NCBI GenBank assembly: GCA_028819295.1 | Contig: JAPPMA010000108.1 | Span: 10,575 to 66,631, forward strand | Reading direction: 5' to 3' | Length of the DNA stretch: 56,057 bases | From: a bacterium | Lineage (GTDB): Bacteria; Actinomycetota; Acidimicrobiia; Acidimicrobiales; Bin134 | Shown here: piece after piece, positions 1 through 56,057 of the stretch | Layout of the letters: every line of letters begins with the position of its first letter | Numbering within the stretch: the first letter of the stretch is position 1 | Translations under genes and position numbers: made by a program | Notes under the pieces: model-generated | The model's input: the letters and a program-made list of their open reading frames with translations, nothing else | What the model was told of the DNA's origin: nothing | Databases searched by the model: none

Positions 1-72
1 GAGTGGCTGCCGGTGTGGATGTGGCGACAGGAACCTGAGTGGCTGCCGGTGTGGATGTGGCGACAGGAACCT
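1..72. repeat. 36-bp direct tandem repeat, two copies
   Basis: Bases 1-36 and 37-72 are identical; a degenerate third copy begins at 73. The 36-bp period keeps the minus-strand reading frame and encodes VPVATSTPAATQ twice in the lipoprotein linker. The array may extend left of the window. Confidence 0.9.
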
Positions 73-199
73 GTGTGGCTGCGGGCGCGGAGGCCGGCTC
101 AGCTGGTTCGCCTGACCCGCAAGAAGCCGCGATAAGAGCCAGCGCCGCGGCTGCGAACGCCCTGGCTCGCCAGTCGCGGCACAGTGCCCGGTTGCTCAC
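1..199 (-). CDS. 5' end of a lipoprotein, probably ABC solute-binding protein (partial, runs off left edge)
   Basis: Read on the minus strand from a GTG at 199, an open frame continues to base 1. It starts with basic residues, then an Ala/Leu-rich hydrophobic stretch ending in LIAASC, which looks like a lipoprotein signal peptide and lipobox. An Ala/Pro/Thr-rich linker follows, containing two exact 12-residue repeats (VPVATSTPAATQ) encoded by a 36-bp direct repeat at 1-72. This design is typical of actinobacterial ABC solute-binding lipoproteins, and the next fragment upstream is a binding-protein tail, which supports that reading. The purine-rich GGGAGG lies directly against the GTG, closer than a normal ribosome-binding site, so the start is uncertain. 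The mature domain is outside the window. Confidence 0.5.
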   Translation of the reverse strand, partial: MSNRALCRDWRARAFAAAALALIAASCGSGEPAEPASAPAATQVPVATSTPAATQVPVATSTPAAT

Positions 200-230
200 C
201 CTCCCGATGCTACCGGGATGGCGGTCTGAA

Positions 231-480
231 TCACTCTCCAATGCGCCGGTATGGGGCGGTCTGCTCCACGCAGGTGGGGATGTCGGGGTCGTTGGGGCAC
301 GGGAACTGGAACACCAGCTCGGTCACCACATCGGGCGCCCCGAACTTGTCGGGTCCGAAGGTGGCGGGAAGCTGGTGCTGAATGTCCACCAAGCCCATGT
401 TGGCGAAGGCCGTGAAGATGTCCTGGCGGGTGGGGTTGGGACCGGCGTCGTAGAGGGCCCGGGCCACCATGCCTTCCACC
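231..480 (-). pseudogene. C-terminal fragment of a branched-chain amino-acid type ABC solute-binding protein
   Basis: The minus strand encodes about 80 residues ending at a TGA at 231-233. They resemble the C-terminus of a LivK-type periplasmic binding protein: a helix with GMVARALYDAGPNPTR, then TFGPDKFGAPDVV and a tail rich in Pro/Cys. No start or N-terminal domain precedes it. Around 480 the sequence switches abruptly to an ABC ATPase fragment on the opposite strand, so this is a broken piece and not a complete gene. A new lipoprotein start lies 31 bp downstream at 199. Confidence 0.55.
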
Positions 481-1119
481 AAGGAGGACAAAGACGAGAT
501 ATTCCGGCGGGTCGAGCGGGTGTACGACGTGTTCGGGGTGCTGCGGGAGAAGCGCAACCAGACCGCCGGCGACCTCTCCGGGGGCCAGCAGCAGATGCTG
601 GCCTTCGGCATGGGGCTGATGCACGAGCCCGAGGTGCTGCTCATCGACGAGCTGTCGCTGGGCTTGGCCACGGTGGTGGTGCAGAAACTGCTGGAGGTGG
701 TGGAGCAGCTGAAGGCCACCGGGCTGACCATGATCATCGTGGAGCAGTCGCTCAACGTGACCCTCAGCGTGGCCGAACGGGCCGTGTTCATGGAGAAGGG
801 CCGGGGGTTGGCCGCGTTGGGCGGAGGCTTGATCATCAGCGGTTTTGTGCCGTTCAACGGCCAGGTTGAGGCGCTGGGGCGCGACATCTCCCGGCTCCCG
901 TCGTACCGGCGCCACCGAGGAGGCTTGGGACGGGGGTTCCAGCACGCCAAGATCTATCCCGACCTCACCGTTCGGGAGGCTTTGGTGGTGGTGATCGAGC
1001 ACGACATGCCCCTGGTCATGAGCATCAGCGACCGGGTGTACTGCCTGGAAGCAGGATCGGTGATCTCCGAGGGCTCGCCGGACGAGGTGCGGAATGATCC
1101 GCTCGTGATCGCTTCTTAG
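481..1119 (+). pseudogene. Mosaic remnant of LivF- and LivG-type ABC ATPases
   Basis: Three ATPase pieces are joined in one open frame. About 490-805 matches the C-terminal half of a LivF-type ATPase (signature LSGGQQQMLAF, Walker B VLLIDELSLGL, then IIVEQSLNV). About 815-975 matches the N-terminal part of a LivG-type ATPase (GRDISRLPSYRRHR, GRGFQHAKIYPDLTVREAL) but lacks the Walker A motif. From about 985 there is a LivG C-terminus (VIEHDMPLVMSISDRVYCLEAG). The signature and Walker B of LivG are deleted. The frame ends at TAG 1117-1119; the codons after it read LGTD, matching the usual ASYLGTD ending, so the stop looks like a Tyr-to-stop change. No complete nucleotide-binding domain remains. 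Confidence 0.7.
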
Positions 1120-1166
1120 TTGGGCACTGATGTTCGGGCCATTGAGCGGTCGGGGGAGCGGTCTTC

Positions 1167-2198
1167 CTAGATCCTCCGCAGAGCGGGGTCGGCGATGGCG
1201 GGGGGGATGTAGAAGGCGTCGTCGGGGTTGAGGTCGGTGCCGGGGGGCACCAGCTCGTCGATGCGGTCTAGCACGTCGTCGCTGAGGCGCAGGTCGGGGT
1301 CTTCGAGGGCGGCGTCGAGGTGTTCGGGGGTGCGGGGGCCGATGATGGTGGAGGTAACTGCCGGGTGGGCCTGCGTGAAGGCGTAGGCCAGGGTGGACAT
1401 TGAGCAGCCCACCTCGGCGGCTAGGGCGTCTAGCTCTTCTACTAGGTCAAGCTTGTGGGCCACCACCGGGTCTTCTCGGTCCCAGCGCTGAGCGCTGCCG
1501 ATGTTGCGGGTGGCCCGGGAGTTCTCGGGCCAGTCGGCGTTTTTGCGGTACTTGCCGGTGAGCCATCCGCTGTTGAGGGGGCTCCACACGATCACGCCCA
1601 TGTCGTAGGCCGCGCAGGTGGGCAGCACCGCTCGCTCGATTTCCCGGGTGAAGATGGAGTATGGAGCCTGTTCGCAGCGGACCCGCTCCAAGCAGCGGCG
1701 CTCGGCGGCCCACTGGCCCTCCACGATGAGCTCGGCCGGGAAGGTAGAGGTGCCGATCATGCGGATCTTGCCGGCACGCACCAGGTCGGTGAGCGCGGCC
1801 AAGGTGTCGCCGAAGTCGGTGCGGGGGTCGGGGCGGTGCATCTGGTAGAGGTCGATGTAGTCGGTATCGAGCCGGCGCAGACTGTCTTCCACCGCCTGGG
1901 TCACCCAGCGGCGGGAGCCGCCCTGCATGTTGACGTCGTCGCCCATGGGGCCGTAGAACTTGGTGGCCAACACAACGCCGTCGCGCCGCCCCTTGATGGC
2001 CCGTCCGACGATCTCCTCGGAGATGCCCATGCTGTAGCGGTCGGCGGTGTCGATGAAGTTGATCCCAGCGTCGAGGGCCTTGTGGGTCATGGCCGCGCAC
2101 TCAGCTTCATCGTTGTTGCCGATGGGGCCGTACATCATGGCTCCCAGGCACAACGTGCTCACCTGCACTCCGGAGCCTCCCAGGGTGCGATATTCCAT
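1167..2198 (-). CDS. Aldo/keto reductase
   Basis: A full-length 343-residue NAD(P)H-dependent (beta/alpha)8 oxidoreductase that should reduce an aldehyde or ketone in the cytoplasm. The AKR tetrad is visible: Asp50 and Tyr55 in FIDTADRY, Lys80 in LATK, and His121 in YQMHRPDP. The N-terminal MEYRTLGGSG is typical of the YajO/Tas-like bacterial group. ATG 2198 is preceded on the minus strand by AGAGGAAATCC, a good ribosome-binding site. It lies 34 bp downstream of the alpha/beta hydrolase on the same strand, so the two are probably cotranscribed. The substrate cannot be told from sequence. Confidence 0.9.
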   Translation of the reverse strand: MEYRTLGGSGVQVSTLCLGAMMYGPIGNNDEAECAAMTHKALDAGINFIDTADRYSMGISEEIVGRAIKGRRDGVVLATKFYGPMGDDVNMQGGSRRWVTQAVEDSLRRLDTDYIDLYQMHRPDPRTDFGDTLAALTDLVRAGKIRMIGTSTFPAELIVEGQWAAERRCLERVRCEQAPYSIFTREIERAVLPTCAAYDMGVIVWSPLNSGWLTGKYRKNADWPENSRATRNIGSAQRWDREDPVVAHKLDLVEELDALAAEVGCSMSTLAYAFTQAHPAVTSTIIGPRTPEHLDAALEDPDLRLSDDVLDRIDELVPPGTDLNPDDAFYIPPAIADPALRRI

Positions 2199-2232
2199 TG
2201 GATTTCCTCTCAGACGATTCGACGAGCCGGGC

Positions 2233-2931
2233 CTATCGGTCGGCGATCTCGGTGATCACTGCGACCACCGATTGGGGCTGGGCCAGCATAGGGGAGTGGC
2301 TGCCCTCCATGACGATGGAGTTGGCGACCAGCCCCGCGCAGATCTGCTGGAAGTCAGCGGTCAGGGTGCGGTCGTCGGCGCACACGATGTAGGTGGACTC
2401 CACATCCCGCCACGCCGCTCGGGCAAAGCTGAACGGCGCTTGGCCCAGCGGCTGGGGGCGGAGCTGCGACTCGGCCCAAGCGATGTCTTCAGCAGTGCAG
2501 TCGTGGTAGAAGAGGTCGCCTGCCGCTCCCTGCTTCACTGAGCTATAACCGTCTTCGCCGTGCTCAAGAGCGGGAAAGAAGTTCTCGGCGATCACCGCTT
2601 CGGCCACATCGGGCGGGTCGGCCTCATCGCTCTCGTCGCCGGGCAGAATGGCAGCCAGATACACCAGGTGGTCAACCGTGGCCGGGTCCAGCCCTGAGAT
2701 GGACAGGCCTCCCAGCGAGTGGCCCACCGCTATGACGGTGGAGTCGCTGCCCATCCGGGCCCGCATCTCATTCACATCGGCCTGGAAGGCCGCGATGTCT
2801 TCTGCGGTGGTGGGGCGGCAGAGATCAGAGGCGTGGACGGCCATGCCCTCGGCCTCCAAGTGGGCCTGAACCCGCTCCCAGCACCATGGTCCGTGAAATG
2901 CCCCGTGGGCCAAAACAACTCCTGCGGTCAT
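2233..2931 (-). CDS. Alpha/beta hydrolase (EstC/salicylate-esterase-like)
   Basis: A 232-residue alpha/beta hydrolase. The oxyanion-hole segment HGAFHGPWCW is at residues 9-18, the nucleophile Ser72 is in GHSLGG, and a C-terminal GSHSPML supplies the likely catalytic His212. The compact size and the HGAFHGPWCW start resemble plant methylesterase/EstC-like enzymes that hydrolyse small esters. It is first in a two-gene minus-strand unit with the aldo/keto reductase and is divergent from the SnoaL-like gene at 3003, with a 71-bp shared promoter region. Its real substrate is unknown. Confidence 0.9.
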   Translation of the reverse strand: MTAGVVLAHGAFHGPWCWERVQAHLEAEGMAVHASDLCRPTTAEDIAAFQADVNEMRARMGSDSTVIAVGHSLGGLSISGLDPATVDHLVYLAAILPGDESDEADPPDVAEAVIAENFFPALEHGEDGYSSVKQGAAGDLFYHDCTAEDIAWAESQLRPQPLGQAPFSFARAAWRDVESTYIVCADDRTLTADFQQICAGLVANSIVMEGSHSPMLAQPQSVVAVITEIADR

Positions 2932-3002
2932 GGGGCCGCACTTTAGTTTCCCATTGATTCCCTATTCGAAGGTGGACGACCAGGGGCCGCTAAGTTGCCG
3001 CC

Positions 3003-3632
3003 ATGGAGTCCACAGAATCGCTGGAGGAGCGGCTGGAGCGGTTGGAGTCCATCGAGGAGATCCGGGGGTTGGCTGCCCGCTACTGCCTGGCATTGGATAT
3101 GCGGGCCACCGATGCATGGGTCAGCCTGTTCCCCGCCGATGTGCAGGTGGGTCGGGGGCGTTCCGGGCGGGCCGCGCTGGCCGAGTGGTTCCGCGAGACG
3201 ATGAGCAGCCAGTTCACCGGAACGGCCCATGTGACCGGCAACCACATCATCGAGTTCGACGAGCCCGACTCGGCCCGCGGGGTGGTGTACTCCCGCAACG
3301 AGCATGAGACCGGCGACGAGTGGGTGATCATGACCATGATGTACTGGGACGACTACGAGCGCATCGACGGCCGGTGGTATTTCCGGCGGCGCCTGCCCCT
3401 GTACTGGTACGCCACCGATCTGAACGCCCCACCCATCGGAGACAACAAAATGCGCTGGCCTGATGAGGAGCCCTACGAAGGGGCGTGGCACGAATTCTGG
3501 CCCACCTATCAGGAGTTTTGGGAGACCCGCCTGGACGAGCCCGCCGACGTGGCCGAGCCGGCGCCGGTGGGAGAGTTCTTGACCTGGCTGCGCGACGGAG
3601 CAGAGGGGCTGCCCAGCGTGCGGGTGCGCTGA
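3003..3632 (+). CDS. SnoaL-like / NTF2-fold protein
   Basis: 209 residues with the SnoaL_4/NTF2 cone-fold pattern: an N-terminal helix (LEERLERLESIEEIRGLAARYCLALD), a strand with the acidic turn DAWVSLFPADV, the segment HVTGNHIIEFDEPD and the WYFRRR strand near residue 122. Related proteins are small hydrolases, isomerases or dehydratases, or ligand binders, in degradative clusters. The last 60 residues extend beyond the core fold. The gene stands alone on the plus strand and converges on trpC. Its last codons lie in the first copy of a 45-bp repeat (3614-3658). Confidence 0.8.
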   Translation: MESTESLEERLERLESIEEIRGLAARYCLALDMRATDAWVSLFPADVQVGRGRSGRAALAEWFRETMSSQFTGTAHVTGNHIIEFDEPDSARGVVYSRNEHETGDEWVIMTMMYWDDYERIDGRWYFRRRLPLYWYATDLNAPPIGDNKMRWPDEEPYEGAWHEFWPTYQEFWETRLDEPADVAEPAPVGEFLTWLRDGAEGLPSVRVR

Positions 3633-3731
3633 CTTGTCAGGCCAGCAGCTCTTGCAGCGGCTGGGAGCTATGCCGATGCGGAATGGCAGCGTACGGGTGC
3701 GCTGACTTGTCAGGCCAGCAGCTCTTGCAGC
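3614..3731. repeat. 45-bp direct repeat at a convergent gene junction (73-bp period)
   Basis: Bases 3614-3658 and 3687-3731 match with a single difference (G/A). The unit contains the last codons and TGA of the SnoaL-like gene and, on the other strand, the last codons (LQELLA-stop) of the trpC-like gene. The 3633-3709 spacer is thus mostly a copied junction. Confidence 0.9.
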
Positions 3732-4420
3732 CGCTCTACCGGGTTGCCGGAGATAACCAGGGCCTCGCCGATGAGTGCGGCGTCGTAACCGGCGTCTCGC
3801 ACCGCGGCCATGGTGGTGCCGCCGGGAACGGCGATGCCCGACTCGGCTACCTTCACCACATGGTCGGGCAGCAGCGGCGCCAGGCGCTCGGCCCGCCGGT
3901 AGTCCATGGTGAACGCTTGGCTTTTGGGCTTCTCCCGCTGGTTTACTCCGATGACATCAGCCCCGGCCTCAAGGGCTACCTCTAGCTCGCTTTCCGACTT
4001 CACCTCGGTGAGCACGTCCATGCCCAGCGACAAAGCCAGTGCGTGCAACTCGGCCAGTTGCGCACCGGTGAGGTCGGCCACGATGAGCAGCAGCGCATCG
4101 GCGCCCATGTCGTGGGACTCGTGTACGTCGGTAACGGTGGTGATGAAGTCCTTGCGGAGTGCGGGCAGTCCAGAGGCGTGGGCTGCCGCGGCAAGGTCAT
4201 CGCCGCTGCCGCCGAACATGGCTTCATTGGTGAGCACCGACAGGCAGGCTGCCCCACCGTCGCGATAAGCCACCGCCATCTCGGCCGGGTCGAGGCCGGC
4301 GTTCAGATCGCCCCGAGACGGGGATCGCCGTTTGATTTCGGCGATGACGGCGATGTCGTCGCCAGCCAAAAGGGCCTGCTTGAATCGCCCAGCTCGGCTG
4401 GCCCGCTCATCGGATCCCAT
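3710..4420 (-). CDS. trpC: Indole-3-glycerol-phosphate synthase (TrpC-like), short N-terminus
   Basis: A TIM-barrel enzyme expected to convert CdRP to indole-3-glycerol phosphate in tryptophan synthesis. Visible motifs are AEIKRRSPSRG (phosphate/carboxylate binding Lys), CLSVLTNEAMFGGS, LRKDFI with the catalytic Lys, LTEV, VAESGI and ALIGEALV near the C-terminus. From ATG 4420 the protein has 236 residues, shorter than the usual 250-270, with part of the N-terminal capping helix missing. An open frame continues upstream to 4537, but it would overlap the preceding gene and its sequence is Pro/Arg-rich and unlike TrpC. The usual VNNRDL segment reads VNQREK here. It is the last gene of the hicA-to-trpC run. 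Confidence 0.8.
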   Translation of the reverse strand: MGSDERASRAGRFKQALLAGDDIAVIAEIKRRSPSRGDLNAGLDPAEMAVAYRDGGAACLSVLTNEAMFGGSGDDLAAAAHASGLPALRKDFITTVTDVHESHDMGADALLLIVADLTGAQLAELHALALSLGMDVLTEVKSESELEVALEAGADVIGVNQREKPKSQAFTMDYRRAERLAPLLPDHVVKVAESGIAVPGGTTMAAVRDAGYDAALIGEALVISGNPVERLQELLA

Positions 4421-4472
4421 GCGTCGGATGATACGGGGGAGTTCCGTCGCCGGAGAAAGCAGAAATGGGCGG

Positions 4473-5357
4473 CTAGGTGACCGCGGGAATGACTTCGGCG
4501 GCAAAAAGCTCGAGCGTCTTGGGGGAGGCGAAGTCACTGAACTGGAGCACGAACTGCTCGGCGCCCATCTCTCGGTCGGCTTGCAGGCCCTCGGCTACCT
4601 CGTCGGGTGTGCCCGCCACCAGGGCCCAATCGCCGAATCGGCGCTGGGCGGTGGCCACCACTTCGTCGCGGGCCGCCGCCGACGGGGCCAAGCCAATGGC
4701 CCGCTGCACCGACAGGCGGGCGTTGCCGGCCATGGGGATCAATTCGTCGAGCTCGTGCATTCCATACACCGGGCAGTTCCACCAGTCGGCGAAATCCCGC
4801 ACCAACGGCATGGTGAGCTTGCGGCCCGCCCCGCCGATCAAGATCGGGATATGGCCGTTCACCGGGATGGGCTGCTGTTGGGCGTTTTCCATCCTGAAGA
4901 ACCGCCCTTCGTGGTTCACCGGCTCACCGGTGAGCAGGGCCTGCACTACTTCCAAGGTCTCCCGCAGACGAGCAGCCCTAACCGCGGGCGGCTCATCGCC
5001 GAGCCCAAAACGCTCCATCTCGTCGGGCACCGAGCCCCACCCGATGCCCAGGTCGAAGCGCCCCCCGCTGAAATGGTCGAGACTCACCACCATCTTGGCC
5101 AGCAGTGCCGGATGCCGAAACTGCCCGCACAGAACCATGTGGCCGATCCGCACCCGCTCCGTCCACGCCGCCACCGCGGTCGCCATCACGAAGGCGTCGT
5201 ACATCGGGGCCGCGGGCAGCATGGGCGGGTTCAGGTGATCCATCAGATCGATCTTGTGAAACCCACTGGCCTCTGCCGCCCGCACCCGCTCCTCGATGGT
5301 GCCCATGTCCATCCGCATCTGCGGCATGAACACGCTGAACTGCGGCGTGCTGGTCAT
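4473..5357 (-). CDS. LLM-class (luciferase-like) flavin-dependent oxidoreductase
   Basis: 294 residues of the bacterial luciferase-like monooxygenase superfamily, in actinobacteria often F420-dependent. Features: the N-terminal strand FSVFMPQ, IDLMDHL, the VRIGHMVLCGQFRHPALLAKMV region typical of cofactor binding, DHFSGGRFDLGIGWG near residue 95, and PILIGGAGRK. ATG 5357 is chosen because it lies 1 nt from the stop of the upstream enoyl-CoA hydratase, which implies translational coupling; a 26-residue extension to 5435 would sit inside that gene. Substrate unknown. Confidence 0.85.
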   Translation of the reverse strand: MTSTPQFSVFMPQMRMDMGTIEERVRAAEASGFHKIDLMDHLNPPMLPAAPMYDAFVMATAVAAWTERVRIGHMVLCGQFRHPALLAKMVVSLDHFSGGRFDLGIGWGSVPDEMERFGLGDEPPAVRAARLRETLEVVQALLTGEPVNHEGRFFRMENAQQQPIPVNGHIPILIGGAGRKLTMPLVRDFADWWNCPVYGMHELDELIPMAGNARLSVQRAIGLAPSAAARDEVVATAQRRFGDWALVAGTPDEVAEGLQADREMGAEQFVLQFSDFASPKTLELFAAEVIPAVT

Positions 5358-5358
5358 C

Positions 5359-6138
5359 TTAGGATCCCTTGCCCAGGCCGCGGCGCTGCATGTCTTCGGT
5401 GTCGACGGCCCAATTCCGCATAGCCTGTTCTTCAAGTTCTTTGGCTTCGGCGAAGCTCATACCATCGGTGTCGTCGTAGATCTGCATGGTGGCCGGGGTA
5501 GCGGGTGTGGTGGCGGCCACGATCTGGGCAGCCAGATCCCGGGCGTGGCCTAGCAGCTCGTCGTGGGAGACCACGTGGTTGACCAGTCCGATGCGCAGTG
5601 CCTCTTCGGCGTAGACAAAGCGGGCGGTGGCGGTCATCTCCTTGGCCATTCGCTTGCCTACAGCCCGGGGCAATAGCGCGGTCATGCCCCAGGCGGCGAT
5701 CACTCCGATCTTGGCGTGGGTGTCGGCGAATCGGGCTTGATCTGAGGCCACGATGAAGTCGCAGCTCAGGGCGATCTCCAGGCCGCCGGTGACGCAGGTT
5801 CCGTTCACCGCGCAGATCAATGGCTTGGCGGTGTCCCTACAGGACTGAGCCGGGTCCTCGGCCTGGCGCTTGTTCCCGCCGGGAGTTTCCGAGGCCCCGG
5901 CGGAGGCCACCTCCCGCAGGTCCACGCCGCCGGTGAACACCGGGTCGGCCCCGGTCAAGATGATGGCGTCCACTCCGTCGTCGGCATCGCCGGCTCGCAA
6001 TGAGGCGCACAGGTCGTTGCGCATGCGCTTGGTCATGGCGTTACGGGCCTCGGGGCGGTTCAGGGTGATGGTGGCGATGCGGTCGCTGACTTCGACGAGC
6101 AGGCGCTGGTCTTCGGGGGTTATGGCTTTGTCGGCCAT
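5359..6138 (-). CDS. Enoyl-CoA hydratase/isomerase family protein
   Basis: 259 residues with the crotonase fold: ITLNRPEARNAM, an oxyanion-hole segment FTGGVDL near residue 68, VNGTCVTGGLEIALSCDF carrying one conserved Glu, and ARFADTHAKIGV where the second catalytic Glu of true hydratases is not evident. It could therefore be an isomerase, hydrolase or other crotonase. It lies 11 bp downstream of aroC and 1 bp upstream of the LLM oxidoreductase in one minus-strand unit. Confidence 0.85.
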   Translation of the reverse strand: MADKAITPEDQRLLVEVSDRIATITLNRPEARNAMTKRMRNDLCASLRAGDADDGVDAIILTGADPVFTGGVDLREVASAGASETPGGNKRQAEDPAQSCRDTAKPLICAVNGTCVTGGLEIALSCDFIVASDQARFADTHAKIGVIAAWGMTALLPRAVGKRMAKEMTATARFVYAEEALRIGLVNHVVSHDELLGHARDLAAQIVAATTPATPATMQIYDDTDGMSFAEAKELEEQAMRNWAVDTEDMQRRGLGKGS

Positions 6139-6149
6139 GTTTTCGACAG

Positions 6150-7247
6150 TCAGCCTTCGCAGTCGATCACGCCCACCGCCTGCTGGCGCAGCCAGTGGTC
6201 GGCCAGCACCAGCAACACCTGGGCCTCAACCATGGGTACCGCCCGGGGCAGAACGCAGGGGTCGTGGCGGCCCCTGGCCGCCAGCGTGACCGGGTTGTTG
6301 TCGCGGTCCACGGTCTCCTGGGGCGACGCGATGGTGGCGGTGGGCTTGAATCCCACTCGGATCACTATGTCCTCGCCGTTGCTGATGCCGCCCTGCACGC
6401 CGCCGGATCGGTTGGTGGCGGTGCGGGGACGGCCGTCGGAACCGGGGGTGAACGGGTCGTTGTGCTCCCGGCCGGTCATGGTCACCCCGGCGAAGCCCGA
6501 GCCGATCTCGAACCCCTTGGCCGCGGGCAGCGACAGGGCGGCCTTGGCCAAATCGGCATCCAGCTTGTCGAACACCGGTTCGCCCAGGCCGGGGGGCACC
6601 CTTCGGGCCACGCATTCGACAATCCCGCCTAGGGAGTTGCCGTCGCGGCGAGCCGCCTCGATGGCCTCGGTCATGGCCTCTGCATGCTCAGGAGAAGGAC
6701 AGCGGGTGGCGTCGGCCTCCACATCGGCCAGAGTCACCGCCGCGAGGTCGACATCGGCAGTGATGGTGCCCACCTGGCGGACCCAGGCCAATACCTCGAT
6801 GTCAGCCGCGGCCGCCAAGAGCTGGCGGGCGATGGCGCCGGCTGCCACTCGGCCGATGGTCTCCCGGGCGCTGGCCCGGCCCCCTCCCTGCCAGTTGCGA
6901 ATGCCGTACTTGGCCTCGGTGGTGTAGTCGGCGTGGGAGGGGCGGTACATGTCCTTGAAGTCTTCGTAGGCGTTGGGCCGGGCATCGCTGTTGCCCACCA
7001 GCATGGCGATGGGCGATCCCAGCGTCCGGCCCTCGAACAACCCCGAGAGGATCGTCACTTTGTCGGCTTCGTCCCGCAGGGTGGTGAGCCGGCTCTGTCC
7101 AGGGCGCCTCCGGTCCAGATCGTGCTGGACCATCTCCTCGTCCAGCGGAAGCCGGGGCGGGCAGCCGTCCACCACCGCGCCGATGCCGCCGCCGTGGGAC
7201 TCCCCAAACGTCGTGACCCGGAACAACCGCCCCGTCGAACTGCTCAT
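6150..7247 (-). CDS. aroC: Chorismate synthase
   Basis: 365 residues, full length. It converts EPSP to chorismate, the last common step of the shikimate pathway, using reduced FMN. Signatures: the N-terminal [11 protein letters not shown], the Arg-rich [14 protein letters not shown], then [30 protein letters not shown], and a C-terminal DRDNNPV with nearby VGFKPTATI. The ATG overlaps the hicB TGA (ATGA at 7244-7247), so aroC is translationally coupled to the toxin-antitoxin-like pair. It is not next to aroK or aroB, its common partners in actinobacteria. Confidence 0.95.
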
Positions 7248-7486
7248 AGCGACACGATGGAAGGAAGGTCGATCGACGCAATCGGTGCTTCATCGGCATC
7301 CGGATCGCTCACCACGATCACCTCAGGTGAAGCGCCGCTCTCCGCGGCGGCCTCTGCGATCAACGTGGTCAGCTCTTCAAGGGTGTCAGCTCCCGCGTAG
7401 TAGGAGAAGTCGCCCATCTCGCCTTCCGCGCACCACGCGGGTCCCCTGTCTGGGTTCTCATAGGCCTTTATCCTGGACATATTCAC
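7244..7486 (-). CDS. hicB: HicB-like antitoxin / DUF1902-type small protein
   Basis: An 80-residue acidic protein with a strand-turn-strand start ([30 protein letters not shown]) that fits the partial RNase H fold of HicB antitoxins. It has no visible DNA-binding domain at its C-terminus (short form). It starts 14 bp after the HicA-like gene and overlaps aroC by 4 bp. Expected role: to bind and neutralise HicA. The family call rests mainly on size, fold pattern and neighbour. Confidence 0.65.
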
Positions 7487-7500
7487 CCTTCTGTCGAAGC

Positions 7501-7701
7501 TCAGAGTAGCGCGTCGATTTCAGAGTCAGACAGACCCGCGTCCTCGACGAGCAACTGCCGTAGAAGCCTCGGTGACAATTCTCGCCCCTTGTGCATCGGC
7601 AAACAGATTGATTTTCTACCCTCTGCTCGCAGCCAAACGTGAGATCCCTTTCCCAGTCCTGGAACTTCCCGGTATCCGATCTTGTGCAACAGGCGCAGCA
7701 C
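7501..7701 (-). CDS. hicA: HicA-like mRNA interferase toxin
   Basis: 66 residues from a GTG at 7701: helix LRLLHKIGYREV, then GKGSHVWLRAEGRKSICLPMHKG with the conserved Gly-Ser-His of the HicA double-stranded RNA-binding fold, and a C-terminal helix RLLRQLLVEDAGLSDSEIDALL. HicA toxins cleave mRNA in translation-blocking fashion. The frame continues upstream without a stop for at least a dozen codons (ALKVTK), so the true N-terminus may be slightly longer with a non-ATG start. First gene of the minus-strand run; the AT-rich stretch 7745-7795 is its likely promoter. Confidence 0.7.
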   Translation of the reverse strand: MLRLLHKIGYREVPGLGKGSHVWLRAEGRKSICLPMHKGRELSPRLLRQLLVEDAGLSDSEIDALL

Positions 7702-7744
7702 TTTCGTGACCTTGAGGGCGGGAAATCTTGAAACAGGTCTAGGG

Positions 7745-7795
7745 ATCAGGCTAGAATATATCGATAGTGGCTGAAAAGCTAACTATTTCCCTGAT
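7745..7795. promoter_or_regulatory. AT-rich divergent promoter between hicA and the SDR gene
   Basis: This stretch is clearly AT-richer than its surroundings. It contains a TAGAAT box (7752-7757) facing the plus-strand SDR and the palindrome TATCGATA at 7759-7766, a possible operator for the HicAB pair. A GTG at 7767, ten bases after TAGAAT, could serve a leaderless version of the SDR. Assigned by composition and position only. Confidence 0.35.
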
Positions 7796-7829
7796 GGTCG
7801 CGAGCCACACGCCTCTGTGCCAGCATTGG

Positions 7830-8615
7830 ATGATGGACTTGGGTCTTTTGGGCAAGGTGGCTTTGGTCACAGGGAGCTATCGGGGGACGGGGAGTGGGAT
7901 TGCCCGGGTGTTGGCTGCTGAGGGTGCCGAGGTAGTGGTCCACGGGTTTGAGGAAGGACAGGCCGATTGGTTGGCCGACGAGATGGGGTCGCCGGCTCGG
8001 GCGGTATGGGGGGATATCTGCACCGATGAAGGGGCTGAAGCGGTGGCCAGCCAGTGCGGCCCGGCGGACATCCTGGTCAACAACTATGGGGTGGCGGTGG
8101 GCGGCACGTGGGGGGACGACGGCACCGATGTGTGGGTTGACGCCTACAACCGCAACGTATTGAGCGCGGTGCGGATGACCCGGCTCATGGTTCCCGCCAT
8201 GATGGAGCGGGGCTGGGGCCGAATTGTGCTGGTGTCCACGGTGGGGGCGACCCGCCCTGGCGACCGCATTCCGGGCTACTACGCGGCGAAAGGCGCCCTG
8301 CCCGCCATGACGGTAAGCCTGGCCCGGGAGCTGGCTGGCACTGGAGTGACGGTGAACTGTGTGAGCCCAGGGGCCATCGCCACTCCCGAATTGGTAGAGA
8401 TGTGGACCCGCCAAGCCGAGCGGGAGGGCCGCTCCACCGATTGGAGCGATATCGAGCGCCACGTCACCACGGTGCAGATGCCCACGCTCACCGGGCGCAT
8501 CGCCACCGTGTCCGACGTGGGAGAGCTGGTGGCCTTCGTGTGCAGCGACCGGGCCCGCCAGATCCACGGTGCCCACCTCCGTATCGACGGGGGTGCGGCC
8601 GACGTGGTGACGTGA
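7830..8615 (+). CDS. Short-chain dehydrogenase/reductase (SDR)
   Basis: 261 residues counted from ATG 7830. Rossmann motif TGSYRGTGSGIA at residues 14-25, NNYG at 84-87 (variant of NNAG), catalytic Ser136, and Tyr150-x3-Lys154 in GYYAAKGAL. It oxidises or reduces an unknown alcohol/ketone with NAD(P). A longer form from GTG 7767 is possible and has a -10-like box right upstream, but its extra residues do not look like SDR. It precedes the acyl-CoA ligase by 28 bp and is probably cotranscribed with it. Confidence 0.88.
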   Translation: MMDLGLLGKVALVTGSYRGTGSGIARVLAAEGAEVVVHGFEEGQADWLADEMGSPARAVWGDICTDEGAEAVASQCGPADILVNNYGVAVGGTWGDDGTDVWVDAYNRNVLSAVRMTRLMVPAMMERGWGRIVLVSTVGATRPGDRIPGYYAAKGALPAMTVSLARELAGTGVTVNCVSPGAIATPELVEMWTRQAEREGRSTDWSDIERHVTTVQMPTLTGRIATVSDVGELVAFVCSDRARQIHGAHLRIDGGAADVVT

Positions 8616-8643
8616 CCAAGCGGTCGGTCTAGGCTGCCCGGCG

Positions 8644-10161
8644 ATGCCGACCCTCTATGACGTTGTCCGGGATTTCAGTCGCACCTGGCCCGACAAGCTG
8701 GCCGTGCTCACCGAGCAGGACGGCCATCGCACCTACCAGGAGTTGGCCGCTCACGGTGGGGCGCTGGCTCACCAATTCCAAACCCGCTTCGGTCTGGGTT
8801 TGGGCGATCGGGCCTGCATCTGGATGCAAAACCGCCCCGAGTACATCGAGTGCCAGCTGGGAATGCAGGCGGTGGGCTTGGCCGGGGTGCCCATCAACCC
8901 CGAGTGGGCCGACCCGGAACTGGAGTTTGTGCTCAACCACTCCCGGTGCCGATTGGTGTTCGCCGAGGCAGAGCGGGCCGAGCGGGCGGTGGCCCTGGCC
9001 GCGGGAATCGACTCGGTGCAGGCAGTGGTGAGCGTGGACGAGCCGGTGGACGGGGCCCTACTGCTGGCAGACCTCATCGGCGAATCGCCGGAAGGCGCGG
9101 GGCTGGACCTTTCCCCGGTGGACGGGTTCGTGGAGGGCAACGTGCTCTACACCTCGGGCACCACCACTGGGCGGCCCAAGGCGGTGCCGATGAGCCCCGA
9201 GCTGTTCGCCGGGGGAGCGGTGCCCTATGAGGAGATGTTCGGCCTCAGCCACACCGACCGCTCGCTGGTGGTGACCCCGCTGTTCCACGGCAACGCCATG
9301 GGCGGGGCCATGTCGGCGCTGAGCCGGGGGGCCAGCGTGGTCATGCCTCGCAAGTTCTCGGCGTCGCGCTTCTGGTCGCTGGTCGATCTGTACCGCCCCA
9401 CCTACTTCCTCACCCTGGTGCCCATCATCAACATCTTGATGGCCCAGCCCCCCGGTCCCCATGAGAAGTCGCACTCGCTGCGGGTGATGATCCCGCTGGG
9501 CTGCGCGCCGATCATCGAGCAGATCGAGGAGCGCTACGGGGTGCCGTGCATGGACTGGTACGGCATGACCGAGGCGGGGTCGGGCACCTATACCCGGCTG
9601 GACGAGCCCCGCCGCCCCGGCTCAGTGGGCAAGCCGTTCGAGGGGTCGGTGCTGCGGATCTTCTTGCCTGATGGCTCAGAAGCGCCCACGGGGGAGACGG
9701 GGGAGATCTGCTTTCTGCGGTCCACCATCGGCTTCAACGGCTATATCGAAGACCCGGAGGCCACCGAGGCCGCCACCTCGGGCGACTGGTTCCGCACCGG
9801 CGACCTGGGCTACATGGACGACGACGGCTACCTCTACTTCGTGGACCGCCAGAAGGACATCGTGCGCCGGGGCGGGGAGAACCTGTCCACCCTCGAGGTG
9901 GAGACCGCGCTGCGATCCCACCCCGCAGTGGGCGACATCGCGGTGGTGGCCCGTCCCGACCCGGTGCTGGGCGAGACGGTGGCCGCCTTCATCGTGGTGG
10001 CCGACGGCTGCGACCTCCCCACCGAGGACGACCTGCGGACCCACACCGAGGGAACCCTGGCCCCCTACAAAGTGCCCACCACCATTCAGCCCATCGACGA
10101 GCTCCCCCGCACCGGCAACGGCAAAGTAGAGAAGTTCCGCCTCCGCCAGCAGTTCACCTGA
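8644..10161 (+). CDS. Acyl-CoA synthetase (AMP-forming)
   Basis: 505 residues of the ANL superfamily; activates a carboxylic acid to its CoA thioester through an acyl-adenylate. Motifs: P-loop LYTSGTTTGRPKA near residue 168, YGMTEAGSG near 305, WFRTGDLGYMDDDGY near 383, and the C-terminal PRTGNGKVEKF with the adenylation Lys. Chain-length preference is not readable. Cotranscribed with the SDR upstream. Its last 76 bp are overlapped in antisense by the 3' end of the convergent Fic gene. Confidence 0.92.
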   Translation: MPTLYDVVRDFSRTWPDKLAVLTEQDGHRTYQELAAHGGALAHQFQTRFGLGLGDRACIWMQNRPEYIECQLGMQAVGLAGVPINPEWADPELEFVLNHSRCRLVFAEAERAERAVALAAGIDSVQAVVSVDEPVDGALLLADLIGESPEGAGLDLSPVDGFVEGNVLYTSGTTTGRPKAVPMSPELFAGGAVPYEEMFGLSHTDRSLVVTPLFHGNAMGGAMSALSRGASVVMPRKFSASRFWSLVDLYRPTYFLTLVPIINILMAQPPGPHEKSHSLRVMIPLGCAPIIEQIEERYGVPCMDWYGMTEAGSGTYTRLDEPRRPGSVGKPFEGSVLRIFLPDGSEAPTGETGEICFLRSTIGFNGYIEDPEATEAATSGDWFRTGDLGYMDDDGYLYFVDRQKDIVRRGGENLSTLEVETALRSHPAVGDIAVVARPDPVLGETVAAFIVVADGCDLPTEDDLRTHTEGTLAPYKVPTTIQPIDELPRTGNGKVEKFRLRQQFT

Positions 10162-11612
10162 TCCGCTGACCAGGGAAAACCGACAACATCTGCTAATTTG
10201 ACATCAACTAGTGGTGTTTCTTTGATGGCATTTGCGGTTTCGTTGGCTTGGGCTGCCTCTTGGGGCTCAATGAGGGCGAAGAGTCGATCTTGGAAATCGT
10301 GGGCGGGGTGAAACTCGAACTTATTGCCTGCTTTGCTCTTGGTAAAGAGCCCTAGTTCCTCCAACCCGAGCAAGTCGGTGCGGGCTGATTGGTACACAAC
10401 CCGATGGAGTTGTGCTTGACCTCCGATGGTGAATGTCTGGTACGGATCATTCAATGCGTCGCTGATGATGGAGAGTTGACGGTTGTTGAGTCCTACAACG
10501 CTTTGCAGGAACTGCTTGGTCTTAGCGATCTCTGCTGTCTTCCGAGTCAGGTAGTCCCGGAGGCTGTCGATGGCCTGTTCGATAACCTCAAGCTGATAGA
10601 TGACGAAGTAGGTGGCGTCGTTGTTGTCGGTTTCGGCCTTCAAGTACGACTTCACATATTGCCCGGGCGCCTTTCTCAGAATCGCGGAGATGGAGATGTA
10701 CTGGGCCAGCCAGTAGCCCGACCGCAGCATGGACCAATAGAACAGCGCTCGAGCGGTGCGTCCGTTGCCGTCGACAAACGGATGGTCATAACCAACCCAG
10801 AAGTGGACGAGAATCGCCCGTATCACAGGGTGGAGGAAGCCTTCTACGTTCTCACCGTTGGCGAAGGCGCATAGCTGTTCCAGCCGCTTTGGCAGTTCCT
10901 CGGCGGGCGGTGGCATGTGGAGCACCTTGTCGTCGAGGCCGACGGCAAAGACTCGCTCTTCGTCTGGCTGTTGGAGGCGACCGGCATCCGAGTCGTTCTC
11001 CAGAGTGCCGTCGGTGACGACGCGGTGCAATTCCAACACATCGTCTGGTGTCAGCGGCCTGTGTTCGCGGGCCATTCGCTCGACTTCGAGCATCCCATTG
11101 AAGTTGTTGAAAACCATGCGCTCCCCATGGGTTCGAGGAGGTCGGCGGGTCTTCAGCATTTCTTTGGCGACTCGTCGGGTAGTCGCTGCGCCTTCCAACA
11201 TGCTGGAAGTGATCGCCTCTTCGATAAGCGAGGAGACCAAGTAGCGATCGCTGGACTGCACGTTGGCAATCGCGTCATCTGTCTGAATCCGGCCACCGGC
11301 GCACTTGTCGATGCTGTGGACTATTTCCTGAACGCGGTCGATATTGGAAAACCTGAATGGGTCTCCCTTCACGCTTTTCAGGGGCAGGAAGTGGGCGGAA
11401 GCAAACCTGCTGAGAGCAGTTCCCAGCCACCACTCGTCAAGGGTGAGTCCATCGGGCGGAGTCCGATGCCTCATTTCATCCCAGTGCAGGTACCTGCCCC
11501 TGGGATCGACCGGCTTCCCTGTGGAAAGCACCTCTAGGAGGCGTTGCGGACTCTCCTGGGAGTTCCTCGAGAACAGGTCGTTCCAATCCGGAGGTGGGAG
11601 CACCTTGGCCAC
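10086..11612 (-). CDS. Fic family protein (putative AMPylator, class II-like)
   Basis: 508 residues. The Fic active site HPFVDGNGRTAR is at about 276-287, and an inhibitory-helix motif SSMLEG ([S/T]xxxE[G/N]) lies at about 134-139, before the Fic core as in class II enzymes. An N-terminal Fic_N-like region and a C-terminal winged-helix-like part (LEELGLFTKSKAGNKFEF) flank the core. Such proteins transfer AMP from ATP to hydroxyl side chains, often of themselves or DNA-gyrase-like targets. The last residues (about WSADQVNCWRRR onward) are encoded antisense to the acyl-CoA ligase and look like read-through beyond the native end. GTG 11612 is the start. AT-richer surroundings suggest acquisition. 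Confidence 0.85.
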   Translation of the reverse strand: MAKVLPPPDWNDLFSRNSQESPQRLLEVLSTGKPVDPRGRYLHWDEMRHRTPPDGLTLDEWWLGTALSRFASAHFLPLKSVKGDPFRFSNIDRVQEIVHSIDKCAGGRIQTDDAIANVQSSDRYLVSSLIEEAITSSMLEGAATTRRVAKEMLKTRRPPRTHGERMVFNNFNGMLEVERMAREHRPLTPDDVLELHRVVTDGTLENDSDAGRLQQPDEERVFAVGLDDKVLHMPPPAEELPKRLEQLCAFANGENVEGFLHPVIRAILVHFWVGYDHPFVDGNGRTARALFYWSMLRSGYWLAQYISISAILRKAPGQYVKSYLKAETDNNDATYFVIYQLEVIEQAIDSLRDYLTRKTAEIAKTKQFLQSVVGLNNRQLSIISDALNDPYQTFTIGGQAQLHRVVYQSARTDLLGLEELGLFTKSKAGNKFEFHPAHDFQDRLFALIEPQEAAQANETANAIKETPLVDVKLADVVGFPWSADQVNCWRRRNFSTLPLPVRGSSSMG

Positions 11613-11639
11613 GTTGCCATTTTAGGGCCATTGCACGAG

Positions 11640-11680
11640 TATTGCTACTAATTTTATATGAATTAGTATAAATTAGTACT
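11640..11680 (-). promoter_or_regulatory. AT-rich promoter/operator of the Fic gene
   Basis: TACTAATT (11646-11653) and AATTAGTA (11661-11668) form an 8-bp inverted repeat with a 7-bp spacer, and AATTAGTA recurs at 11671-11678, exactly one helical turn on. On the minus strand TATACT and TATAAA offer -10 boxes about 40-50 bp upstream of the Fic GTG. The repeats look like an operator. Confidence 0.5.
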
Positions 11681-11820
11681 TCACTGGTGTGGTTCGACCA
11701 CCAACTCCGCTGGCCAAGGGGCTGCCTCCCATTTTCGGGGGGAACCTCGACAGCACCAGCGAGATCGGCTATGTCACACACCAATGGGACCGCAGTGCCA
11801 CAGCGACACTTTTCTCACCG

Positions 11821-12984
11821 TCATTTGGGCGCAGCGAATTCGGCTCGGAGTTGGGGGCCGTGCTGGTTGAGGGCGGGGAGGGTGGGGGCGGTGTCGCCGG
11901 TGGGATTGTCCCAGTCGGCGGTGGTGGCGGGGGCGGGGAGGTCGACGGTGCCGTCGGGGTGGGTGACGGTGATCCGGTCGAGTTGGGGGTGAGCGGAGAG
12001 CCCGGCCACATCGTTGACTGCGCCGAAGGCCATGCGGCTCTTGGTGAGCTTGTCGCGGAGCGCGTCGGTGGGCAATAGGGCGAAAACCTCCCCGACTGCT
12101 TCGTCTGTCTCCGCCCGGTTGGCGACTCGGGCCTTGTTGGTGGCGAAGCGGGGATGGTGGGCCAGCTCCGGCCGGTCGAGCACCTTCTCGCAAAGGGTGG
12201 CCCATTCCCGGTCGGACTGCACCGCGATGAGCAGGGTGGTGCCATCGGCGGTGGTGAAGCCGCCGTAGGGGGCGATGGACGGGTGGGCCAAACCCAATCG
12301 CTGGGGGCCATGCCCGAGGTAGTCGTGGTGCAGAAGAGGCACCGTCATCCATTCGGCCATGGTGGAGAACAGCGAGACCTCGATGCTGGCGCCCTCGCCA
12401 GTACGGGCCTGGCGGACCAGCGCCTGGCTGATGGCTCGGGCCGCGGCCTCGCCGGTGGCGATGTCGGCCACCGACACCCCGACTCGGCCCAGCGGCCCCG
12501 GTGCCCCGGACACTGAGACCAAGCCGCTTTCGGCCTGCACCAGGAGGTCGTATGCCTTCATGTCGGCATAGGGCCCGGTCGGCCCGTACCCCGAGATATC
12601 GCAGGTGACCAGCCGGGGGTGCTGCTGGCGCAGAGCCTCAGAGCCGAATCCCAGCCGCTTTGCCGCACCCACGGCCAGGTTCTGGATGCAGACGTCGGCT
12701 TGGGCGACCATCCGACCCAGCATCGCTTGATCTTCATCGCCTTTGAGGTCGAGGACGATCGACTCCTTGCCCCGGTTCAACCAGGCGAAATAGCTGGCCA
12801 GCCCATCGGCGGCGGCGTCGTAGCCCCGGGAGAAGTCGCCCTCGGCCCGCTCTATCTTGATGACCCTGGCTCCGGCATCGGCCAACCGGCAGGACGCCAA
12901 TGGTCCCGCCACCGCTTGTTCGACAGAGACCACCAGCACGCCATCCAGAGGCTTTGCCGAGCTCACTCCAGCAACGTACCCCAC
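11821..12984 (-). CDS. CaiB/BaiF family CoA-transferase (type III)
   Basis: 387 residues. It moves CoA between carboxylic acids. Recognised by PLDGVLVVSVEQAVAGPLAS at the N-terminus, GARVIKIERAEGDFSRGYD, NRGKESIVLDLK, and the catalytic Asp in MKAYDLLVQAESG at about residue 147. The frame opens at GTG 12984; a second GTG at 12966 is equally plausible. The gene stands alone: Fic lies downstream beyond a 208-bp AT-rich gap, and upstream is a MITE-like element. Substrate pair unknown. Confidence 0.9.
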   Translation of the reverse strand: MGYVAGVSSAKPLDGVLVVSVEQAVAGPLASCRLADAGARVIKIERAEGDFSRGYDAAADGLASYFAWLNRGKESIVLDLKGDEDQAMLGRMVAQADVCIQNLAVGAAKRLGFGSEALRQQHPRLVTCDISGYGPTGPYADMKAYDLLVQAESGLVSVSGAPGPLGRVGVSVADIATGEAAARAISQALVRQARTGEGASIEVSLFSTMAEWMTVPLLHHDYLGHGPQRLGLAHPSIAPYGGFTTADGTTLLIAVQSDREWATLCEKVLDRPELAHHPRFATNKARVANRAETDEAVGEVFALLPTDALRDKLTKSRMAFGAVNDVAGLSAHPQLDRITVTHPDGTVDLPAPATTADWDNPTGDTAPTLPALNQHGPQLRAEFAAPK

Positions 12985-13023
12985 TCGCCTATTGCAACTG
13001 CCAACGGGAATGGCCCTCGACAG

Positions 13024-13248
13024 CTAGTGGTCCGTCTGTGAACTGGCAGGGGCGGATTGCGACGGCAGGGGCGGATTGCGACGGCAGGGGCGGATTGCGA
13101 CGGCAGGGGCGGATTGCGACGGCAGCGGCGTTCCTCGCAAGGCGCGCCGACGCAGCCATACCCGGAGCGTACGGCAAGGAGGAGCAACGCCGCGAGGGGC
13201 GTCGCTGCCTAGCAGGACGCCCTGACCAATTTGCAGACGGACCACTAG
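13024..13248. mobile_element. MITE-like element with 15-bp terminal inverted repeats and TA target duplication
   Basis: CTAGTGGTCCGTCTG at 13024-13038 is matched perfectly by its reverse complement at 13234-13248, and the similarity extends imperfectly about 8 bp further inward. Each end reads C-TA-G, matching the CTAG target with TA duplication described for IS630-family elements. The roughly 219-bp interior carries no gene: it has four 19-bp tandem repeats and an 8-bp internal hairpin (GCGGCGTT 13125-13132 / AACGCCGC 13186-13193). It fills most of the 288-bp gap between the CoA-transferase and the next gene. Confidence 0.7.
13047..13122. repeat. 19-bp tandem repeat, four copies, inside the MITE-like element
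   Basis: Four exact copies of a 19-bp unit beginning CAGGGGCGGATTGCGACGG lie back to back at 13047, 13066, 13085 and 13104. The period is not a multiple of three and there are no spacers, so it is neither coding nor a CRISPR array. Confidence 0.95.
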
Positions 13249-13272
13249 GTCAGAGCACATCGCAATATCAGC

Positions 13273-14388
13273 TCAGTCGTGGCCTTCGGAGCTTGGCGCA
13301 ATCGGCTTGGTGAGGCCGATCCGCTCGTAGGCCTCCGCGGGAATGGCCTCCAGGGACTTGTAGATCGTCCAGGTGCATTTTTTCGGCTCGGGACCAGACG
13401 TCTCCTCGGGATAGAGCGGAGAGTCGACCACTCTGATGGGATGACCCCACTGGCGGGCGGGCCACAGCTCCAAGGTGTAGCAGCAGTGGGCGCAGTAGTA
13501 GCAGACTCCCTTCTCGTTCCACGCCCAGTCATGTTCTTCGGAGGTGACTCCGAAGTTGTATGGCGGCGCCGAGCGGCTACCAGTTCCCTCGACGGGATCA
13601 CCCCGCTGTCCCCGGTTCCCCGAGCCGCAGGGGTCGAATGAGATCACGTATTTGTCATCCTGTTCGGAGACCTCAATGTCGCCGGTTCGGTCAGGCCCGA
13701 CGAGATGGGCCCGCATCCCCTCGAACGACAGATAGAGGTTGCGGTAGAGGGTGTCCTCATAGGACTGGAGGCGCAGGTCAAAGGGTTGATAGCGCTCTTC
13801 GAGGTAGGGGGCAAGCACTTCGGAGTAGGCCTCACCCACCGCGACCTCACCCAAGCGGTGGGCGACGAAGGTCAGCATACCCGATTGAAAGTCGGCGCCC
13901 CGGTCGTGGAGCTGACGCCATGCCTCTCGCAACCGTTCCAAACGAATTAGTGCTTCTGACGCCTCGATCTCATAGGCCCGCAAGCCGTTGCCCAGCTCCC
14001 CGGCTTGCCGGGCCAGCTCTGCCCACCGGGGATGGGGGTCAAACGGCTCGCCGTCGGGAAAGGCCAGCAGTTCCCGCAAGCGAGCGGTTTCGCTGTCCAG
14101 GTCGTCTTCGCTGACACCCCGACTCGCCAGGAACGAGCCCCAGCCCTCCCCCCACACCTGATAGATGACGTGGACCACTTTGGCCTCTTCCATCCAGTAA
14201 TCCACGAGTTGGGCCGCGGTCTCCCAGTCTCCGGCATCGATGGCTTCGGTGATCTTGGCTGTGGTGGACACGGCTTGGTCGGTCCAGTCCCCGGTGCGGA
14301 CCCGCTTGTTTATCTCCGTCGACCAGCTGAGGTGGGTCGGCGGGGCGGCAGATGTGCCAGAGATGCTTTTCTTGTGCTTCTGATCCAT
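13273..14388 (-). CDS. Uncharacterised protein with CxYCAHC motif (paralogue of 36106-37224)
   Basis: 371 residues from ATG 14388. I do not recognise the family. The N-terminal two thirds look helical (IDAGDWETAAQLVDYWMEEA near residue 45); a central segment reads FEGMRAHLVGPDRTGD; then FDPCGSG, and near the C-terminus GVCYYCAHC, which could bind a metal or cofactor, followed by WGHPIRVVDSP and a CTW segment. The same blocks occur in the same order in the 372-residue protein at 36106-37224. No signal peptide or membrane span. It is the last gene of the operon headed by the SDR at 17618, 20 bp after another SDR, and so within the proposed LacI regulon. Confidence 0.8.
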   Translation of the reverse strand: MDQKHKKSISGTSAAPPTHLSWSTEINKRVRTGDWTDQAVSTTAKITEAIDAGDWETAAQLVDYWMEEAKVVHVIYQVWGEGWGSFLASRGVSEDDLDSETARLRELLAFPDGEPFDPHPRWAELARQAGELGNGLRAYEIEASEALIRLERLREAWRQLHDRGADFQSGMLTFVAHRLGEVAVGEAYSEVLAPYLEERYQPFDLRLQSYEDTLYRNLYLSFEGMRAHLVGPDRTGDIEVSEQDDKYVISFDPCGSGNRGQRGDPVEGTGSRSAPPYNFGVTSEEHDWAWNEKGVCYYCAHCCYTLELWPARQWGHPIRVVDSPLYPEETSGPEPKKCTWTIYKSLEAIPAEAYERIGLTKPIAPSSEGHD

Positions 14389-14408
14389 CGGGGCTCCGGG
14401 AAGGCGAA

Positions 14409-15176
14409 TCAATACATCAGCATGGCACCGCTCACGTTGATGGTGGCGCCGGAGATGAAAGAGGCGTGCCTGCTGGCCAGGAATACCACCGTGCCGGCCA
14501 TCTCCTCGGGCTCGGCCACCCGACCCAGCGGGGTGGCATCGGTTAGTTGCTGGAACAGCTCGGGATCCAGGTCGGTGGTCAGCATCGGTGTGTTGATCTG
14601 GCCTGGCGACACGGCATTGACGGTGATCTGGTCGGGGCCGTAGGTGCGGGCCAGGCCGCGGACCATGGAGACGATGCCACCCTTGGATGCGCAGTAGACC
14701 ACCGAGCCGCCGAACCCCCCTGTCCACCACCCCTGAGACGTGAATGCGATGATGCGACCGCCATCGCCTGCGTCGCGCATGGCGGAGGCTGCCGCCCGGC
14801 ACAGAAAAAACGTGGCCTTCAGGTTGGTGTCCACCTGGAAATCCCAATCCTGCTCGGTTACCTCGTCCACCGATGCCCGTCGTTTGAGAACCGCGGCGAG
14901 ATGGGCCAAAACGTACACCTCTCCCAGGTGTCGCCGAGCCCGGTCGATCAGATCGCGGTGACCGTCCAAGTCGGAGAGATCAGCACCGACGCCGACATGG
15001 CCGGTCCCCTCCAGACCGGCGGCCACCTCCTCCGCGGCCTGCTGGCGGAGATCGACGGCCATGACCTTGGCGCCGGTGGAGGCAAATGCCTCGGCCACTG
15101 GCCGTCCCATGCCTCCCGCGGCGCCGGTCACGATCACCCCCCGGCCCTCCAGTCCTGCTCCGACGCTCCATGTCAT
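14409..15176 (-). CDS. Short-chain dehydrogenase/reductase (SDR)
   Basis: 255 residues. TGAAGGMGRPVAEAFA at about 18-33 binds NAD(P), AHLAAV replaces the usual NNAG, and the catalytic pair is in VVYCASKGG. The C-terminus ends SGATINVSGAMLMY. It sits between an enolase-superfamily dehydratase (46 bp upstream) and the CxYCAHC gene, fourth in the operon controlled by site A. A role oxidising a sugar or sugar-acid hydroxyl is inferred from context only. Confidence 0.9.
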   Translation of the reverse strand: MTWSVGAGLEGRGVIVTGAAGGMGRPVAEAFASTGAKVMAVDLRQQAAEEVAAGLEGTGHVGVGADLSDLDGHRDLIDRARRHLGEVYVLAHLAAVLKRRASVDEVTEQDWDFQVDTNLKATFFLCRAAASAMRDAGDGGRIIAFTSQGWWTGGFGGSVVYCASKGGIVSMVRGLARTYGPDQITVNAVSPGQINTPMLTTDLDPELFQQLTDATPLGRVAEPEEMAGTVVFLASRHASFISGATINVSGAMLMY

Positions 15177-15222
15177 GGCGCGACCCCCTTCGCTTCTTGG
15201 CCAGTGGCCTGGTCGGACCTGT

Positions 15223-16359
15223 TCAGCCCAGAACCTTCTCGCTTCGGTACCGGTCTATCACCCGCTCGTCCACGTCGATGCCCAGTCCCGAGCCCGTGGG
15301 CGGGTAGACCCATCCATCGATGTGGACCAGGGGATCAGGCACTAGCTCGTGTTGCATGGGGTTCTCCAGCGGCTTCAGCTCGAATAGGGTGCATGCCGAG
15401 CTGGAGAAGCTCACCGCCAGGCTGGCGGCCGAAACGATGGCCGACGACCAGGCATGGGCGTTGGCCCGACGCCGGTGCAGCTCCACCAGATCGGTCACCC
15501 GCTTGAAGCCGGTGATCCCCTCGGCTCGACCGGGGTCGCACCCGACCACGTCTACCGTGCCGGTAGCCAGCACACGCTCGTACCCCTCTATGGTCCATTC
15601 CTTTTCGCCGTAGGCCATGGCGGCGACGGATTGGCTTCGCAATTCGGCGTAGCCCTGTGGATCCCAAGCGCCCAAAGGCTCCTCGATCCAGGCGATCCCA
15701 TACTCGTCGAATGCCTGAGTTCGGCTCACCGCGGTGGGCACGTCCCATTTGATCACCCAGCCCAAATCGATCATGAGGTGTTTGGTCGGCCCAATGGCCT
15801 CCCGTATGGCTTTGACATAAGCCACATCGCGATCATGCTCGAAGCCGAGGTGGGCGTTGCCTCGCTTGCCGAATCCGACCTTCATTCCCTGCAAGCCGGT
15901 GGACAGCCATTCGGAGGCCTCAACCGCCATGTCGGGAATGGACTCGTAGTGGGCGTGGGACGATGCGATGGCCGGCAAGCGTTCATGCACCGGGCCGCCC
16001 AACAGGTCCAGGACGCTGCACCCCAGCGCTTTGCCTTTCAAATCCCACAGCGCGATGTCGATGGCCGAGATGGCGAACGACGCGATGCCCCCGCCGTACC
16101 CGTACCACCACGCTCGGTCCTTGAGCGACCGGTAGATGGCGTCCAGGTGAAGCGGGCTCTGGCCGATCACCAGATCGGACATGCCCTCAATGACGGCTTT
16201 GGCGGCAAAGCTCGACTCCGGCCACATGGTGACCGACTCGCCCCAGCCCACGGTGCCGTCGTCGGCTGTGATCTTGGCCAAGCACAGGTGGCGGATGGCG
16301 TCGAAATCGTTGGGCTCGGGGTAGCTGACCGGGATGGCTTCGACGGAGGCTATTTTCAT
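15223..16359 (-). CDS. Mandelate racemase/muconate lactonizing enzyme family (sugar-acid dehydratase-like)
   Basis: 378 residues of the enolase superfamily. A Lys-x-x-x-x-Lys pair is at 160/165 (GMKVGFGK), metal ligands at Asp198 (MIDLG), Glu226 (WIEEP) and Glu252 (YGEKEW), and a possible His base in NAHAWSS. Members abstract the alpha-proton of a carboxylate; in sugar-catabolic operons they usually dehydrate aldonic acids to 2-keto-3-deoxy acids, which fits this neighbourhood. ATG 16359 is the third ATG in a 17-bp repeat ladder that connects it to the upstream VOC gene (see repeat 16357-16404). Confidence 0.9.
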   Translation of the reverse strand: MKIASVEAIPVSYPEPNDFDAIRHLCLAKITADDGTVGWGESVTMWPESSFAAKAVIEGMSDLVIGQSPLHLDAIYRSLKDRAWWYGYGGGIASFAISAIDIALWDLKGKALGCSVLDLLGGPVHERLPAIASSHAHYESIPDMAVEASEWLSTGLQGMKVGFGKRGNAHLGFEHDRDVAYVKAIREAIGPTKHLMIDLGWVIKWDVPTAVSRTQAFDEYGIAWIEEPLGAWDPQGYAELRSQSVAAMAYGEKEWTIEGYERVLATGTVDVVGCDPGRAEGITGFKRVTDLVELHRRRANAHAWSSAIVSAASLAVSFSSSACTLFELKPLENPMQHELVPDPLVHIDGWVYPPTGSGLGIDVDERVIDRYRSEKVLG

Positions 16360-16404
16360 GGCGTCTCGGGTTTCATGGCGTCTCGGGTTTCATGGCGTCT
16401 CGGG
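16357..16404. repeat. 17-bp tandem repeat carrying three start codons
   Basis: CATGGCGTCTCGGGTTT occurs at 16357-16373 and 16374-16390, and all but its last three bases at 16391-16404. On the minus strand each copy supplies GAGACGCCATGAAA. The VOC stop overlaps the first ATG (ATGA), and the two upstream ATGs each open a six-codon frame (MKPETP) that closes at the next ATGA overlap. Confidence 0.9.
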
Positions 16405-16878
16405 CGGTGGTTGGAACAGTTCGATGGTGATGCCGTCCAAGTCTCGAAGGTACCCGGCTTTGGCCCCCCGGTTGGGGCCGGTGGTGACCAGATTCGGCTC
16501 GGGGCTCATGGGTGTTGCCCCTGCGGCCACCGCGCGCTGCCACAGTGTGTTGATGTCGTCAACCCGCAAGCACAGGTGGACGTTGCCCGGGTTGGCGGTG
16601 CCCATGTCATTGGGGGCTTTGTCCTCGGTTTGGTAGTCGAGCAGTTCGAGGATCGCCCCTCCGGGCAACTCCACAATGCTGGCGTCAAGCTTCACCCCCG
16701 GATAACCGGTAACACCGGCCAGGTAGTCTCCGTCGAGCACCCGCCGCCATCGAGGCTCCGCACCCAGGAACTCCTTCCAGAAGGCCAGCGTCCTGTCGAC
16801 GCTGGCCACGGTCATACCGATGTGGTGTACGGCAACCGCGGTAGCCGGCGGGTGGTTTGTCGTCTGCGTGCTCACCAT
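16390..16878 (-). CDS. VOC-superfamily protein (glyoxalase/bleomycin-resistance fold)
   Basis: 162 residues with paired beta-alpha-beta-beta-beta modules. First module: AVHHIGMTVASVDRTLAFW (His metal ligand) and IVELPGGAILELLDY (Glu ligand). Second: VHLCLRVDDINTLW and a C-terminal DLDGITIELFQ, again His and Glu. This matches methylmalonyl-CoA epimerase/glyoxalase-like enzymes with a divalent metal. Start ATG 16878 overlaps the upstream SDR by 7 nt; the stop TGA overlaps an ATG. The role in the island is unknown; an epimerase or lyase for a sugar-acid intermediate would fit. Confidence 0.85.
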   Translation of the reverse strand: MVSTQTTNHPPATAVAVHHIGMTVASVDRTLAFWKEFLGAEPRWRRVLDGDYLAGVTGYPGVKLDASIVELPGGAILELLDYQTEDKAPNDMGTANPGNVHLCLRVDDINTLWQRAVAAGATPMSPEPNLVTTGPNRGAKAGYLRDLDGITIELFQPPPETP

Positions 16879-17618
16879 GTGACTAGTCCTCCGTCGAAGT
16901 TGATGGCCTGTCCGGTCATGTATCCGGCACCGTCAGAGAGCAAAAACCAGATCAGCTCGGCAATCTCATCCGGTGTGGCGCCGCGGCCGAGGGGCACCGA
17001 TTCCTGCCGCTGATCGGAGAGCTGCTGGGGGCTGATCCCCCGCAGAGCCGATACCTGGTCAAGCACGGCGTCTTGCATGGGCGTGTCGATGATTCCTGGA
17101 CAGATGGCGTTGACCCGTACCGGGATCGACGACAGGGCGTAGGCGAATGACCGGGTGATGGACAGCACGCCCGCCTTGGTAGCGGCGTAAGAGGCAGCCT
17201 CGGTTGTGTTGGACAACTTGGCCGACGAGGACGAGATGTTCACGATCGCGCCCCCCGGCGGCATGGTGGGGCCGATGCCCTGGCAGCAGAAGAACACCGC
17301 CTCAGCATTGACCTGAAAGAGCTCACGCCAGTCTTCGACCGTGATGTCTGCTATGTCCTTCAGGCGGATGATCCCTGCGGCCTGCACGAGCCAGTCGACC
17401 CCTCGAGCCGCTTCGATCACCTTGGATCGATCATCCGGGTCGCCCAAGTCGGCGACGAGGGGGGCGGCCCCTTGCTCTGCGAGCGCGTCGAGGCCCTGGG
17501 GGTTGACGTCGGCGGCGATCACGTCGGCGCCCGACTTGAGCAGGAACCGAGCGGCGCCTGCGCCGATCCCGCTGGCTGCCCCGGTTACCAGTGCTCGCCG
17601 CGTTCTCGGGCTGCTCAT
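16872..17618 (-). CDS. Short-chain dehydrogenase/reductase (SDR), first gene of the minus-strand sugar operon
   Basis: 248 residues from ATG 17618. TGAASGIGAGAARFL at about 11-25, QAAGI in place of NNAG, NISSSSAKLS, and catalytic YAATKAG. The C-terminus (GQAINFDGGLVTW) is typical. An open frame continues to 18068, but it is antisense to the binding-protein gene and low-complexity, so it is rejected. Operator A lies 46 bp upstream of the ATG. Probable NAD(P)-dependent sugar or sugar-acid dehydrogenase. Confidence 0.9.
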   Translation of the reverse strand: MSSPRTRRALVTGAASGIGAGAARFLLKSGADVIAADVNPQGLDALAEQGAAPLVADLGDPDDRSKVIEAARGVDWLVQAAGIIRLKDIADITVEDWRELFQVNAEAVFFCCQGIGPTMPPGGAIVNISSSSAKLSNTTEAASYAATKAGVLSITRSFAYALSSIPVRVNAICPGIIDTPMQDAVLDQVSALRGISPQQLSDQRQESVPLGRGATPDEIAELIWFLLSDGAGYMTGQAINFDGGLVTW

Positions 17619-17663
17619 GTCGATCTCCGTGTTCCGGTGTGCATTGCTCTCCAACCGGGCGGT

Positions 17664-17677
17664 TGGAAACGATTCTA
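17664..17677. promoter_or_regulatory. LacI-type operator, site A
   Basis: TGGAAACGATTCTA: two mismatches to the window consensus TGGAAACGTTTCCA. It lies upstream of the SDR-VOC-dehydratase-SDR-CxYCAHC operon (start 17618). Confidence 0.65.
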
Positions 17678-17801
17678 GGGCAGCTTGGACGATAGCACCG
17701 GAACCGAGACAGGCCATTGGAGCGGGGCCGATGACATGGGCAATCGACGGTCGGCTCGCTGAGCAGGTTGCATCGAGGGCCAAACGTGCTAGCTTTTCGC
17801 C

Positions 17802-17815
17802 TAGAAACGTTTCCA
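17802..17815. promoter_or_regulatory. LacI-type operator, site B
   Basis: TAGAAACGTTTCCA: one mismatch to the consensus, with the perfect core palindrome GAAACGTTTC. It ends 32 bp before the ATG of the sugar-binding protein. Sites A and B share one divergent intergenic region. Confidence 0.75.
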
Positions 17816-17847
17816 GCCACCGTAGTGTGTGACTGAGGGGGAGCAAA

Positions 17848-18975
17848 ATGATGAGCAAGAGCCTCAAGAGACTGATCGCTTTATTGGCAGTCATTGCCCT
17901 GTTTGTGGCGGCGTGCGGCAACGATGACGATGCCGCTGACGAGCCTGCGGCACCGGAGGCCACTGAGGCGCCGGCCGCACCGGAGGCCACTGAAGCGCCC
18001 GCGCCTACCGAGCCGCCCCCGCCGCCTCTTCCCGAAGTGTGCCAGGAGCAGGACGGCACCGGCCTCAAGGTGGGCTATGGCGATCTGACCGCTGGCATTC
18101 CCTTCGTGACCCAGGTGTTGGACAACATCAACGAAGTGGCTGAAGCGTGCAACTTGGAAATCGTCTACGCCGACAACAACCTCGACGGCGAGACGGCCTT
18201 GGAGAACGCCCGCACATTCGTGTTGCAAGACGTGGACGGAGTGATCGAATTCCAGATCGACGCCGGCATTGAAGCTGCGCTGTGCGAAGAGCTGCGGTCA
18301 GAGAAGCCGGATCTTCCGGTCATCGCAATCGATATTGCCCACCCGTCATGTGCCCTGTTCTTCGGGGCTGACAACGGCTACGCGGGCGAGTTGGCCGGCG
18401 AGGCTCTCGGCCAATGGGCTCAGGAGAACTGGGGCTGCGAGGTGGACCTGATCGTCACCATGGAATCCTTCGTAGTTGGGCAGGTGAACATTGATCGGGC
18501 CAACGGTATGGTCCGCGGCATCTCGAATGTGTGCTCGGATCTGGCATTCGGCGATTTCGAGAACTGGGCCCCCGAAGTGTCTGACTCAATCGTCACCCGC
18601 ATCAACGGCGGCGGCACGACCGACGGCGCCTTCCCGCTGGTGCTGGACACGTTCACGGCCAACTCCAACGCCCGCATTCTGGTGGTAAGCCTCAACGACG
18701 ACATGGGCTTGGCCGCACTGGCCGCGGCCAACGAGTTGGGCATCGCCGACAATGTGGCCATTGCCAGCCAGGGTGCAGATGCAACCATCCACGAGGAGAT
18801 CCGCGAGAACCCGAATTACATCGGCTCTACCGGATACTTCCCGGAGTCATACGGCACGTATGTGGTGCCCGCCATCATGAAGATGATCAACGGCATCTCG
18901 GTGCCAGATCCGCTCTTTGTTGATCACGTTCTAATCAGCGAAGACAACATCGACGATTATTATCCGGCCGGCTGA
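17848..18975 (+). CDS. Sugar ABC transporter substrate-binding lipoprotein (Rbs/Peripla_BP_4 type)
   Basis: 375 residues. A lipoprotein signal peptide ends FVAAC (Cys23), followed by an acidic, Pro/Ala/Glu-rich tether with repeated APEATEAP, then a type I periplasmic-binding fold: LKVGYGDLTAGIPFVTQVLDNI, the DGVIEFQIDAG segment, FFGADNGYAGELAGEALGQW, and RILVVSLNDDMGLAALAAANE. These match ribose/xylose/inositol-type binding proteins. GAGGGGGAGC is a strong ribosome-binding site; a second ATG follows directly. First gene of the transporter operon, downstream of operator B. Confidence 0.92.
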   Translation: MMSKSLKRLIALLAVIALFVAACGNDDDAADEPAAPEATEAPAAPEATEAPAPTEPPPPPLPEVCQEQDGTGLKVGYGDLTAGIPFVTQVLDNINEVAEACNLEIVYADNNLDGETALENARTFVLQDVDGVIEFQIDAGIEAALCEELRSEKPDLPVIAIDIAHPSCALFFGADNGYAGELAGEALGQWAQENWGCEVDLIVTMESFVVGQVNIDRANGMVRGISNVCSDLAFGDFENWAPEVSDSIVTRINGGGTTDGAFPLVLDTFTANSNARILVVSLNDDMGLAALAAANELGIADNVAIASQGADATIHEEIRENPNYIGSTGYFPESYGTYVVPAIMKMINGISVPDPLFVDHVLISEDNIDDYYPAG

Positions 18976-19013
18976 CGCAGCAAGGGTGAGCACCCCGAGT
19001 TGCAGGCAAGCCG

Positions 19014-20012
19014 ATGACCACAACCGAAACTGAGCACCCGCAAGCCGGGGCGGCGGGAGAAACGCTGGCCCAACGGGCGTCGCGCCTTTTCATCTCGGTG
19101 CCTCCAGAAGCAGTCCTGCTTGCGGTGCTCTTGGCCATGGGCGGGTGGTTCTGGAACAGCTCCGAAGTGTTCATGACCACCATCAACATGCGCAACGTGC
19201 TGTTGTCGGTATCGGTCTTGGGCATCTTGGCCGCCCCGTCCACGCTTCTTTTGATTTCAGGCAATTTCGACCTGTCCATTGCCTCCAACGCGGCCATGTG
19301 CGGCGTGGCTGTGGCCATGGTTGCCGACGGGCATTCCACCGCGCTGGCCATCTTTGTCGCGGTTATCGCCGGCCTCCTTGCGGGGGCACTCAACGGCCTT
19401 CTGGTCTCCGGGCTGGGCATCGCATCCATCATCGTCACGCTGGGCACCTTCCAGGCCTATCGGGGGATCGCCCGATTGATGGCCAACGGTCAGACAATCC
19501 GGCTTCGGGGGGAGATCGACTTCATTACCGATCGGATAGTCGGAATCCCTACCCAAGTAGTGCTGTTCATCATCATCACGGCAATCACCATGTTCGTTGT
19601 CCGCTACACCCGATTCGGCCGGGCGGTGTATGCCATCGGGTCCAATTTGGTTGCCGCCCGCCTGGCCGGCATCCGGCAGCGTCCAACGGTGTTCGTGCTG
19701 TTTTTGGTGAGCGGGGTGATGGCTGCTCTGGCCGGTTTGATCTTGGCCTCGCAGCTAGACGCCGCATCTCCCAACGCCGCGACCGGTGACGAGCTGAAGG
19801 TGGTGGCCGCGGTGATTCTCGGTGGCGCCAGTCTCTCGGGGGGCCGGGGCACGATTATTGGAACACTGCTGGGAGTGCTGATTCTGGGGGTGCTGCAAAA
19901 CGGCCTCACCCTGCTGAGCGTGACGTCGTTCTGGCGGGATGTGGCGACCGGCACCGTGCTCATCGCCGCGGTCGGCCTCGACCGCGTGCGGGTCATGCTC
20001 GGCGGGCAATAG
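19014..20012 (+). CDS. Sugar ABC transporter permease (RbsC type)
   Basis: 332 residues, hydrophobic, with eight to ten predicted membrane spans. Family marks: LLISGNFDLSIASNAAMCGV near residue 80, LNGLLVSGLGIASIIVTLGTFQAYRGIARL, YAIGSNLVAARLAGI, and the cytoplasmic loop with AVILGGASLSGGRGTIIGTLLGVL. Forms the membrane channel with the ATPase at 20018. Starts 38 bp after the binding protein and ends 5 bp before the ATPase start. Confidence 0.93.
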   Translation: MTTTETEHPQAGAAGETLAQRASRLFISVPPEAVLLAVLLAMGGWFWNSSEVFMTTINMRNVLLSVSVLGILAAPSTLLLISGNFDLSIASNAAMCGVAVAMVADGHSTALAIFVAVIAGLLAGALNGLLVSGLGIASIIVTLGTFQAYRGIARLMANGQTIRLRGEIDFITDRIVGIPTQVVLFIIITAITMFVVRYTRFGRAVYAIGSNLVAARLAGIRQRPTVFVLFLVSGVMAALAGLILASQLDAASPNAATGDELKVVAAVILGGASLSGGRGTIIGTLLGVLILGVLQNGLTLLSVTSFWRDVATGTVLIAAVGLDRVRVMLGGQ

Positions 20013-20017
20013 CTGCG

Positions 20018-21562
20018 ATGGAAGGACAACCCGACTCTGGGCCACTGCGAGTGGCCGGGCGCGCCCTGCGCAAGAGCTTCGGGGGAATAGAGGTTCTGCA
20101 CGGAGTGGATTTGGAGGCGGTGGGGGGCAGGGTTCTCGCCCTTCTGGGAGAGAACGGCGCAGGGAAGTCCACTGCGGTGAAGATCCTGGCGGGCGACTAC
20201 CGCAGGGACAGCGGCGAGATTCTGGTGAACGATCAGCCGGTGGTCATTCGCTCGCCGCGCGATGCCTCCGATTTGGGCATCCGGGTGATCTACCAGGAGT
20301 TCTCCGATGCCCCCGACCTGACTGTGTCCGAAAACCTCTCACTCGGCAATCTGCCTCGCAATCGCCTGGGCCTGGTGGACTGGGCCGCGATGCGGAGTGA
20401 CGCCGAGGCCATCCTCGATGAGCTGGGCATCAATCTGGACCCCAAAGCAATCGTCGGGTCGCTGAGGGTGGCCGAGCGCCAAATCCTGGAGATCGCCCGA
20501 GCGCTGGCCGGCGACGCCCGAATGCTCATTCTCGACGAGCCCACCTCCGCTTTGACCATAGAGGAGACGCAGACCCTGTTCTCGTTCATCCGGCAATTGA
20601 AGGCCCAGGGAGCAGCCGTCATCTACATCACCCACCGCTTGGACGAAGTGGAGGAAATCGCCGACGACGTCTTGGTGTTCCGCGACGGTTATGTGGTCGC
20701 CGAGGGCCCTCGCTCGTCATTCACCCGCCACGACATGGCGGAAGCCATGGTGGGGGCGAAGCTGGACGAGACGGTGGCCAATCTTCATGCCGATCATGCC
20801 GAGCCCGGCCAGCCCATGCTGGAACTGAGCGGCGTCACCATCGAGCCCTTCTTCGAGAATGTGGATCTGACGGTGAGGAGCGGTGAAATCGTCTCGCTGT
20901 TCGGCCGGTTGGGATGCGGCTCCATGGAGTTGGCCGAGTCGGTCTTCGGGCTGAAGCGGCTTGATTCGGGAGAGATGACCGTGGCCGGGGTCGAAGGCCA
21001 GGTGCGGTCGCCGACGGCTGCCGCCCGGCGAGGCGTGGGATTTGTGCCGGTGGACCGGAAGGAGGAGGGCCTGCTGACCGTTCTCTCCGTGGCGGAGAAC
21101 CTCAGCGTTGCCTCGTGGTCGCTCCTCACCCGAATGGGCTTGCTGTCACCCAAAGCATCACTGAAGGTGTACGAGCGGTGGCAGGACAGGCTCGCCATCC
21201 GAGGCACTCGGGGCGCCCGCCAGGTGGTGTCGACGCTGTCGGGAGGCAACCAGCAGAAGGTGGTTCTGGGCCGCTGGCTGGAGCGGGACTCGAAGCTCTT
21301 GGTGATGGCTGAGCCCACCAGGGGAGTGGATGTGGGCGCTCGGGCCGAAATCTACCGGGTGCTGCGGGGATTCGCCGACGAGGGACTGGCCATCCTGGTT
21401 GTGTCGTCGGACATCGAAGAAGTGCTGCGAATTTCCGACCGCATCATCGTCATGTCCAGGGGCGTGGTCGTGGCTGAGCATCCGGCGGGAGGAGTGGATC
21501 GGGCTCGGCTGGTGCGAGAGGCTGCCGCCAGCCACCACGAAGCCGCCGCGACGGGGGGATGA
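20018..21562 (+). CDS. Sugar ABC transporter ATP-binding protein (RbsA type, two ABC domains)
   Basis: 514 residues. The first nucleotide-binding domain has Walker A GENGAGKST (about 46-54), the RbsA-type signature LRVAERQILEIARAL, and Walker B MLILDEPTSAL. The second has a degenerate Walker A (FGRLGCGSMEL), a canonical signature LSGGNQQKVVLGRWL and LLVMAEPTRGVDVGA. An intact first site and weakened second Walker A are normal for this carbohydrate-uptake family. Its TGA overlaps the ATG of the M81 gene (21559-21562), implying coupled translation. Confidence 0.95.
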   Translation: MEGQPDSGPLRVAGRALRKSFGGIEVLHGVDLEAVGGRVLALLGENGAGKSTAVKILAGDYRRDSGEILVNDQPVVIRSPRDASDLGIRVIYQEFSDAPDLTVSENLSLGNLPRNRLGLVDWAAMRSDAEAILDELGINLDPKAIVGSLRVAERQILEIARALAGDARMLILDEPTSALTIEETQTLFSFIRQLKAQGAAVIYITHRLDEVEEIADDVLVFRDGYVVAEGPRSSFTRHDMAEAMVGAKLDETVANLHADHAEPGQPMLELSGVTIEPFFENVDLTVRSGEIVSLFGRLGCGSMELAESVFGLKRLDSGEMTVAGVEGQVRSPTAAARRGVGFVPVDRKEEGLLTVLSVAENLSVASWSLLTRMGLLSPKASLKVYERWQDRLAIRGTRGARQVVSTLSGGNQQKVVLGRWLERDSKLLVMAEPTRGVDVGARAEIYRVLRGFADEGLAILVVSSDIEEVLRISDRIIVMSRGVVVAEHPAGGVDRARLVREAAASHHEAAATGG

Positions 21563-23034
21563 CGGGACCAGGCCGGGTTGCGGTTGGCCAATTTCTGCTG
21601 GAGGCCAACACCTTTACGCCACTGCGGTCAGAGCTTGACATCTTCGCGGCCGCCGGCCTTCTGGAGGGGCCTGGACTCGTTCGGGAAGGTTTGCCCGACG
21701 ATGAGTTGGCGGCGGCTTGGGATGGTCTGGTCGCCCGCGGGTTTACGCCGGTTCCCACGGTGCGAGCATGGGCCGGGGCCGGCCCTCCCCTGACCGCCGC
21801 GGCCTTTGAGCAGATCATGTCGGCCATCGTCGAGCCGATGGAGCCGACGCTGGCCGGCGTGCTGCTCTCGCTGCACGGCGCATCGGCAGCCGAGGGGGTG
21901 GACGATCCAGAGGGCGTGATCTTGGAGGAAGTCCGTCGTCGAATCGGAGGCGGTGTGCCGATGGCCGTGACGCTGGACTGCCACGCCGGCCTCACTGCTC
22001 GAATGCTCGAGAACGTCGACATCATCACCGGCTATCGCACCGTCCCCCATGTGGACCTGGCGCGAACCGGCGCCCAGGCAGCCCAACTGCTGTGTGATGC
22101 CATCGACGGTCTCATACGCCCGGTGGTAAGGCATGCGGCCATTCCCATGCTTGCTCCGGCTGACCGCCAGAACAACGACCTTGAGCCCTTCCGGTCTCTC
22201 ATGGGGGGTTGCACCGTCGCCGAGCAGCACCCCGGTGTGCTGGCCACTGCCTTTTTCCCCTCCCATCCTTGGCGTGACGTGCCCGAATTGGGGTGGAGCA
22301 CCTGTTGCACCACCGATGGAGACCCCGAGTTGGCCGCTGAGACGGCGTCAAGTCTGGCGGTGGCGGTCTGGGCGGCCCGAGAGGAGATGATCGGCGGCCG
22401 CCGGCCTCCATTGGACAAGGCATTGACTGAGGCGCTGGATGGCACCGCGCCGTTTGTGGTGGCCGATGCCGGAGACAGCCCCAGCGGAGGCTCGCCGGGG
22501 GATTCCACCGAACTGCTGCGAACAGCCGACCGGATGAAGGACCGGGCCATTTGGCTTACCGTGCGGGATCCTGAGGCTGCTGAAGCAGCCGCGGCTGCCG
22601 GTGTGGGCGCGACTGTCAATGTGAGCCTGGGCCGCGGGGGAGCAGGAGAGTACAACCAGACCACCCGGCTGGAAGCCGAGGTGCTGGCCATTCCCGAAGG
22701 GAGCTTCGCCTATACCGGGTCGCTGGCCATGGGCAAGACCGGTGATCTCGGGGTTGCTGTGTTGTTGGCTGCGGGGAAGATGCGGGTGGTTGTCCACAGC
22801 CAGACAGTCATGGTGATCGATCCCGCCCCCTATGTGGCTGCTGGATTGGACCCGGCCCAAGCGGAGGTCTTGCAAGCCAAGTCGCACGTTAGCTATCGAG
22901 AGGGCTTCGCCCCGATCACCACCAGAAGCGTGGTTGCCAACACGGGCGGGCCCACTGCGGCCGATTTGGGGTTGCTGGAGTATCGGCGAAGGCCTGTTCC
23001 CATGTTCCCGTTCGAATCCGACGTCCGCTTCTGA
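21559..23034 (+). CDS. M81 family protein (MlrC-like)
   Basis: 491 residues. Family blocks: VAVGQFLLEANTFTP at the N-terminus, GVLLSLHGASAAEGVDDPEG near residue 98, MAVTLDCHAGLTARML with likely metal-binding Asp/His, GYRTVPHVDLARTGAQAA, and VVADAGDSPSGGSPGDSTELLR near residue 303. The founding member, MlrC, acts in microcystin breakdown as a zinc metallopeptidase, but most relatives sit in sugar or amide transporter operons and have unknown substrates. Here it is the last gene of an Rbs-type operon, suggesting it opens the imported compound. Confidence 0.85.
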   Translation: MTGPGRVAVGQFLLEANTFTPLRSELDIFAAAGLLEGPGLVREGLPDDELAAAWDGLVARGFTPVPTVRAWAGAGPPLTAAAFEQIMSAIVEPMEPTLAGVLLSLHGASAAEGVDDPEGVILEEVRRRIGGGVPMAVTLDCHAGLTARMLENVDIITGYRTVPHVDLARTGAQAAQLLCDAIDGLIRPVVRHAAIPMLAPADRQNNDLEPFRSLMGGCTVAEQHPGVLATAFFPSHPWRDVPELGWSTCCTTDGDPELAAETASSLAVAVWAAREEMIGGRRPPLDKALTEALDGTAPFVVADAGDSPSGGSPGDSTELLRTADRMKDRAIWLTVRDPEAAEAAAAAGVGATVNVSLGRGGAGEYNQTTRLEAEVLAIPEGSFAYTGSLAMGKTGDLGVAVLLAAGKMRVVVHSQTVMVIDPAPYVAAGLDPAQAEVLQAKSHVSYREGFAPITTRSVVANTGGPTAADLGLLEYRRRPVPMFPFESDVRF

Positions 23035-23055
23035 CCCCGCCCTAGACCGGCCAAA

Positions 23056-23766
23056 TCACCCCATAGACCAGCCGCCGCTGATATCGATTGTCGCCCCGTT
23101 GACAAAGCTGGCTTGGTCGCTGGCAAGAAAGGCCACCACGTCGCCAACATCGCGGCCCTCGCCCATCCGGCCGACCGGAATCTGGGACAGCACCCGCTCC
23201 AGGAGATCGGGATCCCGCTCGATCTGCATTTGAGCCATGGGCGTGTTGATGCCTCCGGGAAGTACCGCGTTGACCGTTATGCCTTGCGGTCCGTAGTGGC
23301 GGGCCAACGATTTGGTGAGGGCCACCAGTCCGGCCTTGGATGCGGCATAGGCCGCCGCGTGGGAGATCGCGCCAGTTCGGGCAGCCACACTGGCCACGTT
23401 GACAATCCGGCCCCACCCTCTGCGGCCCATCGGCCCGATCAATCCCTGCGCCAACAGGAACGGGGCCCGCAGATTGACGGCGATCGTCTCGTTGAACTGC
23501 TCCAAGGTCACAGATTCGAATGGCACTTCGTGCAGGACGGCGGCGTTGTTCACCAGCACGTCCACCGGGGGAAGGTTGTCGATCAGCTCGGCGCAGGCGT
23601 TTGGATCGCCGAGATCGACCGCATGGGTCGAAAGAAACGGTCCCTCTTCGTGCTCGATGACGTCTACGCCGACGACCTGGTGGCCGAAACCGCTCAGCGC
23701 ACTGGCACAGGCCAAGCCGATTCCCCGAGCTGATCCGGTGACCAGGGCGGTACGGGTTTTGCTCAT
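23056..23766 (-). CDS. Short-chain dehydrogenase/reductase (SDR)
   Basis: 236 residues. TGSARGIGLACASAL at 10-24, VNNAAV, VNVASVAA with the catalytic Ser, and AAYAASKAG with the Tyr/Lys pair; ends ATIDISGGWSMG. CAGGAGGCAGC precedes the ATG, a strong ribosome-binding site. Divergent from the lactonase-like amidohydrolase, with operator C between them; both are probably induced together. A sugar-to-lactone dehydrogenase is a reasonable guess from this pairing. Confidence 0.9.
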   Translation of the reverse strand: MSKTRTALVTGSARGIGLACASALSGFGHQVVGVDVIEHEEGPFLSTHAVDLGDPNACAELIDNLPPVDVLVNNAAVLHEVPFESVTLEQFNETIAVNLRAPFLLAQGLIGPMGRRGWGRIVNVASVAARTGAISHAAAYAASKAGLVALTKSLARHYGPQGITVNAVLPGGINTPMAQMQIERDPDLLERVLSQIPVGRMGEGRDVGDVVAFLASDQASFVNGATIDISGGWSMG

Positions 23767-23813
23767 GCTGCCTCCTGGCGATCAAGGGTGATCCCGCTCC
23801 CTGAGGGAAGGGC

Positions 23814-23827
23814 TGGAAACGTTTCGA
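23814..23827. promoter_or_regulatory. LacI-type operator, site C
   Basis: TGGAAACGTTTCGA: one mismatch to the consensus. Located between the divergent SDR (23766) and amidohydrolase (23868). Confidence 0.75.
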
Positions 23828-23867
23828 GTAAGGTAGCGGGCCAAGCAATTTCAAGAAAGGACCGAGC

Positions 23868-24755
23868 ATGGCCGAACGGCTTGACTTCGTCGACACCCAT
23901 GTCCACTTTTGGGAGCGACCGCATCCGAAGCTCCAATGGGCCTGGCTGGCCCCCGATGCTGTGCATCCGCTCTTGGGCGAGATCAAGCCGCTCAAAGAAC
24001 TGACCAAGTACGTGGTCGATGATCTGCGGGCCGACACCGACGGCCTGAACGTCACCAAGATCGTTCACGTCCAAGCCGCCATTGGCTCCGCCGATCCAGT
24101 GGACGAGACGGAGTGGTTGCAGGAGATGGCTGACGCCACCGGCTGGCCGACCGGCATCACCGGGGATGCCCGGCTTCAGCACGCCGATGTGGAGGGGGTG
24201 CTCGAACGCCACTGCGAGTTCCCCATCATGCGGGGCCTGCGCGACTTCGCCGAAGGCGACTATCTCGCAGACCCTGCCTTCCATCGGGGCTATGCCCTGT
24301 TGGAAAAGCACAACCTGGTCTACGACCTAGACGTGACCTGGGAGGACATGGGCAAGGCCGCTGATCTGGCCCGCAAGTTTCCGAACATCATCTTGATCTG
24401 CGACCACGCCGGCTTCCCCCACGAGCGCAATGACGAGTTTCTGGCCAATTGGCGGAAAGGCATCGCGGCACTGGCCGAAGCCGACAATGCAGTGGTGAAG
24501 ATCTCCGGTTTGGGCATGGGCGACCAGATGGCCGGCGGCAACTGGACCGTCGACAGTATTCGCCCCTACGTACACGGCTGCATCGAGGCATTCGGAGTGG
24601 AGCGGTCGTTTTTCGGCAGCAACTGGCCGGTAGATCGGATGTACTCCACGTACCAGGTCATGCTCGATGCCTATGTGGAGTTGGTGGCCGACTTCTCTCG
24701 AGACGAGCAGGTGGCGTTGTTCTCGGGCAACGCGGAGCGCATCTACCGGATCTAA
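23868..24755 (+). CDS. Amidohydrolase family 2 protein (fuconolactonase-like, COG3618 type)
   Basis: 295 residues, TIM-barrel metal hydrolase. DTHVHFW at residues 9-15 gives the two metal-binding His (11, 13); further blocks are VTKIVHVQAAIG, GLRDFAEG, NIILICDHAGFP and the C-terminal FGSNWPVDRMYSTY with the conserved Asp. L-fuconolactonase and 2-pyrone-4,6-dicarboxylate lactonase belong to this group, so lactone hydrolysis in a non-phosphorylative sugar pathway is the best guess. AAAGGACCGAGC precedes the ATG. Single gene downstream of operator C. Confidence 0.88.
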   Translation: MAERLDFVDTHVHFWERPHPKLQWAWLAPDAVHPLLGEIKPLKELTKYVVDDLRADTDGLNVTKIVHVQAAIGSADPVDETEWLQEMADATGWPTGITGDARLQHADVEGVLERHCEFPIMRGLRDFAEGDYLADPAFHRGYALLEKHNLVYDLDVTWEDMGKAADLARKFPNIILICDHAGFPHERNDEFLANWRKGIAALAEADNAVVKISGLGMGDQMAGGNWTVDSIRPYVHGCIEAFGVERSFFGSNWPVDRMYSTYQVMLDAYVELVADFSRDEQVALFSGNAERIYRI

Positions 24756-24798
24756 GCGACTCTGGAGCAGGAGTCTTCGAACTCCGGCGGCCGCGCCG

Positions 24799-25917
24799 CT
24801 ACTTGTCGTCGCGGTGGTGCTCGACGTAGTCCCAATCCAATTCCAACCCCCATCCCGGTCCTGACGGAACGGTGTACCTGCCGTTGGCAATTGGGGGGCG
24901 GTTGGCGATCAATTCCCAAAACAGGGGATCGCGGGTGGGGTGGAACACCTCCACATAAGTTCCGTGGGGCACCGAAGCCAGCATGTGGGCGGCGATCTGG
25001 GCTTCCTCGTGATGGCCCATCTCTACCCCGTAGACCTGGGCCATTCCCGCGATCCGGCGCCATTCAGTAGGCCCTCCCCCCCATGAGGCGTCGTAGTTGC
25101 ACACGTCTATGGCCCCGGAGCTGATCAGCCCTCCAACGCCTTGGCGGTTGAACTCGCTTTGACCGGCGGCTACCTGCACTCCGGCCATGAACCTCACGTC
25201 GCGCATCCCTCTCACGTCGTTGTACCAGCGCACCGGCTCTTCGAACCATCGGATGTGTTCGACTCCAACCAGGCGCACAAACTCCACTGCCTCAGTCACT
25301 GAATACCCCTGATTGGCGTCCACCGTGAACACGAAGTCGTCCCCGGCGGCGGCTTGGGCCACCTTGAAGCGATGAGCATCTTCGGCAGGGGAGAGGCCGC
25401 CGATCTTGAGCTTGCAACCGCATAGATCCATATCGCGGTAGTCCTGCATCTCAGCGGCCAACTGGGCGTCGGTCTTGCCGTAGTATCCGCCGATGGCCAT
25501 GATTGGCAGCTCGCGTCGATAACCGCCCCAGAGCTCGCTGACGGACAAGCCGGCTACTTTGCCGACAAGGTCCCACAAGGCGGAGTCAACTGCGGCGATG
25601 GCCATCACCACCAGCTTGCGGTTGCGGAGGATGTCGTAGGTGGGCGGCAGCATTGCCTCCCAGCACTGCTCCACCATGAGGGGATCGCGGCCCATGACGA
25701 GCGGCTGGAGCTCGTCGAGAATGATTCGGGCGATCTCGTGTTGGGTGTCGGGTTCGTCGCCGTTGTATGCCTCGCCCACCACGCCGTCATCGGTGAAGAC
25801 GCGGGTGATCAGCGTGGCCCTTTCCGACATAGAGTATTTCGACCCTCGAAATGTCTCCGCCAACGGGACCACGATGGGGATGACCTCGATGTGCTTGATC
25901 TTCACGGCCTCGGCCAT
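24799..25917 (-). CDS. Mandelate racemase/muconate lactonizing enzyme family (sugar-acid dehydratase-like)
   Basis: 372 residues from ATG 25917. KxK motif at 169/171 (CKLKIGG), metal ligands Asp200 (TVDANQG), Glu226 (WFEEPV) and Glu255 (GQSEF), and a His-rich MGHHEEAQIAAH that may provide the second base. It is only distantly similar to the other enolase-superfamily protein at 15223, so the two likely act on different intermediates or epimers. Divergent from the lacI-type gene, with operator D between. The frame continues 30 codons upstream through the operator, so that longer start is rejected. Confidence 0.9.
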   Translation of the reverse strand: MAEAVKIKHIEVIPIVVPLAETFRGSKYSMSERATLITRVFTDDGVVGEAYNGDEPDTQHEIARIILDELQPLVMGRDPLMVEQCWEAMLPPTYDILRNRKLVVMAIAAVDSALWDLVGKVAGLSVSELWGGYRRELPIMAIGGYYGKTDAQLAAEMQDYRDMDLCGCKLKIGGLSPAEDAHRFKVAQAAAGDDFVFTVDANQGYSVTEAVEFVRLVGVEHIRWFEEPVRWYNDVRGMRDVRFMAGVQVAAGQSEFNRQGVGGLISSGAIDVCNYDASWGGGPTEWRRIAGMAQVYGVEMGHHEEAQIAAHMLASVPHGTYVEVFHPTRDPLFWELIANRPPIANGRYTVPSGPGWGLELDWDYVEHHRDDK

Positions 25918-25944
25918 CTCTTCGTCACTTGGTTCAAACAGTAC

Positions 25945-25958
25945 TGGTAACGTTTTCA
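25945..25958. promoter_or_regulatory. LacI-type operator, site D
   Basis: TGGTAACGTTTTCA: two mismatches to the consensus. It lies between the dehydratase (25917) and the regulator gene (26019), so autoregulation is likely. Confidence 0.65.
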
Positions 25959-26018
25959 GCAGACCAACCTGCCTATGATTTCTGGCTTGAGCGTCTGCCG
26001 CCGACAAGGAAGTGGCGC

Positions 26019-27056
26019 ATGAAACACGAGTACGTCACGATGAAGGGCGCCACCATGAAGGAGGTGGCGGCCCATGCCGGGGTGGCCTTGTCCTCAGTGT
26101 CGCGAGTGCTCAACAACCACCCGGATGTCAGCGAGGCCATGCAGCGGCAAGTACACGATGCCATCGCCGCTGTCGGCTACGAGCCCAACCTCTTGGCCTC
26201 CAGTTTGCGGCGGGGATCCACCGAGACAGTGGGCTTCATCGCCAGCGACATCTCCAACCCGCTCTTCGCCGAGATCGTCCTCGGGGCAGAGCGCAGGCTG
26301 GACGAATCCGGGTATTCCATGGTTCTCACCAACTCTGAGGGCAATCCCGAGCGCGATGAGGCCATGATCCGCCTCTTGAGGCGCCGGCGCATCGACGGGC
26401 TCATCTTGTCGGTGGCCGACGAGGACAGGCCGGGGACGATAGCCGAATTGTCCAAGCTGGCTGAGCCGGTGGTGCTCATCGACCGCGAGGTCAGCGGCTT
26501 CCACACCGCTTCGGCGGTATTCACTGATCATTCCGGCGGTATGCGGGCAGCCAGCGAGCACCTGCTCAGCCTGGGACATCGTCGAATTGCATTGATCTCA
26601 GGAGCTCGCAGCTTGCGCCCGGTTCGTGAGCGGCTCAAGGGCTTCGAAGCGGCCTTTGCAACTCGGGGCCTTCAGGTTCCCGAAGACCTCCTTCGCTTCG
26701 GCAGCTTCTCAGCGCCGTTCGGCCAGCAGGCCACCGCCGAACTGCTGGCCCTGGATGATCCGCCCACCGCAATCATCTCTGGCGGCAATCTCTTGCTCAC
26801 CGGGGTGCTGCGAGCCCTGCAAGCGGGCCAACGGTCGGTTGGCGGGGATATCTCGCTCATATCCTGCGACGACGTCCCACTGGCTGAGCTCCACACACCT
26901 CCCATTTCCGTCGTCGACCGAGACGCGGTGCAGATGGGCGATGCCGCCGCTAGTTTGCTGCTCGATCTTCTGGCTGGCGGGGATCGTCCCCGCGTGGCCG
27001 AAGTGCCCACCCATCTGCTTCTACGGGGTTCTACGCAACCGCTGGCCGTCGATTGA
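26019..27056 (+). CDS. LacI-family transcriptional regulator of the sugar island
   Basis: 345 residues. An N-terminal helix-turn-helix and hinge helix are clear (ATMKEVAAHAGVALSSVSRV, then YEPNLLASSLRRG), followed by a periplasmic-binding-like effector domain: VGFIASDISNPLFAEIVLGAERRL, RRRIDGLILSVAD, PVVLIDREV, LGHRRIALISG and ISLISCDDVPLAEL. AAGGAAG precedes ATG 26019; ATGs at 26040 and 26055 are possible alternatives. It is the only regulator in the island, and LacI proteins bind palindromes with a central CG such as the eight sites listed here, so it is the obvious regulator. The ligand is presumably a pathway sugar or acid. Confidence 0.92.
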   Translation: MKHEYVTMKGATMKEVAAHAGVALSSVSRVLNNHPDVSEAMQRQVHDAIAAVGYEPNLLASSLRRGSTETVGFIASDISNPLFAEIVLGAERRLDESGYSMVLTNSEGNPERDEAMIRLLRRRRIDGLILSVADEDRPGTIAELSKLAEPVVLIDREVSGFHTASAVFTDHSGGMRAASEHLLSLGHRRIALISGARSLRPVRERLKGFEAAFATRGLQVPEDLLRFGSFSAPFGQQATAELLALDDPPTAIISGGNLLLTGVLRALQAGQRSVGGDISLISCDDVPLAELHTPPISVVDRDAVQMGDAAASLLLDLLAGGDRPRVAEVPTHLLLRGSTQPLAVD

Positions 27057-27070
27057 GGGACTGCTATTGC

Positions 27071-27310
27071 TCAGTCGGAGGCGATGATGGCGATAGGAGC
27101 GCCAATGCCCACCTCATCGTCCACGGCGACAAGGTGCTCGGCGAGCGTTCCCGACACCGGCGAGGGAACGTCGGAGTCCACCTTGTCGGTCTCGACCCGC
27201 AGCAAATCGTCCCCAGCGGCCACGGTGTCTCCAACCTCAGCGAGCCACTCCAGAACCACCACTTCTTCGGTGGTGTCGCCGAGCTTGGGAAGCTTGATGG
27301 TGAAACGCAT
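27071..27310 (-). CDS. Stand-alone lipoyl-domain protein
   Basis: 79 residues from ATG 27310: a single biotinyl/lipoyl domain (FTIKLPKLGDTTEEVVVLEW, then GDDLLRVETDKVDSDVPSP with the lipoylated Lys43, then VDDEVGIGAPIAII). It ends there: the peripheral-subunit-binding and acyltransferase domains of a normal E2 are absent. It follows E1 beta and E1 alpha in the same operon, so it presumably carries the acyl or reducing group for them. A TTG at 27325 overlapping the E1 alpha stop is an alternative start. Confidence 0.88.
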   Translation of the reverse strand: MRFTIKLPKLGDTTEEVVVLEWLAEVGDTVAAGDDLLRVETDKVDSDVPSPVSGTLAEHLVAVDDEVGIGAPIAIIASD

Positions 27311-27321
27311 GGTGGGCGGGG

Positions 27322-28314
27322 TCAAGGAGCGAGCACGTTGTCGAACATGGCGGCCAACGGGGGTGGCGGGCTGGACAGGACGGTCTCTACCGCGGCGGCG
27401 ATGCTCTCGTCGACCAGAGTCTTCACCGCATCCAATTCGTCACCGCTCAACAGCCCCTCGTCTACCAGTCGGCGGCCGTAGTTGACGATCGGATCCTTCT
27501 CGTACCACCGCTCGAACTCGCCTTCCGGACGATAAGGCGCGGTGTCGGCCCGGGAGTGGCCCGCATACCGGTATGTCTTCATCTCGACCAGGGTGGGGCC
27601 GCCGCCGGCTCGGGCTCGCTCCAGTGCGGCGGCGACCGCGGCGGCCGCATTGTCGGGGTCCTGCCCGTCGACGACCTCGCTGGGCAGGTCATAGGCCTGG
27701 GCTCGCACGGCGATGTCGTCCACCGGCGTGGTCAGATCGATGCGGCTGTACTCACCGTATTGGTTGTTCTCGCAGACGAAAACCACCGGCAAGTTCCATA
27801 CAGAGGCCAAGTTGAGCGCCTCGTGAAAGGCGCCGATATTGGTGGCGCCGTCGCCGAACACTGCTAGTGCGGCATCGTCGGTTCCCCGCACCTGGGCGGT
27901 GAGAGCGGCCCCGGCGGCGACCGGGATCCCCGCGCCGACGATGGCGAAGGTGGGCAGCAACCCGACATCGGGTTCGCTGAGGTGCATGGAGCCGCCAATG
28001 CCACCGATCGACCCGGCTTCTCGGCCCAGTATCTCGCCCAGCAGATCGACTGGGGTCAATCCCAGGGCTAAGGCCACACCGTGGCCCCGATAGGTGCAGG
28101 TCACGGTGTCGGACACCCGGGCGGCCGCGGCCACGCCAACGGCGACGGCCTCCTGGCCGAGGCACAGATGGGTGGTGCCGTGGACCAGTCCTTCGTCGAA
28201 GAGGTCTTGGACCTTGTTCTCCAAGGCCCTTATCTCAACCATCCGCTCGTAACGGGCGCGTCGGTCGTCTTGTAGCGCTTGGCGCCTTTCCAATCGATTG
28301 GCGGGCATGCTCAT
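27322..28314 (-). CDS. 2-oxoacid (pyruvate/acetoin-type) dehydrogenase E1 component, alpha subunit
   Basis: 330 residues, ThDP-dependent. RGHGVALALG near 76-85, the GSMH loop with His111, and the ThDP/Mg motif GDGATNIGAFHEALNLAS starting at 154 and ending CENNQYGEYS. A C-terminal HSRADTAPYRP follows. Overall size and motifs resemble AcoA and branched/pyruvate E1 alpha. The ATG overlaps the E1 beta stop (ATGA, 28311-28314). The frame extends further upstream inside E1 beta, which I reject. Confidence 0.92.
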   Translation of the reverse strand: MSMPANRLERRQALQDDRRARYERMVEIRALENKVQDLFDEGLVHGTTHLCLGQEAVAVGVAAAARVSDTVTCTYRGHGVALALGLTPVDLLGEILGREAGSIGGIGGSMHLSEPDVGLLPTFAIVGAGIPVAAGAALTAQVRGTDDAALAVFGDGATNIGAFHEALNLASVWNLPVVFVCENNQYGEYSRIDLTTPVDDIAVRAQAYDLPSEVVDGQDPDNAAAAVAAALERARAGGGPTLVEMKTYRYAGHSRADTAPYRPEGEFERWYEKDPIVNYGRRLVDEGLLSGDELDAVKTLVDESIAAAVETVLSSPPPPLAAMFDNVLAP

Positions 28315-29327
28315 GGGCTTCCTTTCTCTGCCTCCCACCAGGGGGGCGGAACCCGACCGGTTTGCAACAGCCCGGCGACTTGCTCGTCGATGTAGTCCGA
28401 AGACGGCATGTACCGTTCTTCGAGTTCCTTCCCGAAGGGGACCGGCACGTCGGGTGCGGTGATCCGCAGGGGAGGCCCCTCGAGCTCGCCGAACAGGTCG
28501 GCGGCCACCGCAGCAACGATGTCGGCCCCCCATCCCCCGAACAGCGGATTCTCCTCTACCGTCACCAATCGACCGGTGCGGGCCACTGACTCATAGACCA
28601 TGTCGCGGTCCCAGGGTTGGAGGCTCTGGAGATCAATGACTTCGGCAGACCACGAGGCCGCGGCTTCAGCCTGCGCGGCGGTGCCCACGGTGGACCCCAG
28701 CGCCACAATTGTGGCGTCATCGCCGCCGACCACCTGGCGAGCTGTTCCCAGGGGGATTACACCCTCGGGTCCGGTGGTGACGTTCTCGCGTTGGGCGTAC
28801 AGCCGCCGGGGCTCGAGCACCACGGTGGGGCTGTCGTCTCGGATGGCGGCCCGCATGAGTCCGTAGGCTGTGGCTGGGCCCGAGGCCACCGCCAGCTTGA
28901 GGCCGGGCGTGCCCATCACCCAGCCTTCCAGCGTCTGCGAATGCTGGGTGCCGAATCCCAATCCGGCGCCTACCGAGGCCCGGACGGTGAGGGGGACGGT
29001 GACCCGCCCGCCCGACAGGTAGTGGAACTTGGCTCCTTCGGTAGACAGCTGATCCAGTGCGACGCCTAGGAACTCCACGAACATGATCTCGACCACCGGC
29101 CTCAGGCCTGTGGCGGCAGCGCCTACTGCTGCGCCCAGAAAACCCATCTCGGAGATGGGGGTGTCTCGGACCCGAAGCGGTCCGAACTCGTCCAGCAAGC
29201 CGGCTGAAGTCTTGAACGGCCCCTCGGCCACCGCCACGTCTTCACCCAAGACGATCACATCGGGATCAGCCCGCATTTCGTCGGCGATGGCCGCCGAAAT
29301 GGCCTGGTTCATTCTCATCCGGGGCAC
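28311..29327 (-). CDS. 2-oxoacid (pyruvate/acetoin-type) dehydrogenase E1 component, beta subunit
   Basis: 338 residues of the transketolase-like pyrimidine-binding fold plus C-terminal domain. VIVLGEDVAVAEG, DTPISEMGFLGAAVGAA (Glu60 activates ThDP), the active-site His129 in FGTQHSQTLE, and VIDLQSLQPWDRD. With the alpha subunit it should decarboxylate a 2-oxo acid (or cleave an acetoin-like diketone/ketol) onto the lipoyl carrier. No E2 acyltransferase or E3 is encoded nearby. It lies 76 bp downstream of the Gfo/Idh dehydrogenase on the same strand. Confidence 0.92.
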   Translation of the reverse strand: MPRMRMNQAISAAIADEMRADPDVIVLGEDVAVAEGPFKTSAGLLDEFGPLRVRDTPISEMGFLGAAVGAAATGLRPVVEIMFVEFLGVALDQLSTEGAKFHYLSGGRVTVPLTVRASVGAGLGFGTQHSQTLEGWVMGTPGLKLAVASGPATAYGLMRAAIRDDSPTVVLEPRRLYAQRENVTTGPEGVIPLGTARQVVGGDDATIVALGSTVGTAAQAEAAASWSAEVIDLQSLQPWDRDMVYESVARTGRLVTVEENPLFGGWGADIVAAVAADLFGELEGPPLRITAPDVPVPFGKELEERYMPSSDYIDEQVAGLLQTGRVPPPWWEAEKGSP

Positions 29328-29403
29328 GGAATCCTCCTTGGTTCACAGTTCGCCGAAGAACCGGTGGCACGAGTAGCTGTCTACGCCGATTCGCACGCCG
29401 GCC

Positions 29404-30501
29404 TCAGCCGCCGATTCGAATCACAGCACCCGTCTGGGCGCTGCGAACCGCGGCGTCCACCACCTCCACAGTGCGGGCACCGAGATCGGCAGTTGAGCGG
29501 TTGGGGGCGCCTCGGCCCAGGGTGAGGTCGATCAGTGTGTCTGGCGGTCCCACACACTGGTAGAGGCCGGCATGGCGAGGCAGGTCGACTTTGAGGTCGA
29601 GCCCGTCTTCTCGGTAGAGCCACAGGAAGTCTCGCTCCAAATCGGCAATCAGCTGCCCTTCCGATCCGAAGATTCGGACTTGGAGCTGATGTCGGGACCA
29701 CGGCTCGTCGGGGTCGTCGATGGCGTTGGCCGTTGCCGGACAGCTTGCTCCGCTTATCGAACCGGTTGCGCCCGACTGATAGCGCATCGAGATGGCGTCA
29801 TGCATGTCGACTCGGGCGCTCAGGTTGTTCATAAATGCGAACACCTCTTGGGCCCGGTCGCCGGTCAGCCACATGGCCAGCCCCATGGCGTGCGAGATCT
29901 GAGCGGGGGCATATCCGCCTCCCGACACTCCCGGATCGGTCCAAGTCTCGGCTTCGGGAGCGAAGCCCTCGGCCGACCCCTCGTAGCCGCCACCGCCGGT
30001 CGAGGTGAGCAGCTCTCGGGTCCCCGATGCCATCGCCACCAAAACGTGCTCGACTTGGCCCACGCCGCCCTCGGACTCCATCAAGCGCTTGGCCTCGATC
30101 CCAAGCGGTCCATAGTTCCAGCCAAAAGACAACAGCAGGTGGCGGCCCAAACGCTCGGCGGTGTGGTGCAGATCCCAGGCATCGTCGGGGTCGACGGTGA
30201 AGGGCTTCTCGCACAGCACGTTGGCGCCCGACTCCATGGCCGCCTTGGCGTGCTCATGGTGCAGACCTGATGGGCTGGCCACGATCACGGCGTCGAGCCC
30301 TTGGTCCAAGGCGTCTCGGTAGTCCTCGCTTACATGGGCGAAGCCGAACCGGTCGCCAATGGCCTCCAGCGCCTCACGTCCCTTGCGCACGGCAGAGACC
30401 AGTTCGACATCGTCTCTCTCTGCCAAGACAGGAATGTGGTTGCTGACGGCCCACGACCCTGCACCAATGACCCCCACACGGACCTTTCTGCTGGTCGCCA
30501 C
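29404..30501 (-). CDS. Gfo/Idh/MocA family oxidoreductase
   Basis: 365 residues from GTG 30501, with GGGAGG seven bases upstream. Rossmann motif VGVIGAGSWAVSNHIPVL at 9-26, ASPSGLHHEHAKAAM, the conserved Glu98-Lys99-Pro100 (VLCEKPF), and a C-terminal alpha/beta domain including YAPAQISHAMGLAMWL. These NAD(P)-dependent enzymes oxidise or epimerise sugars, inositols and glycosides. It heads the Gfo-E1 beta-E1 alpha-lipoyl operon, downstream of operator E. The much longer open frame reaching 31449 is antisense to the next gene and is rejected. Confidence 0.9.
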   Translation of the reverse strand: MATSRKVRVGVIGAGSWAVSNHIPVLAERDDVELVSAVRKGREALEAIGDRFGFAHVSEDYRDALDQGLDAVIVASPSGLHHEHAKAAMESGANVLCEKPFTVDPDDAWDLHHTAERLGRHLLLSFGWNYGPLGIEAKRLMESEGGVGQVEHVLVAMASGTRELLTSTGGGGYEGSAEGFAPEAETWTDPGVSGGGYAPAQISHAMGLAMWLTGDRAQEVFAFMNNLSARVDMHDAISMRYQSGATGSISGASCPATANAIDDPDEPWSRHQLQVRIFGSEGQLIADLERDFLWLYREDGLDLKVDLPRHAGLYQCVGPPDTLIDLTLGRGAPNRSTADLGARTVEVVDAAVRSAQTGAVIRIGG

Positions 30502-30520
30502 GGTCGTCCTCCCTCTGCGC

Positions 30521-30534
30521 CGGTAACGTTTCCA
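30521..30534. promoter_or_regulatory. LacI-type operator, site E
   Basis: CGGTAACGTTTCCA: two mismatches to the consensus. Located in the 63-bp gap between the divergent Gfo/Idh gene (30501) and SDR (30565). Confidence 0.7.
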
Positions 30535-30564
30535 AGCGTAGAAGGCGAGCAAGGAGCGGGCAAA

Positions 30565-31311
30565 GTGGTCTCCAATGGGATGGCACAGGGGAAAGGGGTG
30601 GCCGGGAGGACGGCCGCGGTCACCGGCGCAGCCCGGGGCATTGGCCGGGCGGTGGCCGAATGCCTGGTGGACGGCGGTGCTCGAGTGGCCCTGCTCGACA
30701 TCCAGGCGCCGACCGACGAAGCGGCCCTGAATCAGTCTGACGACACGATGTTCGTGTTGTGCGACGTGACCGATGAGCAGTCTGTCGACCACGCGGTCCG
30801 GCAAATCGAAGCGGTGTGGGACGGGGTGGACATCCTGGTCAACAATGCGGGGATCTTCGCCATTGAACCGCTGGAGCAGACCACGCTGGAGGGCTGGAAC
30901 CGCATGCTCGCGGTCAACCTCACAGGGAGCTTCCTGTGCAGTCGACGAGTCTTGCCCGGGATGCGCGACCAGGGGTGGGGCCGGATCATCTCCATGGGGT
31001 CGAGCGCGGGCAAGACAGGCGGGTCGAAGAACACCGCGGCTTACGGCGCGGCCAAGGCGGGTGTCATGGCACTGGCAAAAGCCATCGCCACCGAATATGC
31101 CCCGTGGGGGATCACGTCGAACGCGATGGCGCCGGCGCTCATAGAAACCGACATGGTGGCGGGAATAGCCGACCTGGCTGACGGCATTCCAGTGGGGCGC
31201 CTCGGCCAACCGGCCGATGTCGCCCATGCCGTGCGGTTCCTGGCCAGTGAAGAGGCGGGCTACATCACCGGCGAGGTGATGGATGTCAACGGGGGGTTCC
31301 TGATCGACTGA
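30565..31311 (+). CDS. Short-chain dehydrogenase/reductase (SDR)
   Basis: 248 residues. TGAARGIGRAVAECL at about 20-34, ILVNNAGIFAIEPL, the catalytic Ser in SMGSSAG, and AAYGAAKAG with Tyr/Lys; ends GEVMDVNGGFLID. GTG 30565 is preferred because AAGGAG lies eight bases upstream and it falls after operator E; ATG 30580 is the alternative, and an upstream extension to 30301 would run through the operator. Resembles 3-oxoacyl-ACP reductase/sugar dehydrogenase SDRs. Confidence 0.88.
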   Translation: MVSNGMAQGKGVAGRTAAVTGAARGIGRAVAECLVDGGARVALLDIQAPTDEAALNQSDDTMFVLCDVTDEQSVDHAVRQIEAVWDGVDILVNNAGIFAIEPLEQTTLEGWNRMLAVNLTGSFLCSRRVLPGMRDQGWGRIISMGSSAGKTGGSKNTAAYGAAKAGVMALAKAIATEYAPWGITSNAMAPALIETDMVAGIADLADGIPVGRLGQPADVAHAVRFLASEEAGYITGEVMDVNGGFLID

Positions 31312-31346
31312 CGCGCATGACGCGGGGCGGGTTGGGCCAGACCTGC

Positions 31347-31360
31347 TGGCAACGCTTCCC
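31347..31360. promoter_or_regulatory. LacI-type operator, site F
   Basis: TGGCAACGCTTCCC: three mismatches to the consensus, central CG kept. It ends 23 bp before the mutarotase ATG. Weakest site along with G. Confidence 0.5.
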
Positions 31361-31383
31361 GGTGGGCGATAGCTTGCCTGGCC

Positions 31384-31698
31384 ATGGAACGCGCCTGCTT
31401 CACCTTCGAGATCTACCCCGACGCCGCCGACGAGTACAAGAAGCGCCACGACGAGATCTGGCCTGAGCTCGTTGAGGCCATTCAGGCGGCCGGGCTCAAG
31501 AACTACTCCCTATTCCGCCGGGGGACTCAGGTCATCGCCTATGTGGAATGCCACCCTGACGTGGAGACGGCGTTCGGCAAGATCGGCGAAACCGAGGTCA
31601 ATGGACGCTGGGCGACGTGGTTCGAGGATGTGATCGTCTCCCTGGCCGACGACGACGGCAACCTGTACTGGGCCGACGAGGTGTGGCACTTGGATTGA
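31384..31698 (+). CDS. L-rhamnose mutarotase-type protein (RhaM/DUF718)
   Basis: 104 residues, a small dimeric alpha/beta-barrel. CFTFEIYPDAADEYKKRHDEIWPEL carries the conserved His of the family, followed by KNYSLFRRGTQVIAYVE and a Trp-rich end (RWATWFEDVI, EVWHLD). RhaM interconverts anomers of L-rhamnose; relatives act on other deoxy-sugars. Presence of this gene is one of the better hints that the island handles a free deoxy-sugar. Single gene with its own operator (F). Confidence 0.92.
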   Translation: MERACFTFEIYPDAADEYKKRHDEIWPELVEAIQAAGLKNYSLFRRGTQVIAYVECHPDVETAFGKIGETEVNGRWATWFEDVIVSLADDDGNLYWADEVWHLD

Positions 31699-31725
31699 GG
31701 AGATGGCACGGCCTGCCTTGGCCGC

Positions 31726-33144
31726 TCAGTGCGTGACGGCGATCAGCTCCACGCAGGTGTCCACCAGGATCTGCTCGCTCTCAGGGGCGATCTGCTCGAC
31801 GAGGCCATACGAGTGGTGGGCGTAGTCGCATTCGTAGCCCCCGTCGGGATATTCCACGGCAGTGGGCAAATAGGTGAGCACGCCGTTCGTGTAGCCCGCG
31901 AACAGCGTGGTGGCCGCAACAGAGCGCCGCTTGACCTCGATGGCCAATTCTGAGAATGCCTCGCCGGGCATGGTGGCAATGACCGTGTCTCCAATCCGCA
32001 TGGCTTGCAGGAACGCCGGAACTTGTGACGCAGTGTCGCCGCGGCGTGTCTGCTCGATGGCGTCTTCAGCCCAGTTGAGGTGGTACTCGACGGGGTTGAG
32101 TGCCACCTGATCAGCGCCGGACGACCGAATCCGATCTACTTCTTTCTGGTAGCCGTCCCGTTCGGCCTCAAGTTGGGCCAGAGTGGGGAGAGGTTTGAGG
32201 GGAAGCTGCACGGTGCGACCGCAGGCGGCCAGCGTTTGCACCGGTTGGGGATCGGCGGCCACCTGACGGTGCAGCACGATAGGGGTGACCGAGCCGTAGT
32301 CGATGCGCTGGATGCGGAGCTCGGTGGGAGTGAGCTGCTCGAGGACATGCAGCACTTCCACCCCTAGCTTGCGGCCGAATGCCACTTCGGGACCGGTGTG
32401 GTCGAAGAATCCTTCGAGCGGGAGCACGTTTCCGCAGGCCCCTTGCAAGAACAGGCACGTCGCGCCGGTCACTTGTTCGACCAGGTCGCGCATTGGGCCG
32501 GGATAATCGGGGTTCACCCCGGCATCCTCCGGGCCGACCACCACCGGGTGGCAGGCGTAGCTGACCAGCACGGCGAGCGTCGAGCCGTCCAAACGGTCGA
32601 TGCGCAGCACTCCCACGTCACGGTCCACTGCCTTGTCGGGGTTCCAGCCCAAGATCACCCGCCCCTCGGCGTTCTTCTCCCGCCGGTTCACTGCCAGATC
32701 CAAGGTTCCGACCCCACCGGCGACTCGGACCGGTTCAAGCTGGGCCGCGGCTTGGGTGGCGACTTCTTTGATCTGCCGAGGAAAGGAGTCTATGAAGGCC
32801 ATCTCATTGGCGGATCGCGCTCGCTGCTGCCCGCCGATTTTCACACCCTGGGAATCGGTCATCGGGCCGGCATGGGTGTGGCTCACCCCGATCATGACGT
32901 GATCGGGAGAAGTGTCAATAGCGGCACCGATCTCCGCCCGCAAGCGGTCGGCATGATGGGGGGTCAGGAAGGGCACATCGGCGGCCAATATGGCCACCCG
33001 GGTGGGGCCCAACTCCACAACCAACGCGGTGGCCGTGAGCCGGCCTCGAATTTCCGAGGCCGGCTCGACTCGTCGGGAATAACCCACCACATCAATTGGA
33101 ACCGATGGGGTGATGTCGACACGAGAGACCCCGGCACTAAGCAT
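31726..33144 (-). CDS. Neutral/alkaline ceramidase-like N-terminal domain protein
   Basis: 472 residues. The start (GVSRVDITPSVPIDVVGYSRR) and blocks ILAADVPFLTPHHADRLR, IGVSHTHAGP (88-94, metal-binding His), VSYACHPVVVG, LFLQGACGNVLP and ATMPGEAFSEL match the N-terminal domain of neutral/non-lysosomal ceramidase, as found in many bacterial proteins of unknown substrate that sit in sugar clusters. No signal peptide is visible, so it should be cytoplasmic, unlike secreted ceramidases. An amidase or ester hydrolase for a sugar derivative is plausible. Divergent from 33201 across operator G. Confidence 0.85.
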   Translation of the reverse strand: MLSAGVSRVDITPSVPIDVVGYSRRVEPASEIRGRLTATALVVELGPTRVAILAADVPFLTPHHADRLRAEIGAAIDTSPDHVMIGVSHTHAGPMTDSQGVKIGGQQRARSANEMAFIDSFPRQIKEVATQAAAQLEPVRVAGGVGTLDLAVNRREKNAEGRVILGWNPDKAVDRDVGVLRIDRLDGSTLAVLVSYACHPVVVGPEDAGVNPDYPGPMRDLVEQVTGATCLFLQGACGNVLPLEGFFDHTGPEVAFGRKLGVEVLHVLEQLTPTELRIQRIDYGSVTPIVLHRQVAADPQPVQTLAACGRTVQLPLKPLPTLAQLEAERDGYQKEVDRIRSSGADQVALNPVEYHLNWAEDAIEQTRRGDTASQVPAFLQAMRIGDTVIATMPGEAFSELAIEVKRRSVAATTLFAGYTNGVLTYLPTAVEYPDGGYECDYAHHSYGLVEQIAPESEQILVDTCVELIAVTH

Positions 33145-33157
33145 GGGGGCATTGTGC

Positions 33158-33171
33158 CAGAATCGTTTCCA
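33158..33171. promoter_or_regulatory. LacI-type operator, site G
   Basis: CAGAATCGTTTCCA: three mismatches to the consensus, right half perfect. Located between the ceramidase-like gene (33144) and the isomerase-like gene (33201). Confidence 0.5.
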
Positions 33172-33200
33172 GAGTGTTGGAAAGAGAGAGGCGGAAAGGG

Positions 33201-34601
33201 ATGACTCCCCTAAAGATCGGCCAATTGTCTGTGTATTTCGGACTGTTCGATGAAGCTATGCCGGCCGGGTTCCGCCAAACGCGCCGAGACTATGCCGCCG
33301 CGGTTGGCGACATGCTGGCGGCGTACGGTGAAGTCGTTGCGCCCGGTCTGGTGGACAACCTGGACAGCGCCGCTGAAGCGAACGAAGCGTTCGTCAAAGA
33401 AGGGGTGGACGTTGTGGTCTTCGCTCCCACCATGGCGGCGCCCCCCGGATGGGCGGCGCGGGCATTGGATGGCTTGGATGTGCCGGTTGTCGTGCTAGGG
33501 GCCCAGGAGAGCGGGACTGTGCCCGACGACTACGACACCGAGACGGCCACCGCTCGCAGTCTGCCGGTGGGGCTGGTCATGTTCACCAATGTGCTTGTCC
33601 GGCGACGGCGGTCGTTCACCGCTGTGGTAGGCGAGTTGGGGTCGCCGACGCTGACAGTCTCGCTGGGCCGGGCCATGAGGGCAGCAGCGGCCGTAGCCAC
33701 CATTCGCGGCCGGCCCATTGCCCAAGTTGGCGAGGCCATCGGGGGCTACGACGATGTCATGGCCTCTGAGCAGGAGCTGGCCTTGCTGGGAGTGCGAACG
33801 GTGTCGATCACGGCCGAGAAGCTGACTGAGGCGTTCCAGTCGGTCTCGCCAACCCGGGTGAAGGCGGTTGCCGACGAGGTCCGGGCGACCGCAGACGCCG
33901 ACGCGGTTCCCCCCGAGGTCTTGGACAGGTCGTGCCAGCTGAGCGCGGCGCTGGAAGACCTGTGTGATGCCTATCGGGTTTGCGGTGGGACGGTGAACTG
34001 CCACGGGCCGGTGATGCGCTGGAACCCGGGAGTGGGAATCACCGCGTGTTTGGGCGTCACCCGGCTCAGCGAGCGGGGCATCCCGTTCTCCTGCACCGGC
34101 GATGTCCCCACGGCCATTGCGCTCTCGCTATGCAAGTCGGTGGCCGGGGCCGCGTTGTACTGCGAGCTGTATCAGATGGACTTCGCCGGAGACTGGATCC
34201 TGGTGGCCAACGGCGGGGAGGGAGATCCAACCGGCCGCGCCCCGGGGTCGGCGATACGCTTGCTGCCCGAGGACCACTATTCGGGAGAGCATGGCCCCGG
34301 TACCGCCTCGGCTTTCGAGCTGGCTGAAGGCCCGTCCACCTTGGTGAGCCTGACTCCGGCCGCAGCCGCTGTGGGCGGCTGGCTCTTAGTCGTGGCCGAG
34401 GGCGAGATCATCGGCGCACGCCATCGCCGAATGGAGGGGCCAAACGGCATGTTCCGGTTTTCTGCCGCGCCAGTGGCTGAGGCTTATCAGGCCTGGTGCC
34501 AGGCAGGCGCTACCCACCATGCGGTGCTGGTGCCCGGGGCTCGTCAAGATGATCTGGCGTGCGTTGCCGATCTGTTGGGAATTGAGCTGGCCGCGGTCTA
34601 G
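33201..34601 (+). CDS. L-fucose/L-arabinose isomerase-like protein
   Basis: 466 residues from ATG 33201 with GGAAAGGG just upstream. The arrangement matches the FucI/AraA-like fold: an N-terminal Rossmann-like domain (VDVVVFAPTMAAPPG, VPVVVLGAQESG), a middle domain (GGYDDVMASEQELALLGVRTV), and C-terminal blocks GGTVNCHGPVMRW, ITACLGVTRL, GIPFSCTGDVPTAIAL and VVAEGEIIG. Such proteins isomerise aldoses and ketoses with a divalent metal, but the usual metal-site Glu/Asp/His set is not obvious to me, so activity is unproven. It faces a paralogue at 34625-36070 tail to tail with 23 bp between stops. Confidence 0.8.
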   Translation: MTPLKIGQLSVYFGLFDEAMPAGFRQTRRDYAAAVGDMLAAYGEVVAPGLVDNLDSAAEANEAFVKEGVDVVVFAPTMAAPPGWAARALDGLDVPVVVLGAQESGTVPDDYDTETATARSLPVGLVMFTNVLVRRRRSFTAVVGELGSPTLTVSLGRAMRAAAAVATIRGRPIAQVGEAIGGYDDVMASEQELALLGVRTVSITAEKLTEAFQSVSPTRVKAVADEVRATADADAVPPEVLDRSCQLSAALEDLCDAYRVCGGTVNCHGPVMRWNPGVGITACLGVTRLSERGIPFSCTGDVPTAIALSLCKSVAGAALYCELYQMDFAGDWILVANGGEGDPTGRAPGSAIRLLPEDHYSGEHGPGTASAFELAEGPSTLVSLTPAAAAVGGWLLVVAEGEIIGARHRRMEGPNGMFRFSAAPVAEAYQAWCQAGATHHAVLVPGARQDDLACVADLLGIELAAV

Positions 34602-34624
34602 AAAGTGAAGGCGGACTGGCCGGA

Positions 34625-36070
34625 TTACACCACGGTGCAGTCAACGTTTGCGAAATTGGCTACTGCGGCCACTGCTGATGCCAAGTGCCCAGGGGAGATG
34701 GCACTGTGGTGGTTGACCCCGGAAGCCGTCCACCGGGCCCATGCTTCGGCCACTGACCCGTTGGAGAAGCGGAACACGCCTCCGACGGTGGGGTTGGCGG
34801 GCAGTTCTCGGCCGGTGATCTCCCCTTCGGCCACGACGAAGCCGAACCCTGACGGATGTTCCGGTTGGGGGGCGAACCCGACCAGCGATGCCGGCCCAGT
34901 CGGCAATTCGAAATGGGCCCGATACCCGGTGCGCTGATCGGCGTCATACCAGGGGTTGGGTCCCAGCTTCGGCACTCGGCCATCCGAGCACCAGTCCAGG
35001 TCATGCTCCCCTGAGTTGGCCACCGCCACCTCACCGGTCTTGAAGTCGATGGCCTCGATTTCGTGGTAGAGGGCCGCACCGGAAAGCTGCTTGGCCACCA
35101 GCATGGCCACTGCGGTGAGCACATCCCCGGTACACGTCCAAGGCACTCCCCGAGTGGTTTCGCAGCCCAGCCCGAAACAAGGCGTCAGTCCGGGGTCGGG
35201 TCCGAAGCGGATCTCCGGAACATGGCAGTTCATTGCTCCGGCGGCGAAATCGCCCTCTCGGTCCAGGGCCTCGAGTGCGGCCGCCAGACGAAGGGACCTG
35301 TCGAGGTCGTCCTCCGGTCCCGGTTCTATCTCAAATGAGCCGACCACCCGTTGGCGCCAAGAGGCGGCCTGGGCGTCGTCGACCGCGGCGTAGTGCCGCA
35401 GCACATCGTGTGGGGTCAGGGCTACGACTTCTATCCCCAGAGACCGCCCCAGTTCTTCGTCGTCGGCGTCGACGCATCCGTAGCCATCCAGGGGGCGGCC
35501 GACCCGAGCCAATCGAGCTCGGCGCAAGCGAGTCGCCACGGCTGCGGCTCGAAGCCGGTCGGCCACCTCGGCTGCGCCCCGCTCGCTCCCTTCGGGGGAG
35601 ACCACCAGCTCGAAAGCTCGCCGGGTCCGGTGGAGCATGTTGGTGATCATCGGAGTGCCCACGGTCGCCCCCAGAGACGTGACGTGACCAGCATTGAAGT
35701 CGGCAGGGATGACCGCCGACCTCTGCACCGCCCAGATGACGACCGGCCGAGGGAGATGATCGAGGAGGCCTAATGCATGAGAGGGAGGCACTGCCATCGA
35801 CTGAACTACCAATACAGCTTCGGGGCCGCGGGCCGCGGCCTCTTCAGCGCCGCGGACGCCCTGTTCGGGACCGTCGACCAGTCCCTGCCAAACGACATCG
35901 ATGTTCCGTTCTCCAAGGAGGTCACCCACAGACCGCAGCAGATTCTCGCGGTCACTTCGAAAATCTGGCCCGACGCTCGATTCCCAAAAATCCCAATAGG
36001 GAACGACGACTGCGGCTCTCGGCGCGGCCTTCTGGTGGTAGCCAGGCTCGCCATCGATCGGTATAGTCAT
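34625..36070 (-). CDS. L-fucose/L-arabinose isomerase-like protein (paralogue of 33201-34601)
   Basis: 481 residues from ATG 36070. It shares the order of blocks with its convergent neighbour: VLVVQSMAVPPS, GYGCVDADDEELGRSLGIEVV, GAMNCHVPEIRF, LTPCFGLGCETTRGVPWTCTGDVLTAVA, and FVVAEGEITGRELPAN near the end. The differences are large, so the duplication is old or the two were recruited separately; they might form a hetero-oligomer or handle two sugars. Operator H lies 3 bp upstream of the ATG. An alternative start 6 codons earlier (36088) would overlap the operator. Confidence 0.8.
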   Translation of the reverse strand: MTIPIDGEPGYHQKAAPRAAVVVPYWDFWESSVGPDFRSDRENLLRSVGDLLGERNIDVVWQGLVDGPEQGVRGAEEAAARGPEAVLVVQSMAVPPSHALGLLDHLPRPVVIWAVQRSAVIPADFNAGHVTSLGATVGTPMITNMLHRTRRAFELVVSPEGSERGAAEVADRLRAAAVATRLRRARLARVGRPLDGYGCVDADDEELGRSLGIEVVALTPHDVLRHYAAVDDAQAASWRQRVVGSFEIEPGPEDDLDRSLRLAAALEALDREGDFAAGAMNCHVPEIRFGPDPGLTPCFGLGCETTRGVPWTCTGDVLTAVAMLVAKQLSGAALYHEIEAIDFKTGEVAVANSGEHDLDWCSDGRVPKLGPNPWYDADQRTGYRAHFELPTGPASLVGFAPQPEHPSGFGFVVAEGEITGRELPANPTVGGVFRFSNGSVAEAWARWTASGVNHHSAISPGHLASAVAAVANFANVDCTVV

Positions 36071-36073
36071 TGC

Positions 36074-36087
36074 TGGAAACGTTACCA
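36074..36087. promoter_or_regulatory. LacI-type operator, site H
   Basis: TGGAAACGTTACCA: one mismatch to the consensus. It occupies most of the 35-bp gap between the divergent starts at 36070 and 36106, so binding should block both. Confidence 0.75.
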
Positions 36088-36105
36088 AGGAGAAGGAAAC
36101 GGCAG

Positions 36106-37224
36106 ATGTCAGAGAACAGGATCGAATTCTCCGAAGTGCTGGGGCGACGGGTCCGCCTGGGGCCCTGGGAAGATCAGAAGATCTCGACTTATCGAAAGAT
36201 AATAGAGAGCATTGACCAGGGGGATTGGGAGACAGCGGCCGATCTTGCCGACTACTTCACCGACGAGGCCAACGTCTGCTTCACCCTCTACCGCCAATGG
36301 ATCAATGATTTGCGCGGGTTTCTGCGGGATAGCGGTGCATCCGCTGAAGAGGTGGCATCCATTGATGCCGATGTTCAATCCAAGCTCACCTGCCCCGACG
36401 GACGGGAGTGGAATGCCCACCGCCATTGGGACCAGTACCGAGATGAACAGCGCCGACTCTTGGCCACCATCTACCGGGAAGATGCCGAGCAGGCCCGAGA
36501 GCACCTGGCGACCATGAAGGAGACCTGGCGCCAGACCCACGACCGTGATGTGGATCACACATATGGGCTCATGTCAGCCATTCAGGCCCGCCACGGAGCC
36601 CAGGGCATCGCCGATATGTACCAACGGGTGCTCGTGCCGCTCTTCTCGTGGCGGTACAACAAGTTCGATATCGACCAGCATCCGTGGGACGAGGCGTTGG
36701 AGACGCTGATGCTGGTGGCCTGCGAAGCCATGAGAGGCCATTTGGTCGGACCGGAGCGCACCGGTGACTTTGAACTGATCGAGGCCGATGACCGCTTCAT
36801 CCTGCGGTTCGATCCCTGCGGGTCGGGTCAGCGGATTGTCCGCGGCGACTGGATCGAAGACACCCCGGCCCGGATAGAGCCCCCCTACAACTGGGAGGTG
36901 GCAAAAGAGGAGGCATCTTGGAACCACTTCACAAAGGGGGTCTGCCTCTATTGCGCCCACTGCATTGTGCTGATGGAAGAACTGCCCATCGACCGCTTCG
37001 GCTATCCGGTGCGAGTGATCGACCCGCCGGTGTACCCCGACACCGACCCTGACCCTGAGGTGCGTCAGAAGTGTCAATGGCAGATGTTCAAGGATCCCAC
37101 CACCGTTCCTGAGGAGTATTACCTTCGGGTGGGCCGGAAAAAGCCCAAAGTATTCGGGTCGAGCAACTTTGATGCCCCCGAACTGCCCGACGCCGGAGCA
37201 CTCGGGCTCCCTGGCACAGGCTGA
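36106..37224 (+). CDS. Uncharacterised protein with CxYCAHC motif (paralogue of 13273-14388)
   Basis: 372 residues from ATG 36106, with GGAGAAGG upstream. Family not recognised. It repeats the block order of the 13273-14388 protein: IDQGDWETAADLADYFTDEA in the N-terminal helical part, a second helical region ending EAMRGHLVGPERTGD, then FDPCGSGQR, GVCLYCAHC, GYPVRVIDPP, and a C-terminal CQWQMFKDPTTVPEEYYLRVG. The Cys/His cluster suggests metal or cofactor binding, and the lack of a signal peptide suggests a cytoplasmic enzyme. It begins an operon with the zinc alcohol dehydrogenase 5 bp downstream. Both copies fall under LacI-type sites (H and A), tying the family to this pathway. Confidence 0.85.
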   Translation: MSENRIEFSEVLGRRVRLGPWEDQKISTYRKIIESIDQGDWETAADLADYFTDEANVCFTLYRQWINDLRGFLRDSGASAEEVASIDADVQSKLTCPDGREWNAHRHWDQYRDEQRRLLATIYREDAEQAREHLATMKETWRQTHDRDVDHTYGLMSAIQARHGAQGIADMYQRVLVPLFSWRYNKFDIDQHPWDEALETLMLVACEAMRGHLVGPERTGDFELIEADDRFILRFDPCGSGQRIVRGDWIEDTPARIEPPYNWEVAKEEASWNHFTKGVCLYCAHCIVLMEELPIDRFGYPVRVIDPPVYPDTDPDPEVRQKCQWQMFKDPTTVPEEYYLRVGRKKPKVFGSSNFDAPELPDAGALGLPGTG

Positions 37225-37229
37225 CCTTC

Positions 37230-38252
37230 ATGAAGGCAGCAGTGCTTCGCGGCTATGGAGAACCCCTGGAGCTGGTCGAGCGCGAGCCGCTAGTGCCCGG
37301 CACCGGCCAAGTGGTGGTTGAGGTCAAGGCCTGCGGCGTCTGCGGCAGCGACGTGTTCCTTCGCAAGGGAGGGTTCGACTCGGTGCTGCCGATTGTGCCC
37401 GGTCACGAGGCATCCGGCGTGGTGGCTCGTGTCGGCCCCGACGTGGAAGGTCTACGGGTTGGCGATCCGGTAGCCGCCTACTACATCGAGCACTGCGGGC
37501 AATGCCCCCTGTGCGTTCAGGGGCGGGTGAACATGTGCTTGTCTGTGCGGCGCATGGGGGTGGAGTTCGACGGGGCCTTTGCCGGCGAAGTGCTGATTCC
37601 GGCGCGCAACGCCATAGCAGTAGAGCCGGGCGACGATCTTGCCGCGGTGGCGGTGCTGACCGACGCGGTTGCCACTCCGTACCACGCCCTGGTCCGCGTG
37701 GCCGGAGTTGAGCCGGGGATGACGGTTGTCGTGCTGGGGGTGGGGGGAATCGGCTCAAACGCGGTGCAGTTGGCTGCTCACCTTGGCTGCGAAGTGATCG
37801 CGGTGAGCCGCTCGCCGGCCAAGCTGGACCTCGCGGAGCAACTCGGGGCTCGGGCCGTGGTTTCGGCCGCGGATGGCGAGGGCAGGATGCTCGACGGAAT
37901 CAGACAGGCTTGCAGCCCAGCCGGGCCCCAGGTTGTGGTCCAGACGGTGGGATCAGCGGATGTGGACTCCCAGGCGCTAGAAGCGGTGGGCATCGGGGGC
38001 AAGGTATTGCTCATCGGGGCCAGCATGGAGCCGTTCTCCGTTCGGGCGGTGGATCTCATCTGGAAGGAGGCGTCCGTCCACGGTTCGCGGGGTTTCGTGC
38101 CCGATGATATTCGCGAGGTTTTGGATCTCTACCGACACGGTGCGGTACGCGTCGACCACTTGTTGCGCAGGCAGCGACCGCTTGAGGAGGCAAACCAGGC
38201 CCTCGACGAGCTTGAAGCCGGCCAAGTGCTCCGGTCGGTGTTGATCCCCTAG
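37230..38252 (+). CDS. Zinc-dependent alcohol/polyol dehydrogenase (MDR family)
   Basis: 340 residues. Catalytic zinc site Cys38 with GHE at 58-60; structural zinc Cys89, Cys92, Cys95 and Cys103; Rossmann motif VVLGVGGIGSNAVQLAAHLG near residue 170. Sorbitol/threonine-dehydrogenase-like medium-chain enzyme, oxidising a secondary alcohol with NAD(P). It is cotranscribed with the CxYCAHC gene. Its TAG stop falls inside CTAGTGGTGTGTCCC, a sequence that recurs at 50896 and resembles the MITE end, so the C-terminus may have been trimmed by an insertion. Confidence 0.92.
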   Translation: MKAAVLRGYGEPLELVEREPLVPGTGQVVVEVKACGVCGSDVFLRKGGFDSVLPIVPGHEASGVVARVGPDVEGLRVGDPVAAYYIEHCGQCPLCVQGRVNMCLSVRRMGVEFDGAFAGEVLIPARNAIAVEPGDDLAAVAVLTDAVATPYHALVRVAGVEPGMTVVVLGVGGIGSNAVQLAAHLGCEVIAVSRSPAKLDLAEQLGARAVVSAADGEGRMLDGIRQACSPAGPQVVVQTVGSADVDSQALEAVGIGGKVLLIGASMEPFSVRAVDLIWKEASVHGSRGFVPDDIREVLDLYRHGAVRVDHLLRRQRPLEEANQALDELEAGQVLRSVLIP

Positions 38253-38263
38253 TGGTGTGTCCC
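38249..38263. repeat. Solo copy of a transposon-end-like sequence
   Basis: CTAGTGGTGTGTCCC at 38249-38263 differs by one base from 50896-50910 and shares its first eight bases plus GTC with the MITE end at 13024. No matching inverted end is found within several hundred bases, so it is at most a remnant. Confidence 0.4.
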
Positions 38264-38265
38264 CG

Positions 38266-38364
38266 CGGTTGGAGCGGGTCGAGTACGAGTTCTGGCCGAT
38301 GGGCATGGGGTTCACCGGCGGCGATCTGGCCCGGGCTTTCTATCTGGAGCAGTATCCGCTCTAG
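38266..38364 (+). pseudogene. Short C-terminal remnant of an unidentified gene
   Basis: Between the transposon-end-like sequence and the next gene, the plus strand encodes 32 residues ending at TAG 38364 (including EYEFWPMGMGFTGGDLARAF and LEQYPL). It has protein-like composition but no start codon, so it looks like the tail of a lost gene. I cannot name the family. It overlaps the 3' end of the ligase gene by four bases. Confidence 0.35.
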
Positions 38365-39860
38365 CCCAGCAGGTGCTTCTGCACCTTGCCCAGGGCGTTG
38401 CGGGGGAGTTCTTCGACGAGGTGGAGGAGGCGGGGGTGTTTGAAGTCGGCGCACACGCCTTCTAGGTGGGATCGCAGATCTTTCAGCTTTGGGGACTTGC
38501 CAGGGGCGGGTACTACCCAGGCGGTGACCTGCTCGCCCCATTCTTCGTCGGGGGTCCCGGTGATGGCTACATCGTCGACTTCGGGGTGGGAGCGCAGGGC
38601 GTCCTCTACTTCGCGGGGGTAGACGTTCAGGCCTCCGGAGATCACCAATTCCTTGGCCCGGCCCCGCAGCCGTAGATAGCCGTCCTCGTCGAACTCACCG
38701 AGGTCGCCGGTGCGGAACCAGCCATCTTGGTCAAATGCCTCCTCGGTGGCCTCGGGGCGGCGCCAGTATCCGGCAAATACGTTTGGCCCCCGCACCATCA
38801 CTTCGCCACTGTCGGGAGCCAACCGCAGCTCCACGCCGGGGAGGGGGAATCCCACTGTTCCGGCGCGGCGCTCCTGGTCGTAGGGATTGGACACCAGCAT
38901 GATGGTCTCGGTCATGCCGTAGCGCTCCAGCACCCGCACTCCGGCGGCCTCTTGCAGGCGGCGATGCAGATCGGCCGACAGGGGAGCGGAGCCGGCTACG
39001 CATAATCGCAGCCGGGAAAGCTCCCCGGTCCTGTCCGATTGGGCCAGCCGGGTGTACATGGTGGGCACGCCGAAGAACAGGGTGGCGTCGTGGGCTTGGG
39101 CTGCATCCAGCACGGCGTCGGGGGAGAACCCATCGAGCAGCACTGCGGAAGCGCCGGTCAAGAGAGTGCCATGCAGGCCGACGCCTAGGCCGTGCATGTG
39201 AAATAGGGGCAGCGCCAGAACTAGGCGGTCGTCAGGCGTCCACCGCCAGGCAATGCGCACCGACTCGGCCCCGGCCAGCAAGTTACCGTGGGTCAGCACC
39301 GCTCCTTTGGGCACTCCAGTGGTTCCCGATGTATAGCCCAGCAGTGCGGGATCGCCGGCGGAGAGCTGGTCAAGACTGGGAGCCTGGCCCTCGTCGATGT
39401 CCAGCCGGGGGGATACCACGGTCATCTCGGGGGCAAGCTCGGCCAGCCACCGCACCCATTCGGGCTTGTCCACCACCGCGGCCCGAGGATCGGCGTCCCC
39501 CACGATGTGGGCCAACTCGGCCTGCTGGTAGGCCCCGTTCACCGGCACCACGATCAGCCCCAACCGCAGGGCAGCTATATGAGCCACCACCAAATCGACC
39601 GACGCCGCGGCCGAGAGGATGATCCGGTCGCCCTTGCGAAGTCCTGCACCGTAGAGCCGCCCGGCTGCGGCCTTCGTACGCTGAGCCAGGTCGCCCCTTG
39701 TGATCCACCCAGTTCCCGGGTCCCACAACGTCGGCTTGGATGCCCCGGAAGCCCAGCGCTTGCTCCATGCCGCTGGCAGGCTGATTTCGTCCAACAAGTC
39801 CCCGCCATCGGGGTCGACCCCCCTTGGGAAGTGGACAGCATCGGCTCGGGCAGTGCTCAC
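38361..39860 (-). CDS. Acyl-CoA synthetase (AMP-forming)
   Basis: 499 residues from GTG 39860. ANL motifs: LLGYTSGTTGVPKGAVLTHGN near residue 155, RYGMTETIMLVSN near 310, GWFRTGDLGEFDEDGYL near 375, GRAKELVISGGLNVYP and the C-terminal LPRNALGKVQK with the adenylation Lys. The pattern resembles malonyl-CoA/long-chain ligases (MatB-like). Divergent from another acyl-CoA ligase, with only 11 bp between the two start codons. Confidence 0.9.
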   Translation of the reverse strand: MSTARADAVHFPRGVDPDGGDLLDEISLPAAWSKRWASGASKPTLWDPGTGWITRGDLAQRTKAAAGRLYGAGLRKGDRIILSAAASVDLVVAHIAALRLGLIVVPVNGAYQQAELAHIVGDADPRAAVVDKPEWVRWLAELAPEMTVVSPRLDIDEGQAPSLDQLSAGDPALLGYTSGTTGVPKGAVLTHGNLLAGAESVRIAWRWTPDDRLVLALPLFHMHGLGVGLHGTLLTGASAVLLDGFSPDAVLDAAQAHDATLFFGVPTMYTRLAQSDRTGELSRLRLCVAGSAPLSADLHRRLQEAAGVRVLERYGMTETIMLVSNPYDQERRAGTVGFPLPGVELRLAPDSGEVMVRGPNVFAGYWRRPEATEEAFDQDGWFRTGDLGEFDEDGYLRLRGRAKELVISGGLNVYPREVEDALRSHPEVDDVAITGTPDEEWGEQVTAWVVPAPGKSPKLKDLRSHLEGVCADFKHPRLLHLVEELPRNALGKVQKHLLG

Positions 39861-39871
39861 GACTCACGATA

Positions 39872-41515
39872 ATGTCACTCCCCGTGCCCTTGAACCTGGC
39901 CACAGCGTGGGAAGCGGCTGCGGAGGTGGTGCCGGACGCTGACGCGGTGGTGTGCGATCCGGTGACACGGACATGGCGAGAGTTCGAGGATCGGGCCGCT
40001 CGACTAGCGACTGCTCTGGGAGAACTCGGCATCTGTGCGGGCGACAACGTGGGGTTGTACCTGTACAACGGCAATCCCTACTCCGAGATCACCTTCGGGT
40101 CGTTCAAGTCGAGGGTTGCCCCCTGCAATGTGAATTACCGCTACCTGGCGGGGGAGTTGCGCCATCTGTTGGAGGACGCTGACGCCAAGGCGGTGTTCTT
40201 CTCTCCCGAGCTGGCCGACCGGGTGGACGAGGCCAGAGCAGACCTTCCCCTGTTGCGGGCGGCTGTCCAGGTGGGCGGGGCGGGCGATCCAGTGCCCGAC
40301 TGGGCGTTGGACTACGAGCAGGTGATCGCCGGCCACGAACCGGCTCCGCCCATCGACCGCAGCTCCGACGACCTTTGGATCCTCTACACCGGCGGCACCA
40401 CCGGCAATCCCAAGGGGGTCATGTGGCCCCACAGCTCGCTGATCGGCGCCATGGCCCCCAACTTCAAGGCGTTGAAGCTGCCGGTCCCGGAGAATCTGGA
40501 GCAGGTTAAGTCCAACATCGCCGCCATCTACGACAGCAACCGGGTGTCCCGTCAGCTTGCCGCCTCTCCGCTGATGCACGGCACGGCCAGCATCGTGTCG
40601 CTGTCGACCTTCACCCAGGGCGGGTCGGTGATCACCATGGCCGAGCGCAGCTTCGACGCCGACGCGCTGTGGCGCTGTGTAGCGCGCGACCGGGCATCGG
40701 TGCTCACCATCGTGGGCGACGCCTTCGGCCGACCCATGGCAAAGGCGCTGGACGCAGCCGCCGCCCGGGGCGAGCCCTACGACCTGTCGTCGGTGTTCAT
40801 GATCATGTCGTCGGGGGTGATCTGGAGCCAGCCTGCCAAAGAGGCCTTGCTGGTGCACAAAAACATGAAACTGGTGGACTCCTTGGGCTCCAGTGAGGGC
40901 ACCGGTACCGGTATGAGGATCAGCGACCGGGAGGGCGGATCAGCAACCGCTCGGTTCACCCTGGGGGAAAACGCCGCGGTGTTCGACGAGGACGGCCTCC
41001 CGGTCGAGCCGGGCTCAGGGCAGCAGGGCATGGTGGCGGTAGGCGGCCCCATCCCCATCGGCTACTACAAGGACCCGGAGAAGACGGCAGCCACGTTTCG
41101 CACTATCGGCGGGCGGCGCTGGTCGGTGCCTGGGGATTGGGCCACTGTTGAAGCCGATGGAACCATCACGCTGCTGGGCCGGGGCTCTGCCTGCATCAAC
41201 AGCGCGGGAGAGAAGATCTATCCCGAGGAAGTGGAAGAGGCGGTGAAGGCCCATCCCGCAGTGGCCGACTGCCTGGTAGTGGGAGTGCCCGATCCGAAGT
41301 GGGGCGAGGCTGTCACTGCGGTGGTGCAGTTAGCCGGCAACCCGGCGTCTCAAGCGGTGGGCGACGACGAGGTCATTGCCGACGCCCGCACCCGCTTGGC
41401 GGCCTACAAGCTCCCCAAGTCGCTCATCCGGGCCGATGCCGTCCAGCGTGGAGCCAATGGCAAGCCCGACTACCAGTGGGCTAAGCAGTTCGCCCTCGAC
41501 TCTCTGTCGGAGTAG
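39872..41515 (+). CDS. Acyl-CoA synthetase (AMP-forming), FadD-type
   Basis: 547 residues from ATG 39872. P-loop LWILYTGGTTGNPKGVMWPH near residue 170, a helical insertion QVKSNIAAIYDSNRVSRQ, MIMSSGVIWSQPAKEALL, and LGRGSACINSAGEKIYPEEV near 450; C-terminal Lys in RGANGKPDYQW. These features match the actinobacterial FadD19/FadD3-like ligases for steroid or branched-chain acyl groups, though the substrate is not established. The longer frame from 39824 overlaps the divergent gene and is not used. Followed 24 bp later by the dioxygenase gene. Confidence 0.9.
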   Translation: MSLPVPLNLATAWEAAAEVVPDADAVVCDPVTRTWREFEDRAARLATALGELGICAGDNVGLYLYNGNPYSEITFGSFKSRVAPCNVNYRYLAGELRHLLEDADAKAVFFSPELADRVDEARADLPLLRAAVQVGGAGDPVPDWALDYEQVIAGHEPAPPIDRSSDDLWILYTGGTTGNPKGVMWPHSSLIGAMAPNFKALKLPVPENLEQVKSNIAAIYDSNRVSRQLAASPLMHGTASIVSLSTFTQGGSVITMAERSFDADALWRCVARDRASVLTIVGDAFGRPMAKALDAAAARGEPYDLSSVFMIMSSGVIWSQPAKEALLVHKNMKLVDSLGSSEGTGTGMRISDREGGSATARFTLGENAAVFDEDGLPVEPGSGQQGMVAVGGPIPIGYYKDPEKTAATFRTIGGRRWSVPGDWATVEADGTITLLGRGSACINSAGEKIYPEEVEEAVKAHPAVADCLVVGVPDPKWGEAVTAVVQLAGNPASQAVGDDEVIADARTRLAAYKLPKSLIRADAVQRGANGKPDYQWAKQFALDSLSE

Positions 41516-41539
41516 GCCCCGATCTGGAAACATAGAGCC

Positions 41540-42349
41540 ATGAGCATCAAAGTGACTGCGCTGCCGGCGGCCTTGGGCGCCACGGTGGAAGGGCTCGATG
41601 CCGATCACCTCGACGACGGGGCAGCGGCCGAGTTGCGGAAGGCGTTCTGGGCCCACAAAGTGCTGTTCTTCCCCCAGATTCACCTGACCGACGAACAGCA
41701 CGTGGCCCTGGGCTCGCTGTTCGGCGACCTGGAGGCGGTGAGCAACGATGACACCGACCATCGAGATCATCACACGGTGGACGACGAGGGAAAGATCCTG
41801 GTGTTGGACAGCTCCAACGAATACTCGCGGGCCAACTTCTGGCACACCGACGTGACGTTCGCCCGCCAGCCCCCGCTGGGGTCTCTGCTGTCTATGAAGG
41901 AGTCACCGCCCTCCGGTGGCGACACCATGTGGGCCAACACCCAGGCCGCCTACGAGGGCCTGTCCGATCCGATCAAGGCGGCTCTCGAAGGGGTTGTCGC
42001 CCGCCACGGCCGGGCCGGTCTGACCGAGTTCACCGATCACCCGGCGATAACCACCCACCCCGAGACCGGCAAGCGGATCCTGTTTGTGAACCGGGGCTGG
42101 ACGTCATCGCTTCAGGGCATGAGCCACCTGGAGAGCAGGTGCCTATTGGCGCTGCTGTGCGATCACATGGAGCAGCCCGAATACGTTGTGAGATGGCGAT
42201 GGAGCGACGGCGACGCTGCCTTGTGGGACAACCGCTGCACTATGCACTACGCCATCGACGACTACGGCACCGACCACCGCCGCATCCACAGGGTCACCAT
42301 CTACGACCCCTCCGGCGCGGGCCCGGTGGCCGCCGCCCCTGCGGCGTAG
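41540..42349 (+). CDS. TauD/TfdA family dioxygenase (Fe(II)/2-oxoglutarate)
   Basis: 269 residues. Iron site His102-x-Asp104 (FWHTDVTF) and His236 (WDNRCTMHYA), with Arg251 in HRVTIYDP for 2-oxoglutarate. Such enzymes hydroxylate taurine, aryloxyalkanoates, alkyl sulfates or carnitine-like compounds, usually releasing a leaving group. It is cotranscribed with the acyl-CoA ligase and ends directly against the convergent mycothione reductase gene (stops at 42349 and 42350, no gap). Confidence 0.92.
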   Translation: MSIKVTALPAALGATVEGLDADHLDDGAAAELRKAFWAHKVLFFPQIHLTDEQHVALGSLFGDLEAVSNDDTDHRDHHTVDDEGKILVLDSSNEYSRANFWHTDVTFARQPPLGSLLSMKESPPSGGDTMWANTQAAYEGLSDPIKAALEGVVARHGRAGLTEFTDHPAITTHPETGKRILFVNRGWTSSLQGMSHLESRCLLALLCDHMEQPEYVVRWRWSDGDAALWDNRCTMHYAIDDYGTDHRRIHRVTIYDPSGAGPVAAAPAA

Positions 42350-43708
42350 CTAGAGCTCCAAGAGCGCCTGTTCGACCACCTCGGTCAGCGCGGGGTGGAT
42401 GTAGAGCTGGCCTCGGGCCATCTCCTCCACGGTGAGACCGAACTGCATTCCCTGGATGAGCTGCTGGATCAAGGTGGGGGCCTGAGGACCGATGATGTGG
42501 GCGCCCAGCAAGAGCCGGGTATCGGGATCGGCCAGCACCTTGGCGAAGCTGGTGGTGTCCTCCATGGCCCAGCCGTAGGCGGTACCGCTGTAAGGGCGAA
42601 CGGCTCGGAGATAGGGCCGCCCCTCGGCTCGCAATGCCTGCTCAGTAGCTCCGACCGCGGCCACCTGCGGATAAGCGAACACCGCGTGGGGAATGCCGGA
42701 GTGATCGGGCGCCCGCAGGTCGTTGGGATTGGCGATGTTGTGGGCTACCGCCCGGGTGTCCTCGTTGGCGGTGTGCTTGAGCTGGGCCGCATGGCAGATG
42801 TCGCCCAGCGCCCACACCCCTTCGACACTGGTGCGGAGAAACTCATCGGTCGCCACATAGCCGGAGTCGTCCAATTCAATTCCTGAGCGGGTCACGCCGA
42901 GCTGCTCGCCGTTGGGTATTCGGCCGGTGGCCAGCAGCAGCACATCGCCGGTCACATCCCGGGCTTCGGTGTGGACGGTGATCTGCGACCCACCCTGGGA
43001 CACGCCGGTGATGGGGGATCCCAAGGCGCAGTCCATCCGCTGGGACACGATGTCGGTGAACGCGGCCGACACCTCCTCGTCCTCGGCCCGCAGCAACCGG
43101 TCTGAGCGGTTCACGATGGACACCGACACCCCCATGGCGTCGAACACGTGGCCCAACTCGGCGGCGATGTAGCCCCCGCCCAGGATCACCAGCCGCTCGG
43201 GCAGCGACTCCAGGCGCATGACGGTGTCGGAGGTGTGGTAGGGAACCTGGTCCAAACCGGGGATCGGGGGGATGAACGGCCGGGCCCCGGCGGCCAGCAC
43301 GATGTGGTCGCCGGTGAGCTGGCGCCCGTTCACCTCCAGCACCTTGTGGCCGACAAAGCGGGCGTCGCCGTTGAACACGGTGATGTTGTCGAGGCTGTGG
43401 CGGTAGTCCTCCCCGCCCTGGGCGATGGGGTCGATGCGCCCGAACACCCGGCCCACGATCTCGGGCCAGCGCACCCCGTCGAGCGAGCTGTCCACCCCCA
43501 AGTGCCCGGTGCGGCCGGCCTGGTGGGCCGTGTCGGCGGCGTACACGAACATCTTCGAGGGTATGCAGCCCCGGTTGAGGCAGGTGCCGCCGAAGGCGTC
43601 CCGTTCGATCAGCGCCACCCGCCAGTGGTCGAAATCGGGGGTCAAAACGCTGTTGCCCGACCCGGTTCCCACCACCACCAGGTCGAAGTGCTCGGGTGAC
43701 TCAGGCAT
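42350..43708 (-). CDS. mtr: Mycothione reductase
   Basis: 452 residues of the flavoprotein disulfide reductase family. FAD-binding GTGSGNS near residue 14, redox pair Cys43/Cys48 in GGTCLNRGCIPSK, NAD(P)-binding GGGYIAAELGHVF, a second FAD segment VWALGDICHAAQLKHTANED, and the C-terminal IHPALTEVVE with the catalytic His438/Glu443. The GQLYIHPALTEVVEQALLEL-type ending is characteristic of mycothione reductase, which regenerates mycothiol. This is the strongest single marker that the host is an actinobacterium. Confidence 0.93.
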   Translation of the reverse strand: MPESPEHFDLVVVGTGSGNSVLTPDFDHWRVALIERDAFGGTCLNRGCIPSKMFVYAADTAHQAGRTGHLGVDSSLDGVRWPEIVGRVFGRIDPIAQGGEDYRHSLDNITVFNGDARFVGHKVLEVNGRQLTGDHIVLAAGARPFIPPIPGLDQVPYHTSDTVMRLESLPERLVILGGGYIAAELGHVFDAMGVSVSIVNRSDRLLRAEDEEVSAAFTDIVSQRMDCALGSPITGVSQGGSQITVHTEARDVTGDVLLLATGRIPNGEQLGVTRSGIELDDSGYVATDEFLRTSVEGVWALGDICHAAQLKHTANEDTRAVAHNIANPNDLRAPDHSGIPHAVFAYPQVAAVGATEQALRAEGRPYLRAVRPYSGTAYGWAMEDTTSFAKVLADPDTRLLLGAHIIGPQAPTLIQQLIQGMQFGLTVEEMARGQLYIHPALTEVVEQALLEL

Positions 43709-43745
43709 GATCAGGAGTGCCAGGCCTCTTGAGGGACGTCAGCCA

Positions 43746-44636
43746 TCAGCCGGCTTGGAGTGGCCCCTTGGCGGTTTGGTCCTCGTCTATGAGCTGGCCC
43801 CGGAAGCTGGGGTTGCGGCCCTGCTGGATGTCCTCGTGGCGCTTCATGATGGCCGGGGCGTACACATAGTCGGTCCAGATGTAGAACTGCTTGTCGAGCA
43901 CGGCCTGATACACCAGCTCGGCCACCTCGGGCGGCTTGATCGCATCCTCGTAGATGGCCAGCATCATCTGTGCCCGCTCTTCGTCTTCAGGGGTGGGGTC
44001 GGGCGGGATGATCGGCGAGCGCAGCGTTTCGGGGCGGTTGCGCTCTGAGGTGATGATGTTGGTGTGTACCAGCCCGGGGCACAGCACCGACACCCCCACG
44101 GTGGAGCCCTGGTCTTGGAGCTCGTTGTAGAGCGTCTCGGAGATGGTCACCACCGCATGCTTGGAGGCGTTGTAGGGGCCGATGTTGGGGTACGAGGTGT
44201 GGCCGGCCACCGAGCCGGTGTTCACGATGTGGCCGTCGCCGTGCTCCATCATGTGGGGCAGGAACACCCGGATGCCGTGGATCACCCCCCACAGGTTCAC
44301 CCCGAGAATCCACTGCCAGTCGGCGGTGGTCAGGGTGTGCATCAGGCCGCCCGAACCCACCCCGGCGTTGTTGCACACCACGTTGACCTGCCCGAACCGG
44401 GAGAAGGCCGCCTCGGCCAGATCGTCCATGTCCCGCTCCGAGCTCACGTCGGTGAGCACCCCCACCGCGTCCACCCCGGCGTCGTTCAACTCGGCCACCG
44501 CGGCGTCCATGGCCGGGCCCTCCACGTCGGCGATCATGAGGCGGGCCCCGGCTGCTCCGAACCGGTCGGCCATGGCCCGGCCCATACCGCTGGCCCCGCC
44601 GGTGATGACTGCTGCTTTGCCCTCAAGAGTGTCCAT
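43746..44636 (-). CDS. Short-chain dehydrogenase/reductase (SDR)
   Basis: 296 residues. TGGASGMGRAMADRF at 12-26, VVCNNAGVGSGG near 90, NTGSVAGHTSYPNIG and the catalytic pair in YNASKHAV; a long C-terminal helical part follows (PEDEERAQMMLAIYEDAI). The extended tail and GVIHGIRVFLPHM resemble actinobacterial lipid- or steroid-related SDRs. It lies 37 bp upstream of mtr on the same strand and is divergent from the 2-hydroxyacid dehydrogenase. Confidence 0.9.
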   Translation of the reverse strand: MDTLEGKAAVITGGASGMGRAMADRFGAAGARLMIADVEGPAMDAAVAELNDAGVDAVGVLTDVSSERDMDDLAEAAFSRFGQVNVVCNNAGVGSGGLMHTLTTADWQWILGVNLWGVIHGIRVFLPHMMEHGDGHIVNTGSVAGHTSYPNIGPYNASKHAVVTISETLYNELQDQGSTVGVSVLCPGLVHTNIITSERNRPETLRSPIIPPDPTPEDEERAQMMLAIYEDAIKPPEVAELVYQAVLDKQFYIWTDYVYAPAIMKRHEDIQQGRNPSFRGQLIDEDQTAKGPLQAG

Positions 44637-44695
44637 GAGCCGACGCTACTGGTTGCCTGCGGTGGGGGATGGTGTCGGAAACTAGGGTTCCCGCC

Positions 44696-45736
44696 GTGAC
44701 CAAGCTCAACGCGGTTGTGATGTACCCGCTGGCCATGGATGAGTCGGAGCTCGACGAACTGCACCGGCGTTTCCCAGGCGTGCAGTTCCACAACATCGCC
44801 TACTTCGAGCCCCATGGGCTGCGAGACGCCAAGGCCAAAGGCCGGGTCACCGAGGGGCTGTTGGCCACGGCGCCGTCGCTGACAGAGGCCGAGAGGGAGA
44901 CCATCGCAGGTGCCGATGTGCTGATGGCCCTAGACCTGCCTCCGGGGATCAGGGATTGGGCGCCACGACTGCGGTGGGTGCAGGCCATCGGGGCGGGGAT
45001 CGGCCAACTGGAGCCGGCCAAGCTGACAGCCAAGGGCATTGCATTGACCAACGCGGCCGGGGTGGCCTCTGCCCCCATTGCCGAGTTCGCCATCGGCCGC
45101 CTGCTGGAGGTGTGGAAGGACATCAGGGTGCTGGAGCGCCAGCAGAGGGATCACCACTGGCAGATGCACCAGGGGCTGCTGGTGAAAGGGAAGACCGTCG
45201 GCATAGTTGGCCTGGGGGCCATCGGACGGGACGTGGCCCGTCGGGCCAGAGCCTTTGAGACCACCGTGCTGGGCAACCGCCGATCGGCGCAACCCGGCGA
45301 CTCCGATCCCGACGTCGACGAGCTTTATGGCCTCGACGGCCTCGACGAGATGCTGTCCCGCTGCGATGCGGTGGTGCTGTGCGCGCCGCACACTCCGGAA
45401 ACCATCGACTTGTTAGACGCAGAGCGCCTGGGTCGGCTCAAGCCGGGGGCTGTGGTGGTAAACGTGGGACGGGGATCGATCATTGACGAGGCCGCGCTGG
45501 TAGGCGCATTGAAGTCGGGACAGGTGGGCGCCGCAGTGCTGGACGTGACGCGCGAGGAGCCGCTGCCGGCGGACAGTCCCTTGTGGGACGCGCCCAACAT
45601 GTACTTGTCGCCCCATTGCTCCACTGCCCGAGAGGGCTACAACGAAGCGCTGATGGAGCTGTTCTGCGAAAATCTGGAGCGCTTTCTGGCCAACGAGCCG
45701 CTACGCAACGTGGTAGACCCCGACCGGGGCTACTGA
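44696..45736 (+). CDS. D-2-hydroxyacid dehydrogenase family protein
   Basis: 346 residues from GTG 44696 (an ATG nine codons earlier at 44669 is the alternative). NAD-binding VGIVGLGAIGRDVARRARAF near 170, the catalytic Arg in VVNVGRGSIIDE, Glu in TREEPLPADSPLW and His in LSPHCSTA. Reduces a 2-oxo acid to the D-2-hydroxy acid, or the reverse. The N-terminal domain is divergent (VMYPLAMDESELDELHRRFP). A 47-codon gene starts 16 bp downstream. Confidence 0.9.
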   Translation: MTKLNAVVMYPLAMDESELDELHRRFPGVQFHNIAYFEPHGLRDAKAKGRVTEGLLATAPSLTEAERETIAGADVLMALDLPPGIRDWAPRLRWVQAIGAGIGQLEPAKLTAKGIALTNAAGVASAPIAEFAIGRLLEVWKDIRVLERQQRDHHWQMHQGLLVKGKTVGIVGLGAIGRDVARRARAFETTVLGNRRSAQPGDSDPDVDELYGLDGLDEMLSRCDAVVLCAPHTPETIDLLDAERLGRLKPGAVVVNVGRGSIIDEAALVGALKSGQVGAAVLDVTREEPLPADSPLWDAPNMYLSPHCSTAREGYNEALMELFCENLERFLANEPLRNVVDPDRGY

Positions 45737-45752
45737 GAAAAGGGAGAAAGAG

Positions 45753-45896
45753 ATGCCATCAGACGCCTACAACGGTGCGGTGGAGTTCCGCCCCTGGCAG
45801 GACATGATGCACGTCTGGCACCTGCTTGCCGGTGTCGCCCCCGAAGCCGAAGAGGGCATCGCCGAGCTGGCCGCGTACATCTCGACTCGCGTCTGA
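45753..45896 (+). CDS. Small hypothetical protein, 47 aa (possibly truncated)
   Basis: ATG 45753 follows AAAGGGAGAAAGAG, a strong ribosome-binding site, and the frame closes at TGA 45894-45896. The product contains FRPWQDMMHVWHLLAGVAPE and ends ELAAYISTRV. No family is recognised. The sequence turns abruptly AT-rich right after the stop, so the gene may be the 5' end of a longer protein cut by an insertion. It is probably cotranscribed with the 2-hydroxyacid dehydrogenase. Confidence 0.45.
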   Translation: MPSDAYNGAVEFRPWQDMMHVWHLLAGVAPEAEEGIAELAAYISTRV

Positions 45897-45978
45897 TGCA
45901 GCAATAGAACTACAAATATCAGATTATACGAGTAATACATATAGCATTATAGCTACTACAAACGCTACAATTTATGAT
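45897..45978. other. Strongly AT-rich island, likely promoter of an inserted gene
   Basis: About 80 bp made mainly of A and T, in sharp contrast to the GC-rich surroundings. It contains several -10-like hexamers (TTATAC, CATATA, TATAGC) and no coding potential of its own. It lies directly upstream of the broken AAA_14/DUF4143 gene and probably served as its promoter. Confidence 0.5.
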
Positions 45979-46576
45979 GTGCCGACCACGCTAACCCCTG
46001 CTGGCTATGTCGAGCGGATCGCGGACTAGGAGATCGCTGAAGCCCTGGAGAGCGCCCCGGTAGTGGTAATCGAGGGGGCAAAGGCATGCGGCAAGACGTG
46101 GTCCGGGAGAAATCATGCTTGTAGCGAGGCCTCGTTTGAGCAGGATGAGCAGGCGCGGACACAAGCTCGGTTGTTGCCTCGGCAATTCTTGGAGGGTCCA
46201 GAACCAAGGCTGATCGATGAGTGGCAGATCGTCCCAGAGGTTTGGAACAGCATCCGTCATATGGCGGATGAGGAGCGCCGCTACGGAAGATTCATCCTCA
46301 CCGGCACGGCCCGCCCGGCTGATGACGGCATTCGCCATTCGTCGGAGTGCCAGAGGTGGTACAGGAACTTTGCCGGGGTGGTTGGCGGTGGAGGTAAAAC
46401 TCGGATCTATGGACGCCATCGACGAAGCCGCAGACACCCTCAACCGAGTATGTGAAAAAGTGGACTACGACTTGACCGGACCTCCCGCCCGCAAAGTAGT
46501 CATCACCGCCAGCGGCTACGGATACGACCGACCCGATGGGGTGGCGGTGGCACCGCTGACTGCGCTGACTGTGTGA
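45979..46576 (+). pseudogene. Broken AAA_14/DUF4143 ATPase gene
   Basis: The plus strand encodes recognisable blocks of the ATP-binding AAA_14 plus DUF4143 family in two frames. The first frame gives GYVERIAD, an in-frame TAG at 46027, EIAEALESAPVVVIEGAKAC with Walker A GAKACGKTW, then PRLIDEWQIVPEVWNSIRHM and RFILTGTARPADD. The frame is then lost near 46340-46385 and the protein's middle is missing. The C-terminal end continues in the next frame (WLAVEVKLGSMDAIDEAADT, then VVITASGYGYDRPDGVAVAP) to TGA 46576. An intact relative has about 400 residues; here a stop, a frameshift and an internal deletion make it non-functional. Confidence 0.8.
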
Positions 46577-46649
46577 ATCGCTATGGCCGTCTCGCGACAT
46601 GCATGGCGCATAACCGTCGTGCCGGCAGCTCAGCGAGCGTTGTGACGGC

Positions 46650-47759
46650 TCAGCTGGCAGCTAGGCGTGCCCCCAGGGTGCGGAGCTGCTGGGTGCCGGC
46701 GCCCAGGGAGCACTCGATGTGCTTGTTCCACAGGGTGTAGCGGTGGAGGGGGTAGTCGACGCTCACCCCCATGCCGCCGTGGACGTGCTGGGTGGCGTGG
46801 GCCACATCATGGGCCCAGTGGGAGGCGTACCACTTGGCGATGGGCAGCCGTACTGAGGCGTCGTTGCCCTTGGTCAGGTCGTAGAGAACGGCGTTGGCAC
46901 ACAGCCGCACCGCCTCCACATGCATGAACTGGTCGGCGAGGCGCTGGGTGACAGCTTGGAAGGTGGCCACCGGACGGCCGAACTGCTCGCGCTCGGTGGT
47001 GTAGTCGGCGGCCAGGCGCAGCGCCCGGTCGACCACGCCCGCCTGGGTGGCGCACAGCAGGGCCACGGCTCGATCGGCCAGCCACGCCACTGAGACGCCG
47101 TTGGCCTCCCCAAGCGGCTCGCAGGGGGCCCCGTAGAAGCTCACCTGATGCACAGGCTGAAGCCGGGTGGACACGCCCGCCTCCATGGTGATCCCAGGGT
47201 CGGACAGGTCCACCAAGAACAGCCCGGTTCCGCTGATGATGCCGTTGTCAGTGCCGTCGTCGAGGCCGGCCACCACCACGATCTTGGACGACTCGGCGGC
47301 GAACTCCACCACCTCTTTGGTTCCCACCATCTTGCCGTCCACCACCCGAGCCGTGGGGCTGGTGATGTCGTCGTTCAAGTACTCCTGGAGACCGAGGGTC
47401 AGCAGGTTCGACCCGTCGGCGCAGCCGGGCAGTTCTCGCCGGCGCTGCTCGTCGGATCCGAAGGCGTCCACCGCCAAGGCGGCCAGCATTCCGTTCCACA
47501 GCGGCAGCGGGGCCACATGGCGGCCCTGGGCCTCCAGCACCTGGCCGACGGCGATCAGGTCGAGGCCGCCGCCGCCCACGTCCTCGCCCAGGCCGATGCC
47601 CACGAGCCCGGCCGCGGCCAGCTCGCCGTAGAGAGCCCGGTCGAACCACTCGTCGGCGACTTCGATCTCCATGAGCCGCTCCATGCCGAGACGGTCGCCC
47701 ATGATCCGATTGGCCAGATCGGCCACCGCCTGCTGCTCTTCGTTGAGGGTGAAATCCAT
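46650..47759 (-). CDS. Acyl-CoA dehydrogenase family protein
   Basis: 369 residues. N-terminal helix DFTLNEEQQAVADLANRIM, GLVGIGLGEDVGGGG, a divergent middle beta domain, and C-terminal REQFGRPVATFQAVTQRLAD and THQVHGG-like ATQHVHGGMGVS. A Glu base at the usual position is not clear. Adjacent, differently specialised acyl-CoA dehydrogenases in actinobacteria often form alpha2beta2 heterotetramers for steroid side chains; this one and its 47778 neighbour may do the same. 18 bp separates them. Confidence 0.88.
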   Translation of the reverse strand: MDFTLNEEQQAVADLANRIMGDRLGMERLMEIEVADEWFDRALYGELAAAGLVGIGLGEDVGGGGLDLIAVGQVLEAQGRHVAPLPLWNGMLAALAVDAFGSDEQRRRELPGCADGSNLLTLGLQEYLNDDITSPTARVVDGKMVGTKEVVEFAAESSKIVVVAGLDDGTDNGIISGTGLFLVDLSDPGITMEAGVSTRLQPVHQVSFYGAPCEPLGEANGVSVAWLADRAVALLCATQAGVVDRALRLAADYTTEREQFGRPVATFQAVTQRLADQFMHVEAVRLCANAVLYDLTKGNDASVRLPIAKWYASHWAHDVAHATQHVHGGMGVSVDYPLHRYTLWNKHIECSLGAGTQQLRTLGARLAAS

Positions 47760-47777
47760 CGCCTTGCCTCCTGCCTG

Positions 47778-48965
47778 CTACTTGCGGCGCTTCTCGCGGG
47801 GCAGGCCGAGGCCGGCCATGCCGATGATGTCGCGCTGGATCTCGTTGGTTCCACCGCCGAAGGTCAAGATCCAACAACCCCGGTACGACTCCTCCATCCG
47901 GTGGGAGAAGTCGGCGTGGGGCGAGCCCTTCTTCAGATGCCCGGTGGCCCCCACCACCTCGGTCAGCCCCGAGTAGATGAGATGCATCGACTCTGAGCCC
48001 CACACCTTGATGGTGGATGCCAATGCGGGGTTCAAGTTGGCGCCCACCGTGGACTCGTAGGCCACCTTCCAGTTCAACAGGTCCAAGAACTCCACCCGGG
48101 CCCGGCACTCGGCCAGCTTCACCTGCACCCACTCCTGGTCGATCACCCGGCGGCCGTCGGACAGCTTGGCCTCTTTGGCCCACTCAACCGCTTGGTTGAC
48201 CAGGTTGGCGATTCCACCGGAGGCGCACAGCGACACCCGCTCGTGGTTGAGCTGGTTGGTGATGAGGCCCCAGCCCCCGTTCACCTCGCCCACCCGCAGC
48301 CAGTCGGGCACCCGCACGTTGTCGTAGAACGTGGCCGTGGTGTGGCTGTTGCCCATGGTGATGAACGGCTGGATGTCGAAGCCGGGATCGTCGGTGGGGG
48401 CCAAGAACATGGTGATGCCCTTGTGGGCCGGGGCGTCGGGGTCGGTGCGGGCGGCCAGCCAGATGTAGTCGGCGTCGTAGGCCAGGCTGGTGAACATCTT
48501 CTGCCCGTTGACGATCCACTCGTCGCCGTCTCGCACCGCCCGGGTTTTGAGCGCGGCCAGGTCGGTGCCCGCGGTGGGCTCGGAGTAGCCGATGGAGAAG
48601 TGCATCTCTCCGGCCAGGATCTTCTTCAAGAAGAAGTCCTTCTGGCGGTCGGTGCCGTAATCCCGGATGGTGGGGCCCACGGTGTTGATGGTGAGGAACG
48701 GCACCGGCACCTGGGCGGCCCACGACTCGTTGAAGAAGATGTACTGCTCGATGGGGGTGAAACCCTTGCCGCCGTATTCCACGGGCCAACCCACCCCCAG
48801 CCAGCCGTCGCGGCCGATCTGGCGGATCAGCGCCTTGTAGTCCTCGTTGGCCTCGGTCTCGGCGTGGCGGATCTTCTCGCGCACCTCGTCGGTCATGAGG
48901 TTGGCGAAATACGTCCGCAGTTCCTGCTGGAGCTCCAGTTGGTCATCGGTCAACTCGACGCGCAT
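47778..48965 (-). CDS. Acyl-CoA dehydrogenase family protein (FadE-type)
   Basis: 395 residues. Domain order: N-terminal helices (ELTDDQLELQQELRTYF), WPVEYGGKGFTPIEQYIF, the FAD/substrate loop FSIGYSEPTAGTDLAALKTRA, WIVNGQKMFTSLA, and the C-terminal ILTFGGGTNEIQRDIIG. It oxidises an acyl-CoA to the enoyl-CoA, passing electrons to ETF. Forms a two-gene unit with 46650-47759. Divergent from coaE, with 72 bp between starts. Confidence 0.92.
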   Translation of the reverse strand: MRVELTDDQLELQQELRTYFANLMTDEVREKIRHAETEANEDYKALIRQIGRDGWLGVGWPVEYGGKGFTPIEQYIFFNESWAAQVPVPFLTINTVGPTIRDYGTDRQKDFFLKKILAGEMHFSIGYSEPTAGTDLAALKTRAVRDGDEWIVNGQKMFTSLAYDADYIWLAARTDPDAPAHKGITMFLAPTDDPGFDIQPFITMGNSHTTATFYDNVRVPDWLRVGEVNGGWGLITNQLNHERVSLCASGGIANLVNQAVEWAKEAKLSDGRRVIDQEWVQVKLAECRARVEFLDLLNWKVAYESTVGANLNPALASTIKVWGSESMHLIYSGLTEVVGATGHLKKGSPHADFSHRMEESYRGCWILTFGGGTNEIQRDIIGMAGLGLPREKRRK

Positions 48966-49037
48966 GGCCCAAGTCTGGCAGCCCCGGCCAGATTAGGGCT
49001 ATCCAGGGTTGACGGCTATGCCGATAGCCTCTCGGCA

Positions 49038-49649
49038 ATGCTGGTCATTGGGCTCACGGGGGGGATCGGGGCGGGGAAGTCCACCGCGGCGGCCCGGTTT
49101 GCCGAGTTGGGGGCGGCGGTGATCGACGTGGACGCCATCGGGCGCGACGTGCTGGCCCCCCGAGGGAGGGCCGAGCGGGAGGTGATCGACGCCTTCGGGC
49201 CGGGGATTCTGGGCGAGGACGGCCATATCGACAGGGCCAAGGTGGCCGCCGAGGTGTTCGGGCGGCCCGAGCGGCTGACTGCGCTGGAGGCCATCAGCCA
49301 TCCGGCCATCAACGCCGAACTGGAAATCAGGCTTCGGGGCTTGGCTGATGGGGGAGAGGCGCAGGTGGCGGTGCTCGACATGGCGGTTTTGACCGAGAGC
49401 CGACTAGGGCAACTGGAGTCGGGGAGGGGCTACACCCAGGTGGTGGTGGTGGAAGCACCTGAGGAAGTGCGCTTGCCCCGGCTTCTTGAGCGAGGCCTCA
49501 CCAAGGAGCAGGCCCGGGCCCGCATGGCCAGCCAGGCCACCGACCGACAGCGCCGGGCGGTGGCCGATTACGTGATCGTGAACGACGGCACTGCCGAGGA
49601 GCTGTCGGCGGCCGTCGACGAAGTTTGGGCAGGGCTGACCGGCGGTTAG
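49038..49649 (+). CDS. coaE: Dephospho-CoA kinase
   Basis: 203 residues from ATG 49038. Walker A GLTGGIGAGKST at residues 5-16, VIDVDAIGRDVLAP with the conserved Asp, and the LID-region QARARMASQATDRQRRAVADYVIVNDG typical of CoaE. It phosphorylates dephospho-CoA in the last step of CoA synthesis. An open frame extends upstream to 48192 but is antisense to the acyl-CoA dehydrogenase. The gene sits among CoA-dependent enzymes but is a housekeeping gene. Confidence 0.95.
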   Translation: MLVIGLTGGIGAGKSTAAARFAELGAAVIDVDAIGRDVLAPRGRAEREVIDAFGPGILGEDGHIDRAKVAAEVFGRPERLTALEAISHPAINAELEIRLRGLADGGEAQVAVLDMAVLTESRLGQLESGRGYTQVVVVEAPEEVRLPRLLERGLTKEQARARMASQATDRQRRAVADYVIVNDGTAEELSAAVDEVWAGLTGG

Positions 49650-49659
49650 ACCGAGCCGG

Positions 49660-50868
49660 TCAGGAGCGGGGGACCTGCTCCCACGGCTGGCCCTTGAAGG
49701 GATCGGGTTCTTTGGGCAAGCCCAGAACCCGCTCGCCGATGATGTTGCGCTGCACCTCGTTGGTGCCCCCGGCGATGGCCATGGCCGGCGCGCCGATGAC
49801 GGCGCTGGCCCATTCGCCGGCGCCGTCTTCGGCAGCGTCCCAGGCCTGGCCGGACGCCCCGGCCAGCTCGATGGCCACATTGGACGCCTGCCGGCTCAAC
49901 AGAGCCGCGTTCAGCTTGGCGATGGAGCCCTCGGGCCCCGGTGCTCGGCCCGACTCAGCCGCCTGGCGGATCCGCATGCCGATGAAGCTCTGGATGCGCT
50001 CGCGTATGTAGAGATCGGCCAGCGCGTCGCGCACCACCGGGTCGCCGTTGCGGTCCCTCTGCCGGGCCTCTTCGATGAGCGTGGCGCTGCCCATGGATCG
50101 GGACATGGCCCCGCTGCCCCCGGCCCCGATGGCCACCCGCTCGTACATGAGCATGGCCACCGCCACGTTCCAGCCGTTTCCCTCGCCCCCGACCAGGCAG
50201 TCGTGGCCCACGCTCACGTCGGTGAGGTAGATCTCGTTGAAATGCGAGCTCCCGCTGATCTGGCGCAGCGGCCTGATGTCCACGCCGGGCAGCGACAGGT
50301 CCACTATGAACATGGACAGCCCCCGGTGCTTGGGCTGGGCGGGGTCGGTGCGGGCCACGCACAGCCCGTACTCGCAGTACTGGGCGCCCGAGGTCCACAC
50401 CTTCTGGCCGTTCAGCACCCACTGGTCGCCGTCGCGCACCGCCCGGGTGGACAGCGAGGCCACATCGGAGCCGGCGCCGGGCTCGGAGAACATCTGGCAC
50501 CAGATCTCGTCGCACCGGATGATCCGGGCCTGGTGGCGGGCCTTCTGCTCGGGGGCGCCGAAGTCGTTCATCACCGGCAGGCACATTCCATGCGAGATGG
50601 CGGCGGGCACCAGGGGCGCCTGGTATTGGGACAGCTCCCGGTTGAACACCTCCAGATAGCTCTTGTCGAGGCCCTGTCCGCCGTACTCCGCCGGGTAGGT
50701 GATGCCCCCCAGCCCGGCGTCGGCCAGCGCCTGGTGGAACAGGCGGCATTCGGCCACCAGCGATTCTTCGGTCCACTCCACCGGCGGCTGGCTGCGGGGC
50801 ACGGCGTTGGCCTCGAGGAACTCCCTGGCCCGCTCTTGGAAGTCCTCGTGGGTGATGGTCATGGCCAA
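49660..50868 (-). CDS. Acyl-CoA dehydrogenase family protein
   Basis: 402 residues. GGITYPAEYGGQGLDKSYLEVF, MFSEPGAGSDVASLSTRAV (substrate/FAD loop), WVLNGQKVWTSGA, a His-rich ISGSSHFNEIYL segment, and a C-terminal AGGTNEVQRNIIGERVLGLP. Long-chain or steroid-type FadE is the closest general class. It converges on coaE (11 bp apart) and stands as a single gene. Confidence 0.92.
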   Translation of the reverse strand: MAMTITHEDFQERAREFLEANAVPRSQPPVEWTEESLVAECRLFHQALADAGLGGITYPAEYGGQGLDKSYLEVFNRELSQYQAPLVPAAISHGMCLPVMNDFGAPEQKARHQARIIRCDEIWCQMFSEPGAGSDVASLSTRAVRDGDQWVLNGQKVWTSGAQYCEYGLCVARTDPAQPKHRGLSMFIVDLSLPGVDIRPLRQISGSSHFNEIYLTDVSVGHDCLVGGEGNGWNVAVAMLMYERVAIGAGGSGAMSRSMGSATLIEEARQRDRNGDPVVRDALADLYIRERIQSFIGMRIRQAAESGRAPGPEGSIAKLNAALLSRQASNVAIELAGASGQAWDAAEDGAGEWASAVIGAPAMAIAGGTNEVQRNIIGERVLGLPKEPDPFKGQPWEQVPRS

Positions 50869-50895
50869 AGACTATGAAAGAGCGGGCGGTCCGAA

Positions 50896-50910
50896 CTAGT
50901 GGTGCGTCCC
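50896..50910. repeat. Solo copy of a transposon-end-like sequence
   Basis: CTAGTGGTGCGTCCC, one base different from 38249-38263 and starting with the same CTAGTGGT as the MITE-like element at 13024. It lies in the 64-bp gap between the acyl-CoA dehydrogenase start and the permease stop. Confidence 0.4.
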
Positions 50911-50932
50911 GGAAATAGCAGCTCGTGTCCTC

Positions 50933-52135
50933 CTAGGCGGCGGGCCGAACGGCCTCGGCGGGATCCATGCGGGAAGCCCGCCATGAGGGATACATTCCGG
51001 CCACCAGCCCCACTCCCAGGGTGACTCCCAGGCCGATGCCGATGAACGACAACTCCACCATCATCGGCCAGTCCAATATTCGGGTGGCCGCGGCCACCAC
51101 GGCGACACCGAGCACGGTGCCCGCCAGGCCGCCGAGCAGGGTCAACAGCATCGACTCGATGAGGAACTGCGCGGCGATGTGCTTCTTCTGGGCGCCGAGA
51201 GCCCGACGCACCCCGATCTCGCCCCGCCGCTCCAGCACCGAGATCAGCATGATGTTGCCCACCCCGATGGCGCCCACCACGATGATCACCACCACCAGCA
51301 GGCTGAGCAGCGACTCGAAGTTCTCGCTGATGATCTCCCGGGCTTCGAGATCAAGCGATGACACCGCCACCTCGCCGGGCGCCTCGGGGTTGGCCTGGCG
51401 GGGCAGCAACTGCCGAACCTGCTCGATCACGTCGAGGTCGGCCTGCACCCAGATGCGCTCGGGGTTGTCGTCGGCGTCGTAGAGCTCTTCGGCGACGGGG
51501 AATCCAATCAGGGCGGCCCGGTTCAAGGTGAGCCCCTGGCTGATGGTGAAGGGTTCCAGCACGCCGATCACCGCGAACTCGTGACCGGAGATGTGGACGG
51601 TGGGATTGGCGTAGAGCTGGTCGAAACCCAGAACCCCGGCGGTGTCGGACCCGAGGACAACCGTGGGCACCTGCAAAGTGGCGGCATCGTGAAACCGGCC
51701 GTGTGCCACTCCGCCCCGCAGCGGAATCATAAGGTCCAAGTCGTCGACTCCTACCGCGAACAGGCGGATGCCTCCCGTCTCCACTTCAGGGATGAGGTCG
51801 GTCTTGCGCATCGTGGCCGGTACCCGGCGGATGGATGCCACCGCATCCACCAGATCCCGCATGTGGGTGTCGATGGCGGCGGCGGCCCCGGGCAGCAGCT
51901 CGGGATCTTCGGCAAAAGAGGTGCCAGGGGTCAGCTCAAGCACGTCGATGCCCTGTTCCAGCAGATCCCGCTGGGCGTCGGCCTCCCCGGAGTTGATGAT
52001 GCCGACCAACGCCACCAGCGAGGCCACGCCGATGGCGATGCCGATGGCGGCCATGGCCGTGCGTCCCTTTCGGGTACGGAGTCCCAGCGTCCCCAATGAC
52101 AGCGCATCGCGGGCTCGCAGTTTGCTGCGCGCCAT
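50933..52135 (-). CDS. ABC transporter permease (MacB/FtsX-like)
   Basis: 400 residues from ATG 52135. One N-terminal membrane span (GRTAMAAIGIAIGVASLVALVG) precedes a large extracytoplasmic MacB_PCD-like domain (about residues 50-255), followed by three C-terminal spans with LERRGEIGVRRALGAQKKHI between the first two, the FtsX-domain mark. It forms an export or mechanotransmission complex with the ATPase at 52137. Starts 1 nt after the ATPase stop. Confidence 0.92.
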   Translation of the reverse strand: MARSKLRARDALSLGTLGLRTRKGRTAMAAIGIAIGVASLVALVGIINSGEADAQRDLLEQGIDVLELTPGTSFAEDPELLPGAAAAIDTHMRDLVDAVASIRRVPATMRKTDLIPEVETGGIRLFAVGVDDLDLMIPLRGGVAHGRFHDAATLQVPTVVLGSDTAGVLGFDQLYANPTVHISGHEFAVIGVLEPFTISQGLTLNRAALIGFPVAEELYDADDNPERIWVQADLDVIEQVRQLLPRQANPEAPGEVAVSSLDLEAREIISENFESLLSLLVVVIIVVGAIGVGNIMLISVLERRGEIGVRRALGAQKKHIAAQFLIESMLLTLLGGLAGTVLGVAVVAAATRILDWPMMVELSFIGIGLGVTLGVGLVAGMYPSWRASRMDPAEAVRPAA

Positions 52136-52136
52136 A

Positions 52137-52874
52137 TCAGGCTTCCGCCGAGTCTCGGCTGCCGGCCGCGGGGTCACTCGGATCGGTTGCCGAGTCGTGG
52201 CTGATGCGGCCGTCGAGAATGGCCACCGAGCGGGGCATCCGGGCGGCCAGATCCCGATCGTGGGTGATTATCACGATGGTGGAGCCCGCTCGATTGAGCT
52301 CCAAGAAGAGCCCCACGATCTCCTCGGTGGTCTGGGAGTCGAGGTTGCCGGTGGGCTCGTCGGCCAGCACAATGGCCGGGTCGCCCAGCAGGGCGCGTGC
52401 GATGGCCACCCGCTGGCGCTCACCGCCGGAGAGCTTTCCCGGCCGATGGCCCATTCGCTGGCCGAGCCCGACCCGCTCCAGCACCTCGCGGGCCATCTGC
52501 CGCCGCCAACGCAGGCTGGCTCCCTGATAGAGGGCGCCGGTGGCCACGTTGTCGAGCGCCGACAACCCCTCCAGCAGGTGGAACTGCTGGAACACGAAGC
52601 CGATGCGCCGTCCTCGGACCGCGGCCACCTCCCGGTCGCGGACCCGCGACAGCGACTGCCCGTCCACCACCACCTCGCCCGAGCTGGGGCGGTCGAGCGC
52701 CCCCATGATGTTCAACATGGTGCTCTTGCCCGACCCCGAGGGGCCGACCACCGCCACCAGCTCGCCGGCTCGAATCACCAGGTCGACCCCGTCTAGGGCC
52801 CGAACCGGCGGCGAGCCCGGATAGTGCTTGACCACCTGGTGCAGCTCCAGCACCTTGCGGGGCTCAATCGTCAT
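52137..52874 (-). CDS. ABC transporter ATP-binding protein (MacB/LolD-like)
   Basis: 245 residues. Walker [13 protein letters not shown] near 42, Q-loop [18 protein letters not shown], signature [16 protein letters not shown], Walker [17 protein letters not shown] and H-loop [10 protein letters not shown]. All catalytic motifs are intact. Partner of the MacB-like permease downstream; the gene upstream encodes a lipoprotein adaptor, completing a tripartite-like set. Confidence 0.95.
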
Positions 52875-52919
52875 CAGGACTCGCCTTTGGCTGCTGTACG
52901 GCTCGGGGCCGTACCGGCA

Positions 52920-54767
52920 TCAGGGGATGCGCACCAGGTCGCCCACCTCGAGGTCGCCGGCAGTGATCTCGACGAAGGCATCGACGAACGTGCCCACCTC
53001 AACCGGCACCAAGGTGGTCGACCCGTTGGCGACCACCTCCACCGCGAAGTCGCCGTCCACCGTGGCGATCAGCGCCGATGCGGGCACCACCAGGGCGTCG
53101 GGGGTTACCTGCTTGGTGATGGTCCAATTGACCGGCGCCGCGTCGAAGCGGGCAGAGGCCTCCTCGTCCAGCAGGATGATGATGACCTCGATGGTGGGAT
53201 CGGCCAGCCCGCCGGTCTGGGCGTTGGGCAGCCGCTTGGCCACCCTGGCCACCTCCGACACGATGCCGGGACTGACCCGGCCATCGGGCAGCTCCACCTC
53301 CACCTCGTCCATTTCGTTAACGATCTCGGCATCGCCGGGGTCGATGTTGCTGACGATCTCCTGGTACTGGCCGGTGATGGAGAACGCGGCTGCTTGGGGG
53401 CCCAATTGCTGGCCCACCGTGACATTCACCGACGAGATGCGGAAGGGCTCTTCGATGAACACCACGAAGCCCATGTCGATGATGCCGGTCTCGTCCACAC
53501 CCAGGCGGTTCTGCCACTCTTGCACCACATCCTCGGTGACCGGGGTGAAGTTCTCGTTGACGGTCATCTCCTCATAGCCGGGAATCTCCATGTCGGCCAG
53601 CGCCTGCTCGAGCTGCTGAACGTCGGGCCCGTCTTCCATCTGGCTCTGGAAGGGCCGGTACATGGGGCGGTCTCCCCGCAGCAAAACAACCGGATAGCTG
53701 TTCACCTCGAAGAGGGTGGCGCCCACGTCGAGCACCTCGCCCTCTTCGGGCAGGCGCCCGGTGACGATGCCGGAGGTGTTGGTGTAGAGCGGTTCGGGGT
53801 CGCCGAAGCCCAGCGTGCCCGAGAACTCCTCGGTGTCGATCAGATCGCGCCGCACCACTTCTGCGGTGTTCAGCTCCTCGGTGTCGCGCAGGATCCTCTC
53901 AGGGATCGAAGAAGAGGCCGAAGGCGTAGTCACGCCATCGGTTCTCGGCGCGGGGAGTTGGGTTCTGGCGATGCTCTGGGTGGCTGTTGTGGTGGCCGGC
54001 ACCGGAGGGGCTGGGGTTTCGGGAGGCGCAGCAGCGGCTTGGTTGGGCTCGGCTCCCCCAAGCACCGGCAGGCACACCCGCAACGCCGCCTGGATCTCAT
54101 CGGTTGCGCCGGAGCCGTCGCCTTGTCCGGGGAAGCCGGTGTTGGGATATTGGCCGAAGTCGGGGTCGGGGAAGTCGTCCACCCCCTGATTCCGCATGCA
54201 CTGGGAGAACGCCACCGCGTTCTCTTCTCGTTCCGCCTGTTGCACGTTGGTGTCCTGCTGGGGCGCGAGGGCGATCAGCTCGCTGAAGACGCTGGCGCAG
54301 GTTTGGAGCGCGGGGGCCAAACCGGGCTGGGTGAAGCTCACGCCGGCCTCCTGCATGGCTCTGAGGAACGAGGCCTGGTCCACGATCTGCGAGCTGTCGA
54401 TGTCGGGGAAGTCGGGGAAACCCTCGTCGCGGATGCAGCGGGAGAAGTCCACGAAAACCTCGTCGCGCAGCCTCAGCAGCTCTTCCTCGGAAAGCTCGGT
54501 ATCGGTTTCAGCGTCGGCTTGGGCGGGAACCAGCTCTTCCACCGCTTCGTCTGGCTGCACTTCAGCCGGAGCGGGCGCCGGCGTGGGCGCGACCGGGGGA
54601 TTGGCCGCGTTCTCCAGGGCCTCGAACAGCCCATCGGGCAGCACCTCGCCCAAGTCGGTGGTGGTTACCTCGTTGGTCTCTTGGCCCGCGGCACCACAGG
54701 CACCGGCAACCAAGGCCAGGGCCAGCAGGGCGGCGGACATCCATCGGATTTGTCTTGAGTGCTTCAT
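52920..54767 (-). CDS. Lipoprotein adaptor with duplicated Cys module, peptidoglycan-binding-like and HlyD-like regions
   Basis: 615 residues from ATG 54767. Signal peptide ending LVAGAC (lipobox Cys24 approximately). An acidic Pro/Ala linker is followed by two related modules: FSRCIRDEGFPDFPDIDSSQ and, about 80 residues on, FSQCMRNQGVDDFPDPDFGQ, each with a later Cys (TCASVF, VCLPVL). After a Thr/Pro/Ser-rich linker come a membrane-fusion-like beta region (SGIVTGRLPEEGEVLDVGAT), a peptidoglycan-binding-domain-like helix set (DVQQLEQALADMEIPGYEEM), and a C-terminal beta barrel (TPDALVVPASALIATVDGDF). It starts the operon with the MacB-like ATPase and permease. Likely extracytoplasmic adaptor. 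Confidence 0.85.
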   Translation of the reverse strand: MKHSRQIRWMSAALLALALVAGACGAAGQETNEVTTTDLGEVLPDGLFEALENAANPPVAPTPAPAPAEVQPDEAVEELVPAQADAETDTELSEEELLRLRDEVFVDFSRCIRDEGFPDFPDIDSSQIVDQASFLRAMQEAGVSFTQPGLAPALQTCASVFSELIALAPQQDTNVQQAEREENAVAFSQCMRNQGVDDFPDPDFGQYPNTGFPGQGDGSGATDEIQAALRVCLPVLGGAEPNQAAAAPPETPAPPVPATTTATQSIARTQLPAPRTDGVTTPSASSSIPERILRDTEELNTAEVVRRDLIDTEEFSGTLGFGDPEPLYTNTSGIVTGRLPEEGEVLDVGATLFEVNSYPVVLLRGDRPMYRPFQSQMEDGPDVQQLEQALADMEIPGYEEMTVNENFTPVTEDVVQEWQNRLGVDETGIIDMGFVVFIEEPFRISSVNVTVGQQLGPQAAAFSITGQYQEIVSNIDPGDAEIVNEMDEVEVELPDGRVSPGIVSEVARVAKRLPNAQTGGLADPTIEVIIILLDEEASARFDAAPVNWTITKQVTPDALVVPASALIATVDGDFAVEVVANGSTTLVPVEVGTFVDAFVEITAGDLEVGDLVRIP

Positions 54768-54781
54768 GATGTTGGACACAA

Positions 54782-55582
54782 TCACCTCCGTTTGAACTCC
54801 GGCTTCCTCTTCTGGCTGAAGGCTAGAGGCCCCTCTTTGGAGTCCTCGCTCTGGAATACCCTCCAGCCGTACTCGAACTCGTGATCCAGGGCCTCTTGCT
54901 CGGTCATGCCGTCGGTCTCGTGCAGGGTGCGCAGAATGGCCTCCACCGCCAGGGGCCCGTTCTCGCAGATTGTTGCCGCGATCTCCTTGGCTTTAGCCAG
55001 GGCCTGGCCGTCGGGGACGACATGGCCGATGAGGCCGATGTCTTTGGCCTCGGCCGCGGTGATGTGCTTGCCGGTGAGCAGGATCTCTGCGGCGTGGGTG
55101 TAGGGGATCTGGCGGCGGAGCCGCACCGCCGAGCCGCCCATCGGATACAGCGACCAGCGGGCCTCCGACACCCCGAACCGGGCGCTCTCACCGGCCACCC
55201 TGATGTCCATGGCCTGGAGTATCTCGGTGCCCCCGGCGATGGCCACCCCCTCGACGGCGGCGATGATCGGCTTGGTGGGCCGGTAGCTGCGCAACAGCGC
55301 CTTCCAGTGGAGTTCGGGGTCGGCAGCCTGGCGGGCGGCCATATCGATCTCGGGGTCGGAGTTGCCGGCGTCGCCGCTCATGGCCTTGAGGTCGGCGCCC
55401 GAGCTGAAGTTGCCCCCCGCGCCGGTCACGATGATGCAGCGGATGTCGTCGCTGTTGGATGCCTCCTCGTAGGCGTCCAGCATTCGCACCAGCATCGCCC
55501 CCGACAAGGCGTTGAACCGCTCGGGACGGTTCATGGTGATGATGATGGTTTGACCGTCTCGTTCCACAATTGCGTCGGGCAC
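54782..55582 (-). CDS. Enoyl-CoA hydratase/isomerase family protein (EchA-type)
   Basis: 266 residues of the crotonase fold: [18 protein letters not shown], oxyanion segment [10 protein letters not shown] near 60-69, [39 protein letters not shown], and the C-terminal [14 protein letters not shown]. The first conserved Glu is in GGTEIL; the second Glu is in SEARW. Separate from the adaptor operon by 14 bp on the same strand, so cotranscription is possible. Role in beta-oxidation inferred. Confidence 0.9.
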
Positions 55583-55667
55583 CGGCTCATCTCCTTTGTC
55601 GTGCCTTGGCCCGCGGCCCCGCGCACCTTGGCAAACTAGCGGGCCGGTCGTTGCCGGAGCAAAACGG

Positions 55668-56057
55668 CTACTGCTGGAACTCCTCGATGGGCGGGCAGGC
55701 GCAGAACACGTTCTTATCGCCGTGAGCCCCGTCGATGCGACCCACCGGGCACCAATACTTGCGGTCGCGCACCTCGGGCAGAGGGAAGGCGGCCTGCTCT
55801 CGGGAGTAAGGCCGGCGCCAGTTGTCGTCGGCGATCACGGTCGCGGTGTGGGGGGCGCGGCGCAACGGGCTGTCCTCCATGGCGATCAGCCCGTCGGCCA
55901 CCTGGTCGATCTCGGAGCGGATGGCGGCCATGGCCGCCACAAAGCGGTCGAGCTCGGCCTTCGACTCCGACTCGGTGGGCTCGACCATCAGCGTGCCCGC
56001 CACCGGGAACGACACGGTGGGGGCGTGGAAGCCGAAGTCGATGAGCCGCTTGGCCAC
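55668..56057 (-). CDS. gcvP: Glycine dehydrogenase (glycine cleavage P-protein), C-terminal part
   Basis: The last 129 residues of GcvP are encoded on the minus strand, continuing past the right edge. Family features: [60 protein letters not shown] and [17 protein letters not shown]. The P-protein decarboxylates glycine with PLP and loads the lipoyl H-protein. The upstream portion with the PLP Lys is outside the window. Confidence 0.95.

Follow-up and report, generated by a model that had tools for sequence, protein, structure and literature searches.

What do two proteins resembling L-arabinose isomerase (AraA) and L-fucose isomerase (FucI) do when their genes meet tail to tail inside a sugar gene cluster? 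The AraA/FucI fold is well studied and is used in rare-sugar production. We analysed such a pair, P1 and P2, in a bacterium of the class Acidimicrobiia (GenBank assembly GCA_028819295.1); the window is the whole stretch of contig JAPPMA010000108.1 that was analysed, 56,057 nucleotides in length. P1 and P2 are not an ordinary isomerase pair but a variant of a known fold, and for their branch, automatically assigned labels like 'L-fucose/L-arabinose isomerase family protein' are misleading.

A conserved pair of convergent paralogues

The pair is encoded as follows.

33201 to 34601, forward strand: P1, a predicted FucI/AraA-fold protein of 466 residues with an ATG start; the open-reading-frame list extends it to a GTG at 33174
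34625 to 36070, reverse strand: P2, a paralogue of P1 of 481 residues with an ATG start; the open-reading-frame list extends it to a TTG at 36088

The two genes are convergent, and 23 bases separate their stop codons. The alignment of P1 with P2 spans 437 residues with 35% identity (E 2e-71), and the sequence blocks NCH, CTGDV-x-TA and VAEGEI are common to both. These coordinates and this alignment agree with the first-pass annotation, which had described a tail-to-tail pair of 466- and 481-residue proteins, 23 bp apart, with these three blocks in common. The pair is real and is conserved across the Actinomycetota genomes and metagenome-assembled genomes (MAGs) where it is found. Beyond Actinomycetota, the search covered a plasmid collection and one genome-contig scan, whose 17 loci are, by title, actinobacterial or unassigned MAGs.

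Three other readings of the pair were considered and rejected. Gene decay is at odds with the purifying selection seen against a same-genus genome, with dN/dS well below 1 (about 0.08 for P1 and 0.13 for P2). Recent tandem duplication does not fit P1 and P2 proteins that are 26-37% identical across the set and form two supported clades, and an artefact of a single MAG does not fit the recurrence of the same pair in the same order in the named GenBank MAGs L034-L039.

Fold and family placement

The AlphaFold (AF2) model of P2 has a pLDDT of 90.7 and a pTM of 0.91. Its best Foldseek match is AraA 4r1p (E 4.6e-34), and the VIA comparison with L-arabinose isomerase gives Z 38.8 over 456 residues at 2.5 Å, matching the whole chain, and Z about 31 with FucI. 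The model shows the AraA/FucI isomerase fold for P2; the AraA fold is thus predicted over the whole chain for P2 from its model and for P1 through its 35% identity to P2. At the level of sequence, the likeness of the pair to AraA is weak, and the NCBIfam scores lie far under their cut-offs. The AraA model NF002795 gives 31.6 and 21.2 bits for the pair (cut-off 622), and the sulfoquinovose isomerase (SftI) model NF048012 gives 30.6 bits for P1 and 44 bits for P2 (cut-off 700). The Pfam domain PF11762 (Arabinose_Iso_C) matches P1 at 33.1 bits (gathering cut-off 25) and has no match to P2 up to E 0.01. When a profile of 23 P1/P2 proteins is compared with PDB sequences, nine L-arabinose isomerase sequences are matched, at E 2e-18 to 5.7e-7.

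We placed the pair in a tree of 80 rows that includes FucI, with 27 near-identical, partial or duplicate rows omitted. P1 and P2 together form a clade with an SH-aLRT support of 100, within which the P1 and P2 subclades have supports of 99 and 100. This clade is sister to the AraA group with a support of 80, in a tree with long branches. As judged from these sequence comparisons, P1 and P2 diverged long ago as paralogues within a single branch whose sister group is AraA. Entry-level text on SftI, the AraA/FucI superfamily, FucI ligands, lost catalytic residues and COG2407 gave no description of the P1/P2 branch that we recognised.

Active-site columns

The first-pass annotation had not seen the standard metal ligands of L-fucose isomerase, and had proposed a structural alignment to L-fucose and L-arabinose isomerases as the check. 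We take the metal and catalytic set of AraA to be Glu306, Glu333, His350 and His450, and the metal ligands of FucI to be Glu337, Asp361 and His528. Our sequence alignment comprises the P1/P2 clade, relatives drawn from the class and phylum of the window's bacterium, and AraA and FucI of E. coli. Rows at least 97% identical were collapsed for the counts, from 36 to 34 in the clade and from 68 to 59 among the others. Loci L022, L033 and L029 were omitted from the alignment, as was L030 later, and the disrupted, P2-like L021 was cut to 430 residues and stands outside the residue counts. A passage in PMC11172353 describes Glu306 and Glu333 of AraA as a proton-exchanging pair.

The key residues of the two proteins are:

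P1: T299 at the position of the lost Glu; E322 and H439-H440, kept; H268 and R25/R28/R273, new; N337 at AraA His350
P2: T314, E337, H454-H455, H283, R38/R41/R288 and N352

The AraA Glu306/FucI Glu337 column is Thr in 25, Ala in 6 and Val in 3 clade proteins, and so non-Glu in 34/34; since all three residues occur there, the position seems to need just a small side chain. At the AraA His350 column, the clade has Asn in 31 and Ser in 3 proteins, and His is found in 58 of the 59 other proteins, the exception being E. coli FucI with Asn. The second acid (AraA Glu333/FucI Asp361) is Glu and the C-terminal His (AraA His450/FucI His528) is His in 34/34 clade proteins each. Two of the four AraA ligands are therefore gone, or one of the three FucI ligands, whose columns read Thr/Ala/Val, Glu and His; two remain. 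Across all 34 rows, the AraA set is thus changed at 306 and 350 and kept at 333 and 450. Residues have also been gained. His268 (P1 numbering, as for the Arg residues), at the FucI Gln300 column, is present in 34/34 clade proteins versus 0/59 others, as are Arg28 and Arg273, and Arg25 is found in 34/34 versus 3/59. The AraA Phe83, His128 and Phe279 columns hold Ala, Val and Cys in the clade (Cys in 33 of 34). All four AraA-type ligands are kept in three relatives from Pantoea, Deinococcus and Rhizobium.

By this alignment, the residues at AraA Glu306/FucI Glu337 and AraA His350 have been lost, and the second acid and the C-terminal His retained, throughout the clade. The remark on missing metal ligands is thus right for half of the AraA set, or a third of the FucI set. 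The alignment finds a non-canonical site clade-wide, rather than full ligand conservation in proteins nearest to ordinary isomerases; together with the P2 model, this upholds the description of the pair as non-canonical isomerase-fold enzymes. All the residue changes fall on one stem of the tree, so the loss-with-gain has no independent replicate.

Operators and the surrounding cluster

P1 and P2 lie in an operator-linked cluster that spans about 13.3-38.3 kb of the window. Its other features are listed here.

13273 to 17618, reverse strand: DUFa (a DUFb paralogue, 39% identity), SDR, enolase-superfamily dehydratase 1, glyoxalase-like protein, SDR
17848 to 23034, forward strand: sugar ABC transporter (binding protein, permease, ATPase) and M81 metallopeptidase
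23868 to 24755, forward strand: amidohydrolase, L-fucono-1,5-lactonase-like (107.8 bits, cut-off 400)
24799 to 25917, reverse strand: enolase-superfamily sugar-acid dehydratase 2
26019 to 27056, forward strand: LacI-family regulator
27071 to 27310, reverse strand: stand-alone lipoyl domain of 79 residues, part of a 2-oxoacid dehydrogenase
27322 to 28308, reverse strand: E1 alpha, part of the 2-oxoacid dehydrogenase
28311 to 29312, reverse strand: E1 beta, part of the 2-oxoacid dehydrogenase
29404 to 30480, reverse strand: Gfo/Idh-type oxidoreductase
30565 to 31311, forward strand: SDR dehydrogenase
31384 to 31698, forward strand: L-rhamnose-mutarotase family protein (TIGR02625 71.3 bits, below the cut-off of 99.6; PF05336 77.5 bits)
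31726 to 33144, reverse strand: neutral ceramidase N-terminal-domain protein, divergent from P1
33158 to 33171: LacI-type operator G, upstream of P1, between P1 and the ceramidase-like gene
36074 to 36087: LacI-type operator H, between P2 and the divergent gene at 36106
36106 to 37224, forward strand: DUFb, 372 residues, with DPCGSG, CxYCxHC and CxW conserved, divergent from P2
37230 to 38252, forward strand: zinc-dependent alcohol dehydrogenase, downstream of DUFb

The operator pattern TGGAAACGTTTCCA, allowing up to three mismatches, has 10 sites in the window where 1.19 would be expected; 0/100 shuffles reached 10. With up to two mismatches, the entire 3.56 Mb genome has six occurrences of it, every one within the P1/P2 cluster; the reversed control pattern occurs at three places under the same conditions. 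As the first-pass annotation had it, each gene of the pair has an operator of its own (G and H). The P1-promoter operator recurs in five of six related P1 loci scanned, and the P2-promoter operator in all six related P2 loci scanned. Both promoters share the operator and a LacI gene lies in the cluster, as in a LacI-controlled sugar regulon; these sites show that each gene of the pair, in its sugar-oxidation setting, has a local LacI-type operator.

The cluster is a LacI-controlled, non-phosphorylating sugar-oxidation set with mutarotase, lactonase and dehydratase homologues. Matches in the genome to FAA-hydrolase (six), DapA-type aldolase (DHDPS; three), FGGY kinase (one) and class II aldolase (six) all lie off the window's contig. 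The route that the cluster suggests can run without an isomerase, and a setting without need for the classical isomerase-kinase-aldolase route is supported.

Linkage of P1, P2 and DUFb across loci

P1 and P2 are convergent in all 12 inspected loci that hold both. In seven of these the genes are immediate neighbours whose stops lie 6 to 43 bases apart, and in the other five, other genes spanning 2 to 3.9 kb lie between P1 and P2. All six genomes of genus g113 have P1 but no P2, and genomes G541 and G603 each encode a single P2-type protein, with P1 absent at E ≤ 1e-20. The hetero-oligomer that the first-pass annotation had considered is therefore not supported as a rule. Subunits of one obligate complex would fit the convergent order in 12/12 loci and the LacI control common to both genes, but genomes with one partner alone, along with the intervening genes in five loci, make an obligate P1-P2 hetero-oligomer decidedly improbable.

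Each protein has partners of its own. In the P2-less group, P1 adjoins an enolase-superfamily dehydratase in all four inspected loci (L040, L058-L060). DUFb lies divergently next to P2 in 16 of the 18 loci inspected, a link that includes the Solirubrobacteraceae MAGs L046 and L049, the Nanopelagicales MAG L045 and the uncultured actinobacterium MAG L048. The two exceptions are L106, where a mutarotase gene lies between, and L104, where DUFb is on another contig; in these two other lineages, an L-rhamnose-mutarotase-family gene is directly upstream of P2. At gathering level, Pfam gives no match to DUFb; nor does DUFb have a convincing match among PDB sequences, and its AF2 model (pLDDT 83) gives no Foldseek match at E ≤ 0.001 and a VIA Z of at most 8.5.

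Proposed chemistry

The first catalytic Glu is kept in 59/59 other non-redundant members; the P1/P2 branch is without it and has a His and Arg residues fixed, which suggests a change of chemistry. P1 and P2 are very probably rewired, non-canonical enzymes of this cluster, and probably perform a different chemistry on a sugar or sugar acid. With DUFa and DUFb, they represent orphan steps of sugar breakdown in Acidimicrobiia metagenome genomes and in related actinobacteria. The best overall explanation, to which we give an even chance, is that P1 and P2 descend from an old duplication within a single AraA/FucI-fold branch whose catalysis has been rewired, with a rebuilt site and a sugar-acid step. 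The gained His268 would join the kept Glu322 and His440 (P1 numbers) in a rebuilt two-His-one-Glu site, probably metal-binding, as the alignment columns suggest, and the Arg residues of the clade would hold an anionic substrate (an aldonate or 2-oxo acid). Two or three of these Arg residues are clade-specific and hint at such a substrate; the mutarotase-family gene that immediately precedes P2 in L104 and L106 points to a free sugar and is the main evidence against an acid. An anionic substrate is accordingly a finely balanced call, and so is the first-pass suggestion that the substrate may not be a free aldose.

In the least certain part of this scheme, P1 and P2 may follow the dehydratase in a non-phosphorylated deoxyhexose pathway. 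Speculatively, their substrate could be a 2-oxo-3-deoxy sugar acid, which they would tautomerise or cleave in a cluster that is without the usual cleaving enzymes; a tautomerase or lyase step is a tentative assignment. P1 and P2 might serve two parallel branches (two dehydratases, two DUF paralogues, several SDRs) as separate enzymes, not as subunits of one. A bolder form of the proposal is rather doubtful: a new enzyme type on the FucI/AraA fold whose two-His-one-Glu site tautomerises or cleaves a 2-oxo-3-deoxy sugar acid and replaces an FAA-type hydrolase or DapA-type aldolase, with P2 perhaps working alongside the Cys-rich DUFb. The cleavage step could also come from enzymes coded elsewhere in the genome, which counts against the best explanation.

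A possible, though less than favoured, alternative is that P1 and P2 interconvert the aldose and ketose forms of a free deoxyhexose, or epimerise it, at a non-canonical site in which H268 replaces the lost Glu as base and E322 and H440 hold a metal or act alone. Such enzymes would suit the complete isomerase fold predicted by the model, the retained second acid and His, and the L-rhamnose-mutarotase-family gene that is directly upstream of P2 in two lineages and also lies inside this regulon; part of PMC12842569 further mentions engineered, metal-independent AraA variants with changed metal sites. Against an isomerase of this kind, one residue of the proton-exchanging pair described in part of PMC11172353, Glu306, is lost in 34/34, the oxidative route of the cluster needs no isomerase, and neither FGGY kinase nor class II aldolase has a match on the window's contig.

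P1 and P2 could instead have lost catalysis altogether and serve to sense sugars by binding them, or to regulate another cluster enzyme as its subunits; a missing catalytic residue, the presence of two paralogues within one regulon and the tie of P2 to DUFb would agree with this. Such a role is unlikely, as the invariant new H268, R28 and R273 and the kept E322, D301 and H439-H440 at active-site columns fit an active site better, and P1 and P2 are each found alone. That both are ordinary L-arabinose or L-fucose isomerases, divergent in looks only, is most improbable: P1 scores above the Pfam Arabinose_Iso_C cut-off, but the clade has lost ligands and the NCBIfam AraA scores of the pair, 31.6 and 21.2 bits, lie far below 622.

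Comparison with known systems

The rewired branch is closest to AraA, its nearest group in the tree. P1 and P2 share with AraA of E. coli and Geobacillus the full-length fold, as modelled (VIA Z 36-39), and the Glu333 and His450 positions. Unlike AraA, the clade has Thr, Ala or Val for Glu306, Asn or Ser for His350 and Ala, Val and Cys at the Phe83, His128 and Phe279 columns, and H268, R28 and R273 are new, at about 14-18% identity. The modelled fold also resembles E. coli FucI (1fui, Z 30.7). FucI, P1 and P2 all have Asn at the AraA His350 column, the His528 position is kept and an acid still occupies the Asp361 position; P1 and P2 differ from FucI in the loss of Glu337, the change of Gln300 to His and a length shorter by 110-125 residues.

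The sulfoquinovose isomerase SftI/SqvD belongs to the same fold class and gives a weak profile match (P2 44 bits, P1 30.6). According to a portion of PMC9594981, SqvD has conserved Mn2+ ligands, and the best SftI-like locus, L073, keeps Glu, Asp, His and His; P1 and P2, unlike both, are without this conserved ligand set. SftI orthology was rejected on the scores under the cut-off of 700 and the ligand differences from L073.

The closest described pathway is the non-phosphorylated L-fucose pathway reported, in a section of PMC12263773, for the sponge isolate Hal317, also of the Acidimicrobiia. The cluster has homologues of its 1-dehydrogenase, lactonase and dehydratase steps. As far as that section describes the Hal317 pathway, the window's contig differs in the absence of FAA-hydrolase and DHDPS matches, and the operator-linked set differs in having P1, P2, DUFa and DUFb, and the E1 alpha/E1 beta/lipoyl set.

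Genes surrounding P1 and P2

Divergent from P2, one of the two convergent FucI/AraA-fold paralogues, lies DUFb, which is 39% identical to a paralogue, DUFa, located elsewhere in the cluster. A stand-alone lipoyl-domain gene adjoins those for the 2-oxoacid dehydrogenase subunits E1 alpha and E1 beta.

13273-14388, - strand: DUFa
27071-27310, - strand: stand-alone lipoyl domain, 79 aa (PF00364, 67.1 bits)
36106-37224, + strand: DUFb

No Pfam match was found for DUFa or DUFb, and both invariantly carry DPCGSG and CxYCxHC motifs, followed further on by Cys-x-Trp. More remote relatives in other actinobacteria, with the C-terminal half in common, adjoin acyl-CoA dehydrogenases.

Beside the lipoyl-domain gene, no E2 core was called within the window. 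At the related locus L049, E1 beta is followed by a protein with an E3-binding domain. Only about 90 bp (29312-29404) separate E1 beta from the Gfo/Idh oxidoreductase gene in the window; L034, from the same genus, and other relatives carry an additional gene there, roughly 900 bp long, for a xylose-isomerase-like TIM-barrel protein.

Variation among relatives

In two other lineages (L104 and L106), P2 is preceded on the same strand by an L-rhamnose-mutarotase-family gene, with gaps of 7 and 19 bases, respectively. An apparently disrupted copy of the locus in genome G249 (L056, 5749-11826) retains the mutarotase gene, while its P2-like gene is in fragments and its DUFb is divided between two overlapping frames. 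The P1/P2 profile, built from proteins of this clade, matched three times within genome G476, on contigs C14, C39 and C49 (466, 394 and 225 bits, respectively).

Citrate/sulfate-type transporters (CitMHS, TrkA_C) are flanked or adjoined by P1 and P2 genes at five related loci (L053-L055, L064 and L065), a proximity that hints at an organic acid as substrate.

Follow-up and report, generated by a model that had tools for sequence, protein, structure and literature searches.

An unnamed four-cysteine protein family in a putative oxidative sugar locus of an Acidimicrobiia genome and its probable kinship with the V4R/Bet3/ATC-hydrolase superfamily

The HNOB, V4R and ATC hydrolase domains have been described as similar to one another, and V4R and ATC hydrolase have a three-cysteine cluster in common (PMC5847659); Bet3, in turn, has been described as probably descended from V4R (PMC2253512). 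In MopR, the zinc ligands are three cysteines and one glutamate (PMC10715001), and ATC hydrolase is an enzyme that opens a ring (PMC5847659). The window analyzed here, a 56,057-nucleotide stretch of DNA from a member of the Acidimicrobiia, carries two genes, referred to below as copy A and copy B, whose products are filed in neither of the corresponding Pfam families, PF14196 (ATC hydrolase) and PF02830 (V4R). They belong to a family that is real, unnamed and widespread, and whose fold is probably a known one. The two genes and their main motifs are as follows:

36106..37224, forward strand: copy A, unnamed family, clade A, an ORF of 372 aa
36808..36828, forward strand: FDPCGSG of copy A, with Cys238 just after a β-strand
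36937..36963, forward strand: GVCLYCAHC of copy A, with Cys280, Cys283, His285 and Cys286 at the start of a helix
37072..37074, forward strand: Cys323 of copy A, residue 1 of the last β-strand (CQWQMFK)
13273..14388, reverse strand: copy B, unnamed family, clade B, an ORF of 371 aa
13618..13638, reverse strand: FDPCGSG of copy B, with Cys254
13483..13509, reverse strand: GVCYYCAHC of copy B, with Cys296, Cys299 and Cys302

Aligned end to end by BLASTP (274 bits, E = 2e-94), the two products are 39% identical over 355 aligned positions and show three gap positions, and the five blocks that a first-pass annotation had listed in a shared order are all found in both. Orthologues 60–95% identical to copies A and B are present elsewhere, those of copy A matching at 95%, 89%, 88% and lower; as close orthologues occur in other genomes, both copies look maintained as proteins and, given these orthologues and a family of 74 loci, their resemblance is not due to chance. 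The same annotation could assign neither product to a characterized family, and this was borne out, as nothing in Pfam, NCBIfam, PHROGs or the PDB sequences matches copies A and B. Searches of these four collections with single proteins and with a 52-row profile returned nothing above cut-off, and none of six distant relatives and 52 core members went past a curated Pfam cut-off in hmmscan. One relative matched Pfam B12-binding_2 at E = 8e-4, under the cut-off, which we read as a helical resemblance only. Literature searches on the motif, on the RHA1 plasmid cluster and on IolN yielded nothing useful. Just downstream of copy B, at 13045-13139, a 19-base unit (GGCAGGGGCGGATTGCGAC) is repeated about five times in tandem.

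The 74 loci, recovered by a phylum search and a scan of a genome collection, are spread over several phyla and include Acidimicrobiia, Mycolicibacterium, Chloroflexota and Hyphomicrobiales; on three Rhodococcus plasmids, the family proteins are annotated as “hypothetical protein”. In the tree, long forms of about 330–380 aa make up three clades, A (40 rows, copy A among them), B (20 rows, including copy B) and C (12 rows, with members from Mycolicibacterium, Nocardioides, Rhodococcus plasmids and Hyphomicrobiales). Copies A and B thus fall in two old clades. Single-module forms of 220–270 aa and two-module forms of about 500–590 aa occur in Actinomycetota, Bacteroidota, Chloroflexota and others; the short forms are joined by long branches, and their internal order is unsure. 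The long forms possess an additional half-module at the N-terminus, which is related to the opening helices of the core. The genome from which the window comes also encodes a third, very divergent member (G000 contig C64, L202:6928-7857, reverse strand; L183) that has lost Cys283 and Cys286 (YRTHV) and keeps the positions of Cys238, His285 and Cys323.

Conservation across the family, numbered according to copy A, is concentrated on a small set of residues. In the alignment of a diverse set, Cys238 is present in 53 of 53 rows and Cys323 in 47 of 47, Cys283, His285 and Cys286 are each found in 46 of 47, and Ser240, Gly241 and Glu226 are near-invariant too; His145 (46/53) and Asp146 (47/53) follow. 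The CxYCAHC string first proposed as the family signature does not hold in full: its first cysteine, Cys280, is a cysteine in 32 rows and a proline in 14, proline being found in single- and two-module relatives. The signature to use is therefore CGSGG ... YCxHC ... CxW. The second modules of six two-module proteins keep all four cysteines in six of six cases, but none of them retains His285 and five carry a changed His-Asp pair. The simplest reading of this pattern is that the four cysteines would form a structural metal site and that the histidines are tied to the function of the first module. The proposal that the cysteine cluster is a metal or cofactor site thus gains support from four cysteines that are invariant and retained even in degenerate modules; the site is probably a metal site, and the metal probably zinc.

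Structure prediction and profile comparison both bear on the fold. A first model, built from a 5-row alignment, was poor in the motif region, matched helical bundles only and was uninformative. The core model (residues 104-356, 52 rows) reached a pLDDT of 94.3 and a pTM of 0.88, with no residue below 70. Compared with known structures, it gave no Foldseek match below E = 0.001. VIA-align listed 27 entries at Z of 5 or more, 15 of which are TRAPP/Bet3 or MopR V4R chains aligned over 135–157 residues, the other 12 comprising BcsD (147 residues) and 11 single-helix matches of about 40 residues. TRAPP/Bet3 and MopR are the only coherent group of long matches, at Z 5.1–5.9, values within the range of 5–6 that unrelated models can also reach and that are no proof taken alone. 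In hhalign comparisons against 52 target profiles, among which a GntR-type helical profile was the best control, PF14196 came first of 52 when the core, diverse and short-form profiles were aligned locally, at single-comparison E-values of 0.0009 to 0.0036 versus 0.0098 to 0.03 for the best control; the local alignment of the core profile stops at Cys238. In global mode, the short-form profile matched PF14196 at E = 1.7e-5 (best control 6.6e-4) and placed ATC cysteines opposite Cys238, Cys283 and Cys323, a correspondence that is weaker with the other profiles. The second-module profile alone, and the core profile in global mode, did not rank PF14196 first, and for one profile in global mode the GntR-type control nearly ties with ATC hydrolase; because of this near tie, the ATC link is graded probable, not proven. 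In hmmscan, copies A and B, the six relatives and the 52 core members all stay under the gathering score of PF14196, and V4R (PF02830) and TRAPP gathering scores were likewise not reached by copies A and B, the relatives or the core members; their own genome holds no PF14196 match either. A direct V4R profile link was considered and set aside, as it found no support in the hhalign comparisons. On balance, we lean towards placing the family in the V4R/Bet3/ATC-hydrolase superfamily, as a divergent branch. The first-pass description of an unrecognized family stands as far as the lack of a name is concerned, but the notion that it is unrelated to anything is weakened by this likely link.

The genes that surround the two copies are the following:

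37230..38252, forward strand: zinc-type alcohol dehydrogenase, directly downstream of copy A
14409..15176, reverse strand: SDR dehydrogenase, immediately upstream of copy B, which starts 20 bases after the SDR stop
15223..16359, reverse strand: sugar acid dehydratase of the enolase superfamily, in the copy B operon
34625..36088, reverse strand: fucose/arabinose-isomerase-like protein, divergent from copy A, an ORF of 487 aa whose start is more likely near 36070
33174..34601, forward strand: second isomerase-like protein (Arabinose_Iso_C)

An SDR or zinc-type dehydrogenase is a same-strand neighbor of 45 of 77 family genes, as compared with 119 of 937 other genes (12.7%), which corresponds to an odds ratio of 9.7 and a p-value of 6e-19 that related loci make optimistic. 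The type of dehydrogenase follows the clade, zinc-type for A and SDR for B: in clade A, a zinc-type dehydrogenase comes next to the family gene in 28 of 41 loci, and clade B loci contain an SDR in 15 of 16 and an enolase dehydratase in 12 of 16. Clade C loci hold an SDR in all 12, together with glutamine-synthetase-like, flavin monooxygenase-like and alpha/beta hydrolase genes. The expectation that homologues would always accompany Rbs-type transporters and FucI-like proteins fails, FucI being present in 31 of 41 clade A loci, 1 of 16 in clade B and none of 12 in clade C, and RbsB/permease genes in 12 of 41, 6 of 16 and 1 of 12, respectively. Among the deep relatives, L083 has an SDR on one side and an acetoacetate-decarboxylase-like gene on the other, and L085 and L086 precede that same kind of gene; the short forms are often found beside acyl-CoA dehydrogenase and thiolase-like genes, as assigned from sequence. 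For the extra neighborhoods, gene context was read at 12 of 17. Lactonase-like amidohydrolase, mutarotase-like, MlrC-type and 2-oxoacid dehydrogenase genes recur in clade A and B clusters, a gene set that would match the layout of an oxidative sugar pathway.

Several further features of these loci deserve mention in their own right. Both isomerase-like proteins weakly resemble models of arabinose isomerase and sulfoquinovose isomerase, with scores that fall well short of the curated cut-offs of the full-length models. A stand-alone lipoyl-like domain of 79 residues (27071-27310) is followed by E1 alpha (27322-28308) and E1 beta (28311-29312) genes, with no full E2 subunit beside them and a distant lipoamide dehydrogenase at 42350-43708. 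A protein with a neutral ceramidase N-terminal domain (31726-33144) lies within the sugar regulon, a Fic/DOC family protein (10086-11612) lies among metabolic genes, and three exact tandem copies of TTTCATGGCGTCTCGGG span the start of the enolase-type gene (16354-16404). Six clade C clusters (L075, L080, L084, L089, L091, L203) contain glutamine-synthetase-like, AllG-like (oxamate carbamoyltransferase subunit) and flavin monooxygenase-like genes, and look like an amine or amide breakdown pathway.

Whether copies A and B also answer to one regulator can be judged from the following elements:

36073..36088, forward strand: LacI-type site CTGGAAACGTTACCAA, directly upstream of copy A
17801..17816, forward strand: LacI-type site CTAGAAACGTTTCCAG, heading the copy B operon and divergent from an rbsB-like gene
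17663..17678, forward strand: LacI-type site with 3 mismatches, likewise heading the copy B operon
25929..27056, forward strand: LacI-family regulator, assigned from sequence, with a site at 25944

A search of the window with CTGGAAACGTTTCCAG returned eight sites at ≤3 mismatches versus 0.22 expected, and shuffled sequence never gave more than two in 100 shuffles, a count that is somewhat favored by the pattern having been drawn from sites in the window itself. The claim that both genes lie under LacI-type sites is sound for copy A, with its site directly upstream, but only indirect for copy B, a distal gene whose operon-head sites are more than 3 kb away. Given the site upstream of copy A and the two that head the copy B operon, a LacI-type regulator appears likely to control both copies, and this regulator is probably the gene at 25929-27056.

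The two copies had been proposed to form a heterodimer or to serve two substrates. An obligate heterodimer is rejected, because two Salinibacterium genomes and one chromosome-level Acidimicrobiia assembly (the genomes of loci L030, L050 and L052) each hold a single copy of the family, the Salinibacterium copy having both kinds of neighbor. The second half of the proposal fares better: two old clades with different dehydrogenases fit better with copies A and B being specialized for two intermediates or substrates. That the family protein is an enzyme of the pathway, as was also proposed, we grade as plausible.

The best explanation as a whole, to which we give a probability of roughly 0.35, is that of a metalloprotein of the V4R/Bet3/ATC-hydrolase branch that would perform the hydrolytic opening of the product of its partner dehydrogenase. 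A helical bundle would pack on a small alpha-beta unit, and Cys238, Cys283, Cys286 and Cys323 would together coordinate a single metal ion, probably zinc, and hold a pocket for a small molecule. The candidate catalytic residues, His285 and the His145-Asp146 pair of the long helix, would probably act on the ligand in the active module. The adjoining NAD(P)-dependent dehydrogenase would make a ketone from a sugar acid, a lactone or a related polyol, and the family protein would use water to open that ketone, cleaving either a ring or the activated C–C bond. Copies A and B would each serve a different intermediate or substrate of a single oxidative sugar pathway under LacI control. Hydrolytic opening of a ring or C–C bond in the ketone of the neighboring dehydrogenase is, we infer, the most likely role, by analogy with ATC hydrolase, whose ring-opening reaction takes place on a possibly related scaffold, and with the FAH-type enzymes. 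FAH-type hydrolases cleave in other non-phosphorylating sugar pathways; the genome encodes six FAH-type diketo-acid hydrolases, none on the contig of the window, which is suggestive only. Against hydrolysis, PF14196 with its single known enzyme is a weak precedent, the short forms stand beside CoA-thioester enzymes so that one common reaction is not obvious, and adjacency to dehydrogenases would suit a carrier or a redox partner equally.

The main rival is a carrier or ligand-binding role. A non-catalytic small-molecule binder or carrier might hand an intermediate from the dehydrogenase to the next enzyme or tune the dehydrogenase, its metal being structural, much as characterized V4R relatives bind ligands without catalysis (PMC2253512; PMC10715001). 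The strong linkage to two unrelated kinds of dehydrogenase would suit a partner protein, but the conserved polar residues H145, D146, E226, R243 and H285 exceed the need of a hydrophobic binder and no fusion to a sensor output domain is seen in the loci read, so that we hold this role to be unlikely, though a serious competitor. Less likely still is a decarboxylase, aldolase or dehydratase of a keto acid, built on a V4R-like fold around a catalytic Lewis-acid metal: enolase dehydratase and 2-oxoacid dehydrogenase genes do occur in the clusters, an acetoacetate-decarboxylase-like gene adjoins one deep relative and the FAH-free window contig leaves the cleaving step open, but four cysteines on one metal would leave the substrate no open site, and no aldolase or decarboxylase family was matched. 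A redox protein that re-oxidizes the partner dehydrogenase or joins in oxidation through an iron-sulfur cluster or thiol chemistry is improbable, for although it would account for four invariant cysteines including a CxxC, for the frequent dehydrogenase neighbors and for the lipoamide and 2-oxoacid dehydrogenase genes of several clusters, no iron-sulfur or redox family match reaches cut-off, the partner dehydrogenases are ordinary NAD(P) types in need of no protein partner, and the cysteines are placed as in the V4R/ATC pattern, which holds zinc in MopR.

Hydrolytic opening remains our preferred reading, and it can be extended, tentatively and with considerable doubt, to an unrecognized class of V4R/Bet3-fold metalloenzymes that would cleave dehydrogenase-made ketones in sugar, amine and CoA-thioester breakdown in several phyla. 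If true, this would be a catalytic branch of a fold known, ATC hydrolase apart, mostly for ligand sensing and vesicle traffic, and catalysis would widen the known chemistry of the V4R/Bet3 fold. Describing the family would give it a name and a signature, together with a biochemical role that can be put to the test, and would fill a step in several catabolic clusters.

Among known pathways, inositol breakdown in Thermotoga relies on a zinc-type dehydrogenase (IolM) that makes a diketone and a separate hydrolase (IolN) that opens it; IolN is not known to be a member of the unnamed family, and the dehydrogenase next to copy A scores 190 bits against the IolM model, short of its cut-off of 450. 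TRAPP/Bet3 proteins are the most frequent long structural matches (Z 5.1–5.9, 135–157 residues, rmsd 4.5–6.2) but are eukaryotic trafficking proteins with no detectable sequence similarity to the family. The V4R sensors MopR, PoxR and DmpR (PF02830) have a similar order of elements and overall size, and MopR chains are in the VIA-align list for the core model at Z 5.1 over 149–156 residues; the tetrahedral zinc site of MopR is cysteine-based, with three cysteines and one glutamate where the unnamed family has four invariant cysteines, one on an earlier strand and two at the start of the CxHC helix. Unlike the V4R sensors, the family gives no profile match to V4R and has no sensor output domain in the loci read. 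Unlike ATC hydrolase (PF14196), it has no Pfam hit, and it carries two added motifs, CGSG and YCxHC; its first cysteine is separated from the helix by a loop of about 45 residues, and its long forms have an added N-terminal half-module. What the two nonetheless appear to share is the order of a helix bundle, a strand ending in a cysteine, a cysteine in the next helix and a last strand that opens with C-x-hydrophobic-x-aromatic, and PF14196 is the top profile of the 52 in most comparisons.
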